A stretch of 64,000 nt of DNA from a virus. The notes under the pieces were generated by a model. That model did no database searches. It was given only the letters and a program-made list of their open reading frames with translations, and was not told the origin of the DNA. Made by a program: the position numbers and the translations under genes. How positions within the stretch are numbered: the stretch's first letter is position 1; each line of letters begins with the position of its first letter. Positions 1 through 64,000 of this stretch are shown here, in pieces. The stretch covers positions 18,406 through 82,405 of the IMG/VR virus record IMGVR_UViG_3300006947_000007, one strand, 5' to 3'.

Positions 1-2
1 CT

Positions 3-719
3 GCTGGCGACCAGTGGCACGCTCCTAACTTTGAAGACCCCAATAGAGATGTTCTATCGCCTTTAGCGTTTAAAAAGATCGGTGATCATCTGTATACAAT
101 GACCGGTAATATCTTAGCAGAAGACTGTGAACGTATTGTTCCAGACCTACCTAAAGGTGACCATCCATTTACAGTTATATTAGAAAGCCCAGGCGGATCA
201 TTAGCAGATGGGGCCTGTTTAGCAGGGCATCTTAAAATTCGAAACGTAGTAACTGTAATTAGAGACACACCTATACTAAACGAAGACGGCGAAGTGATAT
301 ATGAGCCAGGACTAATTGGCCTAGCAGGCGATCCTGATCCAGATGGAAAAGTAATATGTGCCTCTTCGTGTTCATTACTATTTTTAGCAGGTGACAATCG
401 TTACTTGATTGGTGATGTGTGGTTAGGAATACACGGACCCAGAACACCTGATGATGCTATCGCTGGTATCGGTAAAAGAGCCCTCGAGGCATCAGCATAT
501 AGGACTTCAGCCGCAATAATGTTAATGTTAGATCAATTAGGAGTAACAGACAATCAAATTAAATATATGTTTGTTCAAGTTCCTTCAACATCGATGTATT
601 GGCTTAATGTAAAAGATTTTGAATATAAACCCGAACTCAAAACACTAGCTACCCACTATAAAAACTTTTGGGGTTTTACTGGCGTTGGTGCTGTAGGGTT
701 CGACGGTACTCAACAATGA
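3..719 (+). CDS. ClpP/SppA-like exported serine protease, 5' partial
   Basis: The reading frame is open from the first base, so the true start and any signal peptide lie outside the window. It carries the ClpP-fold signatures: SPGGSLADG (oxyanion glycine loop), then CASSCSLLFLAG with the probable nucleophile Ser, then HGPRTP with the probable catalytic His. This layout resembles the periplasmic ClpP-like group (COG3904) more than cytoplasmic ClpP, and the Cys pair around the nucleophile would fit a disulphide. It is first in a tight + strand operon with a transporter and a proton-channel pair. A second, cytoplasmic-looking ClpP closes the operon. Export is inferred, not seen. Confidence 0.7.
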   Translation, partial: AGDQWHAPNFEDPNRDVLSPLAFKKIGDHLYTMTGNILAEDCERIVPDLPKGDHPFTVILESPGGSLADGACLAGHLKIRNVVTVIRDTPILNEDGEVIYEPGLIGLAGDPDPDGKVICASSCSLLFLAGDNRYLIGDVWLGIHGPRTPDDAIAGIGKRALEASAYRTSAAIMLMLDQLGVTDNQIKYMFVQVPSTSMYWLNVKDFEYKPELKTLATHYKNFWGFTGVGAVGFDGTQQ

Positions 720-735
720 TCAAAGGAGATATACA

Positions 736-1761
736 ATGTTAAAATCGTTTTTTGGAACATGGGCCTATGCCTTTTATGCTTGGGCAATGCTAAGTGTATT
801 GCTAGGTATATCTTGGTACACCGTAGAAATACTTGTTTTTTATAATGCCTGGAATAAAGAAATTTATGATGTCATTCAAACATTAAACGAAGATAGATTT
901 TGGGAATTATTCTTAGGATTTGATTTAGGACGAATGTGGGAGTTTTTCACATTAACAGAAGACACAATGCCGTCATTTGTTGAGATTATAATATTATATA
1001 CACCAATAGCCGTGTATGCTTCTTGGCAAACACAAAGGTATTGTTTTAAATGGCGTGAAGCTAATACTCACCATTACTTAGTTAGGTGGGAGAATTGTAA
1101 AGCTAAAATAGAAGGTGGTAGTCAGCGTATACAAGAAGACTTAATGATATTTGGTAAAACCCTACAAGGGTTATTTACTGGATTCTTTTCTTCTATATTA
1201 ATACTAATTGCTTTCCTCCCTATTCTATGGGAATTGTCTGAAGGTTTGCCAATATGGAACGGCAAAATAATTCCAGGATTCTTAGTATGGGTAGCATTAA
1301 GTGTATCTATAGGTGGTACATTGATATCTGTTATCCTTGGTTGGAAACTTCCAAAACTTGAGTACAATAATCAAAAAGTTGAAGCTACTTTTAGAAAACA
1401 ATTAGTGTACTCCGAAGATGATTTTAATAGCAGGGCTACCGAAGTTCTATTTCCTATGTTTTCATCAGTTAAAAGAAACTACTATAGACTTTTTAACTGG
1501 TATATGGGATTTGGCGTCTGGCAAACAGCATTTGGATTATGTGTAGGCAACTTAGCACTTATCGTACTTGCTCCAGCATACTTCCAACAGCTGATTACTT
1601 TAGGCGTATTATTCCAAGTTCTAAACGCCTTTGGTAGAGTAGAAAGTTCAATGGGTTTCTTCATAGATAGATGGACTACAATTGTAGACTTTTTATCAGT
1701 AATAAAACGTATCCGTGAATTTAACAAGGCCCTGGACCAAGCAGAATTAGAGGAAAAATAA
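736..1761 (+). CDS. sbmA-like: SbmA/BacA-like inner-membrane peptide transporter
   Basis: A 341-residue polytopic membrane protein, shorter than E. coli SbmA (about 400 residues). Family-type segments are visible: an early FYNAWNKEIYDVIQ block, WREANTHHYLVRW, IEGGSQRIQEDLMIF (close to the IEGASQRVQED signature of SbmA) and a C-terminal FGRVESSMGFFIDRWTTI block. SbmA/BacA proteins are proton-driven importers of peptides, and BacA is needed for very-long-chain fatty acid lipid A. A good Shine-Dalgarno (AAAGGAGATATACA) precedes the ATG. The downstream ExbB-like gene follows within 1 base. It is unusual in a phage. The assignment rests on motif resemblance read by eye. Confidence 0.75.
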   Translation: MLKSFFGTWAYAFYAWAMLSVLLGISWYTVEILVFYNAWNKEIYDVIQTLNEDRFWELFLGFDLGRMWEFFTLTEDTMPSFVEIIILYTPIAVYASWQTQRYCFKWREANTHHYLVRWENCKAKIEGGSQRIQEDLMIFGKTLQGLFTGFFSSILILIAFLPILWELSEGLPIWNGKIIPGFLVWVALSVSIGGTLISVILGWKLPKLEYNNQKVEATFRKQLVYSEDDFNSRATEVLFPMFSSVKRNYYRLFNWYMGFGVWQTAFGLCVGNLALIVLAPAYFQQLITLGVLFQVLNAFGRVESSMGFFIDRWTTIVDFLSVIKRIREFNKALDQAELEEK

Positions 1762-1762
1762 A

Positions 1763-2245
1763 ATGATAAAGAAAACTTTAGCCAGATGGTGGCTAATTAC
1801 TGTCATCACATTGTGTGGATTTGTGCCAGTATATCAATACGGCATATTCCATGACATTTATAAGGCAGACGTGACTGGTATTCACTTAGTGATTTACGGT
1901 GTGTTTCTAATAGCAACAATTCTAACAGGGATTGCCGCTTATAGAACATCCAAGGATTCTAGCAAAAAATATAATTCAACAACACACAAAGTAATAGAAA
2001 TGAATTGGTTCTGTTCAGAAGCTATGATGACATTAGGTTTGATTGGTACTGTAGCAGGTATGATATATTTGTTTGGGCAGATCTTTTTAGACATAGATCC
2101 AAGTAATGCAGACGATTTGAAAAAGGCATTATCTTATATGGCTACTGGTTTGTCAACTGCTATGTACACTACGATTTGCGGTATGATCGGAGCGTTGCTT
2201 ATCAAGGTCCAATTAATGAGTATAGAGTTTGATCAAGATGGATAA
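1763..2245 (+). CDS. MotA/TolQ/ExbB-like proton channel subunit
   Basis: A 160-residue membrane protein with two N-terminal hydrophobic segments (about 8-27 and 42-60) and the family core LGLIGTVAGMIYLF (about 92-105) followed by ATGLSTAMYTTICGMIGALL (about 127-146). This matches the last two membrane helices of MotA/TolQ/ExbB stators, whose pentamers couple proton flow to work on a partner. It is compact compared with ExbB (about 240 residues), lacking most of the cytoplasmic insert. The next gene, overlapping by 8 bases, encodes a single-pass protein of the ExbD/MotB layout, so the two probably form one stator complex. Confidence 0.8.
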   Translation: MIKKTLARWWLITVITLCGFVPVYQYGIFHDIYKADVTGIHLVIYGVFLIATILTGIAAYRTSKDSSKKYNSTTHKVIEMNWFCSEAMMTLGLIGTVAGMIYLFGQIFLDIDPSNADDLKKALSYMATGLSTAMYTTICGMIGALLIKVQLMSIEFDQDG

Positions 2246-2918
2246 AAATAAGTATAAAAGCATGACATCATTCCTAGATATGTTATGGATATTACTAGCA
2301 GGGTTTGGTGCTATGTTTATTATTGCTTTTCTTCTTATACAACCTCCAGCAAAAGAGGCAGATATTATTAAGAAAGCAGAATATATTATTGTCCTTAGTT
2401 GGGACAGTAAAGTAGGTGATGATATTGACCTTTGGGTACAAGATCCAAAAGGTGTTACGGTTAGTTTTAAAAATAGATCAGCCGGCTTTATGAACTTAGA
2501 AAAAGACGACCTCGGAAGAACAAACGATACTATGACAGACGAGTATGGTACTGTAACTGTTATGGAAATAAACAGAGAAACAATAACACTTCGAGGGACT
2601 ATAGAAGGCGAATACCAAGTTATGATTCATGTTTACAACAGAGAGTTTAAGAGTATGGGCACAGGATTAGGCAGAGAACGAACTACTGGGCCGGTACCGT
2701 ATACAGTTGAAGTTGTTAAGATTAATCCTTATAGAATTGTTTATGCCGAAGAAGGATTTTATGAATTTGACAAACAGGAAATAAGCATTGTAAGATTTAA
2801 AGTAGATAAAAAAGGTTGGTTTGATGGTTTTAACAAAGATCCATCAAACATTATAATGATGAGATCTACCTCGTACGACGGCAATACTGAAACAGTAGAC
2901 GGGACACCAAGATTATGA
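2238..2918 (+). CDS. ExbD/MotB-type single-pass protein with DUF2135-like periplasmic domain
   Basis: The ATG at 2238 is preferred to an upstream TTG. It overlaps the channel gene's stop, suggesting translational coupling. A short basic N-terminus is followed by one membrane helix (about residues 14-36), the ExbD/MotB plan. The rest is a beta-rich domain starting YIIVLSWDSKVGDDIDLWVQ, which resembles DUF2135/YfaP-type domains (xLTWDxxxDIDLWVxDP). No OmpA-type peptidoglycan-binding domain is seen, unlike MotB or the Zorya component ZorB. Its probable role is periplasmic partner of the proton channel. The target is unknown. Confidence 0.7.
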   Translation: MDKNKYKSMTSFLDMLWILLAGFGAMFIIAFLLIQPPAKEADIIKKAEYIIVLSWDSKVGDDIDLWVQDPKGVTVSFKNRSAGFMNLEKDDLGRTNDTMTDEYGTVTVMEINRETITLRGTIEGEYQVMIHVYNREFKSMGTGLGRERTTGPVPYTVEVVKINPYRIVYAEEGFYEFDKQEISIVRFKVDKKGWFDGFNKDPSNIIMMRSTSYDGNTETVDGTPRL

Positions 2919-3415
2919 TACTAGATATAGAAACTACTAAACTCTTTTTAACAATATCAATTTTCATACTAATGGGATTTAGTTTATTAGTATCCATTCG
3001 TTACGGTAAACTAAATAAATGGACTTACATAATGATTCCTGTTATATTAGCGTTATCTATAACTGTTAAAATTAGTATAGAAGATATGTTAGGTTATCCT
3101 ACTAACAGACAAGTAACTAAAGAACAATTATACCTGACTCACATGATCGGTATAAACAAAGAATGGATATATATTTGGGCAATTGACAAACAAGTATCTA
3201 TGGTGCCAAGGTCATATAGAATAGACTATACTAAAGAAAATGAGAAAAAACTTAATGAAGCTAAGAATCAAGCATCAAGCGGAGTGCCAATGGGAGTGAC
3301 AATTGAACGGCCGCCTATATCATTAAGTGATAATCAAGATCAAACTAGAGTCCGAGTAGATATTTACAACAAATTTACTGGGGTAACTAAACAAATTAAT
3401 GGGGAAAATGAATGA
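2915..3415 (+). CDS. Hypothetical two-helix membrane protein
   Basis: 166 residues starting with two hydrophobic segments (about 9-27 and 37-53), followed by a soluble region of about 110 residues with no motif I recognise. It overlaps the stop of the previous gene by 4 bases (ATGA) and is itself overlapped by the next start, so it belongs to the membrane operon and is probably translated with it. Confidence 0.65.
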   Translation: MILDIETTKLFLTISIFILMGFSLLVSIRYGKLNKWTYIMIPVILALSITVKISIEDMLGYPTNRQVTKEQLYLTHMIGINKEWIYIWAIDKQVSMVPRSYRIDYTKENEKKLNEAKNQASSGVPMGVTIERPPISLSDNQDQTRVRVDIYNKFTGVTKQINGENE

Positions 3416-3990
3416 GTGAGAAAAAACAATTAACACCAGCAGACATGATACCACCTAAAATAGAATTACTATTAAATGGTATGTATGTGTTTATGGGAGA
3501 TGTTTCTATGGAAACTATGAGTCCAGTAGTTGACTGGATACTCGCTGAAAACATGAAAAAAACTAATAAAGCAAAAGAATTAACCTTAGGGATTTGTTCT
3601 CGAGGTGGAGACTTAAATGCCTGTTTTGCTTTAGTTGATGTTATGAGGGCGTCGTCAATACCCGTTAAAACAGTAGGACTTGGGATGATTGCTTCATGCG
3701 GTTTACTGTTGTTTATATCAGGTAAGAAAGGACGAAGAGTGCTTACACCTAATACAGCAATATTGTCTCACCAGTACAGTTGGGGAAGTGTAGGTAAAGA
3801 ACACGAACTATTTGCTCGTGTTAAGGAAATGGAACTAACCTCAGAGCGTTTAATTAATCACTATAGAAAGTGTACAGGATTATCAGAAAAGAAAATTAGA
3901 GAAGTTTTACTACCTCCTCAAGATGTATGGCTTGGTTCCGAAGAAGCCTTAGCATTAAAACTTTGCGATAGGGTAGAAAGCATTAAATAG
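3412..3990 (+). CDS. clpP-like: ClpP-like serine protease (cytoplasmic type)
   Basis: 192 residues, about the size of ClpP. The catalytic layout is readable: CSRGGDLNA near residue 65 (oxyanion loop), GMIASCGLLLF with Ser as nucleophile (ClpP has GMAASMG), then AILSHQYSWGSVG with His, then QDVWLGSEEALALKLCDRV containing the distal Asp region. There is no signal peptide. It ends the membrane operon and converges on the minus-strand oxygenase gene with an 8-base overlap. It may process virion or host proteins or work with a host Clp ATPase. The substrate is unknown. Confidence 0.8.
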   Translation: MSEKKQLTPADMIPPKIELLLNGMYVFMGDVSMETMSPVVDWILAENMKKTNKAKELTLGICSRGGDLNACFALVDVMRASSIPVKTVGLGMIASCGLLLFISGKKGRRVLTPNTAILSHQYSWGSVGKEHELFARVKEMELTSERLINHYRKCTGLSEKKIREVLLPPQDVWLGSEEALALKLCDRVESIK

Positions 3991-4645
3991 AATAGTATCT
4001 CATCATTAACGAATCCCTATTAAAATCTGTTAAGTTATTAATAGGGTTAACTAAATGCCAAGAATCTTCACTTGGTTTAATACACCAAGCGACATTAGGT
4101 ATAAATGGTATAGTTTCAATTGTCATGTAACTAATCTTTACATTAAATGCGTTAAATTTCTTTAGTAACTTTAAACCCAACCCTGGATGGCTGTTGTCAA
4201 TAGGACAGTATACTTGAAAGTTCAATAGTAATCCTTCATGATTCATATCTGTATGTGGTTTTAAATCTATAGTAATTTCTCTGACTAGTTCTGACCCGCC
4301 TTTTGCTTCTTCTGTAATACCAAACTTGTTAAAGATTGCTTCTTTAACATTTACATTAGACAATAACACATCAACTTCCACATGTACACTATTTGCTTTA
4401 TACATATCATAAGTTATTGTACCGGCTTCGTGTATGTTTTCCAATGTAGGGCTAAAGTCGCCTTTATTAGGTATTTCAATCTTTCGTATTGCTTTAAGAT
4501 TGTCGTTTGTTAATTTATTATTTGCTTGGACTAATCTGTTATACAGATCAGCGGGTAAAAAGTCATGGATTATAAAATGATCGAAAGGTGCCGATGACAC
4601 CGTTGCTTTATTAATTTTGGATAGTATATGATCTAAATGTTTCAT
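3983..4645 (-). CDS. 2OG-Fe(II) oxygenase-like protein
   Basis: 220 residues. The C-terminal half shows the facial triad of 2-oxoglutarate/Fe(II) dioxygenases: KPHTDM (HxD) and DSWHLVNP (distal His), with NRDSLMMRYY supplying a plausible 2OG-binding Arg. Such enzymes hydroxylate proteins, nucleic acids or small molecules. It lies next to tRNA-Glu and overlaps the convergent ClpP gene. It is one of several oxygenases in the window with little mutual similarity. Confidence 0.65.
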   Translation of the reverse strand: MKHLDHILSKINKATVSSAPFDHFIIHDFLPADLYNRLVQANNKLTNDNLKAIRKIEIPNKGDFSPTLENIHEAGTITYDMYKANSVHVEVDVLLSNVNVKEAIFNKFGITEEAKGGSELVREITIDLKPHTDMNHEGLLLNFQVYCPIDNSHPGLGLKLLKKFNAFNVKISYMTIETIPFIPNVAWCIKPSEDSWHLVNPINNLTDFNRDSLMMRYYSI

Positions 4646-4664
4646 TGCTCACTCATATTTATGT

Positions 4665-4739
4665 TGGTACACCCTAGGAGAATCGAACTCCTCTTGATGG
4701 CATGAAAAGCCACAGTCCTAACCGATAGACGAAGGGTGC
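4665..4739 (-). tRNA. tRNA-Glu (anticodon UUC)
   Basis: Folded by hand on the minus strand: acceptor GCACCCT pairs with AGGGTGT, the D stem is CGTC/GGAC, the anticodon stem GTGGC/GCCAT holds loop TTTTCAT (anticodon TTC), the T arm AGGAG-TTCGATT-CTCCT is canonical, the discriminator is A and CCA is encoded. Total 75 nt. Confidence 0.9.
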
Positions 4740-5063
4740 TTAAACTGTTTCTATGTCGTCAGCTATTTTAACTGAGATAACGTTAGCCCAGATGAAACTG
4801 CGCCAGCCTTCTGCTTTGATATCCCACACACTTTGTAAGTGTTCCTTAACAGGCTTAGGTTCCTCACCCTCTGCTAATGGCTTAGGACGATTCTCTACAG
4901 GTATTGCCTCGGTTACAAGTGTACACGTCATTACACGCTGTTCACCGTTTTTCTTTGTAAATGTTACTTCCATGATATTTGAGCGTAAATCTTCTTTAAC
5001 TTCAGAGTTACGTTCTGGATCATCAAATCCTATTTCTTCAAATAACTTCATTTGTACTGCCAT
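4740..5063 (-). CDS. Phage SH3-like beta-barrel protein (WYL_2/DUF2693-like)
   Basis: 107 residues ending in the pattern VWDIKAEGWRSFIWANVISV after an MEVTFTKKNGEQRVMTCTL strand pair. This matches the small SH3/Sm-like phage proteins grouped as WYL_2 (DUF2693), of unknown function. Its stop abuts the tRNA-Glu 5' end, so the two may be co-transcribed and separated by processing. Confidence 0.6.
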   Translation of the reverse strand: MAVQMKLFEEIGFDDPERNSEVKEDLRSNIMEVTFTKKNGEQRVMTCTLVTEAIPVENRPKPLAEGEEPKPVKEHLQSVWDIKAEGWRSFIWANVISVKIADDIETV

Positions 5064-5383
5064 TATGCTATAACTCCATAATAAAAATTTAATAAGCCAA
5101 CAACTATGAGAGTCACTAGCACCGCATTTAGAAAAATAAGAGCACGGTCATGCCATAGCATACCTACCCACAACCAACCAACAGTTCCAATTAAACCAAA
5201 CCATAAATCAATGTGAGGTATAGTTCCTACACTCCTGGCCGATGTTGCTATTAATATAAACATTACTGACACCCACTTAACATACCATGACAAGTCGCCC
5301 TTGGGCGTTATCTTCTTAAATACCCTAGTTGAATCTAGGGCTTTAATTTTATCATTAAGTTTTTGTCTTTTTTCAGATGCCAT
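5063..5383 (-). CDS. Hypothetical membrane protein
   Basis: 106 residues. About 30 polar residues precede three hydrophobic segments (about 33-48, 60-76 and 82-102) containing WFGLIGTVGWLWVGMLWHDRA. No enzymatic motif is seen. It overlaps both neighbours by a few bases, in a run of small membrane/exported genes. Confidence 0.6.
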   Translation of the reverse strand: MASEKRQKLNDKIKALDSTRVFKKITPKGDLSWYVKWVSVMFILIATSARSVGTIPHIDLWFGLIGTVGWLWVGMLWHDRALIFLNAVLVTLIVVGLLNFYYGVIA

Positions 5384-5489
5384 AAAAGATCTTTCCTACT
5401 TCAAAAGTAATTACAACTGCTACTAGAAAGTATACAGTATTTTTCATTCGGTTCATTGAACGTTCTAACTTATCCATTCCTTTACTCAT
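5373..5489 (-). CDS. Small single-pass membrane protein
   Basis: 38 residues (begins MSKGMDKLERSMNRMKN): an amphipathic basic stretch followed by one hydrophobic segment, TVYFLVAVVITFEVGKIFYG. GGAG lies 8 bases before the ATG, and the end overlaps the start of the next gene. Function unknown. Confidence 0.55.
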   Translation of the reverse strand: MSKGMDKLERSMNRMKNTVYFLVAVVITFEVGKIFYGI

Positions 5490-5504
5490 TTTTTTATCTC
5501 CACA

Positions 5505-5903
5505 TTATTTAAATTGTTGACACAACATCAAATCATCTACTTGATATTCTGTTGATTTAATACAAGTATAAGCCAATAATATTGTTTCTGTCATTTCGTT
5601 ATACTCTTCCTCGGTGTGTCCTACTGTCTCGATTATTGGCTCACAGCCCTGGTAACCACCACCGCATTTTCTATATACTTCAGCAACTACAAAATCTAAT
5701 GTTTTGTCTGCTTTGTTAAGTTCTTCTAACTTGTTAATAATAGGAATAGCACATTGTCCATTGCCGTAATTTTGTATAGACTTATGACAAATAGACATCT
5801 CATCATATATTACTCTGCCTTCACTTTTAAGACTAAGTTCTATCGCATCTGTAGTACCACTAAGTGCTAATGTAAGTAGTGATAATAAAATAAGATCTAT
5901 CAT
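5505..5903 (-). CDS. Hypothetical exported Cys-rich protein
   Basis: 132 residues with a short hydrophobic N-terminus (MIDLILLSLLTLALSG) that looks like a signal peptide, then a soluble region with six Cys residues (CHKS, QCAI, KCGGGYQGC, YTCIK, LCQQ), enough for three disulphides. No family recognised. Probably periplasmic or part of a cell-envelope interaction. Confidence 0.6.
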   Translation of the reverse strand: MIDLILLSLLTLALSGTTDAIELSLKSEGRVIYDEMSICHKSIQNYGNGQCAIPIINKLEELNKADKTLDFVVAEVYRKCGGGYQGCEPIIETVGHTEEEYNEMTETILLAYTCIKSTEYQVDDLMLCQQFK

Positions 5904-6097
5904 ACAGTCTTAGGTTTAGGTGACTCGTATATAGTGAGGTTGTCTAGGCCTTGATCTATCTTAGCCTTATCCATTATAGCATCAAAGGCTTTCTGATTCT
6001 GTAGTATTCTCAACTTTTTAAAGGCTTTCTGTGCCTCTGGTGTAGGCTTCTTCCAGCCTTTGTATTGTTCTTTAGCTCTTTCTTTTAATGACTTCAT
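5900..6097 (-). CDS. Hypothetical small basic protein
   Basis: 65 residues, Lys-rich and probably helical (MKSLKERAKEQYKGWKKPTP at the start). It overlaps the next gene by 4 bases. Nothing in the sequence shows its function. Confidence 0.55.
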   Translation of the reverse strand: MKSLKERAKEQYKGWKKPTPEAQKAFKKLRILQNQKAFDAIMDKAKIDQGLDNLTIYESPKPKTV

Positions 6098-6841
6098 TTA
6101 AGCCTCCTCGACTTTTTTAACATAATTTAAACTTGTTTCCCAAGCACCTTTATAAAACTTACTAAGACCAAGACGTTTCACCTTCGCTTTGATATCAATA
6201 ACATCATTAGTTTCACCTAATTCTTTACCGTTCCAAAAGTTAACAAGGAACTTGTTTTCGTATATACCTGTGTAAATAAATGATTCATAATTTTTAGAAT
6301 AAAAAGCATTTATAAGTTTAACACTACCTTCTATCTTATCACCTATTGAACCAATGTATTCATTAGCACAATTTTCTAATACAGTATCCTCAATAACTTC
6401 TTGTTTAGCATCTCTGTAATAAGCAGACGGAGTTGAACATAGTAAGCCTACTCCAAATGCCGGTACTTCTTCTTTGTCTAATGTTTGCCAAATGTTCTCA
6501 ACATACTCGTTAAGTTGACCACCTAGTGCTTCAAATATTTTACCTTGAAAGTGTGATTTAATATCTTCTGCTAGGCATTTATCTTCCATAGTGATTTCAA
6601 TCTTACAGGCTTGTAAGAAATCATATCTTTGTGGGTGGTGAGCATAACTAGGAAGGTTGCCTGTTACTAAAAAATATACTAGAGATTTGTTACTTGCTTT
6701 TGTAACAATCCATTTAGTAGGCTGATGATCAGGTTTGTGGTATTTTGTTTGATCTTCTTTAACATACGACCCGTTGATATGTTGGGCGGCACAAGCCGCC
6801 TGTAATACCAAATCTGTATTGTACGTTTTTGTTTGTTTCAT
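6098..6841 (-). CDS. Conserved-looking phage protein of unknown function
   Basis: A 247-residue soluble protein starting MKQTKTYNTDLVLQAACAAQ. The ATG at 6841 has an AAGG 8-11 bases upstream. ATGs at 6865/6862, coupled to the preceding stop, would add 7-8 residues. No transmembrane segment or motif that I can assign. It sits in the operon driven from the promoter at 7250-7278. Confidence 0.6.
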   Translation of the reverse strand: MKQTKTYNTDLVLQAACAAQHINGSYVKEDQTKYHKPDHQPTKWIVTKASNKSLVYFLVTGNLPSYAHHPQRYDFLQACKIEITMEDKCLAEDIKSHFQGKIFEALGGQLNEYVENIWQTLDKEEVPAFGVGLLCSTPSAYYRDAKQEVIEDTVLENCANEYIGSIGDKIEGSVKLINAFYSKNYESFIYTGIYENKFLVNFWNGKELGETNDVIDIKAKVKRLGLSKFYKGAWETSLNYVKKVEEA

Positions 6842-6864
6842 AGCATTAGCCTTATAGTACATCA

Positions 6865-7011
6865 TTAAAAGTCGTCTTTATCAATAGGTTGAGCAGGCCT
6901 CTCTTGGCAAATACCCGTACTTGGTAGTTCAATATCGACTGGCATATAACTACAACATCCAGCTAAAAATCCTGTACATAAAATAAACATTAAAGTTATT
7001 AAATATTTCAT
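6865..7011 (-). CDS. Small lipoprotein
   Basis: 48 residues. The signal sequence MKYLITLMFILCTGFLAGC ends in a lipobox (LAGC) with a second Cys next to it, followed by a short Pro-rich tail. The ATG at 7011 is preferred over an upstream start that lacks this signal layout. It lies directly after another small exported gene. A spanin-type outer-membrane lipoprotein is possible but unproven. Confidence 0.65.
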   Translation of the reverse strand: MKYLITLMFILCTGFLAGCCSYMPVDIELPSTGICQERPAQPIDKDDF

Positions 7012-7012
7012 G

Positions 7013-7216
7013 TTATTGTACCCATATATGGTTATATTTGGTTGGCATGTTTTCGCAATTATAAGCAGTATCACTAAATAGAATGCTTGGGAAGTTCTCC
7101 ACTTCAACACAAACTCCGGTGCTGTGGGACATTAATACGTTTGGAATAGAGAACATATAGTCAGCACCTACAAAACCTAAACCAAATATAACTAACCCTA
7201 CTATAACTGTTTTCAT
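7013..7216 (-). CDS. Small membrane/exported protein, first gene of operon
   Basis: 67 residues with one N-terminal hydrophobic segment (VIVGLVIFGLGFVGADYMF) and a tail with STGVCVEVENFP and YNCENMPTKYNHIWV. I associate this pattern with small conserved proteins of cyanophages and related marine phages, function unknown. The two Cys residues could form a disulphide outside the inner membrane. Its leader carries the sigma70-type promoter. Confidence 0.6.
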   Translation of the reverse strand: MKTVIVGLVIFGLGFVGADYMFSIPNVLMSHSTGVCVEVENFPSILFSDTAYNCENMPTKYNHIWVQ

Positions 7217-7249
7217 ATCTTCTACTCTTTTTATTAACTTATACTATGT

Positions 7250-7278
7250 ATTATACACTAGTCTAGGCCAAAAGTCAA
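7250..7278 (-). promoter_or_regulatory. Sigma70-type promoter (D) with palindromic upstream site
   Basis: On the minus strand TTGACT (7278-7273), a 17-nt spacer beginning TTTGGCC, and TATAAT (7255-7250), about 27 nt before the ATG at 7216 after the expected start point. A perfect 14-bp palindrome, AAAAGACGTCTTTT, lies just upstream at 7282-7295. It could be an operator. Confidence 0.8.
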
Positions 7279-7320
7279 CCGAAAAGACGTCTTTTTTTCA
7301 TCTAATTTAAGGATTTGTGG

Positions 7321-8214
7321 TTATTTGAAGGCTTCGTCGAAGAATTCAGCCATTTTAGACATATATTTGGAATGTAAATGATGGTAATCATCATGACAGT
7401 ACTGCCGAAAGTGTCTCCTCATTACGGCTCCAGGTGGATTGTTTTTTGCTTCTTGACTCTTAAATTCAACAACCGATTTTTCATATTCCCATTGTATCAT
7501 ATTGTTATTTTTTAACATATTTAGACTTGCTGGAATACGGAACGAACTCATTAACGCCGGCGACCAGGAGAACCAATATACTTGTTTACCTTTGGTTTTT
7601 CTTAAGAACGAGTCTATAAATTCACATTGTGCTACGACATCTGAGTGTTTAGATTTAAGGCCGCCATTAACATTTGTTAAGACTTGCTTATATCCTCGCC
7701 ACTGTTCCTCTGTTAAACTATTAAATGACATACCGGTTTTTTCGGTCCAATATTGATTTAATTCTTCAATAGACATATTAGCATGAAATGAATCTATTAC
7801 CGGTGTCGCGTGTTCACGGTATTCTTCGTATAGGTTTTGGGGTAGACCATCTACCCATTCTTGAACTGGAAAGTAACGTTCATAGTGCTCATGGTAGTCT
7901 GAATTAACGTGTGCTGAAAGACGCTCTCCTTCAGGAATTTCTAGTACAAATACATCAGGATCATATCGATTTATTAATTCTAATATTCTTTTAAAGTAAG
8001 GTTCAATGCCTTGAGCAGGCTCACTACAATTGTAAATTTTATTATTAGGATGTCTTTGAGAAACTGCTTGAACTAGATTAGTTTCAAATGCAAATCTAGG
8101 ATTCGACTTTCTCTTTTCTCCGGGCCAACTATTAACATAAAGATTAGATTTAAATTCATCCTCACATTGGGACAAATAACTTGTTCCAATAAAGGCATAT
8201 GATTTATCTATCAA
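7321..8214 (-). CDS. SGNH/GDSL hydrolase-like protein
   Basis: 297 residues. The N-terminus reads YAFIGTSYLSQ (block I-like, Ser within GTSY instead of GDS). A PDVFVLEIPEGERL strand follows, and the C-terminus has DDYHHLHSKYMSKMA, the D..H block V layout. It resembles the protein at 26063-26956 (FIGSSYM...DDAHLNHEGF). SGNH enzymes are often glycan O-acetyl esterases or transferases. The start overlaps the upstream gene by 4 bases. The enzyme class is fairly likely, the substrate unknown. Confidence 0.55.
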   Translation of the reverse strand: MIDKSYAFIGTSYLSQCEDEFKSNLYVNSWPGEKRKSNPRFAFETNLVQAVSQRHPNNKIYNCSEPAQGIEPYFKRILELINRYDPDVFVLEIPEGERLSAHVNSDYHEHYERYFPVQEWVDGLPQNLYEEYREHATPVIDSFHANMSIEELNQYWTEKTGMSFNSLTEEQWRGYKQVLTNVNGGLKSKHSDVVAQCEFIDSFLRKTKGKQVYWFSWSPALMSSFRIPASLNMLKNNNMIQWEYEKSVVEFKSQEAKNNPPGAVMRRHFRQYCHDDYHHLHSKYMSKMAEFFDEAFK

Positions 8215-8582
8215 AACGGTACTTGAATATAATCATCTTCTTCTAAGTCGGGTGGTGTTAGAAGCTCTAATGTTATATGTTGCTCAACTGCTAAAGCATA
8301 CTCGTCAGCTAGTTGTTTAAGATGTGGATGTTTTTCTTCCATTTCTACATTACGGTCCAAATCTGCTGGAATACCTAATGCCCTTTCTATTCGCTGTAGG
8401 CGATAATTAACTTGGTCTAGTTCAGTATTGTCTTCTGCTAAATCTGAAAGCCTGGCTTTAAGAAATGGTTCATTAGCAAAGTCTATTCCTGATTCGGAAG
8501 TCATATATTTAATTGAGTTGCTATCTTCATTGTAATAACTATCTATGTCTAGTATATACTGGCCGTGTTCATCTGGGTTCAT
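8211..8582 (-). CDS. Hypothetical acidic protein
   Basis: 123 residues, acidic, with a probable helical middle (EDNTELDQVNYRLQRIERAL). No recognised family. It is coupled by 4-base overlaps to the radical SAM gene upstream and the SGNH gene downstream, so probably acts with them. Confidence 0.55.
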   Translation of the reverse strand: MNPDEHGQYILDIDSYYNEDSNSIKYMTSESGIDFANEPFLKARLSDLAEDNTELDQVNYRLQRIERALGIPADLDRNVEMEEKHPHLKQLADEYALAVEQHITLELLTPPDLEEDDYIQVPF

Positions 8583-9874
8583 TTTGTTTCTCCTAATTCG
8601 ATCCTTTCTTCTTTCTTAGATCTTAGTGATGTAGCAATTGATCCACAGTTATCAATACAAATATTAAGCCTAGGCTTATCGGGATCATCTGTTTTATTAT
8701 CCCAACTATCATGTAAATCCTTTTGAAAGAATTTATGATGTAAGATATCTTCTAATGTATGATGACTTGTATAGTTCCACTTCTCATCATACTTGTTAAC
8801 ATAGTAATTTTGGTATTCGTTATCAGGCTGTCCTTGTTCGTTTGCTGAATCCTTGTTCCAAGGTCTACCAAAGTATGCTGTCATATGGCAACAAACATGG
8901 ACTCGTCCGTCCCATTCAATTTGTAGCTTTCCTTCATTGCCCCACTGACACCAAATGCTACAATTATTAGCATAGTCGTCCATATCGTTGTTAAACTCTT
9001 CGACAACAATTTTCTTTGCTTTTACTTCCATTTCTTTGTATGCTTCTGTAGTGTGACTGTGTTCGGCACCGTCGGACATGTCTTTCTTTTTTACCTTGCT
9101 AAAGCCATCAACTTCATAACTTGTTTCTTTGTCTTCCACAGTCATAACACCTGTTCTAATTGCTTCTTCTCTTAGTGTGTTAGAAATGTGTTCTGCCATT
9201 CTACTACGTCTAATATCAAACCTGGAGAATCCATATTCTTTTGCTAGTTTTTGAGCATCTTGTATCTGATGTTTGTTATGATCAAATTCTATAAACTGCC
9301 ATACTGCTACACCACCAGCATCCATAAACCACTTAGCTCTTTCTAATACTTTTTCGTAAGGTACACCCCTACGATACATTTGGTGTGTCTTATCGTCTGT
9401 GCCTTCTAAAGCAAATATAACTTCAGAGTTGTTAGGGTTATATCGTTCACTGGCAATCTTGCCTAGTTCAGTCCAAAATGCTTTATCTCTTACACCACCG
9501 TTTGTGCTAATCCATAAGTCAGTACGTCGGTTACGACCGTTTGCTTCACGCTCTGCTTTTTGTGAATCACTAACGTCTGCTATATGGTGTAAGATTTCAA
9601 TCAAGTCTGGGTGCATTATACAGTCACCAAACGTGCCATTAAAGTCTAATGTTTTAAGACCTCCCATTACTGTAGGAGTAAACACATTTTTAACAGTTGA
9701 CAACGGCATGTTACCCTTATGTCCTACTTGTATAGCAGGATTGATATCACCTTCTTTAAGTCCTAGTCGTGGAACATCTGACGATACACGCCTCAAGCAT
9801 CCAGGACAGAAACTATTACAGTTGGCTGTAATATCTATTGTAATTCTTCTAAGTTTTTTAGGGTCTAAGAACAT
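8579..9874 (-). CDS. Radical SAM enzyme with C-terminal Cys-rich (SPASM/twitch-like) region
   Basis: 431 residues. The [4Fe-4S]/SAM motif CNSFCPGC sits at C19, C23 and C26. The C-terminal region has further Cys (CSIWCQWGNEGKLQIEWDG, then VHVCCHM, then NICIDNCG), the arrangement of auxiliary-cluster SPASM/twitch domains. It overlaps the Asp-hydroxylase-like gene upstream by 1 base and the small acidic gene downstream by 4. One of at least ten such proteins in the window. It resembles the one at 39132-40178 most (same N-terminal plan). Substrate unknown. Confidence 0.85.
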   Translation of the reverse strand: MFLDPKKLRRITIDITANCNSFCPGCLRRVSSDVPRLGLKEGDINPAIQVGHKGNMPLSTVKNVFTPTVMGGLKTLDFNGTFGDCIMHPDLIEILHHIADVSDSQKAEREANGRNRRTDLWISTNGGVRDKAFWTELGKIASERYNPNNSEVIFALEGTDDKTHQMYRRGVPYEKVLERAKWFMDAGGVAVWQFIEFDHNKHQIQDAQKLAKEYGFSRFDIRRSRMAEHISNTLREEAIRTGVMTVEDKETSYEVDGFSKVKKKDMSDGAEHSHTTEAYKEMEVKAKKIVVEEFNNDMDDYANNCSIWCQWGNEGKLQIEWDGRVHVCCHMTAYFGRPWNKDSANEQGQPDNEYQNYYVNKYDEKWNYTSHHTLEDILHHKFFQKDLHDSWDNKTDDPDKPRLNICIDNCGSIATSLRSKKEERIELGETK

Positions 9875-10500
9875 TATATCATATTGCTGTGGTCTAATAC
9901 ATAACCCACAGAATCCTTATTAAGCAAAACGTTAAGTACAACCATAGTCATATTATCATAGCCACAGTTAAATAGCAAATGCTGTTTACATGTATTTACA
10001 AAATACGTAGATCCGTAGTCCCAATGAAGAACTTTATCTTCTATCATCATGTAACTGTGTACTGGATTCATATTTTCTAATGGAATTAAAAGCCTAAATG
10101 AGTCTATATCTGTTCCGTAATTATCAATGTGTGCTGGAAAATATCCACCCGGTCGTAACTGTAATATATGGCATCTTATTAAGTGTTCTTTAATAGGATC
10201 TAATGTATCCTTAAATATGTCATAGACGGGTGTAGGTGTTTTAAAGTCACGTTCAGATAATGACGTGCCACACAAAGTGTTGTACTGTAGTAAGCTATCT
10301 AAGTCTGGTCCAGCACCTAGTTTGCCATCTAGATTTGTTATACTTAGACCCCACCTGTTGTTAACTGTACGTGGATTGTAGCGTGTATAATCATTTTCGT
10401 AGGGTAGTAGCTGTTCTAACGTATTATAAGGATTAATATCTTTATTAAGTTGAAACTGATCACCATATGCTGTTAAGGTGTTGTACAGTTGGAAGCTCAC
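9874..10500 (-). CDS. Aspartyl/asparaginyl beta-hydroxylase-like 2OG oxygenase
   Basis: 208 residues with the family signature LRPGGYFPAHIDN (HxD), SFRLLIPLEN (2OG-contacting Arg), GSTYFVNTCKQHLLFN (distal His) and a closing MTMVVLNVLL strand. This is the layout of PF05118-type hydroxylases. It sits between the clamp loader (4-base overlap) and a radical SAM enzyme, so is in an operon with both. Confidence 0.75.
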   Translation of the reverse strand: MSFQLYNTLTAYGDQFQLNKDINPYNTLEQLLPYENDYTRYNPRTVNNRWGLSITNLDGKLGAGPDLDSLLQYNTLCGTSLSERDFKTPTPVYDIFKDTLDPIKEHLIRCHILQLRPGGYFPAHIDNYGTDIDSFRLLIPLENMNPVHSYMMIEDKVLHWDYGSTYFVNTCKQHLLFNCGYDNMTMVVLNVLLNKDSVGYVLDHSNMI

Positions 10501-11423
10501 GTTGTGCTAATTTGTGCTAGTTCAACTAATGTTGCTGACAGATTGATCTCAGGATCACTTACCATACTATGGTTAACTAGTCCTTTTCTAATAACGAGAA
10601 TAGCTTCGTCTTCTCCCTCTGCTGTAGGACTCCATAACTCTAAGTTATCGTACATCCAACGAAATAAGTCTTCCATTTCGTCTGCTCGTACTTGACTACA
10701 CAACAACTGCCTTGCTTCTCTAATCTTACCAGACTTAATCATATCAACCATTTGTAGTCTATAATCTGCTGTGCTATTGTCTGCTTCTTGCGGACTTTGT
10801 AATACACCGTCAACTGTATTCATTTGACATAAGTTTAAACATTTTCTTAGATCTGGATACGTTGCTTTTACATAACTGTCAAGCACATCTAGTTCCACTT
10901 CAACACCTTCTGTTACTAGTACTGTTGCTACTCTAGTTGTAAAGTCTGTTTGATCTAGTTTCTCTATATGAAAACCCTGGCACCTACTATGTAGTGCCGG
11001 AATAACCCTGTTAGGATAGTTACAGGTTAAAATAAATCTTGCTGTGCTGGCATACATTTCCATAACACCACGTAGGGCCGCTTGACCGTTTGGGCTAATG
11101 TAATCTGCTTCGTCTAGTAATACAACTTTAAAGTCACCAAATGGCATTGTTTGTACAAAGCCTGTGATCTTATCTCTAATTGTATCTACAGAGTTTTCTC
11201 GACTAGCATTAATCTCTAGGATGTCATATTGATCTACATCTAGTACATTTAATAATACCTTTGCCAATGTAGTCTTGCCAACGCCAGGAGCACCACTAAA
11301 CAATAAATGCGGTATTGTTTTTTCTGTTACCCAGCTTTGTACTTGTTTACGCTGTGCTTCATCTCTGAACACGTAATCTTCAATTACTGCTGGCCTATAC
11401 TTTTCAGTCCAAAGTTCTCTCAT
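10497..11423 (-). CDS. 44: Clamp loader ATPase, RFC small-subunit/T4 gp44 type
   Basis: 308 residues with all AAA+ landmarks: WTEKYRP at the N-terminus, Walker A GAPGVGKTT (about 46-54), Walker B VVLLDEAD, sensor 1 FILTCNYPN and the SRC box HSRC. Closest in type to T4 gp44, which loads the gp45 sliding clamp on the replication fork. The partner gp62 and the clamp are not in this window. A good anchor for a T4-like phage. Confidence 0.92.
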   Translation of the reverse strand: MRELWTEKYRPAVIEDYVFRDEAQRKQVQSWVTEKTIPHLLFSGAPGVGKTTLAKVLLNVLDVDQYDILEINASRENSVDTIRDKITGFVQTMPFGDFKVVLLDEADYISPNGQAALRGVMEMYASTARFILTCNYPNRVIPALHSRCQGFHIEKLDQTDFTTRVATVLVTEGVEVELDVLDSYVKATYPDLRKCLNLCQMNTVDGVLQSPQEADNSTADYRLQMVDMIKSGKIREARQLLCSQVRADEMEDLFRWMYDNLELWSPTAEGEDEAILVIRKGLVNHSMVSDPEINLSATLVELAQISTT

Positions 11424-11477
11424 TATTCTCCCCAGTTTACAAATAGTTTTAGATTTTTCTTTCCCATTATATTTCTG

Positions 11478-11909
11478 CTACTCTGACATCAACATTGGAT
11501 TTTTTGGAACAAAGGTTGAGATAGATCCTGCTACCTCTTCTGGCTCTTTGTCTGATACAGCGAGTATTTCTTTTGGGTCTACACGCCTCAACTTTACAAC
11601 TGCGCCAGTATCAGGATCTTCTACATCGATACCCCTACTCCAGCGACCGTGGCTGATGAGTATCCATTCGCCTATTTCGTAGTCATCTTTGTTGTCAGGA
11701 CCTTTAGCAAATACTCGACCCCAACGTGGTTTAATTCCCTCGTCTTTGCCGTCGTCTGATTGAAGAATAATTCCACCTTTAGTAGTCCTTGCTTCGAAGT
11801 TCATCTCTTCGATAATAACATTATCTTTTATGGGTATAAGTTTACCCTTAATAGCATGATATTGGGTAACCTTACCACCCATCTTACCTGCATCAAAATT
11901 TGGTATCAT
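11478..11909 (-). CDS. 31: GroES/gp31-like co-chaperonin
   Basis: 143 residues. The GroES beta-barrel pattern is visible: LIPIKDNVIIEEM, a mobile loop EARTTKGGIIL, RWGRVFAKGPD and EIGEWILISHGRW. It is longer than GroES (97 residues), as is T4 gp31, which replaces GroES to fold the capsid protein. The extra C-terminal tail (after about residue 110) is specific. The gene overlaps the methyltransferase gene upstream by 4 bases. Confidence 0.85.
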   Translation of the reverse strand: MIPNFDAGKMGGKVTQYHAIKGKLIPIKDNVIIEEMNFEARTTKGGIILQSDDGKDEGIKPRWGRVFAKGPDNKDDYEIGEWILISHGRWSRGIDVEDPDTGAVVKLRRVDPKEILAVSDKEPEEVAGSISTFVPKNPMLMSE

Positions 11910-12835
11910 ACTGCTTCTTCCTCCTCAAATAATTGTTCCTGAATAGCTTTTCGTTCTTTTTCAACACTACTAGGAACTGTTTTAGTTTCTTTAATTGCTA
12001 CTTGACTCGTATAAGAATCAGTTAATAAACTTTTATGTATAAAGAATCTTTCCATCTTCCGTGTATAATGATCCCATTTAGTTCCAACATCGGTGCCATC
12101 TGCTAATGTAATAACAAAGTCCCTTGCTAAGAACCAATCATAAATATCCTGGCAACTGTACCCAAACCGTTCAGGTTGTCCATGTACCATTTCTAGTTGA
12201 ACAATAGGTTTTTGATTTACTATTGTTTGTTCAGCACCTAGTACTACTGGAAACTCGTACCCTTCTGTGTCAACTTTAATAATGTCAACGTCTTTAAAAT
12301 CATACGAGTCTAGTGTGTTAACCTTAATAGTTACCTTCTCTGGCTCTATTGTTCTACGTCTTGCTTTGCCGCTTGGCAATGGAACATCAATATTTTCTAT
12401 ATGATTGTGACCAGCATTGTCTTTCTTAATTAGTATCTCAAATTGGCCTTTTGCGTCACCTAGGCCACGATTGTATGTACTAATATTGCCTGTAGTTTCT
12501 AACGATTCAGATTGATACCAGGATTTAATCATTTGGTCATCAGTCTGTGCTTGGGCTAATACAATATTTCTAAGTGCCATATTGTATGTTTGGGGAGTAG
12601 GCTCAAATCCGTGAACGTCTTTGGCCCATGTTGAATATTCTATACTGTTCATACCAATGTTCATACCTACATCTAATATAGTACGAGCATTTGGTTTTAA
12701 CTCTCTTAGTCTTAATAAGTTTTGTTTTTGATACGGACCAGCATTTGCTATTCGTTGTTGATAAAAAACATCATCCTTATAGATCCAATATTGTCTCCCA
12801 ATGGCGTTTGTTACTAGTTCTTCAATATAATTCAT
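11906..12835 (-). CDS. FkbM-family SAM methyltransferase
   Basis: 309 residues from the ATG at 12835, which has GAGG 8 bases upstream. The upstream alternative lies before the mapped promoter and is rejected. SAM motif ILDVGMNIGMNS, then VHGFEPTPQTY, then VDIIKVDTEGYEFPVVLGAE, the standard FkbM blocks. FkbM enzymes O-methylate sugars or small molecules and often occur in surface-glycan clusters. It shares an operon with GroES and the clamp loader but is probably part of the accessory modification set. Confidence 0.85.
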   Translation of the reverse strand: MNYIEELVTNAIGRQYWIYKDDVFYQQRIANAGPYQKQNLLRLRELKPNARTILDVGMNIGMNSIEYSTWAKDVHGFEPTPQTYNMALRNIVLAQAQTDDQMIKSWYQSESLETTGNISTYNRGLGDAKGQFEILIKKDNAGHNHIENIDVPLPSGKARRRTIEPEKVTIKVNTLDSYDFKDVDIIKVDTEGYEFPVVLGAEQTIVNQKPIVQLEMVHGQPERFGYSCQDIYDWFLARDFVITLADGTDVGTKWDHYTRKMERFFIHKSLLTDSYTSQVAIKETKTVPSSVEKERKAIQEQLFEEEEAV

Positions 12836-12863
12836 TAACATACCCTCTTGTGTTATAACTTTT

Positions 12864-12892
12864 ATTATAACACTATTTGGTTTGATTGTCAA
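12864..12892 (-). promoter_or_regulatory. Sigma70-type promoter before the FkbM/GroES/clamp-loader operon
   Basis: Minus strand TTGACA (12892-12887), 17-nt spacer, TATAAT (12869-12864). Expected start about 12857, giving a leader of about 22 nt to the ATG at 12835. Full consensus in both hexamers. Confidence 0.85.
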
Positions 12893-12927
12893 CCATATTT
12901 TAGCTTGTTTTTAAGTTTCTGTTCGTT

Positions 12928-14136
12928 CTAAACTAGTTTATTTTTATCAAATTCAGCGGCTTCTTCCGAGCCTCCGGTAGCACTACCTTTACTATAAGAG
13001 TGAGCACCCATACCTGCTAGTTGGCCGTTTTGTACAATTAAATATGGATCTCTAATTGGAGTTCCATCAAAGAAACATTCTAGTATTTCTCTAACTCCAT
13101 CAGCATATCTTGTTTGTGCTGATAGTGAAGTACCTGAAGTATGTGGCGTCATACCGTGATTAGGCATTGTTCGCCATACATGATCATTAGGTGCTGGTTG
13201 TGGGAACCAAACGTCTCCTGCATAGCCACTTAACTGTCCTGACTCTAGTCCTCTAGCGATAGCATCTTTATCACATATCTTACCACGTGCTGTATTAATT
13301 ATATAAGCACCTTTTTTACACTTAGCAATCAACTCATCATTAAACATGTGTTCAGTTTCAGGGTGTAGTGGACAGCTAATGTTAATAACATCACAAACAG
13401 CAACTAAAGATTCTACTGTTTCGTGGAAAGTAAGATTTAACTCTTGCTCTACTGATTCAGGTAACCTATGTCGGTCCATGTAATGTAAATGTACATCAAA
13501 TGGTTTCATTTTTCGTAGCACATCAATACCAATACGTCCTGCCGCGATAGTACCTATGTTCATACCTTCAACGTCATAACTTCTTTTAACAGCGTCAGCA
13601 ATATGCCAACCGCCTTCGTTGACTATCTTGTATTGTGTGTGGTAATCTCTAACCATTGATAGTATCATCATAACGATATGTTCTGCTACACTTCTACTGT
13701 TACAGTATGTAACTTCAGTTACATCAATGTTATGATCCATTGCCGCTTCTAAATCTACATGATCAGATCCAATACCTGCTGTGATTGCCATCTTTAAGTT
13801 AGGTGCTGATTCCATTTTTTCTCTTGTTACATAGTAAGGCCAAAATGGTTGTGATATAACAATATCAGCATCAACTAATTCTTTGTCTGCTGTACAGCCT
13901 TCACCGTCTTTGTCACTAGTAACTACCAGTGTATGTCCTAGATCTTCTAAATACTTTCGTAGTCCTAACTCACCTGACACACATCCTAATAATTCCCCAG
14001 GAGTAAAATCTCTACCCTTTGGACTTGGTAATGTCATTCCATCTGGATATTTTTCTATTACTGGTAAATCGCTTAGTGGATAGCTTGTTGGCATACCATC
14101 TGTCGGGTCGTCATATAAAACACATAATATTTTCAT
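12928..14136 (-). CDS. fdh: NAD-dependent formate dehydrogenase
   Basis: 402 residues, the same length as the bacterial/methylotroph enzyme (about 400), and resembles it along its entire length. Landmarks: SQPFWPYYVT, TAGIGSDHVDL, TYCNSRSVAEH (substrate Asn), the NAD-binding AAGRIG loop followed by MDRHRLPESVE, NTARGK (catalytic Arg), GDVWFPQPAPNDH (Gln), TPHTSGTS (catalytic His) and the C-terminal GAHSYSKGSATGGSEEAA. The reaction is formate + NAD+ to CO2 + NADH. The Asp after the Rossmann loop indicates NAD preference. Intact, with every catalytic residue seen. An unusual metabolic gene for a phage; likely NADH supply from host C1 metabolism (inference). Confidence 0.93.
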   Translation of the reverse strand: MKILCVLYDDPTDGMPTSYPLSDLPVIEKYPDGMTLPSPKGRDFTPGELLGCVSGELGLRKYLEDLGHTLVVTSDKDGEGCTADKELVDADIVISQPFWPYYVTREKMESAPNLKMAITAGIGSDHVDLEAAMDHNIDVTEVTYCNSRSVAEHIVMMILSMVRDYHTQYKIVNEGGWHIADAVKRSYDVEGMNIGTIAAGRIGIDVLRKMKPFDVHLHYMDRHRLPESVEQELNLTFHETVESLVAVCDVINISCPLHPETEHMFNDELIAKCKKGAYIINTARGKICDKDAIARGLESGQLSGYAGDVWFPQPAPNDHVWRTMPNHGMTPHTSGTSLSAQTRYADGVREILECFFDGTPIRDPYLIVQNGQLAGMGAHSYSKGSATGGSEEAAEFDKNKLV

Positions 14137-14813
14137 ATTCTTTTAACTCCTGACTTGGCTTTAATTTCTTGAGTTTCTGTCTTTTCTTTAACAACAGGTG
14201 TTGTTGTCTTAACCTTTGCTACTGCTGATGCTAGTCCACCACGAGGTGCTGTTTCTTCAACTGCTTTTCCAGTTGAACTAGCAATCTCATCTTGGGCTTC
14301 TTCTGCCGTAGCATCTTCAGTAGGTGCTGACGTTGGAACATTCATATTACTAGATGATAGTTCTACTTGTCTTTTTACTACCTGTGGTGCTTGTTCGAGT
14401 GTTTCTGTTGGTGCTAATACTTCAGCCGCCGCACTTTTTAAAGCAGGTTCTTCTTTAACTTCGACTGCCGTTTCGGCTAGTGCTTTTGCTAGTTGTTCGC
14501 TACTAATAATTTGGTCAGTATCATCTGCTTCTATAGTAGGAGTAGAGTCTGCTGTAATTGGTGAGTCCATTGGGCCATCTTGGTCATCCGGTACTGGCAT
14601 AGTATCGTCAGTTGGTATAACACCATTATGAATCCTATAATAGTCTGCCATCACTTCTTCACGTTTTTGTACAACATCACCACCGGGTCCTAACCTATCG
14701 CCACGAGCATTAACGCTCATATTTCCAACAGCAATAGTTTCTTCACCTTTAAGAGACAATGTATCAAAGTCTATTCGTTTGCCGCTTGCTGTTTTGTATT
14801 CTTTTTTTGCCAT
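14133..14813 (-). CDS. Hypothetical phage protein with disordered acidic C-terminus
   Basis: 226 residues. The N-terminus (KEYKTASGKRIDFDTLSLKG, then AVGNMSVNARGDRLG) looks like a conserved block of T4-like marine phages. From about residue 60 on it is low complexity, rich in Ala, Glu, Thr and Pro, so probably disordered. RBS GGAGATAATATA. Possibly a structural or scaffold-type protein. Function not shown by the sequence. Confidence 0.6.
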   Translation of the reverse strand: MAKKEYKTASGKRIDFDTLSLKGEETIAVGNMSVNARGDRLGPGGDVVQKREEVMADYYRIHNGVIPTDDTMPVPDDQDGPMDSPITADSTPTIEADDTDQIISSEQLAKALAETAVEVKEEPALKSAAAEVLAPTETLEQAPQVVKRQVELSSSNMNVPTSAPTEDATAEEAQDEIASSTGKAVEETAPRGGLASAVAKVKTTTPVVKEKTETQEIKAKSGVKRI

Positions 14814-14851
14814 TATATTATCTCCGGTTATATATATATATTATGTACTTA

Positions 14852-15361
14852 TTATCGCAGAAACTCTGAGAAGTCTAAACTGTAATATATTGGATTAATC
14901 CTATTAATTCCAATTTTGTATAATACAAAACTAGACACACTAGATCCTCTGCCTACTCCCCAAACTATATTATGTTTCCTCATAGTTTCTACTAGGTAGT
15001 ACATGAAATTTAACAATGGCAATAAGTTACGTTCTTGGAAAGCCAATAGTTCTTCACCTGCCCGTTGTAGCTCTGTGTCACTGTCACATTGTTCTAATAC
15101 CCACTTTGATATGTCAAAATCTATATATTCTTTGGGCATAAACCAGTTGCTTTGGTTATTTTTATCAAATTCTTCTACACTAATATCCAAAGGTACATAC
15201 TGCTTTAACTTTGGAACATCACTATATAATTCCTCTACTGCTTTGTTAAACTTAATAGAGTCCTCAATGATAATAGTATTTAGGTCTATCTTTGGATTAG
15301 CATAGATTATTTTTATAGCCTCTGCTTCGTTTAAATAAACTCGCCCGTAATGATCTTTCAT
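14852..15361 (-). CDS. Short DNA polymerase III alpha-like protein
   Basis: 169 residues from the ATG at 15361. The C-terminus GVGRGSSVSSFVLYKIGINR then PIYYSLDFSEFLR matches the start of the catalytic core of C-family polymerases (GxGRGSAxGSLVxYxLGIT...DPLxxxLLFERFL), but the gene ends there, before the catalytic Asp residues would appear. So it is not an active polymerase. Similar short proteins exist in marine T4-like phages, as I recall. The -10 box ends 6 bases before the ATG, so the mRNA would be leaderless. Confidence 0.7.
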   Translation of the reverse strand: MKDHYGRVYLNEAEAIKIIYANPKIDLNTIIIEDSIKFNKAVEELYSDVPKLKQYVPLDISVEEFDKNNQSNWFMPKEYIDFDISKWVLEQCDSDTELQRAGEELLAFQERNLLPLLNFMYYLVETMRKHNIVWGVGRGSSVSSFVLYKIGINRINPIYYSLDFSEFLR

Positions 15362-15367
15362 ACTAGT

Positions 15368-15396
15368 ATTATACAATATTACAAGTTAAAAGTCAA
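15368..15396 (-). promoter_or_regulatory. Sigma70-type promoter, leaderless downstream gene
   Basis: TTGACT (15396-15391), 17-nt spacer, TATAAT (15373-15368). The predicted start point coincides with the ATG at 15361. The promoter lies within the last codons of the upstream small gene. Confidence 0.75.
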
Positions 15397-15543
15397 GTAC
15401 TTTTTACTGTACCAATCTTTAAACTCTAGGTCTTGTTCCATTTCCTGTATAACTTGCTTTGCTGACAGTTGATCAGATCTAATGCAGTCAGCTAAATTTT
15501 GATAACGTCTTTCTTTGAGCAATTGTTGTTCGTTGGTTGTCAT
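15379..15543 (-). CDS. Small conserved-looking phage protein
   Basis: 54 residues (MTTNEQQLLKERRYQNLADC at the start, then IRSDQLSAKQVIQEM). The ATG at 15543 has AGGAG 8 bases before. The pattern recalls short cyanophage proteins of unknown function. Its 3' end contains the promoter for the following Pol III alpha-like gene. Confidence 0.6.
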   Translation of the reverse strand: MTTNEQQLLKERRYQNLADCIRSDQLSAKQVIQEMEQDLEFKDWYSKKYLTFNL

Positions 15544-15545
15544 AG

Positions 15546-15812
15546 TTATTCTCCTACATCTATAGAGTTTACTTGCTCCGGGTCTGTGTTCGCGTCGTAA
15601 TCGGGTGCTTCGGTCTTTTTAACCCTTAACATGTCTGTACTACGTCTAGCTAATGCTTCTGAAGTTTCCATGATCATAATACCAACTTGATTACATACTG
15701 ACTGGTTACCTGATTGTCTAGCACCGACCATACGAGCATTTAACTTACTTAATCTTGTAGTTAGATCGTCTATGCTTAATTCATTTAAGTCAGGTGTTAG
15801 TGGGTTATACAT
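15546..15812 (-). CDS. Hypothetical small protein
   Basis: 88 residues, predicted helical (SIDDLTTRLSKLNARMVGAR). It overlaps the MazG stop by 1 base and lies 2 bases from the next start, so is translated with MazG. No family recognised. Confidence 0.55.
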   Translation of the reverse strand: MYNPLTPDLNELSIDDLTTRLSKLNARMVGARQSGNQSVCNQVGIMIMETSEALARRSTDMLRVKKTEAPDYDANTDPEQVNSIDVGE

Positions 15813-16225
15813 TACAGATCGCCATCCTTACGATTTTCGCTATAATATACATCAAAGTCTCCATCTGGGTAACGCGATTCTAATTTGTGTACATTTTCTG
15901 CTATTACTTCATTAGGGTCCAAACCCAATGCCCTACAACTAGTAATCCAATACCAAATAATATCGCCCAACTCTCGTTTAGCATGAAAGATTGTGTCTGC
16001 ATCCAATGGCTTACCTTGGAATATACATTTTTTAACAATTTCACTGAACTCTCCTCCTTCTGATGCCATACCGATAGCACCTGTTAGTAACGAAGCCATA
16101 TGAACACCGCTACTCTCTTCTAATGTATTTAATTGTTTTGTTAATGAACTTGTTTCTTTTGATTGTTCAGATGTAACTTTTTCTACGAATGCCATATAGG
16201 CGTTTAAATCGATTTGTTTTGACAT
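15812..16225 (-). CDS. mazG: MazG-like nucleotide pyrophosphohydrolase
   Basis: 137 residues, single-domain size. The four-helix MazG metal motif is present: EGGEFSEIVKKC (ExxE) and KRELGDIIWYW (ExxD), then LGLDPNEVIAENVHKLESRYP. MazG hydrolyses NTPs/dNTPs, and phage copies are thought to clear non-canonical nucleotides or alter (p)ppGpp. It opens a minus-strand operon with its own promoter. Confidence 0.88.
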   Translation of the reverse strand: MSKQIDLNAYMAFVEKVTSEQSKETSSLTKQLNTLEESSGVHMASLLTGAIGMASEGGEFSEIVKKCIFQGKPLDADTIFHAKRELGDIIWYWITSCRALGLDPNEVIAENVHKLESRYPDGDFDVYYSENRKDGDL

Positions 16226-16258
16226 TGATTAACTCCATTAATAATCATACTATATCAT

Positions 16259-16288
16259 AGTATAACACTAAACAGTATATAAAGTCAA
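16259..16288 (-). promoter_or_regulatory. Sigma70-type promoter before mazG
   Basis: TTGACT (16288-16283), 18-nt spacer, TATACT (16264-16259), about 27 nt upstream of the expected leader's ATG at 16225. GGAG precedes the ATG. Confidence 0.7.
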
Positions 16289-16315
16289 GTAAAGTTTAAG
16301 AAAAAATTGGATTAA

Positions 16316-17497
16316 TTATGCTACAGTACAGCCAGTATTGGAAATTAATGCCCATCCACCTGTTGTATTGTATACTAACATAGCAGAATCGCCTACATCA
16401 TTAAATGCAAGTGTTGTTCCGTTAGCAAATGTAGTAGGAGTAAGTGTACCAACTCCACCGTCAACAACCATTGTAATGATTTTAATTTGACCGTTAGTTC
16501 CATTAGCAAGTGTTAGTGCCTCGGCACCTGTTGTAGTAACTTGTGTAATTAATGTAGTTGTATTACACGCTCCAGCACCCGATAATGCTTGTACAGATCC
16601 TGTTAAGGCACCTGTAAACATTGTTGAGTATACGTTACTAAACTTCTTGGATGTGCTACCTAGGCTTCTAGTATTAGTTGTTCCAGGTAATATGTTTCCA
16701 GTTATAGCATTGCCGCCATTTCTTAGTAGTCTATTACTTGTTGCTTCGTCGGCGTGTATATCGATCTTCTTCCAAGCACCCGAGCCAGCTGTTCCAGTAA
16801 AAGCGTAAATAGAATCACCATCTATTGCTATCTGTCCAGCAACATCACCAGCTACTCCAACACCAGACTTTGCTGACGCTGTTTGTTGTATTTGAAGTAC
16901 GTCGCCGTGTATTACGTTTGGCGCTCTGTTTAAATCTTCAATTGCTACTGTTGTTCCAGCATCTATAGTTGAGAATTTAAATCTGTATTTGCCTGTTGTA
17001 GCAAAACTAATTTGTCTGCTTGTACTATTGTAGTCAGCAAGTTCGCTAATACCTAATGTACATTGTGTAGGGAGTGTTAATTTATGAGCCGTGGAAGCCA
17101 TGTCAACTTCTACTGTTACATTACCATATTTTCCAGTTGCGGGCCAGTTGCTAAATGATAAATCTATTGTAGCACTAGATGTTACTGTTTGAAAATGTCC
17201 AGAGGAGAAATCAATTGCTACAGCACCTGCTAGTGTGCCTTTGTTAACTGTAGTCAACGACATATCTTTAAGTTCGTGATCTTCTATTAAACTGCCAGCA
17301 CCATCATTCGATAGTGAAGTACCTGTTAACGCACTCTTAACGACTGCTTTCGCTTGTAAGTCTTCTAGCTCAGTTTTTGCTGAAGTTAAACTAGTTTTAA
17401 TATTGTTAAAGTTATCTCTAAATCCCTGAGAGTCATTATCTTGCCCAGCAATTGGGAAGGTTGTGCTTATATTGTTAGGGTTAATGCTACTTGCCAT
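16316..17497 (-). CDS. Tail-fibre/virion structural protein
   Basis: 393 residues. The N-terminus NNISTTFPIAGQDNDSQGFR followed by DNFNNIKTSL is the modular attachment block of T4-like marine phage fibres. The body is a beta-rich, Thr/Ser/Gly-rich repeat (GTTNTRSLGSTSKKFSNVYS is a typical fibre repeat) and the end lacks a trimerisation chaperone motif. A TAAATAC late-promoter-like element sits at 17519-17525. Confidence 0.8.
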   Translation of the reverse strand: MASSINPNNISTTFPIAGQDNDSQGFRDNFNNIKTSLTSAKTELEDLQAKAVVKSALTGTSLSNDGAGSLIEDHELKDMSLTTVNKGTLAGAVAIDFSSGHFQTVTSSATIDLSFSNWPATGKYGNVTVEVDMASTAHKLTLPTQCTLGISELADYNSTSRQISFATTGKYRFKFSTIDAGTTVAIEDLNRAPNVIHGDVLQIQQTASAKSGVGVAGDVAGQIAIDGDSIYAFTGTAGSGAWKKIDIHADEATSNRLLRNGGNAITGNILPGTTNTRSLGSTSKKFSNVYSTMFTGALTGSVQALSGAGACNTTTLITQVTTTGAEALTLANGTNGQIKIITMVVDGGVGTLTPTTFANGTTLAFNDVGDSAMLVYNTTGGWALISNTGCTVA

Positions 17498-17521
17498 TTT
17501 TCTATTCTCCGTATACTGTAT

Positions 17522-19843
17522 TTAGTTCGGCGTGTCCATAATTGTTTCTCGTGGAAATTTGAGATATGTGTCGCCTGTGTTCCAATTTGTTTCTACGTTA
17601 TCAACATTACCAAAAAAGCTCGTATAAGCACCCTCAAACGTAGTTGTGTCACTGTCAAATGTTGTCTCTGCGGCAGTGGTCCATTTTTGAGTTGATTTAT
17701 TAAAGTTTTTACTTCTGCTGTTGTCCCAAAGTAACCGATCAACAGTAAAAGATGTCTTTTGTATTTCTTTTGTAGTGTTTGCCGCATCTAAGTAATATTT
17801 AATGTGGTTTGCCTTTGTTGGTTTGGCATAACATAGCACCACCCCCGAAACATATCCTAAAACTTTACCGTCTGCTTGTGTGCTTCTCATCCACAGCGGC
17901 AACACTCTGCTATCTTGGTACCCAATCCCGTCAACTAATACTTTTCGCATAATTTCTAGGCCACTCGGGTATAGTTTTGTTTTATTCTTAACATCACCTG
18001 TGATTAAATTAGTGTTACTTTTAGTTATCTCATCAACAGTTAATGGGGAACTATAATTGGTAATTGTAGTTGATGAGTTAGCCGTAATAGCTACATTTCC
18101 CGGAACTACTTTTCCTAGTGTATTTGTTTCTGTTATTCTATCAACTATTTCTACATAGACAACTTCATACACAACTTTATCAGTGTCTGAGTCAACTGCT
18201 TGTGCTGTTTTAATCTCGCTATAGTTTAGTTCTAACTTATAAAAGTTCTTCTGTAAAACATGCATGTACTCTGAACTCAACTTTGGTTGTAGTCCTTGTA
18301 CTAATAACATCCTAGCATCATATTGTAATCCAAACTGTGGATCACTTCGTCTATAAATTAAGTCTAATGGTATGTTGTTAGTATTTGATAATACGTTCTT
18401 CCAAATGTCTCGTTCTGCCTGTGAAGATTGGTTAACTAGGTAAACATTTTCGTATGGCTTAAAGTTCTCATTTTTTATTGTTATAGTAAACTCACGTTCG
18501 GCTCTAATATCACCACTAGCATTAATCGCCTGTATGGTTACTTTAGATGCTTTATCAAATGTTGTTAATTTCTTATCATATGATGTAGTATGGTTGTCAT
18601 TTGAAAATGTTCCAAAGCCAGGAACACCTGTTATTGTGCCATCTGTTTGTAATGTTAAGCCTTGTGGCAAGCCACTTTTTGTGCCTGCTTTAACTTTATA
18701 ATAAAAGTTTTCTAACTGTGTACTTGTTGCCTTAACCTGAAGTCGACTAGCTTCGCCACTAATAAGTGATCCTAACATAGCAGGACTAGACCAAGTTGGT
18801 GTAATATTACTATCAACAACTACATTTAACTGAAACACTTTATCAGTATAGAACGCGGCATCATCATTTTTAGAAGCTCTAACAGTAAAGTTATATTCTT
18901 TTTTAATGTCTGTTATTTGAGGTAATGACCCGCTAATCCAACCTGTTGATGAATTAATAGTTATTCCCGATGGTAATGCTCCGGCACTAATGCTATATGT
19001 TATGCCAGTAAGATCAAAGTCATGTCCTATTATGTGTACAAACCAATTATTGTTATGTAATACATTATTAAATATTGTTTCACTGTTTAGGATGATCGGA
19101 GGATGTCTAGTATCCGAGTCAGCACCAAAGGTTTCCGAATCTGCTGTTATTCCGTCAAAAGACGATCTTAAATTATTTGTGGCCCGAACATCAATTGAAA
19201 ATGTTCGTAGTGATACATCTTTACCATCTGTTAATGATACTGTAAATTCATATGCTTTACTAATAAATGTGTCAGTAAAGTCATAGCCGTATTGGTCATA
19301 ATATGTTTGGTCATAACCATCATCAGGTGTTCCTGGTATCTTTGATGGTATAATTGCTCCGTCAAGTCTTCCTGAAGAACTCATTGCAATGCCTGGTGGT
19401 AGTTCGCCCGATGATAATGTGAAAGTGTACGTATCGTCGGGGTCAGGATCATGTGCTGTTAACTGTATGTCTATATTCGTTCCGTCTTTAAATGTTCCCA
19501 AAGAGCCACCAGCTGTAATAAACATAGGAGCATCTTGTCCTGTTACTGTTAGTGAGAATGTTCTATCTGTTACAATACTATCTGCTGTTGCTCGAACGGC
19601 AAACGTGCTAGTTACATCTTGGCCAACTTCTTGCGGAATACCTGCTACATCTACCTTAGTAGTAGGTTGTCCTTCTATAACGCCATCTCGTCTAATTAAT
19701 AGTCCCGGAGGCATTGAGCCTGCGATTAGGATATAAACGATATCAGAACTGCCAGCGGTAGCTATAACTGGAAGGCTATAATACTCGTTCTCTTGGATTG
19801 TACCAAGGTGTCCTGCGGGGGTTGTCCATATGGGATTACTCAT
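17522..19843 (-). CDS. Large baseplate/tail-fibre protein with He_PIG-type Ig-like repeats
   Basis: 773 residues. At least four repeats of the 'putative Ig' type can be seen, each with (L)PxGLxxxxxGxIxGxP: AGSMPPGLLIRRDGVIEGQP, GELPPGIAMSSSGRLDG, AGALPSGITINSSTGWISG and SGLPQGLTLQTDGTITGVP. These cadherin-like folds occur in adhesins. The C-terminal third is different. It is preceded by a NATAAATA late promoter. Confidence 0.82.
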   Translation of the reverse strand: MSNPIWTTPAGHLGTIQENEYYSLPVIATAGSSDIVYILIAGSMPPGLLIRRDGVIEGQPTTKVDVAGIPQEVGQDVTSTFAVRATADSIVTDRTFSLTVTGQDAPMFITAGGSLGTFKDGTNIDIQLTAHDPDPDDTYTFTLSSGELPPGIAMSSSGRLDGAIIPSKIPGTPDDGYDQTYYDQYGYDFTDTFISKAYEFTVSLTDGKDVSLRTFSIDVRATNNLRSSFDGITADSETFGADSDTRHPPIILNSETIFNNVLHNNNWFVHIIGHDFDLTGITYSISAGALPSGITINSSTGWISGSLPQITDIKKEYNFTVRASKNDDAAFYTDKVFQLNVVVDSNITPTWSSPAMLGSLISGEASRLQVKATSTQLENFYYKVKAGTKSGLPQGLTLQTDGTITGVPGFGTFSNDNHTTSYDKKLTTFDKASKVTIQAINASGDIRAEREFTITIKNENFKPYENVYLVNQSSQAERDIWKNVLSNTNNIPLDLIYRRSDPQFGLQYDARMLLVQGLQPKLSSEYMHVLQKNFYKLELNYSEIKTAQAVDSDTDKVVYEVVYVEIVDRITETNTLGKVVPGNVAITANSSTTITNYSSPLTVDEITKSNTNLITGDVKNKTKLYPSGLEIMRKVLVDGIGYQDSRVLPLWMRSTQADGKVLGYVSGVVLCYAKPTKANHIKYYLDAANTTKEIQKTSFTVDRLLWDNSRSKNFNKSTQKWTTAAETTFDSDTTTFEGAYTSFFGNVDNVETNWNTGDTYLKFPRETIMDTPN

Positions 19844-19848
19844 AAAAG

Positions 19849-19856
19849 TATTTATC
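19849..19856 (-). promoter_or_regulatory. T4-type late promoter (GATAAATA)
   Basis: GATAAATA followed by C on the minus strand, 5 bases before the ATG of the 773-residue structural gene. It matches the T4 TATAAATA / cyanophage NATAAATA late consensus. Confidence 0.55.
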
Positions 19857-19873
19857 TAAATTGTTGGGTTGGA

Positions 19874-20488
19874 TTATAGTGCCGCTATACGTGACTGGAA
19901 GTCAGCGAAGTCGCTCGATGCTGCAACGTGTGTTTTTAATATTGCTAACGACATTGTTTCTGCGGTCAAGTAAATGCTATCATTAGTCCATTGACTAATG
20001 TTACCAGACTTGTTTGTAAATGTGTCAGTACTAGATGCTGAAACGGCACCAGTTAAGCCTGTCCAGACACCGTTTACATATCCAACAAATTGATCTGTTG
20101 AAGTGTTATAATAAAGTGTGCCGTCTACTGGTGAACTAGGTGCTGACGATTGAGCATTAAAAACTGTCTTGTCAGTATAAACTGTAGTAGAGTGTAAGTT
20201 GTTCCAACTTTTACTTGCTGAACCTAAGTCTTTTGAATCTGTTGTATCTGGTTCAACATTACTAGATAGTACTATTTTACCTGTACCATTTGGATCTAAT
20301 GTAATATTAGCATTGGTTGTTGTTGAAGCAATAGTTGTACCAGTTAAATCTAATTGTGTATCAACTGCCCCAACTTGCCATAAGTTTGAAAAGTTTGTGT
20401 TTGCTTTGATTAAAGCGTCACGTAAGTAATCACCAGAGCCGTCGTCTGCTGTTGTTCCTACGTTTATAATCTCTCTTGTGTATGCCAT
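19874..20488 (-). CDS. Tail-fibre protein, short
   Basis: 204 residues with N-terminus NVGTTADDGSGDYLRDALIK then ANTNFSNLW, the attachment block shared with its neighbour (NLGSSANDGTGDPLRTAFDK). The middle has fibre repeats (SDLGS-like KDLGSASKSWNNLHS) and a segment SPVDGTLYYNTSTDQFVGYV then NGVWTGL, the common C-terminal fibre motif. Probably a host-recognition variant of the next gene. Confidence 0.8.
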   Translation of the reverse strand: MAYTREIINVGTTADDGSGDYLRDALIKANTNFSNLWQVGAVDTQLDLTGTTIASTTTNANITLDPNGTGKIVLSSNVEPDTTDSKDLGSASKSWNNLHSTTVYTDKTVFNAQSSAPSSPVDGTLYYNTSTDQFVGYVNGVWTGLTGAVSASSTDTFTNKSGNISQWTNDSIYLTAETMSLAILKTHVAASSDFADFQSRIAAL

Positions 20489-20501
20489 TAAGTATTACCT
20501 A

Positions 20502-21170
20502 TTAAACTAAATTAACCCAAGCGCCGTTTTCGTAGCCCTTAAATTTGTTTGCTGATGTATCATAATATATCATACCATTAGTTGGTGAGCCCGGTGCTGT
20601 TCCTGGGTTGTGTAATGTATGGTTAGCACTTACTGAAACACTTGCTGTAAGTGTACCACCAAATATAGTTAACCATTGTAGACTAGCACTACCTAAACTC
20701 TTTTGGGCATCAGCACTTGGTTTAATATCACTTGCTACTGATAAATGACCTGTTCCTGCTGGATCAAGTACAATGTTTTCATTAGTTGTTGTAGACGATA
20801 TAGTACTAGCGTGTATTGATAAGTCTTCAACTGATAACGTGCTAGACGTAGCATTCCATGTCATTTTGGCATCGTGGCTTACATCACCATCAGCATCCAT
20901 ATATAAAATAGCATTATCAGTATGTGCTTCAAGCCTTAAACTTGTGCTAGTATCAACAACAACAATGCCGGCACCGTTAGTATCAAGTACTAAGTTTCCA
21001 TCTGTGTTAGTTGATTTAATTTTATTGCCGGATATATCAATGTTAGTGCCTACGGCGTCAGCACCATATATTTCGTCAAAGTTATCATTAATTTTATCAA
21101 ACGCTGTTCTTAACGGATCGCCTGTTCCATCATTTGCTGAACTGCCCAGATTTACTGTTTGTTTTGCCAT
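20502..21170 (-). CDS. Tail-fibre protein, short
   Basis: 222 residues, paralogous to the gene just downstream: same N-terminal NDGTGDPLRTAFDKINDNF block, fibre repeats (QKSLGSASLQWLTIFGG) and final SPTNGMIYYDTSANKFKGYE then NGAWVNLV. It has a clear TATAAATA late promoter 26 bases upstream, so probably heads the fibre operon. Confidence 0.82.
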   Translation of the reverse strand: MAKQTVNLGSSANDGTGDPLRTAFDKINDNFDEIYGADAVGTNIDISGNKIKSTNTDGNLVLDTNGAGIVVVDTSTSLRLEAHTDNAILYMDADGDVSHDAKMTWNATSSTLSVEDLSIHASTISSTTTNENIVLDPAGTGHLSVASDIKPSADAQKSLGSASLQWLTIFGGTLTASVSVSANHTLHNPGTAPGSPTNGMIYYDTSANKFKGYENGAWVNLV

Positions 21171-21195
21171 TTTATTGTTCCTATTTTATATATTG

Positions 21196-21203
21196 TATTT
21201 ATA
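21196..21203 (-). promoter_or_regulatory. T4-type late promoter (TATAAATA)
   Basis: A perfect TATAAATA on the minus strand, 25 bases upstream of the tail-fibre ATG at 21170, with GGAACAATAAA as a weak ribosome site between. Confidence 0.65.
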
Positions 21204-21236
21204 TTCTTAAACAGCAATTAGTCACTAAGAATAATG

Positions 21237-22472
21237 CTATTCAATTAATTCGTGGTAGTGAGGGAAATGATCAGAGAATGATATTTTTCTTCTTTTCTCT
21301 AATATTTCAAATTGCTTCTTTGCTAATTGCTTAGCCTCTGTACTTACCTTACCGCTAACCATAGATTTCATATCCCGTAGAACCGATATGTATCCTTGTT
21401 TATCGTCAAATGTTCCAGACATGTCGATAAAATAATCTATTTGTTCTTGTATTGTGTTAGTGTGGCTAGGGTCTAAACCTAACACAGAAAGCCACAACGG
21501 ATCTTGTACCCGATTATGGTGCATTATTATTTCTTTATCGTAATCAAATTTATTAATTTTCTCATTCAAATATATCAAAAAATCCTTAAAGTATGGTAGA
21601 CTTAAACTGTTATGAGCACAGCCAAATCCTAATATTAAATTTTTAGTTTCTTTTGATTGTTTAAAGAACGAGTCTACATTTTGGTTCCATTTATCAAAGT
21701 CCAGGCCCCATCTAATTAGTTCACTCCTCTTACCTAATGCTTCTCCGGAAAGTTGCATTTCATAACGAATGTTTGGGGTTCTCTTCACTAGCTCTATAAA
21801 CTTATCATACTTGTGTTTCGGAAAGTTTAAATTGGTTGTAACAACTAGTACAACTTCTTGCCCGTCGGTTATAGTGTCATTAATGTTAACTATAAATTCT
21901 TCTATAAATTGATACATGTGATTTGTAAAGAATGGTTCGCCACCTAATAAACTAAAGGTTATAAAATCTTTATGTTTAAGAGTACTGTTCCACCATTCAT
22001 TTAATAATTGAAGTACTTTTTCAAATATAGCATCCTCTGTATCTGGGAATCGTCTACCTGTTTCTTTCTGCCAACGGCTACTCTGACCTTCCCAACAATA
22101 GGCACATGCCATATTACATTTGTTTGTTAGTTCGAGTTCAACAAACTGAAATAGATCAGATGACAAGTCTAATTTTTTATTAAATAAGGGATTGTTTTTG
22201 CGAATATGCTCAGTTCTTGTACTAGTACCGCTCGCTTCTTCTGATTTCCAGCACCCAGAACAATCTGCGGATTGTATGCCGTTGCTTAATTCATATTTTC
22301 TTTTTTGTAGCGTTGGGTGATTGAGTAAGAAATCTAAGCCTTTTGCTTCTAATATATCTAAATCAAATGTAACTTCAGCTCGCTGATCTTCTGTTAATTC
22401 TGTCTTACAACACCAGTTGACTGTTTTATTTGGCAGAGATATAATAAGATCGTTCCAAGTTTTGAAACACAT
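21237..22472 (-). CDS. Radical SAM enzyme with SPASM/twitch-like Cys region
   Basis: 411 residues from the ATG at 22472. A GTG at 22517 inside the upstream gene would add 15. The start MCFKTWNDLIISL followed by NWCC matches the family's N-terminal C..W...CC block. SAM/cluster motif CNMACAYC, SAM-binding LLGGEPFF, and an extra CSGCW motif before the radical SAM domain. It lies 16 bases after an A-type Fe-S carrier and near a ferredoxin, suggesting coordinated Fe-S supply. Substrate unknown. Confidence 0.85.
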   Translation of the reverse strand: MCFKTWNDLIISLPNKTVNWCCKTELTEDQRAEVTFDLDILEAKGLDFLLNHPTLQKRKYELSNGIQSADCSGCWKSEEASGTSTRTEHIRKNNPLFNKKLDLSSDLFQFVELELTNKCNMACAYCWEGQSSRWQKETGRRFPDTEDAIFEKVLQLLNEWWNSTLKHKDFITFSLLGGEPFFTNHMYQFIEEFIVNINDTITDGQEVVLVVTTNLNFPKHKYDKFIELVKRTPNIRYEMQLSGEALGKRSELIRWGLDFDKWNQNVDSFFKQSKETKNLILGFGCAHNSLSLPYFKDFLIYLNEKINKFDYDKEIIMHHNRVQDPLWLSVLGLDPSHTNTIQEQIDYFIDMSGTFDDKQGYISVLRDMKSMVSGKVSTEAKQLAKKQFEILEKRRKISFSDHFPHYHELIE

Positions 22473-22488
22473 TGTATCCGCATGATGT

Positions 22489-22821
22489 TCAGACTGCAAA
22501 TGACTCGCCGCACCCACAACTTGAAGTTGCTTGGGGGTTCTTAACTGCTAGGAACGATCCGCCTAGTTCTTGAACATAGTCAATAACACTACCCAAGACG
22601 TACATTTCAGCAAGTTTATTAATCATTAATCTATTATCGGAATCGTCGCTTAGTTGTACTTCGATCCATTCGTCTGGGTCTGTGATTTCATTGGCAAACT
22701 TCCAGTCGTATGTAAATCCACTACAGCCACCACCTTTTATAGTGAATGTGGCATATTTCTTATCATTTGTTGTTGTGGCGTTTAGCAAATAATCCTTTGC
22801 TTTGTCAGTTACGTCTATCAT
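22489..22821 (-). CDS. iscA-like: A-type Fe-S carrier (IscA/ErpA/HesB-like)
   Basis: 110 residues with the three conserved cysteines of A-type carriers: GGGCSGF (first) and the C-terminal CGCGESF pair. These proteins deliver [2Fe-2S]/[4Fe-4S] clusters to apo-enzymes. It is placed directly before a radical SAM gene and after a ferredoxin gene, so a role in maturing phage Fe-S enzymes is likely (inference). A second carrier is at 54806-55132. Confidence 0.88.
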   Translation of the reverse strand: MIDVTDKAKDYLLNATTTNDKKYATFTIKGGGCSGFTYDWKFANEITDPDEWIEVQLSDDSDNRLMINKLAEMYVLGSVIDYVQELGGSFLAVKNPQATSSCGCGESFAV

Positions 22822-22855
22822 TTTAATTTCCTAGTGTTATACTTACTTATCGTTG

Positions 22856-23191
22856 TCAATCTATGTGATGTACTTTTACGATTAGTGATTTGTCTGGTAT
22901 TCCTCGTAAATCTACTTGGCACCCTAGTCTGCTTTTACCTTCTACATATCCTGGTGAATAATCTAAAAGGTCCAATTCAGCAAGTGGGATTTTGCCATGT
23001 TCCATTTCTCCTAAGAGCTCGTATCCTTTTATTACTTCTATATGGCAGGTAGCACATATACAACTTCCTCCACAATCACCCCAAGGTTCTCCCTTGAAGT
23101 GATCGTAGAGTGCTACCATTATGTTGTCGTTCTCACCATATTCAACATCAAACTCACGGCCTGACCTTGTAATACACTTGAACGTGGTCAT
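22856..23191 (-). CDS. 2Fe-2S ferredoxin (adrenodoxin type)
   Basis: 111 residues from the ATG at 23191. A longer ORF start is inside the upstream gene and lacks support. Cluster ligands: GDCGGSCICATC supplies C-x5-C-x2-C (with an additional Cys), and RLGCQ gives the fourth. The spacing is that of adrenodoxin/Isc ferredoxins. It could deliver electrons for radical SAM activation or Fe-S cluster building. Confidence 0.88.
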   Translation of the reverse strand: MTTFKCITRSGREFDVEYGENDNIMVALYDHFKGEPWGDCGGSCICATCHIEVIKGYELLGEMEHGKIPLAELDLLDYSPGYVEGKSRLGCQVDLRGIPDKSLIVKVHHID

Positions 23192-23193
23192 AA

Positions 23194-23352
23194 CTAGCCT
23201 TTCGTTAGTACTTGGTAGGCGCCGTAGGCTATTGCGGCATAGGCGGCGTATGTAACCCATCCACCTAAAAATAGTATAACTAATCCTACAGCAACTAATC
23301 CTAGTCCACCATGAGATGCTTTCTCTTTCATTCTACTTGTAATAAAATCCAT
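23194..23352 (-). CDS. Small membrane protein
   Basis: 52 residues starting MDFITSRMKEKASHGGLGL with a strong AGGAG 7-11 bases upstream. Two short hydrophobic Gly/Ala-rich segments follow. Function unknown. Confidence 0.55.
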   Translation of the reverse strand: MDFITSRMKEKASHGGLGLVAVGLVILFLGGWVTYAAYAAIAYGAYQVLTKG

Positions 23353-23391
23353 AATATTCTCCTTTATATTGTGTAGCATTGCTACGTTACA

Positions 23392-23952
23392 TTAAGCATT
23401 TTCTAATACTTTCCTTATGCTTAAAACCTTTTGCTTAATCAAATCCACATAGTCTGGATTTGTACTCCATTTACTAAGGAGCTCTATTTGTTTGTTTATA
23501 TTGAGTGAGTTAGTTTCTAATTGAATAGCTCTTTCAGTTCTAAAGAGCTCATAAGCATGATGCCCATTAATAGTATTTACCATATTTTTAACTGATTCAC
23601 ACTTGTTTTTGAACGCTCTAACACCCCATACAGCGTCTGGATCGCCTAATGGCTTTAGTTGAGGTATATCTTTATTCCAAGTTCTAATACCAAACAAGTT
23701 ATTACCTTCGTTAGCAAATCTACTCTTGCCGTACCCAGATTCCATTACTGCCATAGATATAATAATCTCACTACTTATTTGCTGATCAGGGTCAATATCT
23801 AAATTTACATATTTAATACAGTTATTTACAGCTAATACAAATTCATTGTTATTAGTATATTTCATGGTAGTTGAATGATTAGAAATATTGCCAACACTTG
23901 CTGTAACTATTGTTAACAGAATCGCAATAAGTATTCCTTGATTTTTATTCAT
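23392..23952 (-). CDS. Glucosaminidase-type lysin (GH73/Bax-like) with signal anchor
   Basis: 186 residues. A hydrophobic N-terminus (GILIAILLTIVTASVGN) acts as signal or anchor. The catalytic region ISMAVMESGYGKSRFANEGN with NLFGIRTW is the glucosaminidase signature (catalytic Glu within MESGYG). It would cut N-acetylglucosamine linkages in peptidoglycan, as a signal-anchor-release type endolysin or entry enzyme. It is followed by an ORF containing tRNA-Trp. Confidence 0.8.
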   Translation of the reverse strand: MNKNQGILIAILLTIVTASVGNISNHSTTMKYTNNNEFVLAVNNCIKYVNLDIDPDQQISSEIIISMAVMESGYGKSRFANEGNNLFGIRTWNKDIPQLKPLGDPDAVWGVRAFKNKCESVKNMVNTINGHHAYELFRTERAIQLETNSLNINKQIELLSKWSTNPDYVDLIKQKVLSIRKVLENA

Positions 23953-23953
23953 A

Positions 23954-24460
23954 CTATACCTTTTTACCTGCTGTTAAGAGTTCTTCCCTCGAAACAACCA
24001 TGTAAGGTCCTTTATTATAAGCAGGGACAACCGAATATTGTTTGCTAATTTCAATTCTTTCAGCTTGTTCTTTCCAACTACGTTGTTCAGATCCGTGACT
24101 GGGAACCGTGGCAGAGGTGAACGGATTCGAACCGCTAGTTTTGGATTTGGAATCCAACGTGTTACCATTAACACTACACCCCTTGAATGGTTCTCTTAAT
24201 AGTGTTGGACCTGAAACAAGTTTATTAACTATTGGTGTATGTTTATTTTGATATGCTTGTTTAGGTTTATAATAGCCCTGAACATAATCAATGTATTCAG
24301 TAAGAGTCATTTGAAGACCATGTAGGTGTTGTTTTCTTAGATGTTTATTATATGCTTTAAGGTCTTTAGATAGTTTTATCTTTTCTTTCTCAGATACAAT
24401 CTTACGTTTATACTTTTTTGTATTTAACGAGGTCATCCCCCGTACCAAACCCATGGTCAT
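23954..24460 (-). CDS. Hypothetical phage protein whose frame runs through tRNA-Trp
   Basis: 168 residues. The N-terminal half (about 1-60, basic: LHGLQMTLTEYIDYVQGYYK) and the C-terminal third (SWKEQAERIEISKQYSVVPA then YNKGPYMVVS) look like genuine parts of short phage proteins that I recall from marine T4-like phages. The middle is the in-frame translation of tRNA-Trp (75 nt = 25 codons). Either the whole ORF is expressed, or two gene remnants flank the tRNA. The start is uncertain; MTSLN at residue 9 is an alternative. Confidence 0.45.
   Translation of the reverse strand: MTMGLVRGMTSLNTKKYKRKIVSEKEKIKLSKDLKAYNKHLRKQHLHGLQMTLTEYIDYVQGYYKPKQAYQNKHTPIVNKLVSGPTLLREPFKGCSVNGNTLDSKSKTSGSNPFTSATVPSHGSEQRSWKEQAERIEISKQYSVVPAYNKGPYMVVSREELLTAGKKV
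24109..24183 (-). tRNA. tRNA-Trp (anticodon CCA)
   Basis: Acceptor AGGGGTG pairs with CACCTCT (one G-U), D stem GTGT/ACAC, anticodon stem TTGGA/TCCAA with loop TTCCAAA (anticodon CCA), T arm AGCGG-TTCGAAT-CCGTT, discriminator G and encoded CCA. The 5' AGGGG and 3' GCCA match bacterial tRNA-Trp. It lies entirely inside an open protein frame on the same strand. Confidence 0.88.
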
Positions 24461-24461
24461 A

Positions 24462-24713
24462 TTAGATAGCTTTCTTGAAAGTTACTTCGTCGAACTTGTT
24501 ATGATCCTCTTTATTAAATATGATATTGGACATTCCAAAATCAGTAGGAGCAAAAGTATCTTCGAATATTTTAAATTCTGATAACTTATATTCTAGCATT
24601 AATGTTAGGATATTAACAACTGCTGTTTTGTTCTTAATATCGTTTATGGAACCCGGAGCAAGTAACTTTAATACCTTCTCCAGGTCCTCTATATCTTTTA
24701 ATACGTCTATCAT
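24462..24713 (-). CDS. Hypothetical protein
   Basis: 83 residues, partly helical (IDVLKDIEDLEKVLKLL). It is one base away from both neighbours, in the glycine-zipper operon. No motif recognised. Confidence 0.5.
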   Translation of the reverse strand: MIDVLKDIEDLEKVLKLLAPGSINDIKNKTAVVNILTLMLEYKLSEFKIFEDTFAPTDFGMSNIIFNKEDHNKFDEVTFKKAI

Positions 24714-24714
24714 A

Positions 24715-25179
24715 TTAAAATTCGTGTGTATAATTAGCGTAATACTTAACGTTATCTATCATCCAGCTTATTGTTGAATGAGAGTAAACTTCCTGCCTAG
24801 ATTCTTCATATCTAGTTTGTACTGTACAAATTGTTTGAGTTTGCCCGTTAGTAGTTGGCTTATTCTTGTTAGCTACATCGGCACCAATGATAGCACCTAA
24901 TATAGTTGCGGCATCGTTACCTTTGCCTTTACCTACTTGGTTACCAATAACACCGCCAATGATAGCACCAAACAATACATCGGCACTTGAAGCGCCAGTA
25001 CCATTAGTGTACACTTGCTTACAAACTTCAACATTGTACGGTACTTGGCTTATTACTGTTTTCATATGATGATAAACATTAGGCCTTTCTACTCTTCCCG
25101 AATTTAAATCAGCCATTGCTGACGCGGCTACCAATGTTAACATTGTACTAGCAATTATTACTTTGATTGTATTTTTCAT
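24715..25179 (-). CDS. Exported glycine-zipper (17 kDa surface-antigen-like) protein
   Basis: 154 residues with a signal peptide ending ASAMA. A glycine zipper follows: LFGAIIGGVIGNQVGKGKGN then ILGAIIGA. A Cys pair (VCKQ, ICTV) brackets it. This is the layout of Rick_17kDa/glycine-zipper-2TM envelope proteins, usually in or near the outer membrane. Its own promoter lies upstream (25214-25241), suggesting early expression and a role in altering the host envelope. Confidence 0.8.
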   Translation of the reverse strand: MKNTIKVIIASTMLTLVAASAMADLNSGRVERPNVYHHMKTVISQVPYNVEVCKQVYTNGTGASSADVLFGAIIGGVIGNQVGKGKGNDAATILGAIIGADVANKNKPTTNGQTQTICTVQTRYEESRQEVYSHSTISWMIDNVKYYANYTHEF

Positions 25180-25213
25180 TTGTTATTCCTTCTTTTATTG
25201 TTTATATACTACT

Positions 25214-25241
25214 ATTATACACTATACAGGCCAAAAGTCAA
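25214..25241 (-). promoter_or_regulatory. Sigma70-type promoter (E)
   Basis: TTGACT (25241-25236), 16-nt spacer starting TTTGGCC, TATAAT (25219-25214). Upstream AAAAAAGACG is shared with promoter D, while the GCAA...TTGC element of promoters A-C is missing. A NATAAATA-like element also occurs at 25296-25303, before this promoter. Confidence 0.78.
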
Positions 25242-25301
25242 CCATTTTCTCGTCTTTTTTGTCAATATAACCTGTTGATTTTACTAGATTATATATATTT
25301 A

Positions 25302-26066
25302 TTAGGATTTTATTTCTAAATCACGGTAAAACCACCAGTAATTCTCGTCATTTTCGGTGTTCGGAACAGTTAATGTGTCCAAATACACCATAAAGTCCTT
25401 CCAAGTTTGTCCATCGTAATCGTCATATTCCATATAAGGATACTCTTTAGTATCTCTAACTGCTTGATTAAAACTCTCAAACTTTATGTGCTTTCTTAAC
25501 CCTGTGTGAATTAATAAACTTCCTGTGTGTTCTTTTAGATTAGTAACTTCGCCGGTGCCGTAAGTCAACCATAAAGGCGTATAATGATTGTGGTGATTCT
25601 CTTTACTACGCTCAAAGTTCTGCCATTCTGTCCTGTCTATGCTAGGCCTAAACCCCGGAATAACTTCCCCATCTCGGTATCGAATGTCTTCATCCATTTC
25701 TGCTACATTAACGAAGTAGCAACTATTAAACATTCTTAAATAAAAGCCTTCATCAGTCCTGTCAATCATATGTCCGATAGCCCACCAACGTTTATCCTTA
25801 GTTTGTTCTAACACTAACTCAAATGTTTTTTCTGGTTCTAAAAATATATGGCCAGCACTAACTACACACACTACATCTAAGTCGTGTTTATTTTCGTATA
25901 TGTGATTCCATATTTGTTTTTGTCGATAGTCTTCTTTAGGAAATGCTATTACATCTGAATTAGCATACATCTTTTTAGCATTTTCAACCGTGTGGTCAAA
26001 CAACCGACTAGTAAGAACAGTTTCTTTATATGGGTTGTTAATGTATATTGTTAATTTACGTTTCAT
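25302..26066 (-). CDS. Hypothetical protein, possible glycosyltransferase-like fold
   Basis: 254 residues. The order of an N-terminal KLTIYINNPYKE strand, VIAFPKEDYRQKQIW and DVVCVVSAGHIFLEPEKT then RWWAIGH is reminiscent of GT-A folds (the AGHIFL block where a DxD would be), but the DxD itself is not seen. So the fold is only a guess. It is paired (4-base overlap) with the SGNH-like gene, which is compatible with glycan modification. Confidence 0.4.
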   Translation of the reverse strand: MKRKLTIYINNPYKETVLTSRLFDHTVENAKKMYANSDVIAFPKEDYRQKQIWNHIYENKHDLDVVCVVSAGHIFLEPEKTFELVLEQTKDKRWWAIGHMIDRTDEGFYLRMFNSCYFVNVAEMDEDIRYRDGEVIPGFRPSIDRTEWQNFERSKENHHNHYTPLWLTYGTGEVTNLKEHTGSLLIHTGLRKHIKFESFNQAVRDTKEYPYMEYDDYDGQTWKDFMVYLDTLTVPNTENDENYWWFYRDLEIKS

Positions 26067-26956
26067 TTAGTCATATTAAATATAGGATCAAAGTATCTAG
26101 CAAACATTTTAAATCCTTCGTGATTTAAATGAGCATCATCGTGAGGTCTCATATATTTGTCTAATTGTGGTGTTTTGTCGTTTGCCCATTTAAGGAAGTA
26201 TGTTTCGTTTACTAAGTTGCTTTTAAGGAATTGTTTATCACTTTCAGGAAACTCATGAAAGAACTCATCCCTTTTATTATTTCTAAGAGGTTTCTCCCAT
26301 TGATAAAATTTAACCAACTTGCCTTTAGCTGTTAAGTAGCCGTGTATTAATTTTAAAGTACTTATAACTTGTTTCATTCGTGCCGAATCCGAATATGTTG
26401 TAAAAAATCTAGATACAGGCAAGATATGTGGTTTTGGTACCAAGTTAAAGAGATGATTCTCAACCATCTGTTCCTGCTCGTCACGTGCCAAAGTTGCCCA
26501 ATAGCTGTCCACTTGAGGTACTCTGTTATATTTTTTATTAGGGTTTAACAACTTCCCACTTTCGAATATTTGTAGTGGATAATAATTTTCATATTCTGTT
26601 AAGTACCTATCATCAATGTGCCAAGTCAATCGCATATAATTAGGTACCTCAATACAATATAGATCAGGATTATAGTTTTCTTCTGTATAGGTTATTCTAT
26701 CAGGTACTGTGTCTATGCCGGCACCTGGGTAACTTACATTATAAATTTTAAAATTTGGATTTTGTTTTGATAATTCTTTGACAAAGTTATCGCCATCTAC
26801 CCGGGTAGCATAATTGTCTGATTGGACATAGCCATTAAACGTGTATGATTCGTCATCGTCGTGACCGCGTTTTCTATTTCTAACTGAGCCTACTGCCGCA
26901 GGCTCTCCTTCTGATGCCATGTATGATGAACCAATAAATGCTACGCTATTAGCCAT
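26063..26956 (-). CDS. SGNH/GDSL hydrolase-like protein
   Basis: 297 residues, same length and plan as the protein at 7321-8214. N-terminal VAFIGSSYMAS (block I-like), then IYNVSYPGAGIDTVP (block II Gly region), then PDLYCIEVPNYMRL, and C-terminal HDDAHLNHEGFKMFARYF (D..H). Likely an esterase/acyl-transferase-fold protein. Partner gene downstream overlaps by 4 bases. Confidence 0.6.
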   Translation of the reverse strand: MANSVAFIGSSYMASEGEPAAVGSVRNRKRGHDDDESYTFNGYVQSDNYATRVDGDNFVKELSKQNPNFKIYNVSYPGAGIDTVPDRITYTEENYNPDLYCIEVPNYMRLTWHIDDRYLTEYENYYPLQIFESGKLLNPNKKYNRVPQVDSYWATLARDEQEQMVENHLFNLVPKPHILPVSRFFTTYSDSARMKQVISTLKLIHGYLTAKGKLVKFYQWEKPLRNNKRDEFFHEFPESDKQFLKSNLVNETYFLKWANDKTPQLDKYMRPHDDAHLNHEGFKMFARYFDPIFNMTK

Positions 26957-26967
26957 ATATTACTTCC

Positions 26968-27477
26968 TTAATGTACGGTATTACCAGTAGAATCTTGGGG
27001 GAGATTAATTTTCTCAACACTATTTCGTGTTTCATGTATGTGTGATACAATATGGTCGTATTCTTGTTGTGTTAATATTGTACGATATAGTTTTAATGCT
27101 TCTGCTATAAGAGGGCCAGCAATAACTAAGCCACTAGTAAACGAAATATGTTTAGATATTAGTGCCTCAAGTTCAGTATGGAATATAATCATGTCATCGC
27201 TTCGTTCATCGGGTTGTCTAAAGTCAAAGTCTACATCACGCTGGTTCAAAAACTGCTCATCCATTTCGTCGTCGGTCATTTCGTCAATAACGTACCTGTC
27301 TTCGACGTTAGTGTCTTCTTCGTATTGTTTTAGTTCTAAGAATCGTTGCTTCTGTTCTTCTTTTGCTTTTTGTGATAAGAATTTATTAAATGAGCTAGAA
27401 TCACGTGATAATAATCTATCACTAGTTGTTAATAACATTCTGGCTAGGTGTAGTTTTATTTTTTCATTCCATGTCAT
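26968..27477 (-). CDS. Hypothetical acidic protein
   Basis: 169 residues. Basic helical N-terminus, strongly acidic middle (RYVIDEMTDDEMDEQF) and a helical C-terminus. No family recognised. Its long structured 5' leader is described separately. RBS AAGGATAAAC lies upstream of the ATG. Confidence 0.55.
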   Translation of the reverse strand: MTWNEKIKLHLARMLLTTSDRLLSRDSSSFNKFLSQKAKEEQKQRFLELKQYEEDTNVEDRYVIDEMTDDEMDEQFLNQRDVDFDFRQPDERSDDMIIFHTELEALISKHISFTSGLVIAGPLIAEALKLYRTILTQQEYDHIVSHIHETRNSVEKINLPQDSTGNTVH

Positions 27478-27499
27478 TTGCTGTTTATCCTTAGATTAA

Positions 27500-27665
27500 G
27501 TCGTTCGCCTGTCCTACCAGGTTGTTCGCTCTTTGATTTTACTAGTATGTACTAATAAAAGTATAATAGTGACCCCCTTATCGCCGTCCTATTATCGACT
27601 ATCCCTGCCGTTGCCCGATCTGTTCAGCCCACATAACAAATTATAGCGAACATCGATAGTCTTTC
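27500..27665 (-). ncRNA. Candidate structured RNA or 5' leader
   Basis: No gene fits 27478-27722. The stretch is GC-richer than its surroundings and folds: GACTATC/GATAGTC arms at 27655-27661 and 27597-27603, a hairpin with arms ATAATAG/CTATTAT at 27563-27569 and 27589-27595 with an inner GAC/GTC, and CCTG/CAGG at 27508-27521 flanked by a repeated GTTCGC. It precedes the gene at 27477 on the minus strand. It matches no riboswitch I know. Confidence 0.35.
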
Positions 27666-27722
27666 CAATTCCTATATTAATAGTACTTATTAAACACTAC
27701 TATAATAACTAGGTAATTACAA

Positions 27723-27935
27723 TTAAAACTCGTAATCTGGCTCATCTGCGTTGTAACTAGTACACACAAATTGTAATGCCTTCCGGGCTTGTTTTACATT
27801 TGCTCCCTTTACATTTTTAAGTATAAACCTAATTGCTTTATCTTTTCCTAATTGTAGTTCATAAACAGCCTTGGTTGCTGAATCTTCTAGTTCAGTTGTT
27901 TTACGTTCTAATTGGTCTTGTGTAAGTTTACTCAT
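27723..27935 (-). CDS. Hypothetical small protein
   Basis: 70 residues, helical (QLERKTTELEDSATKAVYEL). ATG at 27935 is preceded by AGCTAGAGGAAATAGCA, a good ribosome site. Function unknown. Confidence 0.55.
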   Translation of the reverse strand: MSKLTQDQLERKTTELEDSATKAVYELQLGKDKAIRFILKNVKGANVKQARKALQFVCTSYNADEPDYEF

Positions 27936-27974
27936 TGCTATTTCCTCTAGCTAAATGTAAAAATAAATCTCTAG

Positions 27975-28139
27975 TTATACTTGTTTAGTAGTGATAGAGA
28001 CAATAGTGTCGGCTGTTACATTTTGTGCTTCAGCTGACGTTATAGCACGGTTAACACTCTCAGATTCGGTGTTTCCGTCCCATGATTCAAGTGACTCAGT
28101 ATTTAAGCCGTTTTGTACTTCAATTGTTGTAATAAACAT
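27975..28139 (-). CDS. Hypothetical small protein
   Basis: 54 residues (MFITTIEVQNGLNTESLESW at the start). Thr/Glu-rich, no motif recognised. It lies directly downstream of the promoter at 28170-28197 and is the first gene it would express. Confidence 0.5.
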   Translation of the reverse strand: MFITTIEVQNGLNTESLESWDGNTESESVNRAITSAEAQNVTADTIVSITTKQV

Positions 28140-28169
28140 ATGGTGCCTTTCTGTTGTTTGTATAGTACT

Positions 28170-28197
28170 ATAATAGCATCTATTTGTTATAAGTCAA
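28170..28197 (-). promoter_or_regulatory. Sigma70-type promoter (F)
   Basis: TTGACT (28197-28192), 16-nt spacer, TATTAT (28175-28170). It has the GGTTGACTT start in common with the other promoters but no TGGCC in the spacer. Confidence 0.6.
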
Positions 28198-28210
28198 CCA
28201 TTTTATTTGA

Positions 28211-29572
28211 TTAATCTATGTTTATTGTGTTAGGAGAGGTAATACCGAACGTAATTAGCGATTTAACCTTCTCATAAACATCAAAATCCTTAGAATAGGT
28301 AGTTTTGAACACTTGATCCCATAAAAACATCCATCCTAGTGTATTGTGTTCCTGTGGATCATCACCCATAAATCGCAGTTCACTGTTGCTATAAGTTCCG
28401 TTTGTGACCAGTCCAGTTACCTTAGGGTCTTTATAGTTTTCAGATGCCCATTGTACAAACTTTTCAATCTTAGGGTATTTTTTCCTAATGTCAATGCCTT
28501 GGTTGTGTAACACTATTGCCATAACTACCATTGATTGCCCAACTTCGTTGCCGCTTGATATTCCATAGTTGCCGCCATCACCGTTTCTGTGTTCATTCTT
28601 AAACGTTCCGTCGTTTCGCATTGTACTGTAGAAATCCTCAAAGCCATTTACTCCTGCTGTAAAATATGTTTCATTATCATCAGCAATTCCCCAGAGCATA
28701 TTTGCTACTTGTTTGTTAATTGTTTCGTGATTGCCTGCTTCGTGAAACGGTTTCCAGTTCCAGCGACTACCAATTGTACCGTTCATCGGCCCTTGCTCTA
28801 ATGCCCATACTCTCTTTTCTAACCAGTTGTGTACTAGATTAAACTCTTCAGGTGAGTACATCTTATTTCTTTGTAATACAATGTGTGCTTCTATTAGCGG
28901 TATGATTGTGGGATAAAATCTACCTAAAGAATTAGAAAATCCCTGATAGTCTTCTTGACCATTTGCCTGTCTATAGATAAATGTACCGGCTTGTAATTCT
29001 TTAAGCCATTTGCCGTCTGCTCCATCTATTAATCCTTCTTTTAAATTTGTAAGGTTATTAGATTGTAGTAAATGAGATATGTCATAGGCGTGTCTATAAG
29101 GAGCATACATTCCACCGTTAACTGGATATCCTAATTCTTTATTCTTTGGATTTAGTATTACCATCTTGTCGCCACCGTTTTCGTCAACACTCGGAGCATA
29201 CAGTATATTATCAAAATAAGATCGCCATTGTAAATTGTCACATGTATTCATCGCACACTGGTACAACGGATAGTAGTCATCTACTGTCCAGGTTTCTCCC
29301 CATACTCCGGACATATTTGTAGGAGTATAGCTTCCGTTGCCTGCTATATTAATTGCCCTGTTAGTACCATCAAAGGAACTTTTACCTACAAACAATACTG
29401 GCTCTTTGATTAGGTTTTCTATTATTACATTACAAGACCCTGTTCTAGCACAATTATATCCGTATGCCTTTCCAGTTGGCCAATCAGCTTTGGCTTGTGT
29501 TGTAAAACATAATGCCCCTAGCACTACTAAAAGAGTCATCATCTGGTAGATTAGTATTTTATTTTTGTTCAT
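28211..29572 (-). CDS. Secreted alginate-lyase-superfamily polysaccharide lyase
   Basis: 453 residues from the ATG at 29572 (GGAGAG just upstream; it overlaps the phosphoesterase stop). A signal peptide (MMTLLVVLGALCFTTQAKA) precedes the mature protein. The C-terminal half resembles AlgL-type (alpha/alpha)n lyases: RWNWKPFHEAGNHETINKQV with the catalytic NH pair, then WGIADD, DGTFKNEHRNGDGGNYGISS (R-x-Y-type active-site loop). It would depolymerise a uronic-acid or host capsule polysaccharide in the envelope or outside. Because of the signal peptide it is exported by the infected cell and is not obviously a virion spike. Confidence 0.68.
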   Translation of the reverse strand: MNKNKILIYQMMTLLVVLGALCFTTQAKADWPTGKAYGYNCARTGSCNVIIENLIKEPVLFVGKSSFDGTNRAINIAGNGSYTPTNMSGVWGETWTVDDYYPLYQCAMNTCDNLQWRSYFDNILYAPSVDENGGDKMVILNPKNKELGYPVNGGMYAPYRHAYDISHLLQSNNLTNLKEGLIDGADGKWLKELQAGTFIYRQANGQEDYQGFSNSLGRFYPTIIPLIEAHIVLQRNKMYSPEEFNLVHNWLEKRVWALEQGPMNGTIGSRWNWKPFHEAGNHETINKQVANMLWGIADDNETYFTAGVNGFEDFYSTMRNDGTFKNEHRNGDGGNYGISSGNEVGQSMVVMAIVLHNQGIDIRKKYPKIEKFVQWASENYKDPKVTGLVTNGTYSNSELRFMGDDPQEHNTLGWMFLWDQVFKTTYSKDFDVYEKVKSLITFGITSPNTINID

Positions 29573-30068
29573 TCTCTCTCCGGTATAGAACTTCATCAAG
29601 TGATATCGGTGTGGCATTTATTTGCTCAACTGATACATTAACATACCTTTGATCAGGCAAAACTTGATCATGTATGTGTCCGTGTATATTAGCATCAAAT
29701 CTTAACAACTGTTGCGGGTGAACAGGGATATGTGTTAATATCATTTTATAGAGTTCAAATGCCCCACGAATGTCTTTAAAATACTTCATGTAATCTTTTA
29801 CAGCAAATTGATCATGGTTACCTTTTATAAGAACTTTATTACCATTTAGTTGTTCAAGTATAGCTAACTTCCTTCTAGGAAATGCTACATCACCTAAATG
29901 ATAAACTCTATCGTGTGGTTTAACAACACTATTCCATCTCTCGACCATGACAGCATCACCTTCCTCAGAGTTGTCAGCAAAATTTCTAACTCGTCTACCA
30001 TCTTCGTGGGTAAAATGATATACAGCTTCGTGCCCGAAGTGTGTGTCACCTATAAAGAATCTTTCCAT
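29559..30068 (-). CDS. Metallophosphoesterase
   Basis: 169 residues with the full calcineurin-like motif set: GDTHFGH (residues 7-13), YHLGDVAFPR, KGNHD, LTHIPVHP and NIHGHIHD. This small-domain type resembles phage phosphoesterases acting on nucleotides or phospho-proteins. It overlaps the secreted lyase downstream by 14 bases. Confidence 0.88.
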   Translation of the reverse strand: MERFFIGDTHFGHEAVYHFTHEDGRRVRNFADNSEEGDAVMVERWNSVVKPHDRVYHLGDVAFPRRKLAILEQLNGNKVLIKGNHDQFAVKDYMKYFKDIRGAFELYKMILTHIPVHPQQLLRFDANIHGHIHDQVLPDQRYVNVSVEQINATPISLDEVLYRRENEQK

Positions 30069-30077
30069 TTTAGTATC

Positions 30078-30188
30078 CTATTTGAGTTTACTTTCTTTTA
30101 GTCGTTTAAGTTTAGCAACTAACTTGTCAGTTTCATTTAATGCCCTTACGACATCTTTGGGATTATTTTTTAAACTGTTAAAACTCAT
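30078..30188 (-). CDS. Small hypothetical protein
   Basis: 36 residues (MSFNSLKNNPKDVVRALNET at the start), basic and helical. The ATG overlaps the cupin stop (ATGA). Function unknown. Confidence 0.5.
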   Translation of the reverse strand: MSFNSLKNNPKDVVRALNETDKLVAKLKRLKESKLK

Positions 30189-30526
30189 GATTCTTCTTCA
30201 GTGTGTCTTCCGCCATCGAATACACATACAAAATAAATACCACCTGGTCCTGCTTCAACTTTATGAAACACTCCGTCCTCAATCAGAACCATTTCGCCCT
30301 CTTTAACCAAAAACCTATCGTCATCTATTGTCATCCAACCGTTGCCTTTAATAAACATATACACTTCTTCTTGTCCTTCGTGTTTATGTCCATTAGTAGA
30401 TCTATTTGCTTTAAGACTTGTAGAACTTACAACGAGGTTTTTAAGAGAAGTATTATCAGTAACTGTATACCTGGCGTCTTTCTTAACTACTTCGCCACCT
30501 ACATCATTTATTTTAACTTTAAGCAT
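30185..30526 (-). CDS. Cupin-domain protein
   Basis: 113 residues. Cupin motif 1 GHKHEGQEEVYMFIKGNG (His, His, Glu metal ligands) and motif 2 VLIEDGVFHKVEAG (His). It is a small single-domain cupin_2 like sugar isomerases/epimerases or sensors. The fold is clear, the function not. Confidence 0.78.
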   Translation of the reverse strand: MLKVKINDVGGEVVKKDARYTVTDNTSLKNLVVSSTSLKANRSTNGHKHEGQEEVYMFIKGNGWMTIDDDRFLVKEGEMVLIEDGVFHKVEAGPGGIYFVCVFDGGRHTEEES

Positions 30527-30830
30527 CTGGTTCTATTCTATCTATGGCGCCCGGTGCCCAGGCACTATTCTTAGTAGCTGACTCTTCAGTACGGGCTTCG
30601 TTGGCTTTTATCATCTTCTTCCATTCAGGTGAATCAAATCCGTAATTCTTCTTTGATGATGCTTCAACCTTATTAATTAATCTTAAAATACCCACAGACA
30701 TTTCAGCTCTGCCTTCATTAAGTTGTTCAGTACCATCAGTAACTTCAACACCTTCTTCTAGAATTTCAATCTCTTCGAGGCAGGTCATTTTTACTGCTTC
30801 AATTATTTCTTTTGCTTTTTCTAAATCCAT
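30519..30830 (-). CDS. Hypothetical protein
   Basis: 103 residues, acidic, with helical EIIEAVKMTCLEEIEILEEG. The C-terminus overlaps the cupin start by 8 bases. No family recognised. Confidence 0.5.
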   Translation of the reverse strand: MDLEKAKEIIEAVKMTCLEEIEILEEGVEVTDGTEQLNEGRAEMSVGILRLINKVEASSKKNYGFDSPEWKKMIKANEARTEESATKNSAWAPGAIDRIEPDA

Positions 30831-30833
30831 TTC

Positions 30834-31103
30834 TTACTCCTCTATGTAAACTGAAAACCGTTCAGCCATCGCTTTAGTACAGTCGTTCATCCATAAGTTC
30901 TTAGGTCTAGGTCCTCTATATCTAATTCTTTTCCTTTGAATGGGCATTGTATTTAACAGTTGTATAACCGACGAATGTAGATTCATTGGCACATTTTTAA
31001 AAGTAGATCGTTCATCTTCAGGACTAAAATACTGCTCAAGTATCGAGTGTTCGTCTATAGTTAAACAACTAAACATTAAAAATTTAAAATTATTGCTTGT
31101 CAT
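30834..31103 (-). CDS. Hypothetical protein
   Basis: 89 residues from the ATG at 31103 (MTSNNFKFLMFSC), which has GGAAAG upstream. A longer start is inside the preceding gene. Basic Arg-rich block IQRKRIRYRGPRPKNLW may bind nucleic acid. Function unknown. Confidence 0.5.
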   Translation of the reverse strand: MTSNNFKFLMFSCLTIDEHSILEQYFSPEDERSTFKNVPMNLHSSVIQLLNTMPIQRKRIRYRGPRPKNLWMNDCTKAMAERFSVYIEE

Positions 31104-31479
31104 AATCTTTCCATCTAAATTCATCTTTCGACCATTCATGATCTTCGTAGTTTAGAAACTCCTCGTTAGTTTCAATGTCAACATCTTCATAAGGAACACA
31201 TTCAGCAATTTTTTCTGATGACGAAGTGTCAGCAAAGTTAAAGTCTGAGGAATACACTTCTAAAGGAGTATCTGGACTAAAACCTTCTTCCCATACTATT
31301 TCCTCTATGCCACCTAGTTCGATTACAGCCTTCTCGGCTTCTTCTTTAGAGGTAGCAATTACATCATATGTAACTTGAGCATTATAATACTGCCTAACTC
31401 TAAACTTTTGCTTACCTATGTCCTTGTGTGGATCATCTTTTTTATAAGTTCCGTCTATTATTTTTACTTCTTCAGTCAT
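31090..31479 (-). CDS. Hypothetical acidic protein
   Basis: 129 residues, acidic in the C-terminal half. It contains a YDVIATSKEEAEKAVIELGG segment typical of small alpha/beta phage proteins. It is coupled to the DNA ligase gene (1-base overlap). Confidence 0.5.
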   Translation of the reverse strand: MTEEVKIIDGTYKKDDPHKDIGKQKFRVRQYYNAQVTYDVIATSKEEAEKAVIELGGIEEIVWEEGFSPDTPLEVYSSDFNFADTSSSEKIAECVPYEDVDIETNEEFLNYEDHEWSKDEFRWKDYDKQ

Positions 31480-32816
31480 TATAGCTTCTCCCCTACTTCA
31501 AAGCCTCTAAAAGTTTTAAACCTTGGAAACCTTAAACTAAATGTTCCGTCTTGGTTCTGTGTAACAGCGTCGGCTCTAACTTCCGCTACTTGCCCAATTA
31601 ATGCTTGTTTGTCTTCCCAAAAACTATCTCTTTGGGCATCACTTAAACCACTACCAACATTAACTTTAATATCTTTGCCATCATCTGTACCTTCACAAAC
31701 TAAAGCACCTAACTTACCTTCAAGTCTACCTGTGCCTTCTTCAGTTGACATAACAGTTAATGATACTTCAATGAAAGGTTTCATCTTTAACCAACTATGA
31801 CTCCTCTTACAAGTATAACCTGCTTCAATGTCTTTAATCATTACGCCTTCGTAACCACCTTCAACTGCTAGTTTGTTAATCTCTGTAAACCTTGCTTCGC
31901 CCTCTGGCGTATCCAAATTAACATCTTCCCACTCTAACCCACTAACATGAGGAAGTGCTTCGCTGTTTGATTCAACCCAGTCTTTAATGCTTTTACTTCG
32001 CAAGTTTTGGGATATGTTCCACAAACCTTTTTTAAAGTCTGCTAAAGGAATTAGGTCAAACAAGTATAGCACGGCATCTATTGCTCCTGCTGAACTCTTT
32101 CTATGAACTTGTTTCATTAAATCTTGAAAGTTATCACTCATAACCTCACCATCTAATACCATGTCCTCATCAAAGTCTGCTACTGCTTTAATTTCCTCAC
32201 ATATGTGATCGAAGTTATTAAACTGTTTGCCATTTCTACTAAACATTTCAACAGTACCACCATTTGCTTTACTTTTAACAATAGTAATAACTCTTACTCC
32301 GTCTAGCTTAATTTCGATTTGCTTAGTGCCACTCATTTTCTTTTCATGGTTAGCAGAATCATGTGCTAACTGACAAGTAAATGTAGGAATAATATACTGT
32401 GGTGCCTTTGCTTTCTTGGCTACATTGTTAATAGTCTTTTCACTTGTACCACATTTAAAGTCTTTAATAAGAATAAGTCTATACCAATCGTTCCATTGTT
32501 CGATTGTAGCCCTGTTCATAATCTCAATAATTTTGTCCCTAGCATCGTGTCCTGTTAGTTCTCTATTTTGTAAAGGAGTTGCTAGTTCTGTAACAAAGTC
32601 AGTCCAAACAAGGCCTACACCCTCGTTCTCAGTTTTTTCTGGAACTTGTTTAACACCAAATGTAACAAGTTTATCTAGCGTTAGTTTAGCACCAGCAAAG
32701 AATACTTCATTCTCAGAACCAATCTCACCTAGTATAACAGTTTCTTTAAATATTCTACTGTTATCAGATCTAAGTTTTTGTATTACTTGCCAAGATTCCA
32801 TTTTATATAAATTCAT
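31479..32816 (-). CDS. 30: ATP-dependent DNA ligase
   Basis: 445 residues from the ATG at 32816 (GGAGAC upstream). Adenylation motif I IEIKLDGVR places the catalytic Lys near residue 170. Further motifs: SRNGKQF (III region), VLDGEVM (IIIa), GVMIKDIEAGY (IV) and SWLKMKP (V). T4 gp30-like size and plan. It seals nicks during replication and repair. The promoter at 33199-33227 drives the small gene before it and probably this one. Confidence 0.9.
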   Translation of the reverse strand: MNLYKMESWQVIQKLRSDNSRIFKETVILGEIGSENEVFFAGAKLTLDKLVTFGVKQVPEKTENEGVGLVWTDFVTELATPLQNRELTGHDARDKIIEIMNRATIEQWNDWYRLILIKDFKCGTSEKTINNVAKKAKAPQYIIPTFTCQLAHDSANHEKKMSGTKQIEIKLDGVRVITIVKSKANGGTVEMFSRNGKQFNNFDHICEEIKAVADFDEDMVLDGEVMSDNFQDLMKQVHRKSSAGAIDAVLYLFDLIPLADFKKGLWNISQNLRSKSIKDWVESNSEALPHVSGLEWEDVNLDTPEGEARFTEINKLAVEGGYEGVMIKDIEAGYTCKRSHSWLKMKPFIEVSLTVMSTEEGTGRLEGKLGALVCEGTDDGKDIKVNVGSGLSDAQRDSFWEDKQALIGQVAEVRADAVTQNQDGTFSLRFPRFKTFRGFEVGEKL

Positions 32817-32824
32817 ACAGTCTC

Positions 32825-33163
32825 CTATTTCAAGTAAAGTGGGCCAGTCCAACGAACTGTATAGCCACCGTCTAATATGTTGCCACGTGCCTTGTTTAAA
32901 GCAGGAGCATTCCAACCCGCCGCTTTAAGGATATCACCTTTTTTAAAATGTTTAAAGTCTGCCTTAACAACGAATCCCCAAACAGTATTATCTCTAATAA
33001 TTTTGATATACTTACTGCCTTCTGTAACAGTAGTTTGTTCATCAAAGTTGTTAACTTGGTCTAACATATAACCACTTAGTTGTTCCTTGCCGTTTCGCGT
33101 AGCGAACCTAATGTAGTCTTTCTTGATTGCTTTTTTTAAGTGTTTAATTGCTTGTTCTAACAT
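32825..33163 (-). CDS. Conserved-looking phage protein of unknown function
   Basis: 112 residues, basic, with a VTEGSKYIKIIRDNTVWGFV strand pair and a FKKGDILKAAGWNAPALNKA segment resembling small phage DNA-metabolism proteins. First gene of the ligase operon under promoter C. Confidence 0.55.
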   Translation of the reverse strand: MLEQAIKHLKKAIKKDYIRFATRNGKEQLSGYMLDQVNNFDEQTTVTEGSKYIKIIRDNTVWGFVVKADFKHFKKGDILKAAGWNAPALNKARGNILDGGYTVRWTGPLYLK

Positions 33164-33198
33164 AATTTATTCCTTATCTTTTATTAACTATACTATGT

Positions 33199-33227
33199 AT
33201 TATACACTCATTAAGGCCAAAAGTCAA
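33199..33227 (-). promoter_or_regulatory. Sigma70-type promoter (C) with upstream operator
   Basis: TTGACT (33227-33222), 17-nt spacer starting TTTGGCC, TATAAT (33204-33199). Immediately upstream (about 33228-33266) is the element shared with promoters A and B: ATCAATGACTTAC, then GGCAAATAAGATGC. Expected start about 33192. Confidence 0.85.
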
Positions 33228-33292
33228 CCAAAAAAGCATCTTATTTGCCACGGTAAGTCATTGATACTACTACATTTTCAATCTTTTTTTGG

Positions 33293-33324
33293 TTTTGGCC
33301 TACGTTTTGGCCTACGTTTTGGCG
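33293..33324. repeat. Tandem 12-bp repeat TTTTGGCCTACG
   Basis: Two full copies plus a TTTTGGCG remnant. They overlap the 3' end of the gene at 33312 and encode its stop. TTTTGGCC also occurs in the spacer of several promoters of this phage, here on the opposite strand, about 70 bases from promoter C. Confidence 0.6.
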
Positions 33325-33998
33325 AAATTTGACAGTAATTCGTCGTTTCGGGTGGAGTATAAGTCAATCCAATACTGTAAAGTATCTAGTTGTGCTTCGC
33401 TTATAGTTGTAGATAGTGTAAAGTTAATAAACTTCCTAACTGTTTCTCTGTAACAAAATGTGTATAAGTCATCAGCTTCTATCGTACAAAGAGGTAAGTT
33501 CTTTCGTACTGCTTTGTTATTGGTCGTCCATTGGTCTGGATCATAATCAGGAACATGGCCGTTCTTTATTTGAAATAGTCTATAAAACTTCTTTGCCATT
33601 TCGTCTGTCGAGCCTAGGTGAAATATTATATTAATGTTACTGAAATGGTCCTCTAACCATGTAGGATAAGAATGTATAACACCAAAGTGTATTGCTCCAT
33701 CCTTTGCTATTATATCATCAAAGTATTTCAGTCTTTCTTCTGTTGTTTCTATATTGTATTGATCATTCCACGATGTGCCGCCCAACGTTATATTCTTCTT
33801 AGCCGGCCCGGGTGTATTAAATTCAAGTCCATGTGTCCATGTGTCCCATCTATTCTTAAAATCTTGCTTAGTTGAGTGGATTGGTGTCTGTCCCAGCTTG
33901 TATTCTTGTTCGCTCATGATCATATGCTGTAGGAACATTAAAAAGTGAGTTCCTGCGCCTTCTGTTATAATGCTCATTGTTACAGGGGCATTATTCAT
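33312..33998 (-). CDS. GAG-family protein (divergent P-loop/sulfotransferase-like?)
   Basis: 228 residues. N-terminal MSIITEGAGTHFLMFLQHM corresponds to the GAG(K/G/S)xFLGxLQ motif of four paralogs in the window, in the position of a sulfotransferase P-loop, but the Lys/Ser is replaced by Thr-His here. Later FYRETVRKFINFTL resembles their C-terminal helix. First gene encountered from the left in the accessory block. Confidence 0.45.
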   Translation of the reverse strand: MNNAPVTMSIITEGAGTHFLMFLQHMIMSEQEYKLGQTPIHSTKQDFKNRWDTWTHGLEFNTPGPAKKNITLGGTSWNDQYNIETTEERLKYFDDIIAKDGAIHFGVIHSYPTWLEDHFSNINIIFHLGSTDEMAKKFYRLFQIKNGHVPDYDPDQWTTNNKAVRKNLPLCTIEADDLYTFCYRETVRKFINFTLSTTISEAQLDTLQYWIDLYSTRNDELLSNFAKT

Positions 33999-34677
33999 TT
34001 AACAATTCCTTATTAAGTTTTGTATATGTTTTGATCATTTCACATATGGGGTCTAATCGTTCTTGATTGATATCGTTATAAGGTAACGTGTTTATTAGAA
34101 ACTTTTCTATTTCATTGTTATTAATCTCAAAGAAAAACTTCTTATATGATATCATAGTGTTGGGCGGATACAATTCAAATGCTGTTTCGTTTATTTTAAA
34201 TATTCTATTAAGGTACTCGTGATCTAATATTTTATTAGGGTTCAAGCATTCTTCGTTGTTTTTTATATGGCCTTTTACTCGAGCTAACTTTTGAACAAAT
34301 TCCTGTGTCTCGATGTCCTCAACATTTACTGCAATTTCGTGAGTAATATGCTTCCATTGTTGTTCTATACCAACCGGGAAAGTATGCTGGAGCAACATAG
34401 TATTTGTTATAATATTTTTGGACAGATCCCTGTAAAGTTCTTGACTCTTAACAACATCAAATCCAGTGGCTCTGGGCAGAGGTAATGACATCATAGGCAT
34501 ATCTTGTTGTAAGTGCCACACATTAAATGGTTTCTCTTCGTCCCAGATATTTCCTATGGGGAAGTCGGCTTCTTCTTTATACGGAACAATATCTCGATAG
34601 TATGCCTGTAAGTATCCTAAAAAAGATTTACCAGCACCCGCAGGAACTGTACATATATAAAGATGGTTATCATTCAT
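33991..34677 (-). CDS. GAG-family protein
   Basis: 228 residues. N-terminal YICTVPAGAGKSFLGYLQAY is the best P-loop-like example (GAGKS). A conserved C-terminal block reads ISYKKFFFEINNNEIEKFL, and a parallel block YKKIFIDIDKDEIKKFL ends the paralog at 45242. The paralogy to 34670, 41673 and 45242 is clear by eye. Enzyme class is only inferred. Confidence 0.55.
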   Translation of the reverse strand: MNDNHLYICTVPAGAGKSFLGYLQAYYRDIVPYKEEADFPIGNIWDEEKPFNVWHLQQDMPMMSLPLPRATGFDVVKSQELYRDLSKNIITNTMLLQHTFPVGIEQQWKHITHEIAVNVEDIETQEFVQKLARVKGHIKNNEECLNPNKILDHEYLNRIFKINETAFELYPPNTMISYKKFFFEINNNEIEKFLINTLPYNDINQERLDPICEMIKTYTKLNKELLNE

Positions 34678-35650
34678 CCAAAGTGCTCCATTTATGTGAC
34701 GTTAATACTTTGTTGCTCACTAGGTGCCAGTTTTTCATTATTTTAAGATTTGTATCGTGGTATCTTTTTAATAAATCTTGACACGTTGATATCATATTAT
34801 CAGATGTGTCTGCCCCGGTAGTTGCTTGTAGGAATCGCTTAACAGTATTATAATCTTGATCAATAATCAACTCTGAGTAACTTATCTTAATTTTCGGCTT
34901 CATTCCGTATTTTCTAGCTATACAATATATCTTCCATTCAGTATTACATCGTTCGAGATTAGTTGAAATACTGTGTATAGGGACCGGTGGTGTTTTGTTA
35001 CTATTATCCATAAACCTACGAACAGTCTTTCCGCCCAGATCTCCGTTGGCTGCATGTTTCAATGATGCTAAAAAATGGGTCCAAACAAATGTTTTGATAT
35101 CCATATCGAGGAAAAAGACACATTCTGTTTCAACAAAAAATGGCAATGTTAATAGATCAGTGTGGACTTGTAGCTCGTGGGTTTCTGTAAAACGCAATAC
35201 AAATGATATAAATTTAGACCAGGTCTGCTCCCACGTGGTATGCCTGTTTACTAAGTCCATAACATCCTGTTCTAAGTCTGCTGTTCGTTTTTGTCCGTGT
35301 ATTGGATTTTTTGTAAGTTCTTTAAAATTAAGCCCGTAAATATCGTCCCATAAGTTGATTTTTCTATTCTCGGGGCTGATAGCCTCAATTTCGATCTCAC
35401 CTTTTGCTAACTCCTGAAGCACTCCTAAAAAACTGCCACCTGCACCGTATGGAGCAATCGAATAACATAATTTAATATCTCTATGCGGATTTAATTCAAA
35501 TAGTTTGAAGTGATTCTTTGGATGTCGAGTTTGTATCTCATTTCGCAAAGAACTTTCAGTAGCATTCATAAGTTGAGGTAGACCTATAGCACAGACATAC
35601 TTGTCAAAGTCTTGAAGTTGTTCCTGGCATTCTATTATTCTATGTTTCAT
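34670..35650 (-). CDS. GAG-family protein with N-terminal extension
   Basis: 326 residues. About 70 extra residues precede the motif YSIAPYGAGGSFLGVLQEL. The C-terminal KIKISYSELIIDQDYNTVKR corresponds to the paralog block. It overlaps the neighbours by 8-11 bases, so translated as one unit with them. Confidence 0.55.
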   Translation of the reverse strand: MKHRIIECQEQLQDFDKYVCAIGLPQLMNATESSLRNEIQTRHPKNHFKLFELNPHRDIKLCYSIAPYGAGGSFLGVLQELAKGEIEIEAISPENRKINLWDDIYGLNFKELTKNPIHGQKRTADLEQDVMDLVNRHTTWEQTWSKFISFVLRFTETHELQVHTDLLTLPFFVETECVFFLDMDIKTFVWTHFLASLKHAANGDLGGKTVRRFMDNSNKTPPVPIHSISTNLERCNTEWKIYCIARKYGMKPKIKISYSELIIDQDYNTVKRFLQATTGADTSDNMISTCQDLLKRYHDTNLKIMKNWHLVSNKVLTSHKWSTLDE

Positions 35651-36035
35651 CTACTGGCTCACTAATTACTCTCCGCCAGCTGAGACCGTTGTAGAAATAT
35701 AGATCTTGTGTGTCGGAACAATACATTACCTGGCCAGGTAATGCTGGAAATGGTAAATTGCCAGACCTAGTAGGTTTTAATGCTATATGATTTGTTACTA
35801 TACTGTTGGCATCAAATTCGTTGAATACAACAACTTCTCCAGATGCCTTAACTACTAATTTGTTATCGTTATTTTTATCAGCTACAGATAGTATAGCCAA
35901 TGACTTAGGATACGTTGGGTCACCTGCCTTAATCCTAAGACCCATTCCTGCGTCATTTATATTATGTATAGTTAAGCCGTAGTCTTCTGTGCTAATATCT
36001 ATTATTGATTCTGGTAAGTCCTTCCTCTCACTCAT
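35640..36035 (-). CDS. Virion-type beta-rich protein
   Basis: 131 residues from the ATG at 36035, overlapping the radical SAM stop. An upstream start would add 44 residues inside that gene and is rejected. The end LPGQVMYCSDTQDLYFYNGL is a common terminus of phage fibre/structural proteins. It is odd to find a structural-type ORF amid the radical SAM block; it may be the substrate of the modifying enzymes (speculation). Confidence 0.5.
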   Translation of the reverse strand: MSERKDLPESIIDISTEDYGLTIHNINDAGMGLRIKAGDPTYPKSLAILSVADKNNDNKLVVKASGEVVVFNEFDANSIVTNHIALKPTRSGNLPFPALPGQVMYCSDTQDLYFYNGLSWRRVISEPVDET

Positions 36036-37185
36036 AACTAGTGTCTCCCGGAAACAATGGTAATTTAGTTCCTGGTGCTCGTTTAGGTATCTTACTATCT
36101 GCTGAACTAACACATGAAGGACTAATACAAGGCATAGGTTTACTAAACAACTTAAAGCCTGTTTCAATGTTTCCTAACGGTACATCCTTGCAACTGTAAC
36201 TTCTTTTTACACTACCATCCGGTTCTCTAATAATAATACTACGATACCCTGAACTACATTCCCAGTCGGTGAACTTATTAAAGTTAAAAGCATTAAATCT
36301 TTCTGCTTGATCCATGTACCATTCCTTATGATTACTATCCTTAAACTCTACTTGGAAGTGTTGTGGCACACTCTCCTCACCAAAGTTTTTATATATAGGA
36401 TCAGGTGCTCTCATAAATGTAGGTGTGGGTCTTTCTACATTTATATTTTTAGATTCAGTAAATGCCCGCTGTGGCATTCCGTTGTGTAACCTTTCAAGCA
36501 TGTCTTTAGTGTAACCGTCGACAACCTTAGACGCTGTTGGATCTGATTGAGGCTTGAGCGTAACGTTAATACCTCTATTGTGGAAATATAACGATTCTTC
36601 CCATAGGTCTTCGAACCATTCGGGAACCATAACTTGGTTAATTGTGACTTGGACATCGTGTTCCTGGACGAAGCAAAGTTTATCGGCGAAGTCTTCTCGT
36701 TTCTCTTGTGTGTTAACGTGTTCCCTGTGGTATGAGGCTGTAATACTGGCTCTATGGAACGCTGATACAATTTTGACATATTTTTCAAACCATTTCATAT
36801 TTCTCGACATGTTCGTAGTCATGTGTACACTAGTAAAATTAGTGTTGCTTACGTCATCTGCCAAGTGTTTCATTATATCTAAATAGCCAGGATGGAACGT
36901 TGGTTCACCTCCACTTAAACTAAAGTGAAAACTGTTAAATCCACGTTCACGTGCTTGGCGCTTAATCTCATCAACTGTTGTTAAACATAACTCAGTAGGC
37001 CTGAAATCTTTCTTATCACTTCTAGCATACGGCCAACAGTAAGAACATTTGTAGTTACAAAAACGTCCTAGTAACCAACTAACTGAAAACATATCTCTAT
37101 ACAGCATAGTTCGTTGTCCTACTCTAACTAAATCGTCAAAGGGGACTTTACTAAAATCGTAGTTGCTCCATTTTAAATCATTCAT
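36028..37185 (-). CDS. Radical SAM enzyme
   Basis: 385 residues. Cluster motif CNYKCSYC at C43, C47 and C50, SAM motif FSLSGGEPTFHPG, and a Cys-rich C-terminus (ECSSGYRSIIIREPDG, SYSCKD, MPCISPSCV) that would hold an auxiliary cluster. It overlaps the next enzyme by 8 bases. Confidence 0.88.
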   Translation of the reverse strand: MNDLKWSNYDFSKVPFDDLVRVGQRTMLYRDMFSVSWLLGRFCNYKCSYCWPYARSDKKDFRPTELCLTTVDEIKRQARERGFNSFHFSLSGGEPTFHPGYLDIMKHLADDVSNTNFTSVHMTTNMSRNMKWFEKYVKIVSAFHRASITASYHREHVNTQEKREDFADKLCFVQEHDVQVTINQVMVPEWFEDLWEESLYFHNRGINVTLKPQSDPTASKVVDGYTKDMLERLHNGMPQRAFTESKNINVERPTPTFMRAPDPIYKNFGEESVPQHFQVEFKDSNHKEWYMDQAERFNAFNFNKFTDWECSSGYRSIIIREPDGSVKRSYSCKDVPLGNIETGFKLFSKPMPCISPSCVSSADSKIPKRAPGTKLPLFPGDTSYE

Positions 37186-38362
37186 TTAATAACTCCTTTG
37201 CCCACGGAAACATATCTCGATACTTAATGGGGTTATTAAAATCCCATAGTTGAACACTCGTATATAGTTCACGGCGTTCTTGGTTAGTAATTTCCCGTAC
37301 ATCATTCTTTATCCGATGAAGTAGTGTATGGTAACTGTTGCTAACATTTGTGGGGAAAGCAAAGTTGTCTAGTTGTTCTATTAGATTAGTTCGATACTTC
37401 ATCGGAATTAGTTCCCAATTAAGGCAGGTAGGATAGTCGATATCATTCCATTCGATTTTACAAGTGATATTATCTTCTTTAATCCAGTTGAAAAACTCAA
37501 CGATTCCGAACAAATTTAAATGACTCCAACACGGTGTAATAGAAGTTGTTATTCCGTGCTCTAATAATATATTGTAATTTCTTTTTACTGATTTCCATCT
37601 TACTGGATAGCGTTGATATTCGATCCATTTGTCTACACCATCTATGCTACAGCCGATACTGGCACTATCGAATTGTTTAAGTATATCTAAGACATAAGTT
37701 TTCACTGTAGTACAGTTTGTTAAGAAGAACGTATGTAAGTCTGTGCGGCCCGCTTTGATTAGTTTTATTAATAGTTCTTCTACTTCTGGCATTACAAACG
37801 GTTCACCACCAGCAAATTTTATTTCTTTAATATTCTCATTGTTTAAAATAAATTCATATAAGCCTTTAACAGGATCAATATAACCAACACTACTGTAATA
37901 TACAGCATTTTCATCCTTAGCAAATTGAATATCTAAAACGCCTGCCTCTGTAGCTGATACTATATTCTTTGCTATTTGGTCACTGTTGCCGGAGTAACAC
38001 ATCTTACATTGTAAGTTACATTTATTCGAAAGACGCACATCTATTATTTCTAATACAGGAGTATCAAAAGGATCTATTCTGCGTTCTTTATATAATTTAT
38101 TTGATTCTTGCCTTTTAGATATAGATCCACTGTCTTCTAATTTCCAACATGACACACAGCTCGACGGCCTAGTATCTGTTAGAAACTCATGCCGTATATT
38201 ATTTAATCCCTCATCAGTATGGAACCAGTTGTTCGATCCGCTAAGAGGTGTTCCCTTGTAACTATCTGTTTGTATACAGCAAGACTTATATCCGGGTGTA
38301 GTGTCGCCCGAATTATGATCTATATATAGTTCTCTGAACGGGATATAACAAAAGTTTTTCAT
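37178..38362 (-). CDS. Radical SAM enzyme (twitch type)
   Basis: 394 residues. The N-terminal block FCYIPFRELYID then SCC, and SCVSCWKLEDSG, then the cluster motif CNLQCKMC and FAGGEPFVMPEV. This order (C..P...CC, CxxCW, CNLxCxMC, GGEP) recurs in 40367, 43980, 46826 and 62259, showing paralogy. Overlaps both neighbours by 4-8 bases. Confidence 0.88.
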   Translation of the reverse strand: MKNFCYIPFRELYIDHNSGDTTPGYKSCCIQTDSYKGTPLSGSNNWFHTDEGLNNIRHEFLTDTRPSSCVSCWKLEDSGSISKRQESNKLYKERRIDPFDTPVLEIIDVRLSNKCNLQCKMCYSGNSDQIAKNIVSATEAGVLDIQFAKDENAVYYSSVGYIDPVKGLYEFILNNENIKEIKFAGGEPFVMPEVEELLIKLIKAGRTDLHTFFLTNCTTVKTYVLDILKQFDSASIGCSIDGVDKWIEYQRYPVRWKSVKRNYNILLEHGITTSITPCWSHLNLFGIVEFFNWIKEDNITCKIEWNDIDYPTCLNWELIPMKYRTNLIEQLDNFAFPTNVSNSYHTLLHRIKNDVREITNQERRELYTSVQLWDFNNPIKYRDMFPWAKELLNE

Positions 38363-39135
38363 AGTGTCCTCATAAACGATATCCTCACGCCACCTTTCAT
38401 AATAAAATTACCTGCGGTAGATTCGTGTACTTGCGCGGTGTCGAATACAAGTAACGACCCCGGTGACCATTTAAAATCCCTTTCAATTGTTAGTCCTTTA
38501 TGGTATTCTTTATCAGTTATTCCTATCCTGGCCATCTCTTTTTGTTTCATTTTCTCATCACCAATAACAGTAGGTCTGCGATTAACATCGTACACATCCT
38601 TAATAGCAGTATAATCTGTTGAGGAGTCGTAGTGCGAAGTAGGCACAGTTGAGCCGTGATCTAATGTTGTGCCTACATCTGCTATACGTTGATCATAGAA
38701 TACTATACGGCAGTTGCTAGTGTCTGGTTGTAAGTATAGTGGGATTAATACACTCTTGTAGGGTGTATTTTGATGTTCCCAAGCACCGCGTTCTGGCATG
38801 TCAGTATGTATACCGTATTGGTGCGGTGTGTGAAAGAAATTACCCTGTACGCTAGTAACAATGTCAAAATCAATATACTGTGATAACTTTTCTTTTAGGA
38901 TATTAACTAATTCGTCAAAGTTCCCTGCTGTCATTAGCAATCCACTAGTGTTTCCTAGCATCCACTCATCTGTTTTATTGTACATAAAATCTGTTAGTGT
39001 TTCTAATTCATCTTCTGAAAACATATCTTCATGACATTCGGCTACAGAGAAGTATTTTGTTAATTCATCGGGATATTCGGAACGCCACTTATGATCAGCG
39101 TGTGCTTTAAGTTCGGTATTATGTCCTATAGTCAT
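38359..39135 (-). CDS. 2OG-Fe(II) oxygenase
   Basis: 258 residues. HQYGIHTDMPERG carries the HxD, and SPGSLLVFDTAQVHESTAGN the distal His, with GGVRISFMRTL giving the 2OG-binding Arg. Good overall match to the dioxygenase fold. It sits between two radical SAM genes with 4-base overlaps, so likely in the same pathway. Confidence 0.8.
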   Translation of the reverse strand: MTIGHNTELKAHADHKWRSEYPDELTKYFSVAECHEDMFSEDELETLTDFMYNKTDEWMLGNTSGLLMTAGNFDELVNILKEKLSQYIDFDIVTSVQGNFFHTPHQYGIHTDMPERGAWEHQNTPYKSVLIPLYLQPDTSNCRIVFYDQRIADVGTTLDHGSTVPTSHYDSSTDYTAIKDVYDVNRRPTVIGDEKMKQKEMARIGITDKEYHKGLTIERDFKWSPGSLLVFDTAQVHESTAGNFIMKGGVRISFMRTL

Positions 39136-40178
39136 ACTGCTACCCAGGCCTCTTCTTGCTCTATGTGGTTATTCATTGTCCATGCATTGCCCTTACATAC
39201 ATTCCAGCATACTTTATATTCACAACCACTTTTCTTTTCCCATTCCTCCTTAAACTGTTCAAATACACCATGTTGTAATATAAACTGTAGTGTATTCTTT
39301 TCTGCTAAGTTAAATCCTTTATTATAATGATTAAACAAATAAGGATTATCTGTTTTAAATTGTTCTGGATAACCGATGTGGCTTTTACAATAACGTTGAC
39401 TAGTATAACAGCAAGGCCATATTCGTCCTTCACCGTTTAAATAAATTCTACTTAATTCTAAGGATTTACAACCTATGGCTTGATCGTTTGTCACTACATC
39501 AACTGTGTTTGCTCGTATATCTTCTGCTTGTGCAGTTGTATATTTAACTCCATTAGCACCCGGATGCGAGTTTAATGATTTGTATAATGCAGGTGGTGGT
39601 CTCATGCTCATTCTAGAATCAAATCTAGCAAACCTATAAGACTTTGCTAATTGACTAGCTTCTGTTGTTTGGTGTTTGTTATGCTCAAATATTAGCCATT
39701 TCCATGTTGCCTTGCCGCCTGCTTCAATAAACGTTGTAAAGTTTTGTTTAAGTTTTGTCCAATCTACATTAACTCTGTATATGTGATTAGTATCTTCTAG
39801 TCCGTCTATGCTAAATGTACAGTCAACTCTAGGTATCTTTGCGAGTTTTTGCCAAAACTCATTGCTTCTAAGTCCACCATTAGTATCTATAAACACTTTA
39901 CTAACACCCAAGTCCACCCATGTCTGAATACCTTCTAGTATCCTAGGGTTCATTAACGGATCGCCTAGATTACCGCATAGGTGTATTTCTAATTCGTTTA
40001 TATTAGGTATTTGTTTAATTACTTTTGTTACTATGTCAACATCTAGATGTTCTTCAATTAAATTGGGTAATTTATCACTGGTTCCCCAATAATGTCTACT
40101 ACAGCCAGGGCATGCCGCATTACAGTATGTAGATAATTCTACTTCTAATTGTTTTATTTTATCTAGTTCAATAAACAT
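39132..40178 (-). CDS. Radical SAM enzyme with SPASM-like C-terminus
   Basis: 348 residues. Cluster motif CNAACPGC at C19, C23 and C26. C-terminus IWPCCYTSQRYCKS and CEYKVCWNVCKGN supply SPASM-type Cys. Resembles the protein at 8579-9874 (CNSFCPGC start, same plan), forming a separate subfamily from the CNLxCxMC group. Confidence 0.88.
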   Translation of the reverse strand: MFIELDKIKQLEVELSTYCNAACPGCSRHYWGTSDKLPNLIEEHLDVDIVTKVIKQIPNINELEIHLCGNLGDPLMNPRILEGIQTWVDLGVSKVFIDTNGGLRSNEFWQKLAKIPRVDCTFSIDGLEDTNHIYRVNVDWTKLKQNFTTFIEAGGKATWKWLIFEHNKHQTTEASQLAKSYRFARFDSRMSMRPPPALYKSLNSHPGANGVKYTTAQAEDIRANTVDVVTNDQAIGCKSLELSRIYLNGEGRIWPCCYTSQRYCKSHIGYPEQFKTDNPYLFNHYNKGFNLAEKNTLQFILQHGVFEQFKEEWEKKSGCEYKVCWNVCKGNAWTMNNHIEQEEAWVAV

Positions 40179-40179
40179 G

Positions 40180-40380
40180 TCATTCTTTGCCCCATTCTAT
40201 TTTATCCCATACTCGTTCATGAATATAATACAAAATAGCCATACCAAATAAAGAAACAACAAACCAACCAGTCTGTTCCCAATTACCTGTTATAATATAA
40301 CTTACTATTGTTAAAAGAACTATAACAATAATTCTCCATGATATTGTTTTAACAATAGATCTTTTTTTAGTGTCCATCAA
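40180..40380 (-). CDS. DUF2061 membrane protein
   Basis: 66 residues matching DUF2061: KRSIVKTISWRIIVIVLLTI at the N-terminus, ending ILYYIHERVWDKIEWG. Two membrane helices. Function unknown, common in bacteria near sulfur-assimilation and membrane genes. It sits between two radical SAM genes. Confidence 0.8.
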   Translation of the reverse strand: MMDTKKRSIVKTISWRIIVIVLLTIVSYIITGNWEQTGWFVVSLFGMAILYYIHERVWDKIEWGKE

Positions 40381-41680
40381 ACAGTTCCTTATACTGCGGT
40401 GTAACCATTAATATGTTTTGTTTTCTTTCTTGGTCTAAGTACTTTGTAAACTTAATAAATTCAGGCATTTTATCTGAATAGTCTTCAGCGTCCATATAGT
40501 TTGTTACACTATCTAATATTTTATTAAACTTTTGTTTAACATTGTCATCTATTGTTGTATCTTTATCTAATTTATCTTTATAATAATTGTAATGTTCGTG
40601 GACATCTTGTTTTAATTCTTTATTTAATAATCTAATATTAGCACGTTTAGGACCGTGAGCTACGTGATGTGTTATAACAGGCTTACTGCTACTTGAATTA
40701 ATCTTTTTATATCCTGATTCTTTTAATTTCCACATCATAAATTCAGGTAAATGAAATATATTATATGCTGTAACAGTAAAGGCAATCCAGGCAACAACAT
40801 TCTTAGGTAAATTATCTAACTTTTCTAAGTTTGCTTTTGCCTGTCGCCATTTAACTGGCCAACGTTGGTATTCTATCATCGGCCCCATTCCATCTATACT
40901 AGCACCGACTCTTATTTGTTTAAATTCTTCCCACATTTTTAATACTCTAGGTGGAAGTGATGTCATATTCGTATTATATTCAATCATTATATTTTTAGCA
41001 CACCCCGAATCAATACATCTCTGTAAGAATTCATAATGACGTTCGATCATCATCGGTTCGCCGCCTGCCATATAAACATGTTCAATATAAGGAATATTCT
41101 TTTCCATTTGTTCCCAAAATGTTTCTGAATTATGCCAATCATAGTCAGTTGTTTCTAACCTTCCTTTAGCATTACGTTTAAGTTCCACGGTTCCGTGTGT
41201 ATCTTCGTACGTTGTTCCTCCGTGGTACCCTAGCCATTGTTCGTACCATGTGTGACTATCAGTTGGGCCACACATCCTACAGGCTAGATTACATAAGTTT
41301 CCGAAACGTAAATCGTAATACTGGTTGCGAACTGTGATGCTACCGTCAGGTGCTGTATCACGAACAGCGGACTCGTAATCATATTCCCAATGCTCTAATT
41401 CGTACAACCTTCGGCTTTGTAATCCTGCTTCTTCTTCAGATTTACAGCGACCGCACTCCTCACTCCAACGACCTGCTAACATATTTTTACGAACTATCTT
41501 CATTAGGTCAGCGTTCTTGGCATCATCAAAGTTATCACGGCCAGCATTAAAACTGGTACCGTCTGGGTGTCTTACTACGCCCTGATTCTTAGTCACATTG
41601 GCTTGACAACATATTCTAATGTCTCCATTGTTTCTAACTGCTTGGAAGTTCCAAGGTATCGGGCAAAATGTTTTACTCAT
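40367..41680 (-). CDS. Radical SAM enzyme (twitch type)
   Basis: 437 residues. FCPIPWNFQAVRNNGDIRIC then C at the N-terminus, CGRCKSEEEAG, cluster motif CNLACRMC, and VYMAGGEPMMIE. Of the same plan as 37178, 43980, 46826 and 62259. It overlaps the GAG paralog upstream by 8 bases. Confidence 0.88.
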   Translation of the reverse strand: MSKTFCPIPWNFQAVRNNGDIRICCQANVTKNQGVVRHPDGTSFNAGRDNFDDAKNADLMKIVRKNMLAGRWSEECGRCKSEEEAGLQSRRLYELEHWEYDYESAVRDTAPDGSITVRNQYYDLRFGNLCNLACRMCGPTDSHTWYEQWLGYHGGTTYEDTHGTVELKRNAKGRLETTDYDWHNSETFWEQMEKNIPYIEHVYMAGGEPMMIERHYEFLQRCIDSGCAKNIMIEYNTNMTSLPPRVLKMWEEFKQIRVGASIDGMGPMIEYQRWPVKWRQAKANLEKLDNLPKNVVAWIAFTVTAYNIFHLPEFMMWKLKESGYKKINSSSSKPVITHHVAHGPKRANIRLLNKELKQDVHEHYNYYKDKLDKDTTIDDNVKQKFNKILDSVTNYMDAEDYSDKMPEFIKFTKYLDQERKQNILMVTPQYKELFDGH

Positions 41681-42359
41681 GTTTAAGATTTCCTAGTTCT
41701 AATATTTCCCAATTTTTCCTATGATATTTTGCTATCAATGTAGTAATATCTCCTATAGTCACCGGGCTTTCTACTTTAAATGTATCCTCAGTACGCTCTA
41801 CTATCTCAGTTATCAAACGAGGATCCAATTCATGAAATAAACTAGTGTAGTCATAAGTGTAATCAGCTTTATAGTGATTCATGTTCTCAGTTTCCCAAGA
41901 ATGAATGAGAGTTTGTTCAGCTTCGTGTACACTTCTATTAAATTCGTCTTTCTTTTTATAGTTTGCTAGATTATTTAATTCTATTCTTTGATCAACATTA
42001 TCTAAAATACATACAACACCGTAATGCGGTATGCCTGGAAGACTAGCGTCTAATATGAATGTTCCTTTGTAAGACACATTTAATCTATCTATGATTTCTT
42101 TCCGAGCTCGATGTTTCTCATACCTATTTCCTAAGTATTTACGCCAAATGCTTTGGCACTCAAGTAATTCTTTATTCCAGTCAGTTCTATCATACCAATT
42201 AGGATTAAAATGGAATGGCAAGTATATACCGTCAAACAAATTATTAGTATCTATTTGTTTTTCGATGTTTTTTACAGTTTCTTTCCCTTTAATTACTGTT
42301 TGTAATGCTCCGAGAAAGTTCTTCCCCGCACCGTGTTGTATTATGCTAAATTCTCTCAT
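41673..42359 (-). CDS. GAG-family protein
   Basis: 228 residues. FSIIQHGAGKNFLGALQTVI at residues 4-23 is the P-loop-like motif (GAGKN). It has a central block with RKEIIDRLN and the last helix YHRKNWEILELGN. It starts 40 bases after the sulfotransferase gene ends. Same length as 33312 and 33991. Confidence 0.55.
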   Translation of the reverse strand: MREFSIIQHGAGKNFLGALQTVIKGKETVKNIEKQIDTNNLFDGIYLPFHFNPNWYDRTDWNKELLECQSIWRKYLGNRYEKHRARKEIIDRLNVSYKGTFILDASLPGIPHYGVVCILDNVDQRIELNNLANYKKKDEFNRSVHEAEQTLIHSWETENMNHYKADYTYDYTSLFHELDPRLITEIVERTEDTFKVESPVTIGDITTLIAKYHRKNWEILELGNLKHE

Positions 42360-42398
42360 TTTATTATACTTCTATATCTATTATTGTTCCTTGAAGGG

Positions 42399-43259
42399 TC
42401 ATCTATAACTCTCCAAATTTATATCTGTTATCATACAGTTTTGATCTATTGTCATTAAGTCCGATAAACCATCAATTTCATATTTCTTATGTATTTTTGT
42501 TGCTAGTTCATATAGTTGGTCATAATTAGAAACAATATCTTTTTTATCAGGTGCTTTTGAGTTGTTATCTTTTAATTGATCATAATGTTGTCCGGTATGG
42601 ACTATTACTTCGTCAACCTCTGGTAATTCCTCAGTTAAAGTATCGCATATAGATAAAGAGCCAAATATTTCTTTCGGTGTCCGTCCTACTATGTCATCCT
42701 CATAAAACAGCAAATCTTGAGCCTTTATATTGTGTGGGTTATTTGCTAAAGTCATATAATTACCTTCTATAACACTCTTACATACTAATTCAAAAAACTC
42801 TGGATCTATATGTATTTTGCTAGTATCATTATACGGCGGCAGCCATTCTAGTTTATGTCTAGCAATTGTGGCGCTCAGTACAGTACTCCATATATCACGT
42901 CTAGTTAAAACAATATTATGTTGAGCTAAATTCATCGTTACTTTTTTCAAATCATCCATATCTTTGAAGATTTCGTCTTCCATTTCACCCGGGTGTGTTT
43001 TCCAGACAGCGGCATTAGTTTTGCCATTTACAAGTGCTTCCATTTTATTGCAGACTGCCTGCCTAATTTGTTCTGGTGTGTCTAAACCCATCAACTCATC
43101 ATTATTAAAAGAAAATGGTGACCCAGTCCACATGGGGTTATCAGCACATTTAGGACAAGCGTCCATATATAACATAATTATATCATGTAAGTAATTGCTA
43201 CCCGATCTAGGTGTAGCATAAATTTGAACCTTTTTTGGTTTTGTTTGTGCCCATTTCAT
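42399..43259 (-). CDS. Sulfotransferase-like protein
   Basis: 286 residues. 5'-phosphosulfate-binding loop TPRSGSNYL (residues 16-24) and LTRRDIWSTVLSATIARH (3'-phosphate-binding Arg/Ser) are the classic PAPS sites. A catalytic His is not placed by eye. Substrate could be a glycan or peptide. An APS kinase that could make the PAPS donor is at 57338-57763. Confidence 0.72.
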   Translation of the reverse strand: MKWAQTKPKKVQIYATPRSGSNYLHDIIMLYMDACPKCADNPMWTGSPFSFNNDELMGLDTPEQIRQAVCNKMEALVNGKTNAAVWKTHPGEMEDEIFKDMDDLKKVTMNLAQHNIVLTRRDIWSTVLSATIARHKLEWLPPYNDTSKIHIDPEFFELVCKSVIEGNYMTLANNPHNIKAQDLLFYEDDIVGRTPKEIFGSLSICDTLTEELPEVDEVIVHTGQHYDQLKDNNSKAPDKKDIVSNYDQLYELATKIHKKYEIDGLSDLMTIDQNCMITDINLESYR

Positions 43260-43987
43260 GTTAGTATTTCCGTTAATTTAGGTATTATAGCCTCGGCAAA
43301 CTTTTTATGACTCTTTGCTCCGGGGTGTTTATCTTTGTAATCATCATTAGCATACGTTGGACTATTTCGTTGTATACCTACGCCAGGTATAAAGAACTGC
43401 TTATGGCATAGGTGTTGAGCATAATTAAATGCAGAAACATCGTAATGATCTTTACATAGTAGTTCATCGCTTTCAACATAAGCATAAGGAATCTTTAAAT
43501 TACCTAGATATTGTTCTGCGATACCTACTTCTTTATATAAATTAATTAATTGTTGTGCTTTATTAATATATAATTTATTGTGGGCGTTAATTAATGATTT
43601 ATCTATTCCATTAGTAGTACTTGCCCATGTACTGTTAGAGAAGTTAGGTTGTTTATCTTCACTCCAGTTTAAATGTATAACACCGTCGTCAGCAATATAA
43701 CTTACGTTTTCTTTATTACTAACCACGTCAGTAAAATATTCATTTCTATTAGCATTTGGCCATTGTATAAACACAAAGTCAGGATAGCCGTGTACGGGGT
43801 TATCTAAGTATTGTAATAATATTCTATTAACCGTGCTAGGACTTGCTCCTGGTATTGCTAAATTAATTAATTTATTAAATCCTAATTGTTCTTTTAATTG
43901 TATAGTATAACTATTATATCTTATGCCATACTGTATGTGATGACCTAAATGACTATAGCTACAGCCTAGTACTAATAAATTACTCAT
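43256..43987 (-). CDS. SGNH hydrolase-like protein
   Basis: 243 residues. Block I LLVLGCSYSHLGHH (Ser in GCSYS), then NLAIPGASPSTVNRIL (Gly/Asn region), then FVFIQWPNANRNE and C-terminal HPGAKSHKKFAEAII carrying the block V His. A third SGNH-type protein in the window, divergent from the two at 7321 and 26063. Confidence 0.7.
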   Translation of the reverse strand: MSNLLVLGCSYSHLGHHIQYGIRYNSYTIQLKEQLGFNKLINLAIPGASPSTVNRILLQYLDNPVHGYPDFVFIQWPNANRNEYFTDVVSNKENVSYIADDGVIHLNWSEDKQPNFSNSTWASTTNGIDKSLINAHNKLYINKAQQLINLYKEVGIAEQYLGNLKIPYAYVESDELLCKDHYDVSAFNYAQHLCHKQFFIPGVGIQRNSPTYANDDYKDKHPGAKSHKKFAEAIIPKLTEILT

Positions 43988-45245
43988 TTAAAAATTCCTT
44001 TAATTTAGGAAATACCGTTTCCCAATTCTCTTGTCTTACTACATCTACTACTCGCTCGTGTTTATTAAAGTTCGCTAGTGCTGACGTTGTGATTAAAGAA
44101 TCCATTATATGAGCAAGGTCTAACGTTTGTAAACTATTCTTTAATTCTGTTAAAGAATGCCATACTTGATTTTGCCACTTGCTACTTACTCCTTCATCAG
44201 CAAAATTAAATGAGTTAAAATCCTCATCAATCAATTCTAATAACCTAGTCTTCTGCTTATTATTTAAGCAATATACACTTAGGTGTGACGGTTCGCTTAA
44301 TCGTGCTGTATTAAGAAAGAATGACTCTTTATCATTTAATATGCTTTTATCTATATACATAGTACACCAATCTATAAACTCTCTATAGTATAACACATTA
44401 TAGAGGCTTTGTGTGTGCGATACGCCAATATATATGTTTTTATTTTCGTTATGTAGTTTACAGTACCAAGCAACAGCTTCTTCTACCTTACTCCAATTAC
44501 TCTTCTTACGCATAAACTCGCCACGTTTGCCTATGCCATCTAAGGACATATTAAGGAATACTGTATTAAACTTATTAAAGTTTTTAATATATTTGTTTTT
44601 AGGAATGAATGTAGCATTAGTAAAGATGTCTAATGTAATGTTCTTAGCAAAACCCCAATCAACTAAGCGTTGTAGGAACTCTGCTAGGTATTCACTAAGG
44701 AATGGTTCACCACCTGTTACTTTAACTTCATTTAAGTATTTACAGTCGTCCTTAGATAAGTTAAGCATTGTGTCTATTGTCTTAGGTATTGCCTTATCCT
44801 GTTCCCAGGCTTCATTGTTACCATAAAACCATTTAACCAAATGATCCGATGCTTCTAAGTCTTCATCCCAACTTGTACTTAATACTGGGTCACATATACG
44901 ACATTTAAGGTTACAGTAGCGTCCTGTTGTTATTTCTAAGTAAGTCAACACTCCTTTTATCTCTGGAGAGTTCGGCTTAACACTACGATTAAACTTATCA
45001 TATGGTAATAGACTGCTTGTTCGCATACTAGTATTACTAGAGTCTTCTTCTACTTTACAGCGTAAACAACCATTATCCCATATACCATTAGCCATGTTAT
45101 CTCTAGGCGTACTATATAACTCTTTGAATTCAATAGGATTATCTACGTATTCACTATTGCCTGTGTAACGACAACAAGGCTTAACACTACCGTTAGGTTC
45201 TATCATCATTCCATGCTCTAAATACTTACATACTATCGCGGTCAT
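43980..45245 (-). CDS. Radical SAM enzyme (twitch type)
   Basis: 421 residues. CKYLEHGMMIEPNGSVKPCC N-terminal block, CLRCKVEEDSS, cluster motif CNLKCRIC, and VTGGEPFLSEYL. Standard plan of the subfamily. Overlaps the SGNH gene by 8 bases and the GAG gene by 4. Confidence 0.87.
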   Translation of the reverse strand: MTAIVCKYLEHGMMIEPNGSVKPCCRYTGNSEYVDNPIEFKELYSTPRDNMANGIWDNGCLRCKVEEDSSNTSMRTSSLLPYDKFNRSVKPNSPEIKGVLTYLEITTGRYCNLKCRICDPVLSTSWDEDLEASDHLVKWFYGNNEAWEQDKAIPKTIDTMLNLSKDDCKYLNEVKVTGGEPFLSEYLAEFLQRLVDWGFAKNITLDIFTNATFIPKNKYIKNFNKFNTVFLNMSLDGIGKRGEFMRKKSNWSKVEEAVAWYCKLHNENKNIYIGVSHTQSLYNVLYYREFIDWCTMYIDKSILNDKESFFLNTARLSEPSHLSVYCLNNKQKTRLLELIDEDFNSFNFADEGVSSKWQNQVWHSLTELKNSLQTLDLAHIMDSLITTSALANFNKHERVVDVVRQENWETVFPKLKEFLNE

Positions 45246-46006
45246 GCTATTAATTCCTTATTAACTTGTGTATATGTCTTAATCATTTCGCATATAGTCT
45301 CTAGTTTATCGTTATTAAATTCTTTAATATCTATTGTACTTGTTAAAAACTTCTTTATTTCATCTTTATCTATATCAATAAAGATCTTTTTATAGTCAAT
45401 ATTAGTTAAAGGACTTGCTAATTGTATATTTTTATAAACATCTTCTGCTTTATCTTTTATTTTATTCTTGTTTCTTTCCATCCATAATGGAGATTTAGCA
45501 CTTTTTAATTGAGAAGCATACTTAATTGTATCTAAATCGCCTGTAACTGCTAGTGTATGCTCTACATATTTGAACATTAATCGCAAGTCTATAGCGAAAT
45601 CGTGTGGAAATATGTGGCAAGGCATAAAAAAGTTATAGGCACTTTCAACGCCAAATTGTTGTATTCTTTCGGAAACAGCACTATTAATTCTATTAGAAAG
45701 TCTATTAATATCATTGTTTATTATATCCTGCTTATCCTTACCTTTAATAAACAGTTCCTCGAAACCAGGTTCCCAATCAGGAATAAGAGGCATATCCTTA
45801 TATTCATAGCCTGCTCCAATTGAATCCCAATGATTGTTATGAGGGAAGTCTTTTATATCTATAGGTTCAACAATAGCATTATCCTTGTCATGACCTACGT
45901 AAAGTTGTTGTAAATAACCCAAGAAAGCACCACCTGCACCAGCAGGAATAGTCATTATGTATAGTGTAACATTATTTCGTATAAAGTCTTTATCTAACAT
46001 AGTCAT
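45242..46006 (-). CDS. GAG-family protein
   Basis: 254 residues from the ATG at 46006 (MTMLDKDFIR). A GTG at 46033 is an alternative. There is no strong ribosome site, so the start is uncertain. Motif YIMTIPAGAGGAFLGYLQQL, and IDYKKIFIDIDKDEIKKFLT near the end match the paralog at 33991. First gene of the left-running accessory block. Confidence 0.55.
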   Translation of the reverse strand: MTMLDKDFIRNNVTLYIMTIPAGAGGAFLGYLQQLYVGHDKDNAIVEPIDIKDFPHNNHWDSIGAGYEYKDMPLIPDWEPGFEELFIKGKDKQDIINNDINRLSNRINSAVSERIQQFGVESAYNFFMPCHIFPHDFAIDLRLMFKYVEHTLAVTGDLDTIKYASQLKSAKSPLWMERNKNKIKDKAEDVYKNIQLASPLTNIDYKKIFIDIDKDEIKKFLTSTIDIKEFNNDKLETICEMIKTYTQVNKELIA

Positions 46007-46109
46007 ATTTAAGCAATTCGGGAGGTGCGGCACATAAAAACGGAGTTAAAAATTTTTTTAGCTGGTAGCAATATAGTATGTTTATTCCGTATAGAGGGGA
46101 GCGGCACAT

Positions 46110-46133
46110 ATTAGGGCGAAGCCTAATTTTTTT
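46110..46133 (+). terminator. Hairpin with T-run, + strand orientation
   Basis: ATTAGG-GCGAAG-CCTAAT (46110-46127) followed by seven T (46127-46133). It would stop + strand transcription. All neighbouring genes run left, so it would only block antisense RNA. On the minus strand the poly-T is on the wrong side. Confidence 0.4.
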
Positions 46134-46145
46134 GCCCTTTTAAAG

Positions 46146-46226
46146 TTAACTTAACAAGTCAAAGGATATAACATAAACAACTATAACAGCAACAGTAATC
46201 ATAACTGCCTTAACTATATTATTCAT
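46146..46226 (-). CDS. Small single-pass membrane peptide
   Basis: 26 residues (MNNIVKAVMITVAVIVVYVI at the start), with AGGGAG 5-10 bases before the ATG. One hydrophobic helix and almost nothing else. Similar tiny membrane peptides occur at 51806 and 52578. Confidence 0.45.
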   Translation of the reverse strand: MNNIVKAVMITVAVIVVYVISFDLLS

Positions 46227-46294
46227 AAGAACTCCCTAATAATGTCCATATTAACGTATAAAGATCTGCTCTAGGACTGTAAACTATGCTAAGA

Positions 46295-46522
46295 TTATTC
46301 CTCATAGATATCTTTACTATAAGCAGTAAACTCCATACCATAAGCTGATCCAACATAAACTTTACCGTAGCCAGCATTATATTTTAACTGTATTCGCTGT
46401 GAAGCCATAAAAATACTCATGTACTCCTTGGGCTTGAATCTATCTACAACAGCATCAACGGTATTGCCATTATCAGTACAAGTGACTTTAACCTTTTGTA
46501 TCCTACTGCTAATCTGACTCAT
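46295..46522 (-). CDS. Hypothetical small protein
   Basis: 75 residues. Short basic beta-rich protein, with KVKVTCTDNGNTVDAVVDRF then KPKEYMSIFMA. AAAGGAG lies before the ATG, and a near-consensus promoter is just upstream (46551-46579). Probably an early gene. Confidence 0.6.
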   Translation of the reverse strand: MSQISSRIQKVKVTCTDNGNTVDAVVDRFKPKEYMSIFMASQRIQLKYNAGYGKVYVGSAYGMEFTAYSKDIYEE

Positions 46523-46550
46523 ATAACTCCTTTTATTATTAACTTACTAT

Positions 46551-46579
46551 ACTATAACATAAACACGTTTGAATGTCAA
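46551..46579 (-). promoter_or_regulatory. Sigma70-type promoter
   Basis: TTGACA (46579-46574), 17-nt spacer, TATAGT (46556-46551), 28 nt from the ATG at 46522. The spacer lacks TGGCC. Confidence 0.8.
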
Positions 46580-46589
46580 GTGTTTAATG

Positions 46590-46825
46590 TAAGCACTATG
46601 TTCAGTATGAGTGTAAGCATTACAGACAGATTTTTAATAATAGCAACAAAAAATAGCGTTAACTCCTTACTAATACTAAATGCTAACCTTATTATACGTA
46701 GTAAGAACTTTACATAGTCTAAAGACTAACTACTCGTTAACACTCGTAGTTGTTTTATTAAGTTAATTATAATGCTGAATTAAATTAGAAAGAATCTATT
46801 TAACAAGTACGTTAAACAGTGATTA
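46590..46825. other. Intergenic region with inverted repeats
   Basis: No gene seen. Holds the palindrome TAGTCTAAAGACTA (46715-46728) and, overlapping it closely, a hairpin with arms AACTAC (46728-46733) and GTAGTT (46746-46751). It follows the end of the radical SAM gene to the right, so could serve as its terminator, but no T-run is present. Confidence 0.4.
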
Positions 46826-48028
46826 CTATATACGAGGATTAACCCGTTCGAAATAAGTTTGACGTTGGTTGTCTAATAGAGCCGTATATGCCCTAAACTT
46901 TGGTACTAACTCTGGTTGATATGGTATTGAGTCTGACCATTTTATCAGCTCTTCACATCGCCTTGGAAAACTTTTTTTGACTACACTAATCATACGCTCA
47001 CGTTCACTATAGGGGACCACTGCAAGCCCTAAAAAGCCCTGATCAACTGGTTGTATGACTAATTCACAATGGCCTTGAATAGATCCATCCTTATTAAACT
47101 CGCTTTTCCACTTGTCGCAGTACTTTATAACGTCTAATACAGCCGACCAGTTCCAGGCTTGTAACACGAAGTGAAACGATACGATAGAACTCAGCCTGCC
47201 CCATTGTGTCCGTAGTAAGTGTTCTACAGCATTATCAAACCTATCCCACTTAGCAGGTGTTCTAATGTATTCATATTCCGAGCCGGTACCATCTATGCTA
47301 AGAGTCCATGACACTTGCGCAAACTTCTTCAAGTATGGTTGTATGTTATTAAATTGTACAGGTGTAGAAGCATTGGTTGTTATATCAACCTTACTGTGTT
47401 CATTGTATTCCATCTTGTCTAGTATACTGTACACTTCTTTTTGTATTGTAGGTTCTCCCCCTAGTAGCTTTAAGTTGACTACCTTGTTTAACTCTGGTAG
47501 TTCGTAATGCTTCCTCTGTGAAAATTTCGCTAACTCGTCGTTATCAAAGTTGTTCTCTAGTGTTATATTTGCAATGCCATTTGGTTCTTGTAACTTGAGC
47601 CATTCCCTCGCGATTTCTGTGCTGTTATCGGGGTAACACATGCGACACTTTAAGTTACATAGGTTACTAGGGCGTATATCTGCCCAACGAGGATCTGGCA
47701 TTGTTAATTCTAATGGTTCGTCAGGATCTATAGTATCACTATGTACAGCAGATTCATACCAGGCATCGAACATATGACGATCAGACTCTAGTCCTATGTC
47801 CTCTCTTTCTTTACATTGGTGACATGTTGAGTGCCATTCACCTTCTAGCATAGACTTTCTTATGTCCTGTGCTAGAGGATTATTGAATACATCATCCATT
47901 TCATTGCTAGTTAGCTCGTGCCGGCCGGTATTCATACAGCATACACGTGACTCTTTAGACGAGGCCCGGAGGTAAACGTTGTAGAATGGAGCATAGCATA
48001 GAGGTTTGGAGGGCTTTTCGGTTGACAT
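46826..48028 (-). CDS. Radical SAM enzyme (twitch type)
   Basis: 400 residues. LCYAPFYNVYLRASSKESRV then CC, then CHQCKEREDIGLESDR, cluster motif CNLKCRMC, and LKLLGGEPTIQKEVY. Very similar to the protein at 62259-63515. The + strand promoter P1 (48022-48050) overlaps its start codon, so the two transcripts diverge. Confidence 0.88.
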   Translation of the reverse strand: MSTEKPSKPLCYAPFYNVYLRASSKESRVCCMNTGRHELTSNEMDDVFNNPLAQDIRKSMLEGEWHSTCHQCKEREDIGLESDRHMFDAWYESAVHSDTIDPDEPLELTMPDPRWADIRPSNLCNLKCRMCYPDNSTEIAREWLKLQEPNGIANITLENNFDNDELAKFSQRKHYELPELNKVVNLKLLGGEPTIQKEVYSILDKMEYNEHSKVDITTNASTPVQFNNIQPYLKKFAQVSWTLSIDGTGSEYEYIRTPAKWDRFDNAVEHLLRTQWGRLSSIVSFHFVLQAWNWSAVLDVIKYCDKWKSEFNKDGSIQGHCELVIQPVDQGFLGLAVVPYSERERMISVVKKSFPRRCEELIKWSDSIPYQPELVPKFRAYTALLDNQRQTYFERVNPRI

Positions 48029-48050
48029 ATTGACCTTTTTGTGTTATAAT
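48022..48050 (+). promoter_or_regulatory. Sigma70-type promoter P1, + strand
   Basis: TTGACA (48022-48027), 17-nt spacer, TATAAT (48045-48050). Expected RNA start near 48057. It runs into promoter P2 and contains TGGCCACAAG (48102-48111), repeated in modified form inside P2. Confidence 0.78.
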
Positions 48051-48127
48051 AACTGTATACTATATTTATAGACTGTGGAATCCTTGCTGTCAGAAGGTGG
48101 CCACAAGCAAATAAGATGCTTTTTTGG

Positions 48128-48156
48128 TTGACATTGGCCACAAAGTGTGCTATAAT
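48128..48156 (+). promoter_or_regulatory. Sigma70-type promoter P2, + strand
   Basis: TTGACA (48128-48133), 17-nt spacer starting TTGGCC, TATAAT (48151-48156). Upstream GCAAATAAGATGCTTTTTTG matches promoter C's operator. Expected RNA start near 48163. Drives the gene at 48191. Confidence 0.85.
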
Positions 48157-48190
48157 AGTATTAATATTAACTAAAAGTCGAGGAGGCTAT

Positions 48191-48448
48191 ATGAATATTA
48201 AAGAAGGAAAGTATACACACAAGGTAACTCTGTCACATTATAGAGGCCATACTGTAACAAGGTACACAAACGACCCTGAAACTAGGGGCGAAGTACTGTT
48301 AGATCACGGGTACAAACCTCTAGAGGGCCAAACAGAACTGTTATTTGAACAGATTAATCCTGTTATGGACCAAGTAGAGTTGGAACCTATGATAGATACA
48401 ACCAATTCAGAGGTAGTATCTAGCATGGATCTTGGCGAAACTGCTTAA
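48191..48448 (+). CDS. Hypothetical small early protein
   Basis: 85 residues from the ATG at 48191 (strong AGGAGGCTAT). An upstream ORF start lies inside promoter P2 and is rejected. No recognised family. Followed by a run of hairpins. Confidence 0.6.
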   Translation: MNIKEGKYTHKVTLSHYRGHTVTRYTNDPETRGEVLLDHGYKPLEGQTELLFEQINPVMDQVELEPMIDTTNSEVVSSMDLGETA

Positions 48449-48466
48449 CTCATAGAGTTATCTGGC

Positions 48467-48571
48467 GGGGCTTATGCCCCTAGTTTGCTAAGGATGTAGT
48501 CGATATTGTAAAAGTCGACTACATCGTGCTGAATATATGGCCGAAATACCCTTACTATTTGTGTGGGTATT
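48467..48571 (+). terminator. Three hairpins after the early gene (terminator-like cluster)
   Basis: Hairpin 1: GGGGC/GCCCC (48467-48480). Hairpin 2: GATGTAGTCGA/TCGACTACATC, 11 perfect base pairs (48493-48525). Hairpin 3: AATACCC/GGGTATT (48545-48571). Hairpin 3 is repeated at 50126-50152. None has a strong T-run. The hairpins separate two early transcription units. Confidence 0.5.
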
Positions 48572-48635
48572 GGAAAATAAATGAATAACCTAGCGTTATC
48601 AATGACTTACATCGGCAAATGAGTTGCTATTTTGG

Positions 48636-48664
48636 TTGACTTTTGGCCTTTTTGACTGTATAAT
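48636..48664 (+). promoter_or_regulatory. Sigma70-type promoter (A) with upstream operator
   Basis: TTGACT (48636-48641), 17-nt spacer starting TTTGGCC, TATAAT (48659-48664). The 38 bases upstream (from 48598) contain ATCAATGACTTAC, then GCAAATGAGTTGC, nearly identical to promoter B (62156-62184) and similar to C. Confidence 0.87.
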
Positions 48665-48695
48665 ATATATATAACAATTAGGAAATGGATAAAAT

Positions 48696-49109
48696 ATGTA
48701 TAAAGAAAATGGTAAACCGGTTAAAAAGTTCTTCTTAGAATTAAAATATGATACATTTGTTGGTAAACCCAAGCAAGAAGTCATTAAACAGTTCGAAGAT
48801 ACCTACACAAAGGACAGCGTTGTACGTTGGACTAAGTCAGATAACGTAGTTCCAGAAGACTTTTTATACGATTTCAGAGACTTAGGTCTTATACCTACCG
48901 AGTTTATCCAGATATCTTTGGACGCTAAGACTGTTGATATGGAAAAACATGTCGGCGAATACATACAGTCCATGAAAGACTTTAAGAAAAACAACCCTGA
49001 GGGTTGGGCGGAACAACAAGCCGAGATGATGTTTGAAGCATCAGCGGCAATGGGACCAGGCGAAGAGATGGTTAACATCTTTACTGGCGATACTTTTACA
49101 ACAAGATAA
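48696..49109 (+). CDS. Hypothetical early protein
   Basis: 137 residues. AGGAAATGG lies before the ATG. Alpha/beta protein with YDTFVGKPKQEVIKQFEDTY and a helical C-terminal half. No family recognised. First gene of the transcription unit from promoter A. Confidence 0.6.
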   Translation: MYKENGKPVKKFFLELKYDTFVGKPKQEVIKQFEDTYTKDSVVRWTKSDNVVPEDFLYDFRDLGLIPTEFIQISLDAKTVDMEKHVGEYIQSMKDFKKNNPEGWAEQQAEMMFEASAAMGPGEEMVNIFTGDTFTTR

Positions 49110-49117
49110 GGAGTTAT

Positions 49118-49381
49118 ATGTCATTAGATAATAATTTAGTTTACGGTAAACCAGGAATGGTTTGTACACCTTTTTTCACTTCATTCTTAGGTACATACCA
49201 AATAGGATACAGAGAGCCTAAGGCCAAAATTAACACATGTGAGTATGTGTATGTTAAGGCTATGAGCAAGGAACATGCCTTTGAAGTAGCACACAGCTTA
49301 CCAGGTGAACGTACTGTTACAAGCGTTGAGGCACCGGGCGAAGAACTATACGGACTTACTCCAGGAGTACAGTATGTATAA
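49118..49381 (+). CDS. Hypothetical small protein
   Basis: 87 residues, beta-rich. AAGGAGTTAT lies before the ATG. The next gene starts 8 bases before its end. Nothing shows its function. Confidence 0.55.
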   Translation: MSLDNNLVYGKPGMVCTPFFTSFLGTYQIGYREPKAKINTCEYVYVKAMSKEHAFEVAHSLPGERTVTSVEAPGEELYGLTPGVQYV

Positions 49382-49940
49382 AGTAAATGATTACGTTAAG
49401 TTTCACAACGGTAAGCGTACTGTTAAAGGCACAGTTACAATAGCTGATACTGACACAAGTGATATGGTTACTATATGGGAAGCCGACGGCCAAGCATATA
49501 AGGTGAACAAGTATAATGTATCAGAAGTTAAGCCTGAACTACATAACACTAAGTTAGTATATGAGTCAGACGATGTATGCCTAGGACGTGAGGAGCGTAC
49601 AGGTAGAACGTATGTATACGAACGTGAAGAAGGACGTGAGAAACACTTTGGTTGGCAGCCTGGACGTTATGTAGAGTTCGATCGCAGTCGTAGTGAATGG
49701 GTATCAATGAACACTGGTACACCTGTATACTTTACTACACCAGAAGAGATCGCTCAGTACTGGAGAGAGAACATGATGCTTAGTCCTATGCCACCTAAGG
49801 GATCACAGGAGTGGATAGACAGTATGATGAATAGCATGTTACCAGAAGGACAGTCACTAAAGCATACAGGCTTATACACTATGAGTGACCTAGACATTGC
49901 TAATACATTACTACGTAATGGTGAACATATCATACGATGA
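49374..49940 (+). CDS. Hypothetical protein with SH3-like N-terminus
   Basis: 188 residues from the ATG at 49374, which has CAGGAG upstream. The N-terminus YKVNDYVKFHNGKRTVKGTV then TIADTDTSDMVTIW looks like a KOW/SH3-like barrel, as in the gene at 61856-62122. The rest has a lot of aromatic and Arg residues and ends in a helix. Function unknown. Confidence 0.6.
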   Translation: MYKVNDYVKFHNGKRTVKGTVTIADTDTSDMVTIWEADGQAYKVNKYNVSEVKPELHNTKLVYESDDVCLGREERTGRTYVYEREEGREKHFGWQPGRYVEFDRSRSEWVSMNTGTPVYFTTPEEIAQYWRENMMLSPMPPKGSQEWIDSMMNSMLPEGQSLKHTGLYTMSDLDIANTLLRNGEHIIR

Positions 49941-50056
49941 ACATACACATTGTTATACTAGCCCTACTACTCACTACTATAGCTACTAGTGAGTATGTTA
50001 ATGACTATAGTAGTATACCATTAGGCCCACACAGGGCCACACCCACACACCTATAA
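49937..50056 (+). CDS. Short exported/membrane peptide
   Basis: 39 residues, ATGA-coupled to the preceding stop. N-terminal hydrophobic stretch (IVILALLLTTIAT), then a polar Pro-rich tail. Short, so modest confidence. Confidence 0.4.
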   Translation: MNIHIVILALLLTTIATSEYVNDYSSIPLGPHRATPTHL

Positions 50057-50689
50057 CACACTACAGAGCGGCGTAGACCACACCTCAACCGTCGCGACCG
50101 TGTAGCTGAATACTCAACATGTTGAAATACCCTTACTGATTGTGTGGGTATTGACCAATAAAAATAAAAATAAAATAAAAATAAAATGTCTTGGGGTGGT
50201 GGTCATACAGCAGAGAATTGTTGTATTTTTACAACAGGCCGCTAGCCACGTCTCATTTTTTTTATGGCTAGCTGTATAGGCCCCTTTAAGCCTTTATCTA
50301 TTGTATAGTGTAATCAACATGTTACTGTATAGCTTATAGTGTAATGTGTGTATTACATCTTTATCTATTGTGTATACACGTACACGTTCTTGTTATACCT
50401 TTATCACACGTACATGTTCTTACTATATGCTATACTACATATATTGTTACTATTATATACTATACTATATATTTTGTTAGTACTATAGTCTATTGTTATT
50501 GTTTTACTACTGTTATAGTTACTGTTACTACTATAAGTCTTATTGTTATTACTATAGTCTTTACTACTATGTGTTTCTTCTTATACATAATTTCCTTCCC
50601 CTTATACAGCTTAAAGTTTGAGATTGTATATAAGAGTGAGTATAAAAATTTTACGCTATACTTTTTTTCGAGTTACTACTACAGTCATT
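50057..50689. other. Long non-coding region with hairpins and TA-rich tract
   Basis: No convincing gene. From left: GC-rich GAGCGGCGTAGACC, a second copy of the AATACCC/GGGTATT hairpin (50126-50152), an AATAAAAATAAAA run, an 8-bp inverted repeat GCTAGCCA/TGGCTAGC (50241-50272), then from about 50340 to 50640 a T/A-rich tract of TACTATA/TATAC-like units. An ORF at 50344-50694 reads as low-complexity Val/Ile/Tyr/Thr and is not believed. A replication-origin or regulatory role is possible. Confidence 0.5.
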
Positions 50690-50697
50690 TATAAATA
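50690..50697 (+). promoter_or_regulatory. T4-type late promoter (TATAAATA) before amidinotransferase
   Basis: A perfect TATAAATA, with the ATG used at 50703 lying at the expected start point. Leaderless or very short leader. Confidence 0.5.
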
Positions 50698-50702
50698 TGT
50701 AC

Positions 50703-51809
50703 ATGAATAACAAATACAACTCGTGGTGTAAGTGGCATCCGCTTAAAACTATAATGCTAGGGAGATCATATTATCCTGAGTATTATCGCGATATTGGTAA
50801 CCCGAGGATAAAAGATTGTTTAGTTAGGATAGCAGAAGAAACAGAAGAAGACTTTAAGAATTACGAAAAAGTACTAACAGACTTTGGCTGTGAAGTTATT
50901 AGACCAGAGCTCGACCCTAATGAGAACATAATGGACTACGTTGATGACGAGGAAAAGTCTTGGCGAGTACAACCTAATGCTTGGACAGGTACTATACTAC
51001 GACCTCCTGCTCAGCCTCGTGATGCTCAATTAGTAATGGGTAATGAACTATTGCTTACTGGCAGAGATAACCCTGCTATTCAGGAAACACTTTTAAAGTA
51101 TAATAGTACTGATGTTTCAGACTTAGTAGAGGAAACACGAAACATTATAATATCAGAAGATGAAGCCTTTCATCATGTAAGTGGTGAGAAGTTGTTAGGG
51201 CAAGGTGCTTTAGAGTTTGATGCTCCTACTATGACGTGTGTAGGTAATAGAGTTTATATTGATCGTAAAGAAATACCTAAAGCAGTTATTGATCTACTTA
51301 AAGTTAAATATCCAGATAGAGAATTCATTCAAGTTAAGATAGGTGGACATTCAGACGGGTGCTTTCATACATTAAAGCCAGGCGCTATAATTTCACTTAA
51401 CGAAATACAAAGTTACAAAGATACGTTTCCGGGTTGGGACGTTTGCTATCTTCCTGATCAGTCTTGGAGTTTAGTAGAACCGTTCTCTGTATTAAAAAAG
51501 AAGAACAAAGGTAAGTGGTGGTTAGCTGGTGAAGAGAATAATAACGACTTTACTAATTTTGTAGAAACATGGTTAACGGATTGGGTAGGCTATGTTGAGG
51601 AAACTGTATTCGATGTTAATGTAGTAATGCTAGATGACAGTCATGTATGTGTTTCTAATTACAATAAACAAGTGTTTGACTTTTTAGAAAAGCATAACAT
51701 TGAACCAATCATAGTTCCGTTTAGACATAGGTACTTCTGGGATGGAGGGCTACATTGTGTAACATTAGACCTGTATCGCGAAGGCAGTATGGAAAACTAT
51801 TTCGAATGA
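50703..51809 (+). CDS. Glycine amidinotransferase/arginine deiminase-superfamily enzyme
   Basis: 368 residues from the ATG at 50703 (an in-frame ATG two codons earlier is possible). The N-terminus WCKWHPLKTIMLGRS is typical of amidinotransferases. Further PPAQPRDAQLVMGNELL, GGHSDGCFHTL (catalytic His/Asp site) and GGLHCVTLDLYREG with the nucleophilic Cys. Transfers an amidino group from arginine, or hydrolyses it. Amidinotransferases are recurrent in marine T4-like phages, as I recall. It precedes the DUF1289 cluster. Confidence 0.85.
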   Translation: MNNKYNSWCKWHPLKTIMLGRSYYPEYYRDIGNPRIKDCLVRIAEETEEDFKNYEKVLTDFGCEVIRPELDPNENIMDYVDDEEKSWRVQPNAWTGTILRPPAQPRDAQLVMGNELLLTGRDNPAIQETLLKYNSTDVSDLVEETRNIIISEDEAFHHVSGEKLLGQGALEFDAPTMTCVGNRVYIDRKEIPKAVIDLLKVKYPDREFIQVKIGGHSDGCFHTLKPGAIISLNEIQSYKDTFPGWDVCYLPDQSWSLVEPFSVLKKKNKGKWWLAGEENNNDFTNFVETWLTDWVGYVEETVFDVNVVMLDDSHVCVSNYNKQVFDFLEKHNIEPIIVPFRHRYFWDGGLHCVTLDLYREGSMENYFE

Positions 51810-51883
51810 TAATGAAATTATATATGATAGCAATAGGCTTAATATGGCTGTGGTTATTCTATGCTTGGTTCAACGTTAGTTAA
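51806..51883 (+). CDS. Small single-pass membrane peptide
   Basis: 25 residues, ATGA-coupled to the amidinotransferase stop. Hydrophobic helix MIAIGLIWLWLFYAWF. Possible alternative start inside at MKLYM. Confidence 0.4.
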   Translation: MIMKLYMIAIGLIWLWLFYAWFNVS

Positions 51884-51934
51884 AATTAATCTACCGTTTC
51901 AGTTCATTTATCTAAAGTTCTATGTAAATACAGC

Positions 51935-52066
51935 ATGTCCAATCAACAGTGGTTCTGGAAAACTAATAGGAAGAAAGCTACTACTAAGCCTGCGAGTTCG
52001 CGAGGACTTGTACCTCTAGATGCTACCGCAGACATGATCATGAAACTAAGAAAGCGTAAACCATAA
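51935..52066 (+). CDS. Small basic protein
   Basis: 43 residues (MSNQQWFWKTNRKKATTKPA at the start), basic with ATADMIMKLRKRK at the end. No strong ribosome site; TAAATAC 5-11 bases upstream resembles a late-promoter tail. Function unknown. Confidence 0.4.
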   Translation: MSNQQWFWKTNRKKATTKPASSRGLVPLDATADMIMKLRKRKP

Positions 52067-52074
52067 GTACTAGC

Positions 52075-52263
52075 ATGATTAAATCACCGTGTTTAAAAAT
52101 ATGTGTTATGTCACCGCATAACAAAACTATATGCTCTGGGTGTCTCCGCACACTCGATGAGATCACAGCATGGCGTACACTAGATGATCCAAGTAAGTTG
52201 TTAGTACTTAAAGCGGTCAAGGCCAGACGTGCCCTACTTAAACAGTCAGATAATGGATGCTAA
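52075..52263 (+). CDS. DUF1289 protein
   Basis: 62 residues. SPCLKICVMSPHNKTICSGC followed by LRTLDEITAW matches DUF1289 (CxxxC...CxGCxRTxxEIxxW), a small Cys-rich, probably metal-binding protein common in proteobacteria. Unknown function. Confidence 0.85.
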   Translation: MIKSPCLKICVMSPHNKTICSGCLRTLDEITAWRTLDDPSKLLVLKAVKARRALLKQSDNGC

Positions 52264-52295
52264 TGCGGTTGTAAATAATACAGAAGGGGATTATT

Positions 52296-52415
52296 ATGAT
52301 AGCGTTAAGCATACTCGGTTCGTTATTTTTATTGTGTATTACAATATATCTATATGACAAGTATTACTATAAAACAAAATCACGTAAATCATCTAAAGGG
52401 CTGTGGCGGCTATAG
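52296..52415 (+). CDS. Small single-pass membrane protein
   Basis: 39 residues. AAGGGG lies before the ATG. N-terminal hydrophobic helix (SILGSLFLLCITIYLY) followed by a basic tail. Function unknown. Confidence 0.5.
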   Translation: MIALSILGSLFLLCITIYLYDKYYYKTKSRKSSKGLWRL

Positions 52416-52502
52416 AGGCACCTGTACCCAATTTTAAGCGTCATACAGCAACATTAACGAACAAGTGCTATACACGGCATTAAAACTATAATAATTAATG
52501 CT

Positions 52503-52522
52503 TATCCGATTTAAATCGGATA
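52503..52522. repeat. Perfect 20-bp palindrome
   Basis: TATCCGATTTAAATCGGATA, located 20 bases before the next promoter. It could be a terminator stem without T-run, or an operator dimer site. Confidence 0.6.
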
Positions 52523-52542
52523 CAAACTATACAGGAATCCGG

Positions 52543-52571
52543 TTGACTTTGTGGTAGTGATATGCTATAAT
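52543..52571 (+). promoter_or_regulatory. Sigma70-type promoter, leaderless downstream gene
   Basis: TTGACT (52543-52548), 17-nt spacer, TATAAT (52566-52571). The ATG at 52578 lies at the expected start point. Confidence 0.8.
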
Positions 52572-52577
52572 ATATGT

Positions 52578-52706
52578 ATGACTAAGAGTAAATTAGAAGT
52601 ACAATTAGATAGATCAAAGCATACTATGGAACTAGTAAGAACTGTTACAGCGTTACTTGTATTGGCCTTACAACTTGTTATCATCGGTAAGCTATTCGGA
52701 GGGTAA
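52578..52706 (+). CDS. Small membrane protein (leaderless)
   Basis: 42 residues (MTKSKLEVQLDRSKHTMELV at the start) with a C-terminal helix TALLVLALQLVIIGKLF. The -10 box is 6 bases from the ATG, so no ribosome site can exist in the mRNA. Confidence 0.55.
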   Translation: MTKSKLEVQLDRSKHTMELVRTVTALLVLALQLVIIGKLFGG

Positions 52707-52707
52707 C

Positions 52708-53070
52708 ATGGCAAAGACTATAGAAGAAATAAAAGTAAAGTTAAACAACTGGACTGATGTTATTGTTAAAGCTGAAACTAAAAAGGATATGACTTATTCT
52801 TTTACGTTTAAGAATCAACAAGGACAAATGGTATGGGGATCTAAAGTTAGACCCTTACCACACGCTAGAGAGTTTTTAGTAGGTTGCGGTCAAAAGAAGT
52901 ATAAAGACTATGACTTCACAGCAGATAAGACTACTGGAGAATATTGTTACATGTTTAGAGATCCAGCAGTTGCTACATTATTCGGACTATGGTTTACTAA
53001 GGATTCGCCAGTAGCAACAACACAGTATACTAAGCAACACACTTGTCCAGAATGCGGACATGACTTTTAA
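52708..53070 (+). CDS. Hypothetical protein with C-terminal zinc-binding pair
   Basis: 120 residues from the ATG at 52708 (CGGAGGG upstream). A longer ORF start is in the previous gene's frame and is rejected. The last residues HTCPECGHDF are a half zinc ribbon. Earlier GCGQKKYKDYDF and YCYMFRDP may provide two more Cys. Confidence 0.6.
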   Translation: MAKTIEEIKVKLNNWTDVIVKAETKKDMTYSFTFKNQQGQMVWGSKVRPLPHAREFLVGCGQKKYKDYDFTADKTTGEYCYMFRDPAVATLFGLWFTKDSPVATTQYTKQHTCPECGHDF

Positions 53071-53201
53071 TGTTAAGCTGGCACAAGATGTACTACAAGA
53101 AAGTACAAAAGGCGTTAGGGATATCAGGCTATGCTATGGGGTGGCTTGCGTTTATTAAAGGATTAGTAGTGGGACTACTAATTGCTATATGGATTAGTTA
53201 A
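53070..53201 (+). CDS. Small membrane protein
   Basis: 43 residues (MLSWHKMYYKKVQKALGISG at the start), TAATG-coupled to the preceding stop. Helix at the C-terminus (FIKGLVVGLLIAIWIS). Function unknown. Confidence 0.45.
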   Translation: MLSWHKMYYKKVQKALGISGYAMGWLAFIKGLVVGLLIAIWIS

Positions 53202-53360
53202 ATGACTCTTGAACAAGTTCTCGAACAAGTACCAAGGCAACGTATATACAAATCAGAGGATATATTTGTATGTATTGCGTGTGAGAAGATGTACACAATA
53301 GAGATGATAGATGATCACCTTAATAAGTGTGAAAAACTAGAACAAAAATTAAATGACTAA
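53202..53360 (+). CDS. Small zinc-finger-like protein
   Basis: 52 residues. FVCIACEKMYTIEMIDDHLN followed by KC gives C-x2-C-x12-H-x3-C, a CCHC-type zinc site. ATG starts directly after the preceding stop. Possibly a small DNA/RNA-binding or anti-host protein. Confidence 0.55.
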   Translation: MTLEQVLEQVPRQRIYKSEDIFVCIACEKMYTIEMIDDHLNKCEKLEQKLND

Positions 53361-53517
53361 TAAACAAAAACTCTTATTAACATTCTTAACAGTATCATTC
53401 TTGTCAGGTTGCGGGATAAACATCTTTGGTCCTATGGCATTAATAAAAGAAGATAGCAATACAGTAAATACAGTAAATACATTAGAGGCGGTACCGCATG
53501 CGGTTCAGGAGTTATAA
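53353..53517 (+). CDS. Small lipoprotein
   Basis: 54 residues. Signal LLLTFLTVSFLSGC ends in a lipobox (LSGC). The tail is polar with a small internal repeat NTVNTVNT. It overlaps the previous gene by 8 bases. Confidence 0.55.
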   Translation: MTNKQKLLLTFLTVSFLSGCGINIFGPMALIKEDSNTVNTVNTLEAVPHAVQEL

Positions 53518-53691
53518 TTGTCTAAGAGATTTAATAATTATAAATCGTACGATAACTGGGTAGTCGGTAGAGTTTATAAGGGTGATGATTGGCTCAACCA
53601 GTTCCAAGGAAAAGACTTTACACGAGCAATAAAGCCTAATATATTTAAACGTATTGTTACTTGGTATAAAAATAACTATTGGTTAGGTTAA
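53518..53691 (+). CDS. Small basic protein with TTG start
   Basis: 57 residues from a TTG at 53518, placed 6 bases after AGGAG and directly after the preceding stop. Aromatic/basic (YDNWVVGRVYKGDDW). No ATG is available in the frame near its start. Function unknown. Confidence 0.45.
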   Translation: MSKRFNNYKSYDNWVVGRVYKGDDWLNQFQGKDFTRAIKPNIFKRIVTWYKNNYWLG

Positions 53692-53695
53692 TATT

Positions 53696-53935
53696 ATGGA
53701 CAATGTAAAAACAACAACAGTTAAGCCACACATCAAGTGGGACGGCTTTAGAAAACAATACAACGGTATTATTAAAAACCTTTTAAACAATGTAGACATT
53801 TGTAATGAGCGTTATGTTAAAGAGGGTGAAGAAGGATATCTTGTACAGCGTGATGCGTATATAAACGAAATAGAAACAATGAAAGCATTTATCAAAACAG
53901 AAGAGATACGTTTAGGATATTATAACGATGAATAA
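53696..53935 (+). CDS. Hypothetical small protein
   Basis: 79 residues, basic N-terminus and acidic helical C-terminus. It follows the TTG-start gene by 4 bases and overlaps the next start. Its 3' end carries one copy of a 20-bp direct repeat. Confidence 0.55.
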   Translation: MDNVKTTTVKPHIKWDGFRKQYNGIIKNLLNNVDICNERYVKEGEEGYLVQRDAYINEIETMKAFIKTEEIRLGYYNDE

Positions 53936-54098
53936 GATTCCAATGAAAGGTGGCGATGAGTACGATGCCCTTACTAAGGCACGGAAGATTCACCATTGGA
54001 GCAAAGGTCAACTTAAAAAGATCAAACGAAGTTATAACAAACGCTTTCGTAAAGAAGGAAAGAAAATAGATGCAACAAAAATCAGAGTACTTATATGA
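53928..54098 (+). CDS. Conserved-looking small basic phage protein
   Basis: 56 residues. IPMKGGDEYDALTKARKIHH then WSKGQ, and KIKRSYNKRFRKEGKK match a motif I associate with small basic proteins of cyanophages and relatives (KGGDEYDAL..., IKRxYNKRxR). Function unknown, probably nucleic-acid or ribosome binding. Confidence 0.6.
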   Translation: MNKIPMKGGDEYDALTKARKIHHWSKGQLKKIKRSYNKRFRKEGKKIDATKIRVLI

Positions 54099-54624
54099 AT
54101 TGGATTTGCAGTACGATACATCTAAACTTCAAGAAGAAGTAGATGCATTAGATTTAGAACCGTACTTTAAAGACAATCCAAATAAAGATAGTTGGTTCGC
54201 AGGTCCAGAAACATGGTTATACGCAGATATACAAAACAAGGCTAACACAGAAGTTGATAGTATGAGTAAGCAATTAAAAGAATTACTAGGAACTAATGAT
54301 GTTGTGTTTGCTGTTATGCGCCAAAAAGCAAACACCGAAGTTCCAGTTCATAATGATAATCTGCCTAAGAGGATATTAGATAGGTATCCGGACACGAGGC
54401 CAATTCAATGTGCGGTCAATGTCCAATTAAATGATAACATTGGACCAATCAACTTTCCATCATTAGGTTCACTTGAAACATACAAATGTGCGTTGTTAAA
54501 CATATTAGAAGACCACGGAGTTCCGGCCTTTGAAACTGATAGATATTTTGTTAAATTTAAGATACTAGATGTGTCTTATAAGAAAGCACTTGAGAATTAT
54601 TTAAATTTTAAAATAAATAGATAG
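54070..54624 (+). CDS. 2OG-Fe(II) oxygenase-like protein
   Basis: 184 residues. VPVHNDN provides HxD, LLNILEDHGVPA the distal His, and TDRYFVKFKILD the Arg in the last strands. It fits the small Asp-hydroxylase/dioxygenase fold. It overlaps the basic gene before it by 29 bases. It lies between the two copies of the 20-bp direct repeat. Confidence 0.6.
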   Translation: MQQKSEYLYELDLQYDTSKLQEEVDALDLEPYFKDNPNKDSWFAGPETWLYADIQNKANTEVDSMSKQLKELLGTNDVVFAVMRQKANTEVPVHNDNLPKRILDRYPDTRPIQCAVNVQLNDNIGPINFPSLGSLETYKCALLNILEDHGVPAFETDRYFVKFKILDVSYKKALENYLNFKINR

Positions 54625-54636
54625 GATATTATAACG

Positions 54637-54804
54637 ATGAAGAAATCAACTAATAGAGATATCAAAAAAGCAACACAACTTCAACACATTAAACAAAAAC
54701 TACACGACTTAAAGAACACTACTAAGAGTCGTAAAAAAGATAGCCTTGTTAAGAACTTAAAGAACTTAATGAAACGAGCAGTACGAAAAGGGACATACAA
54801 GTAA
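54637..54804 (+). CDS. Small Lys-rich helical protein
   Basis: 55 residues (MKKSTNRDIKKATQLQHIKQ at the start), about one third Lys/Arg, and helical. Starts inside the second copy of the 20-bp repeat. Next gene follows after 1 base. Confidence 0.5.
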   Translation: MKKSTNRDIKKATQLQHIKQKLHDLKNTTKSRKKDSLVKNLKNLMKRAVRKGTYK

Positions 54805-54805
54805 C

Positions 54806-55132
54806 ATGATAACAATAACTGAAGTAGGTGCCGAACGAGTAACTCGGTATTTAGAAAACAGAAAGAAAGGATTGGGCATCAGGGTCAAAATTCAAACGAC
54901 AGGATGTTCGGGTTACGCATATCATTTAGAGTTTGTTGATGAAGCAAATGACGATGATAGTATATTTGAATCAAACGGTGTAAAGATTTTAGTTGATAAT
55001 AAATCATTAACGATGATTGATGGCACAGAATTAGATTACAAAGTTGATGGCCTCAACGCAGGATTTGCCTTTAAGAATCCATACGAAGATGCAACATGCG
55101 GATGCGGAGAATCATTTACACTTAAAAACTAA
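54806..55132 (+). CDS. iscA-like: A-type Fe-S carrier (IscA/ErpA-like), second copy
   Basis: 108 residues. First cysteine in TTGCSGYAYHLEF and the terminal pair in TCGCGESF, as in IscA/ErpA. Only moderate similarity to the copy at 22489-22821, so probably acquired separately. It lies next to the bL33 gene, not near a radical SAM gene. Confidence 0.88.
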   Translation: MITITEVGAERVTRYLENRKKGLGIRVKIQTTGCSGYAYHLEFVDEANDDDSIFESNGVKILVDNKSLTMIDGTELDYKVDGLNAGFAFKNPYEDATCGCGESFTLKN

Positions 55133-55141
55133 AAGGAAACT

Positions 55142-55297
55142 ATGAGAACAAAAATAAGAATGCAATCATCGGAATCTCCACACTTTTATACACGACATAA
55201 GAATAATCGATTACATCCAGAAAAGATGAAGTTAAATATGTTTGACCCAACAGTAAGAAAGCACGTGGTGTATAATGAAAAGAAGATTAAGAAATAG
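55142..55297 (+). CDS. rpmG: Ribosomal protein bL33
   Basis: 51 residues, the length of bL33. [20 protein letters not shown], then [20 protein letters not shown], then NEKKIKK align throughout with the bacterial protein (HFYTTTKNKR...[21 protein letters not shown]). It is the Cys-free form. Phage copies of ribosomal proteins are known and are thought to be incorporated in host ribosomes during infection. RBS AAAAGGAAAC. Confidence 0.88.
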
Positions 55298-55300
55298 GGG

Positions 55301-55329
55301 TTGACAACAGCGGCTGTTTGCAGTATACT
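55301..55329 (+). promoter_or_regulatory. Sigma70-type promoter, near-leaderless downstream gene
   Basis: TTGACA (55301-55306), 17-nt spacer, TATACT (55324-55329). The ATG at 55339 is only about 3 nt after the expected start point. Confidence 0.78.
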
Positions 55330-55338
55330 AACAACACT

Positions 55339-55797
55339 ATGAGAATATCTAAAGAGTTCGAAAGCAGTTTAGAATTCGGCGACAAGCTAGAGAAGAACTA
55401 TGCTCTTACAGTGATCCAGAAGATACATCCTAAGTGTACTATACACGAACCAGAAGAGTATAGAGAAGATGGATTAGCAGTTCCTGATCATATAGTAAAG
55501 AAGGGTAAAAAAATTGTAGCCTTTTATGATAGCAAGAACAAGCGAAGCACATATAAAGTAAGAGGCGTACCAGAAAGATTCTGGAGCGTAGATGAGAAAC
55601 TATTAGAGTATAGAACGTATGCTCTAAAACATAAAGTTCCATGCTACTTGTTATTTTACAATAAGAGTAGTGATAAAGAGAATGTGTACATTGTTGATGT
55701 TACAGTTGAACCTAAATTCTACAAACGAATTAATAACAGATTTGGAGAACATTGGTTCGGCTACTACATATCACAAACAACACCATATGCGATATGA
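55339..55797 (+). CDS. PD-(D/E)XK nuclease-like protein
   Basis: 152 residues from the ATG at 55339 (an earlier start would lie before the transcription start). The nuclease core reads VPDHIVKKGKKIVAFYDSKN, with PD then D-x-K, followed by KVPCYLLFYN, a typical later strand. It is basic and small, like Holliday-junction-resolvase-fold or host-DNA-degrading enzymes. Substrate unknown. Confidence 0.65.
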   Translation: MRISKEFESSLEFGDKLEKNYALTVIQKIHPKCTIHEPEEYREDGLAVPDHIVKKGKKIVAFYDSKNKRSTYKVRGVPERFWSVDEKLLEYRTYALKHKVPCYLLFYNKSSDKENVYIVDVTVEPKFYKRINNRFGEHWFGYYISQTTPYAI

Positions 55798-56150
55798 CAC
55801 TATCAGACGTAGTATTAAAAAAGAACACTAGGAACCATGACAGCAAGTACCGTCATATAACTAACAACACAAGTGACTATCATGCTATAATAGATTTCGG
55901 CAGTTTTGATTTAAGCATTGTCCAGAACGATAGAGACTACGGTAACAATCAAAATCAATTTCAAATTGTCGTATTCGGTAAAGATGGAGCAACAGAACTA
56001 GACTTACCAAACATACCAAAGGCGGGCTATGGATTAAACACACCTAGCTACAACAGTTGGTTAACATTCACAGACTTAGACAGCATACTCAGACAACTAG
56101 AGTTTGAAGCATTAGCAGTACATAAGTTTAAACCCAGACAAGTACAGTAA
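55794..56150 (+). CDS. Hypothetical protein
   Basis: 118 residues from the ATG at 55794, ATGA-coupled to the nuclease gene. Beta-rich N-terminal half (YHAIIDFGSFDLSIVQNDRD), no motif recognised. Operon partner of the nuclease, upstream of tRNA-Arg. Confidence 0.55.
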   Translation: MTLSDVVLKKNTRNHDSKYRHITNNTSDYHAIIDFGSFDLSIVQNDRDYGNNQNQFQIVVFGKDGATELDLPNIPKAGYGLNTPSYNSWLTFTDLDSILRQLEFEALAVHKFKPRQVQ

Positions 56151-56157
56151 CTAACAA

Positions 56158-56234
56158 GTCTCCATAGCTCAGTTGGATAGAGCAACAGCCTTCTAAGCTG
56201 TAGGTCATAGGTTCGAATCCTATTGGGGACACCA
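56158..56234 (+). tRNA. tRNA-Arg (anticodon UCU)
   Basis: Acceptor GTCTCCA/TGGGGAC (one T-G pair), D arm GCTC/GAGC, anticodon stem ACAGC/GCTGT with loop CTTCTAA (anticodon TCT, reads AGA), T arm ATAGG-TTCGAAT-CCTAT, discriminator A, encoded CCA. 77 nt. AGA codons are frequent in this AT-rich window, consistent with a codon-supply role. Confidence 0.93.
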
Positions 56235-56239
56235 CATTA

Positions 56240-56490
56240 CACTACGGAGTCGATTGATACAGAAAAGCAGTAATGCTAAAGCGAAGCGTAGCATATATGC
56301 TTTGAGCGACGACTGTGTAGACTCACACTAAAGAGCCTTAACTATCAGCTTGTATGTACAGACGTGCGACGCGGAGGTACATGCAAGAAGGCGGTTGTGT
56401 AGGAGCACAGTAAAGAAGGCAAAGACATCTGAAGAGTCAGCCCTGCTGACCTGAAGTGCCTGGTACTGTAGAAGCTACCGCCAAAAAAAA
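56240..56490 (+). ncRNA. Candidate structured non-coding RNA downstream of tRNA-Arg
   Basis: No gene in 56235-56545. The region is clearly GC-richer than its surroundings and contains several strong stems: ATGCTA/TAGCAT (56273-56294), CTTGTATGTAC/GTACATGCAAG, 11 pairs with one G-U (56349-56387), TGTG/CACA (56396-56409), GTCAGC/GCTGAC (56436-56450), and a closing stem GGCGGT/ACCGCC (56390-56395 with 56477-56482), then a run of 9 A. The A run gives T on the minus strand, so orientation is uncertain. It is not tmRNA, RNase P, 6S or SRP-like by the landmarks I know. Confidence 0.45.
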
Positions 56491-56545
56491 ATCTAAAAGC
56501 TCCGCATATATCGTCCGCCAGCCCACCAATTATAATAACGTCATA

Positions 56546-57295
56546 TTATACTAGCCTACCGAAGCCCCACATTCGTTCTAAACAAAACCAACACACTTCA
56601 CAATGCGATGAGAAATCATCTGTCCATGCTTCGCAACTACGTGTAAGTGGGAATAGGGTATCTAGTAATCCGAAGTGTGAATACAGTTCAGCAACTGCTT
56701 TCTTATCTACATTAATCAATGGACTAAAGATATTACCAGGTGTTCCCCAATCAGGTGGGAACGTTGCGGGGTCACCGTAGTATTGTATGGGTAACAGCTT
56801 ATCTGTTTTGTTACGTTCGGGCGGCATACTTACTTCTTGATGTTTCTCATCTTGTCCTACGAACTCGCTAGGGTTTGCTGTAACACCATTGAACAAGCAA
56901 CGTATCTTTAAATTATCAAACAGCTTTTGGGTTATTAATCTTTGATCCTCATTATAGTTTGGATTGGCTTTACCTTCATCCCCCATGTGCGGGTTTATTT
57001 CTATAATGGGGTCCGAGCCTAGTCCTGTGATGTGCTCACCAAACGTAACAGTAGGCCATTGTTCCTTTAAGAAAGCAACTACACCTTTAGCAAACTTTAC
57101 TTGATATGCTTTACCTGGTTGGTCCATTGTGATCGGATACACAATAGGATCGCTGTTACATTCTTCTACAATAGCTTTACATAACATCCAACCTACTACA
57201 GCCGAGTCGGCACCGCCACTTACCTTATATCCTATATTCTTATAGTGTTTAGGAATTGTAAATTCAATACGGCCTTGTTTTGTATCTAATATCAT
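56546..57295 (-). CDS. PP-loop ATPase with C-terminal Cys cluster (QueC/PAPS-reductase-superfamily), copy 1
   Basis: 249 residues. PP-loop IGYKVSGGADSAVVGWML, then a VTANPSEF segment and the C-terminal SCEAWTDDFSSHCEVCWFC then LERMWGFG. The four closely spaced Cys resemble the zinc site of QueC. Such enzymes adenylate a substrate for thiolation, amidation or ring modification. Two paralogs are nearby (57819, 58955), which differ in the central insertion. No queD/queE partner is visible. Confidence 0.72.
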   Translation of the reverse strand: MILDTKQGRIEFTIPKHYKNIGYKVSGGADSAVVGWMLCKAIVEECNSDPIVYPITMDQPGKAYQVKFAKGVVAFLKEQWPTVTFGEHITGLGSDPIIEINPHMGDEGKANPNYNEDQRLITQKLFDNLKIRCLFNGVTANPSEFVGQDEKHQEVSMPPERNKTDKLLPIQYYGDPATFPPDWGTPGNIFSPLINVDKKAVAELYSHFGLLDTLFPLTRSCEAWTDDFSSHCEVCWFCLERMWGFGRLV

Positions 57296-57312
57296 ATGCT
57301 ATCTCAGTATAA

Positions 57313-57822
57313 TTGGATAGGCTCTTTGTTAACTAATTCAAACATTATTAATCTCCATCCAACGTTTTACTACTGGCATCAGTTGTTCGTGTGTATTATC
57401 AAACCAACCTTCGATGTGATAGTCTACATTACTGGGTGGTTCAAACATTGCATTAGTATCATCAAAGCGTCCTTCTTTAATAGTGTCCATCCATATTGTG
57501 AAGTCTGGATTAAAGTTTTGTCTTGCTTCTTCTGTAGGACAAATGAAATCACACACTGCAATTTTACCTGCCATAACTACACCATCTGCTAAGTGTTTCA
57601 TACGAACCGATTGTCTAATGCGACCTGATAGACTAAAGTCCCAATCATTATAACTTGTTCTAACTACGTCAGCATTAATCCATACACCATTAACTAGTTT
57701 AGCAAATGGTTCTGCTAGTGTTGACTTACCGCTACCTGGAAGTCCGCATATTAATATTTTCATCTTGCTTGTCCTCATGCCAGCAGTAAAACGTTGGATA
57801 GGCTCTTTGTTAACTAATTCAA
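57313..57822. repeat. 29-bp exact direct repeat flanking the APS kinase gene
   Basis: Copies at 57313-57341 and 57794-57822 (both end in GTTAACTAATTCAA). Read on the minus strand, each encodes the short frame ELVNKEPIQ. In the right copy this runs on in frame to the APS kinase start. Suggests the kinase gene was duplicated or inserted by recombination between these copies. Confidence 0.75.
57338..57763 (-). CDS. cysC: Adenylylsulfate (APS) kinase
   Basis: 141 residues from the ATG at 57763 (GAGGACAAG upstream). A short in-frame extension with ELVNKEPIQRFTAGMRTSK exists but begins without a standard start codon. Walker A GLPGSGKSTLA, NADVVR, NDWDFSLSGRIRQ, RMKHLAD, DFICPT and IWMDTIKEGRFDDTNAMF are the APS kinase blocks. 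Makes PAPS from APS. Enclosed between two PP-loop ATPase genes and flanked by a 29-bp repeat. Confidence 0.82.
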   Translation of the reverse strand: MKILICGLPGSGKSTLAEPFAKLVNGVWINADVVRTSYNDWDFSLSGRIRQSVRMKHLADGVVMAGKIAVCDFICPTEEARQNFNPDFTIWMDTIKEGRFDDTNAMFEPPSNVDYHIEGWFDNTHEQLMPVVKRWMEINNV

Positions 57823-58481
57823 TCAAGTTTACCAAAGCCCCATTCACGTTCTTTACAGTACCAACACTTGCCACAATGTTTACTAAAGTCTAACGTTACT
57901 TCTTCGCAACTGCGGGTCTCTAAGAACAGCGTATCCAGGAGATTATATTGTTTGTATATACTTGCTACACCTTGTTTATCTGTATTAATAAACGGTCGAT
58001 AACCAGGATGACTATTATCGCCGTTCCATTGAGCAAACTTGCCAAAGCGAGTATCGTCGAACTCACCTATTGACTCATCTTCAAACTGTTCTGATATTTC
58101 CCTTGGGGGGTTTTGAGTAATACCGTTGTAGTGTCTTTCAATCTTAAATTCGTTGTATGCTTTATCTAGTACTACGTCTTGAGCATCACTGTAATCCATA
58201 CTGCCTGTATCGTTGGTAACGTGTGCTATTACTTTTACAGATGGGAACTCGTGTTGTAACCATGTTATAACTTTTTTACTGAATATTCTTTGATACGGTT
58301 TATCGGTATGGTCAGTTGTTATAATTACAATTTCTACGTCTAAGTTTTGTTTGTGTATTGTTTTGAATATCATATACGAAACTCCGGCACTATCAGCACC
58401 ACCGGATACTTTAATACCTATTCGTTTTACTGTATCAAGATTGCCAAAGTTATAAGTGTCTTGTTCTGTTTTAAATATCAT
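57819..58481 (-). CDS. PP-loop ATPase, copy 2
   Basis: 220 residues. IGIKVSGGADSAGVSYMIF, NGITQNPPREI and SCEEVTLDFSKHCGKCWYCK then EREWGFGKLD. Shorter in the middle than copy 1. It overlaps the oxygenase gene upstream by 11 bases. Confidence 0.72.
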   Translation of the reverse strand: MIFKTEQDTYNFGNLDTVKRIGIKVSGGADSAGVSYMIFKTIHKQNLDVEIVIITTDHTDKPYQRIFSKKVITWLQHEFPSVKVIAHVTNDTGSMDYSDAQDVVLDKAYNEFKIERHYNGITQNPPREISEQFEDESIGEFDDTRFGKFAQWNGDNSHPGYRPFINTDKQGVASIYKQYNLLDTLFLETRSCEEVTLDFSKHCGKCWYCKEREWGFGKLD

Positions 58482-58953
58482 GTTTTAACATTTCTCTAAT
58501 TTCGTTATATGGCTTATCAAAACTTATTTGTAAAAAAAATCTATCTTTACTTGATTTAGGGACCGAATGTTCTTGTTGGTTGTTTTGTAAGTAAACACCT
58601 AAGTTATGATGTAGCGTCCAAGCGTAGCCAACATCATTTCTAAATATAGTAGGTGTCTCTGAAGCATTTAATTGAAACGTCATACTTGATTTTCTTTTGT
58701 CATCAGTATGCCAAGGTACCTCACCTTTGTTTTTTAAAAACACAGGCCACCCGACTTTTAAAAAATCCTTTGCTTTTTCTTTAAACCAGTTTGGTAATAA
58801 TTCTGCTTCGGTAACATGATTGTTATCAGGCGCATTATCTTTCTCAATTAAATACGGTTCAAAGTTACTATGCTGTGCTATTTGATATAGTTCGTCTCTT
58901 TCATTTTGATTCAAATTTATATCTACTTTACAATAAAAATCTTTTACTTCCAT
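58471..58953 (-). CDS. 2OG-Fe(II) oxygenase-like protein
   Basis: 160 residues from the ATG at 58953. VPWHTDDKRKSSMTFQLN supplies HxD, and NQQEHSVPKSSKDRFFLQIS the distal His and Arg. Between two PP-loop ATPase genes in a translated chain, so probably the same pathway. Confidence 0.65.
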   Translation of the reverse strand: MEVKDFYCKVDINLNQNERDELYQIAQHSNFEPYLIEKDNAPDNNHVTEAELLPNWFKEKAKDFLKVGWPVFLKNKGEVPWHTDDKRKSSMTFQLNASETPTIFRNDVGYAWTLHHNLGVYLQNNQQEHSVPKSSKDRFFLQISFDKPYNEIREMLKHDI

Positions 58954-58954
58954 G

Positions 58955-59647
58955 TTATAATTTCCCAAATCCCCATTCACGTTCTTTACAAAACCAGCAG
59001 TCATTACAATGCTCGTCAAAGTTATTTGTCCATGCTTCGCAACTTCTAGTTTGGTTAAACAATGTATCTTCTAATCCATATTGCTTATATAACTCAGCGA
59101 CACCTTTTTTGTTTGTGTTAATAAGAGGCCTATAACTTGGTTGGTTTGGATTGTTGTTACATTGAGGTTGGTTCGGTACATCACGTTCTGGTGTACCACC
59201 ATTTAATACCGGACCTTCTTTACTAAAAAATTGTTCATACACTTCTTTTGGAGGGTTAGCAGTAATGCCATTATAATGTCTTTCAATACCTAACATATAT
59301 GCTTCATCTAATAAATTGTCTTGCCTGTTATGATACTCTGTACTGGTCCATTTATTACCTACTTTAACTGCTGGGCAAGTATTAGTAAGATGCTCGCCTA
59401 TCGTTACATTAGGAAATTCGTTTATTAACCACATAAGAACCTTATCAGAATAAACTTTTTGATATGCTTTTTGTTCGTGTACAGTTGTTAGTAAAGTTAC
59501 TTTAGTATTGTACTTGCATTCTTGTATTGTTTTGAATAACATATAAGCAACAATGGCCGAGTCAGCGCCACCGGATAATTTAATACCTATGTGCTTGTTG
59601 TTTAAACCTTCAAATTGATATGTGTCTTGATCGGTCCAGTATATCAT
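58955..59647 (-). CDS. PP-loop ATPase, copy 3
   Basis: 230 residues from the ATG at 59647 (the longer ORF start is not supported). IGIKLSGGADSAIVAYMLFK, NGITANPPKEV and SCEAWTNNFDEHCNDCWFCK then EREWGFG. Most similar to copy 2. It faces the adhesin gene on the + strand across 59 bases. Confidence 0.72.
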   Translation of the reverse strand: MIYWTDQDTYQFEGLNNKHIGIKLSGGADSAIVAYMLFKTIQECKYNTKVTLLTTVHEQKAYQKVYSDKVLMWLINEFPNVTIGEHLTNTCPAVKVGNKWTSTEYHNRQDNLLDEAYMLGIERHYNGITANPPKEVYEQFFSKEGPVLNGGTPERDVPNQPQCNNNPNQPSYRPLINTNKKGVAELYKQYGLEDTLFNQTRSCEAWTNNFDEHCNDCWFCKEREWGFGKL

Positions 59648-59677
59648 ATACTTACTTATAAGGTCTGAACATAAGAT

Positions 59678-59685
59678 AATAAATA
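59678..59685 (+). promoter_or_regulatory. Late promoter (AATAAATA) for the adhesin gene
   Basis: AATAAATA followed by CTTG, 21 bases before the ATG at 59707, with AAAGGGAACACCT as ribosome site. Fits the NATAAATA late consensus. Confidence 0.6.
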
Positions 59686-59706
59686 CTTGATACAAAGGGA
59701 ACACCT

Positions 59707-61149
59707 ATGGGATTAACAAGAGCAAAAGTACAAAATATAGACTTTGATGTGACTAACATCACTGACCCGCTGATACGAATCAATAGCGGCGAAACAGGAT
59801 CAGCAGATAAAGACGCCGGTATTGTAATAGAACGAGGCGACGATACTAACGTTGCTATACTGTATGACGAAAGTGCTAACGAATTTGCTGTAGTTAATAC
59901 TTCCGAAACAGGTACAACAGCAGGCAATGTTACTATATCAAGTTATGCTAATATTAAAGCAGATGAGTTTCATGGAGATGGTTCTAACTTAACTGGTATT
60001 GGAAGTTCATACACACATCCTAATCACAGTGGCGATGTAGTATCTTCGGGCGATGGAGCATTAACTATTCAAACAGATGCTGTTGATATTGCTATGTTAT
60101 CTGCTTCTGGAACTGCTTCAAGTAGTACGTTTTTAAGAGGAGATAACTCTTGGGCTACTGCGGCTGGAACTCTAGATGGGTTAACAGATTGTACAGTATC
60201 AGCCTCAACTCCAACAGCTACAAGCAACCCTTCAGCAGTAGGACATCTATGGATAGAAGAAGATAGAGGTTTGGCTTACATTTGTACAGACGCAACTACC
60301 AATGCAAATGTTTGGAGAGGTGTTGGAATAGAATCTCTTTCTACAGTTGAATATTTAGTTGTTGCCGGCGGCGGCGGCGGCGGTGGTAATAATGGTACTG
60401 GTAATGCTGGTGGCGGTGGTGCAGGTGGTTATAGAACTAGTACTAGTTTTGCTATCACAACAGGTTCATCTTATACAGTTACAGTTGGAGCAGGCGGTGG
60501 CGGCGCGGCGACAAACGTAGGTTCTAATGGTGCTAACTCGGTATTTGGTAGTATTACTTCTACAGGCGGTGGAGGTGGTGGTGCTTACTCAAACCAGGCT
60601 GGACTTGCTGGTGGCTCTGGAGGCGGTGGTCCACAGACTAATGGTAGTGGTGGTGCAGGAACATCAGGCCAAGGCAATGCTGGTGGAGACAATGGTGGCA
60701 TAGGTGGCTCAGGCGGCGGCGGTGCTGGTGGTACTGGTTATTCTAGCACTGGCTCTAGTAATAGAGAAGGTGGTGTAGGTGGTATTGGTCTAGCCTCGTC
60801 AATAACTGGTTCATCTGTGTATAGAGCAGGTGGCGGTGGTGGCGGTACACACAACACAGGTACTGGTGGATACGGAGTTTCAGGTGCTGGTGGTCAAGGT
60901 GGTGGGGGACATGGACATTACAAAAACACAAACCAATCCGAAGCCGGCGGTGCTAATCAAGGTGGTGGCGGTGGTGGTGGCGGTGAAACCAGTCACGCTG
61001 GAGCAAATGGTGGTTCGGGTGTTGTTATTATTGCTTATTCAACAGACTATTCGGCCGCAACAACAAGTGGTACAGTATCAGTTTCTACGGCATCTAGATC
61101 TGGCTACCGTGTATATACTTTCACTGGTAGCGGCACAATTACATTTTAG
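59707..61149 (+). CDS. Tail-fibre/adhesin with glycine-rich receptor-binding region
   Basis: 480 residues. N-terminal MGLTRAKVQNIDFDVTNITD segment, then fibre-type FHGDGSNLTGIGS and HPNHSGDVVSSGDGA. From about residue 215 VEYLVVAGGGGGGG opens about 210 residues of long Gly tracts (GGGGAGG, GGGGGGGE) separated by short polar loops, followed by SGVVIIAYS and a small C-terminal beta region. It resembles polyglycine-helix receptor-binding tips of T4-like phages (gp38-type). The loops between Gly tracts are the likely host-range surfaces. Confidence 0.85.
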   Translation: MGLTRAKVQNIDFDVTNITDPLIRINSGETGSADKDAGIVIERGDDTNVAILYDESANEFAVVNTSETGTTAGNVTISSYANIKADEFHGDGSNLTGIGSSYTHPNHSGDVVSSGDGALTIQTDAVDIAMLSASGTASSSTFLRGDNSWATAAGTLDGLTDCTVSASTPTATSNPSAVGHLWIEEDRGLAYICTDATTNANVWRGVGIESLSTVEYLVVAGGGGGGGNNGTGNAGGGGAGGYRTSTSFAITTGSSYTVTVGAGGGGAATNVGSNGANSVFGSITSTGGGGGGAYSNQAGLAGGSGGGGPQTNGSGGAGTSGQGNAGGDNGGIGGSGGGGAGGTGYSSTGSSNREGGVGGIGLASSITGSSVYRAGGGGGGTHNTGTGGYGVSGAGGQGGGGHGHYKNTNQSEAGGANQGGGGGGGGETSHAGANGGSGVVIIAYSTDYSAATTSGTVSVSTASRSGYRVYTFTGSGTITF

Positions 61150-61160
61150 GAGATAATATA

Positions 61161-61400
61161 ATGAGATTTGTAAGAGCAAACACTTTAACTTTAAAAGTAG
61201 AAAATGTTTTGTTAGGAGATAAAATTGATTTCATAAATAGACCTGATTGTGATAATTGGATTGAAAATGATACAGCAAAGATAAACGATACTTATAATGT
61301 AACAACAGGAACGTTCACATCACCTCCACAATATCCAGATGATGGAAAATTATATACTTGGAACGAAGACACAACAGCTTGGGTCGAAGTAACCGAATAG
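61161..61400 (+). CDS. Small tail-fibre-associated protein
   Basis: 79 residues. Ends YPDDGKLYTWNEDTTAWVEV, the tail-fibre accessory/chaperone pattern, after a TGTFTSPPQY motif. Placed 11 bases after the adhesin with an AGGAGATAATA ribosome site, so probably helps assemble it or forms its tip. Confidence 0.65.
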   Translation: MRFVRANTLTLKVENVLLGDKIDFINRPDCDNWIENDTAKINDTYNVTTGTFTSPPQYPDDGKLYTWNEDTTAWVEVTE

Positions 61401-61412
61401 TTAGTCAAAAAA

Positions 61413-61483
61413 ATGCTCCAACAGTTAACTCGGGTTAGGAGTAATTCGCCGGAGCATCTTCACGTGCTGTTTTTTATTTTATG
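61413..61483 (+). terminator. Terminator after the adhesin operon
   Basis: Arms ATGCTCC (61413-61419) and GGAGCAT (61451-61457), then CTTCACGTGCTG and a T-rich tail TTTTTTATTTT. Long loop but good stem and T-run. Confidence 0.55.
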
Positions 61484-61593
61484 TCGGGTAAACTAACTTA
61501 AAGTTCGACAAGTATCTTTTATCAGTTTTGGAGTCTTATATAAAAGTACTAAAAGAGTGACTCGCTACTTTTGTTTTCTTTTATGTTCATTAC

Positions 61594-61635
61594 GTTAGTG
61601 TTAAAACAGCCGCTTCGGCTAAAACGATCACTAAC
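61594..61635 (-). terminator. Hairpin after the minus-strand small-gene operon
   Basis: Outer arms GTTAGTG/CACTAAC and an inner AGCCG-CTT-CGGCT hairpin (61608-61620). On the minus strand the inner hairpin is followed by GTTTTAAC. A likely terminator for the genes at 61650-62122. Confidence 0.45.
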
Positions 61636-61649
61636 TCCTTGCTAGTAAA

Positions 61650-61856
61650 CTAACAAGAATTCTTTACTTTGATATCAGTAATAAAGTCAGTAACATCATT
61701 AACTGAATCAAAACCTAACAATCCCCAAGCCTCATCGGCATCTATGATTGTTTTAATTGCTTGACTTTGGGTTAGTAGACCAGTTTCAATTTGTTCTACT
61801 ATAGTATCAAGTTTCTTTTCTGCTTGATCCCAAAAATAACTTTTGCTTAAACTCAT
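61650..61856 (-). CDS. Hypothetical small protein
   Basis: 68 residues from the ATG at 61856, which shares its A with the stop of the gene before (TAATG). AAAGGCGG precedes it. Acidic, helical (QAEKKLDTIVEQIETGLL). Function unknown. Confidence 0.55.
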   Translation of the reverse strand: MSLSKSYFWDQAEKKLDTIVEQIETGLLTQSQAIKTIIDADEAWGLLGFDSVNDVTDFITDIKVKNSC

Positions 61857-62122
61857 TAAGCCGCCTTTCGTAGTAGTGTTGCTGATACTCTCCACTTACC
61901 TCGACCAGTATCAACTGTTATGTTTTTAATTGCTTTCTTAGTAATAGTACCTTGTATAGTACCGCCCCTAGCATCAAACTCAACTGTATCGCCAACTTCA
62001 AAACCTCTAACACTACTTTTAGCAATGTAGGTTCTTCGATCTTTAATAGCACTTACTACAGCATTGATTTCATCACCGTTCATTTTAGTGATTTCTAGTA
62101 TTACTTTTGATAGATTTGACAT
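61856..62122 (-). CDS. Small phage protein with SH3/KOW-like domain
   Basis: 88 residues from the ATG at 62122. Upstream starts would precede the transcription start at about 62149. Helical N-terminus, then FEVGDTVEFDARGGTIQGTI and RGKWRVSATLLRKAA, a barrel like those in translation-associated KOW proteins. This type recurs in marine phages, as I recall. Expressed from promoter B. Confidence 0.62.
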   Translation of the reverse strand: MSNLSKVILEITKMNGDEINAVVSAIKDRRTYIAKSSVRGFEVGDTVEFDARGGTIQGTITKKAIKNITVDTGRGKWRVSATLLRKAA

Positions 62123-62155
62123 ATTTCTTATTCCTTTATTGTTTAATATATATAT

Positions 62156-62184
62156 ATTATACACTAAGTTAGGCCAAAAGTCAA
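62156..62184 (-). promoter_or_regulatory. Sigma70-type promoter (B) with upstream operator
   Basis: TTGACT (62184-62179), 17-nt spacer starting TTTGGCC, TATAAT (62161-62156). From 62185 to about 62222 the upstream sequence (ATCAATGACTTAC, GCAAATGAGTTGC) is almost identical to that of promoter A about 13.5 kb away. Confidence 0.87.
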
Positions 62185-62258
62185 CCAAAATAGCAACTCA
62201 TTTGCCGACGTAAGTCATTGATAATATTAGGTATTTAAAAAAAGATGAAAAATAATTG

Positions 62259-63515
62259 TTAATTGGGTGCTTTTGGAGAAGGCAATGTGTCGTATATGTG
62301 TTCAATAAAGGAATAAACTATAGGCACATGGTCTTTAATATGCTGTTTCCTAGCAGTATCAAATGCCTTAGTTGCGTTGGCTAACATCCAGAGATTAGGT
62401 TTAGTGTAATCTGTTAATAATCCTTTTAGAAGTTTCTTAAGAGGTTTGTGTGATTCCTCCATTAATCTAACAACATACGGATCTGTAATGTTTAATATAC
62501 GTTCTATCTCGTTGTGCCTAGCGTTGACTGGCAAGTTGTTAACTGTGGCCCAGTTAGGTCCTTCTATATTATAGAACTCTACAGGTAACGTGATAGTTTC
62601 TAAATTAATTGCTTTGTTATAATCAGCTAACCAAAACAGAAAGTCATATACATTAAAAAGGTTTAATGCTTGTAATGTAAAATGTATTTGTCTATGTTCT
62701 GATAAGTTGACCCATTCGGTTATTACTTCTTGTGCTTTATTCCAATGCAACGGAGAGCGGATATATTCTAATGTTTTTCCTATGCCGTCGATGCTTAATT
62801 GTGCTCCTATACTACGAAACTTTTTAAGTTTGTCAAACATTGCTTTGTTATTAAAATTAGTACAGTTGGTTGTAATGTGTATGTTACAATTAGTCTTGTC
62901 AGCATCTATTAACGTGTCTAGCATTTGAGATACCTCTGGCATAATAGTAGGCTCGCCACCTAAGAATTTTATATCGCTATCATCTGTTAACCCAGATATT
63001 AAATGGTTTATATTATCTTTACTCATGACACTTGGAGAAAATTCTACTGTGTGCCCAGCCCACTTAGACAAGTAAGGGTTTTTCTTTTGCTCTTTATCTA
63101 GTTGACTACTATACTTGGGTGTACACATTCTACATTTTAAGTTACATAGGTTGCTCGGGCGTATATCGAGGTCTAACGGCGTGTTTAAATTGGTTCCAGT
63201 AACAACATTAAGTTCTGGACTGCTGTGCTTTTGATACTTCGCATCAAACATTTGTCTATCACTATCGATGCCATCTTCTTCTAAACTCCAACAACTAGAA
63301 CATATATCAAGTTTTTCACCTGCTAACATTCGTCGTCTAATGTCTTGGTAGTAATCACTTTGCCAATGATTCTCTAAATCCAATGATTCGACAGTATGTG
63401 TTCCTAATGGTTCGTTGCTAGTACAACACACTCGAGGCCCATCATTCGGGTGTATGTATTTGTGTATGAATGGAGCATAGCATATATTTTTATGATGCTT
63501 GGTATTACTCATCAT
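62259..63515 (-). CDS. Radical SAM enzyme (twitch type)
   Basis: 418 residues. ICYAPFIHKYIHPNDGPRVC then C, CSSCWSLEEDG, cluster motif CNLKCRMC and FLGGEPTIMPEV. Same plan as 46826-48028, and very close to the truncated gene that starts in the following 489 bases. It overlaps that gene by 4 bases. Confidence 0.88.
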   Translation of the reverse strand: MMSNTKHHKNICYAPFIHKYIHPNDGPRVCCTSNEPLGTHTVESLDLENHWQSDYYQDIRRRMLAGEKLDICSSCWSLEEDGIDSDRQMFDAKYQKHSSPELNVVTGTNLNTPLDLDIRPSNLCNLKCRMCTPKYSSQLDKEQKKNPYLSKWAGHTVEFSPSVMSKDNINHLISGLTDDSDIKFLGGEPTIMPEVSQMLDTLIDADKTNCNIHITTNCTNFNNKAMFDKLKKFRSIGAQLSIDGIGKTLEYIRSPLHWNKAQEVITEWVNLSEHRQIHFTLQALNLFNVYDFLFWLADYNKAINLETITLPVEFYNIEGPNWATVNNLPVNARHNEIERILNITDPYVVRLMEESHKPLKKLLKGLLTDYTKPNLWMLANATKAFDTARKQHIKDHVPIVYSFIEHIYDTLPSPKAPN

Positions 63516-64000
63516 TTTGTCGCGGTAGGTATTTGTATGTACATATCTTCAATACATGAATATACTTCAGGCACATAATCTTTAATATGTTGTCGTCTAG
63601 CAGTATCGTGGTCTTTAATCCATCTAGATAGTTTCCAAGTATCGCCTTCAGACTTATCGTTTAATAATTCTGTTAAACAATTTGCTAGTGGATTATTTGA
63701 TTCATTCATTAATCTAACAACATACGGATCAGTTATATTTAACAACCTGTTTACTTCGATGTTTCTTTCGTAAACTGGCAAGTTCCTAACATGCACTAAG
63801 TTGGGTTGATCGATTAAATAGAACTCCACGGGTAATGTGATATTTTCCTTGTCTATTGCTTTATTAAACTCAGCTAACCAAAAAAGAAAATCATAAACGT
63901 TAAAGAGATTTAATGCTTGGAAACAGAAATGTATTGCTCGATGATTGGTTAATTCGATCCATTGAGTTATTACTTCTTGTGCTTTATCCCAATGTAATGG
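63512..64000 (-). CDS. Radical SAM enzyme C-terminal part, cut by window end
   Basis: 163 codons visible. The frame is open to the last base (reads PLHWDKAQEVITQWIELTNH at the window edge) and aligns along its length with the C-terminal part of the preceding gene (SPLHWNKAQEVITEWVNLSE; ALNLFNVYDFLFWLA shared; ITDPYVVRLM shared). The Fe-S motif lies beyond the window. A recent tandem duplicate. Confidence 0.82.
   Translation of the reverse strand, partial: PLHWDKAQEVITQWIELTNHRAIHFCFQALNLFNVYDFLFWLAEFNKAIDKENITLPVEFYLIDQPNLVHVRNLPVYERNIEVNRLLNITDPYVVRLMNESNNPLANCLTELLNDKSEGDTWKLSRWIKDHDTARRQHIKDYVPEVYSCIEDMYIQIPTATK

Follow-up and report, generated by a model that had tools for sequence, protein, structure and literature searches.

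The early promoter PL of phage lambda has an upstream site for integration host factor (IHF), a DNA-bending protein, and this site affects transcription. The same holds for the early promoter Pe of phage Mu, on which IHF acts (PMC3820752), and at IS5/glpFK an upstream IHF site together with A-tracts activates the promoter in a phase-dependent manner (PMC2753651). The IHF consensus is given as WATCARNNNNTTR; the strongest sites have an A-tract to its left, the footprint measures 35 bp and the DNA is bent by ~160 degrees (PMC8421141; PMC9519438; PMC10380432). Early promoters of T4, composed of UP, −35, TGn and −10 elements, are thought to outcompete host promoters (PMC2988021). For T4-type phages, mobile promoter/stem-loop cassettes (PeSLs) have also been described (Arbiol 2010 and Comeau 2014, as summarised in PMC4503421).

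The promoters considered here lie in a window of 64,000 nt, the whole stretch of DNA that was analysed, which corresponds to bases 18406–82405 of an 82,405-bp IMG/VR record. Lambda and Mu are temperate and have a single promoter of the IHF-dependent kind each, whereas several copies in strict register are found here in a virulent-type jumbo lineage; IS5/glpFK combines a transposon end with a host operon, whereas the present case is a phage promoter family. Near-perfect sigma70 elements, UP-like tracts and further conserved positions are shared with T4 early promoters, but no IHF site is described for those in PMC2988021, while a subset of the present promoters has an IHF-type site in a fixed place; a GG preceding the −35 and a GGCC within the spacer also set them apart from T4. 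Like PeSLs, as far as these are outlined in PMC4503421, the promoters are repeated, early-type and located at gene borders, with genes that swap behind a kept promoter; the terminator-like stem-loop beside the PeSL promoter is met only rarely here. Four of the promoters, A, B, C and E, are read as sigma70-type phage promoters with a built-in host IHF site and an UP element, at a probability of roughly 0.7.

Promoter family in the window

All fourteen −35/−10 promoters listed in a sequence-only reading of the window were located (for minus-strand promoters, the coordinate given there was the −10 end). Perfect TTGAC-N(16–18)-TATAAT occurred 14 times in the 82,405-bp record, compared with 0.57 expected from dinucleotide shuffles, and GG-TTGAC with at most one mismatch in the −10 occurred 12 times (0.37 expected from shuffles), with a comparable excess of the GG-preceded class in the related contigs G005, G009 and G024. 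The promoters are thus of sigma70 type, with TTGAC(A/T) and TATAAT at 16–18 bp above chance. A looser class (any TTGAC, up to one mismatch) gave 19 against 7 expected, so that its single members are less certain. GG was absent before the −35 in three of the fourteen (15368, 16259 and 46551). In 11 of 15 promoters traced to an ORF the start codon was 57–64 nt past the first T of the −35, hence the leader is short and regular. Early expression of the family is suggested by the sigma70-type sequence and by some of the target genes.

An IHF-type site was present in 4 of the 12 GG promoters of the record. In promoter A (plus strand) this site, TATCAATGACTTA, is located at 48597–48609, its ATCAA beginning 38 nt upstream of the −35, followed by an UP-like proximal element with two A/T tracts at 48615–48633 and by the core at 48636–48664 (−35 TTGACT, 48636–48641; GGCC, 48645–48648; −10 TATAAT, 48659–48664); it drives ORF 48696–49109 (137 aa; no Pfam or PHROG match). 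Promoter B (62156–62223, minus strand) has its IHF-type site at 62211–62223, the proximal element at 62187–62205, the −35 at 62179–62184 and the −10 at 62156–62161, and drives an 88-aa ORF starting at 62122. For promoter C (33199–33266, minus strand), which drives a 112-aa ORF from 33163, the corresponding positions are 33254–33266, 33230–33248, 33222–33227 and 33199–33204. Promoter E (25214–25280, minus strand) comprises the IHF-type site AATCAACAGGTTA (25268–25280), the proximal element (25244–25262), the −35 (25236–25241) and the −10 (25214–25219), and drives an ORF that starts at 25179 and encodes a glycine-zipper protein (PF05433).

Three further promoters have no IHF-type site: D (7250–7299, minus strand; proximal element AAAAAAAGACGTCTTTT, −35 7273–7278, −10 7250–7255), P2 (48107–48156, plus strand; proximal element as in C, −35 48128–48133, −10 48151–48156), which drives ORF 48191–48448, and P1 (48022–48050, plus strand; GG-TTGACA...TATAAT), in tandem upstream of P2. 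Judged by their sequence, D and P2 are members of the same promoter family minus the IHF site. Other promoters of the scan precede 5'-nucleotidase-like and MazG genes. The interval from the P2 gene's stop codon to promoter A contains strong stem-loops that lack a T run (48467–48480 and 48493–48525), perhaps for RNA processing or as a PeSL-like stem-loop. The window also contains many radical-SAM-like ORFs (CxxxCxxC; 8579–9874, 21237–22517, 36028–41680, 43980–45245, 46826–48028 and 62259–63515; translations judged by eye), interleaved with other enzyme-like ORFs.

Upstream region and spacer

Upstream of the −35, the block common to A, B and C had been noted before. Its distal half, ATCAATGACTTAC, is exact in these three, which are its only copies in the whole record and all lie within the window, and it fits the IHF consensus WATCAANNNNTTR. 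Its restriction to A, B and C was not borne out, since E has ATCAACAGGTTA, likewise 38 nt upstream of the −35; the distal site begins at exactly this distance in all four. The WATCAANNNNTTR core was matched without mismatch in A, B, C, E and 11 promoters of relatives and with one mismatch in one more. An A/T-rich tract stands 5' of the core, as at strong IHF sites; three A-tract positions were A/T-only in 23 of 27 promoters, the tract being broken by other letters in A and E.

A register scan covered 7 contigs and 76 loci with 321 promoters in total, nearly all collected by clamp-loader homology (G001 and G002 via the promoter core, not the distal site). Upstream of the 96 GG-TTGAC promoters, 13 consensus matches were found within 250 bp, nine of them at 38 nt and one at 39 nt, while the 225 non-GG promoters gave four scattered matches and scrambled controls 0–3. 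Spread over 248 offsets, the remaining three GG-promoter matches correspond to 0.024 expected at 38–39 nt. Homologous promoters in this peak are non-independent, yet as few as five independent ones would still lie far outside chance.

The proximal half reads GCAAATnAGnTGC in some promoters and AAAAAAGACGT in D and E. P2 had been said to share it, and it is indeed identical letter for letter to C over GCAAATAAGATGCTTTTTTGG. The element of D and E had been taken as a separate alternative; AAAAAAGACG is in register with GCAAATnAG, which makes it a variant of one element and not another operator. The proximal half is accordingly best read as one element in two versions, with two A/T tracts at about −52 and −41. 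Across 27 promoters the A+T fraction was 0.89–1.00 at −55 to −50 and 0.93–1.00 at −43 to −39, with a mixed middle in which −46 was G or C in 93%. GCAAATAAGATGC and AAAAAAGACGTC follow a common A/T-tract register, the right-hand tract being of A or T. Positions about −52 and −41 are the distal and proximal UP subsites, where the alpha-CTDs of RNA polymerase bind. With A/T tracts at these subsites, the proximal half fits an UP-like reading.

Two palindromic arrangements were considered for this region and discarded. The inverted-repeat-like GCAA-N5-TTGC is confined to A and B; the letters in C and P2 are GCAA-N5-ATGC. The second arrangement, the proximal dyad CCAAATA-N4-TATTTGG, has its centre 10 bp before the −35; loci L111 and L132 have it in perfect form, but its right arm is AAAA, not TTTT, in many relatives, and A/T tracts therefore fit better.

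In the spacer, the start TTTTGGCC is exact in A–E, as previously noted; in P2 and in the promoter at −316 the GGCC is shifted or its flanks are altered. Of the 15 promoters with an IHF-type site, 12 had GGCC at 2–4 letters from the spacer start; so did 9 of 35 GG promoters without such a site and 2 of 106 other promoters, against a chance expectation of 0.014 per promoter. The spacer GGCC is real and strongly enriched, and goes with the IHF-type site; part of its conservation may stem from shared descent.

Occurrence in related phages

The clamp loader encoded in the window and its counterpart in Pseudomonas phage PA5oct (287 kb) are 59% identical. G004, G005 and G009 are close relatives at 75–79% nucleotide identity. 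The 204-kb contig G024 has almost no sequence in common with the window; G002, however, aligns to G024 and to the window relatives G005 and G009, from which we infer that the window type and G024 are parts of one jumbo genome type. A stretch of ~440 bp at 55348–55784, inside ORF 55318–55797, is 80–83% identical in G004, G005 and G009, where it occupies another place and the opposite orientation relative to the flanking genes, and reads as a relocated gene.

The exact distal block gave no match in IMG/VR; N4 and the proximal half vary. The layout itself, ATCAANNNNTTR-N24-GGTTGAC-N17/18-TATAAT, was found in 37 IMG/VR stretches; a control layout with the site 5 bp closer (33 nt) gave 4 stretches, and 257 Gb of prokaryote genomes contained the full layout once. 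Four of the pattern matches (L107, L108, L136 and L143) look chance or unrelated, and the control distance gives about this number. Collection stretches and clade contigs together yielded 31 distinct promoters, which precede many unrelated genes, among them AAA+ ATPases, HEVGHALYTP-motif proteins and small proteins of no named function (these names were taken from the sequences, apart from those with a Pfam or PHROG citation). The arrangement was not found in PA5oct, Atu_ph07, HTVC008M, Phosso and Vibrio 2.275.O. The Pelagibacter phage HTVC008M (KC465899.1) has a promoter class of its own, TTGACTTT...TGTGATATAAT, in several copies, which resembles T4 early promoters.

Anchored on the AAA+ gene (phrog_1250) and with no condition on the promoter, the site was at 38 nt in all nine loci of at least 90% identity with upstream sequence, with four N4 words (TGGT, TAAC, CGAC, GGAT). 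AAA+ orthologs at 85% and near 65% identity were without the site, most of them keeping GG-TTGAC with TATTAT or TATACT. Eleven ortholog pairs showed changes at 0 of 55 positions in ATCAA and 0 of 33 in TTA, the letters that IHF contacts in its consensus, and at 20 of 44 in the four free letters N4 and 33 of 88 in the linker. The conditioned search supplied some of these pairs, whereas E/G005, B/G009 and G002/G024:11999 were unconditioned and the L218 pairs conditioned on one side only; pairs with a common member are non-independent. Distant homologs of the E gene (40–45% identity, L283 and L284) have a TTGAC promoter with no IHF-type site in the stretch examined.

Alternative explanations

The block had also been attributed to a DNA-binding regulator or to an UP-like or sigma-appropriation element. 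A conserved bound element upstream of the promoters is well supported, and an UP-like character fits the proximal half; sigma appropriation, or a promoter of the T4 middle type, is not supported, as a near-perfect canonical −35 is present and not a MotA box. MotA (PF09114) was not found, a weak result because the control set likewise gave no match. TATAAATA, the T4 late-promoter word, was three- to five-fold rarer than in shuffles in G000, G005, G009 and G024, a pattern suggestive of restricted use, and it was uninformative about timing. A regulator suits the distal half, but its sequence suggests IHF, an architectural protein of the host, and not a phage operator. It is considered unlikely that ATCAAyGACTTA is instead read by a phage-encoded activator or repressor, which might also use the proximal or GGCC element, and that it resembles an IHF site by coincidence only. 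N4 is biased, with YGAC common, which the plain IHF consensus does not ask for and which could be due to descent or another protein; the conserved GGCC and GACGT letters are accounted for by neither IHF nor alpha-CTDs, so that more than IHF may read the region, and GGCC tracks the site. Yet kept and free letters match the IHF consensus exactly, down to W and to an A-tract on the side where one is expected, and the same arrangement precedes unrelated genes in only distantly related phages.

Copying and shuffling of a PeSL-like promoter cassette between genes, with block likeness from recent copying and no bound protein needed, is less probable still as the whole explanation, although A and B blocks differ by one base and the G009 locus would fit such a swap. 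There, counterparts of P1, P2 and A lie at 14871, 14423 and 13891; identity amounts to 65% for the P2 gene and 33% (E 3e-7) for the gene after A, while no homology was detected for the gene directly behind A, between these conserved neighbours, and the IHF-type promoter is kept. This recalls PeSL shuffling. Copying alone would not spare ATCAA and TTA while N4 and linker change, and the terminator stem-loops that are part of PeSLs are mostly absent: by script, one was found within 200 bp in only 3 of about 50 GG promoters, which speaks against PeSLs as a general account (others were found by eye at L005:5487 and G002:22644). The module may well have spread by cassette copying, which complements the IHF reading more than it competes with it. 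A model in which HU, or curvature intrinsic to phased A/T tracts, acts with no IHF-specific contact would agree with A/T tracts at fixed places in 27 promoters, but ATCAA has its C in every case and N4 tolerates G/C, neither of which curvature needs; we regard this model as highly improbable.

Proposed function

The proposed IHF-assisted module comprises an A/T-rich tract, 8 bp and WATCAANNNNTTR (about −87 to −63), A/T tracts at −55 to −50 and −43 to −39, GG-TTGAC, a GGCC spacer and TATAAT, in a fixed register kept across diverged relatives and unrelated genes. Host IHF would bind the distal site and bend the DNA sharply, the two A/T tracts would serve the alpha-CTDs of polymerase as their UP element, and wrapping of upstream DNA onto polymerase by way of the bend would raise initiation soon after infection; activation is inferred here rather than repression. 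No gene of the IHF/HU family was found in 20 phage records (fragments, so that a gene elsewhere is possible), which makes host IHF the likely protein, its presence in the host being assumed. More tentatively, and rather doubtful as it stands, this marine jumbo and T4-superfamily phage lineage might use a three-part promoter, with host IHF, alpha-CTDs and a GGCC-reading factor working jointly, so that infection would respond to how much IHF the host has or to DNA supercoiling.

If the IHF reading is true, giant phages that show no lysogeny genes in the parts examined would rely on a nucleoid protein of their hosts as a permanent co-activator at several promoters, which to our knowledge is reported only for temperate phages. 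The signature WATCAANNNNTTR-N24-GGTTGAC would serve for finding such promoters in uncultured viruses and would hint that their hosts carry IHF, and the module, a compact promoter of natural origin whose IHF site is strictly placed, would be suited to probing how bending helps polymerase.
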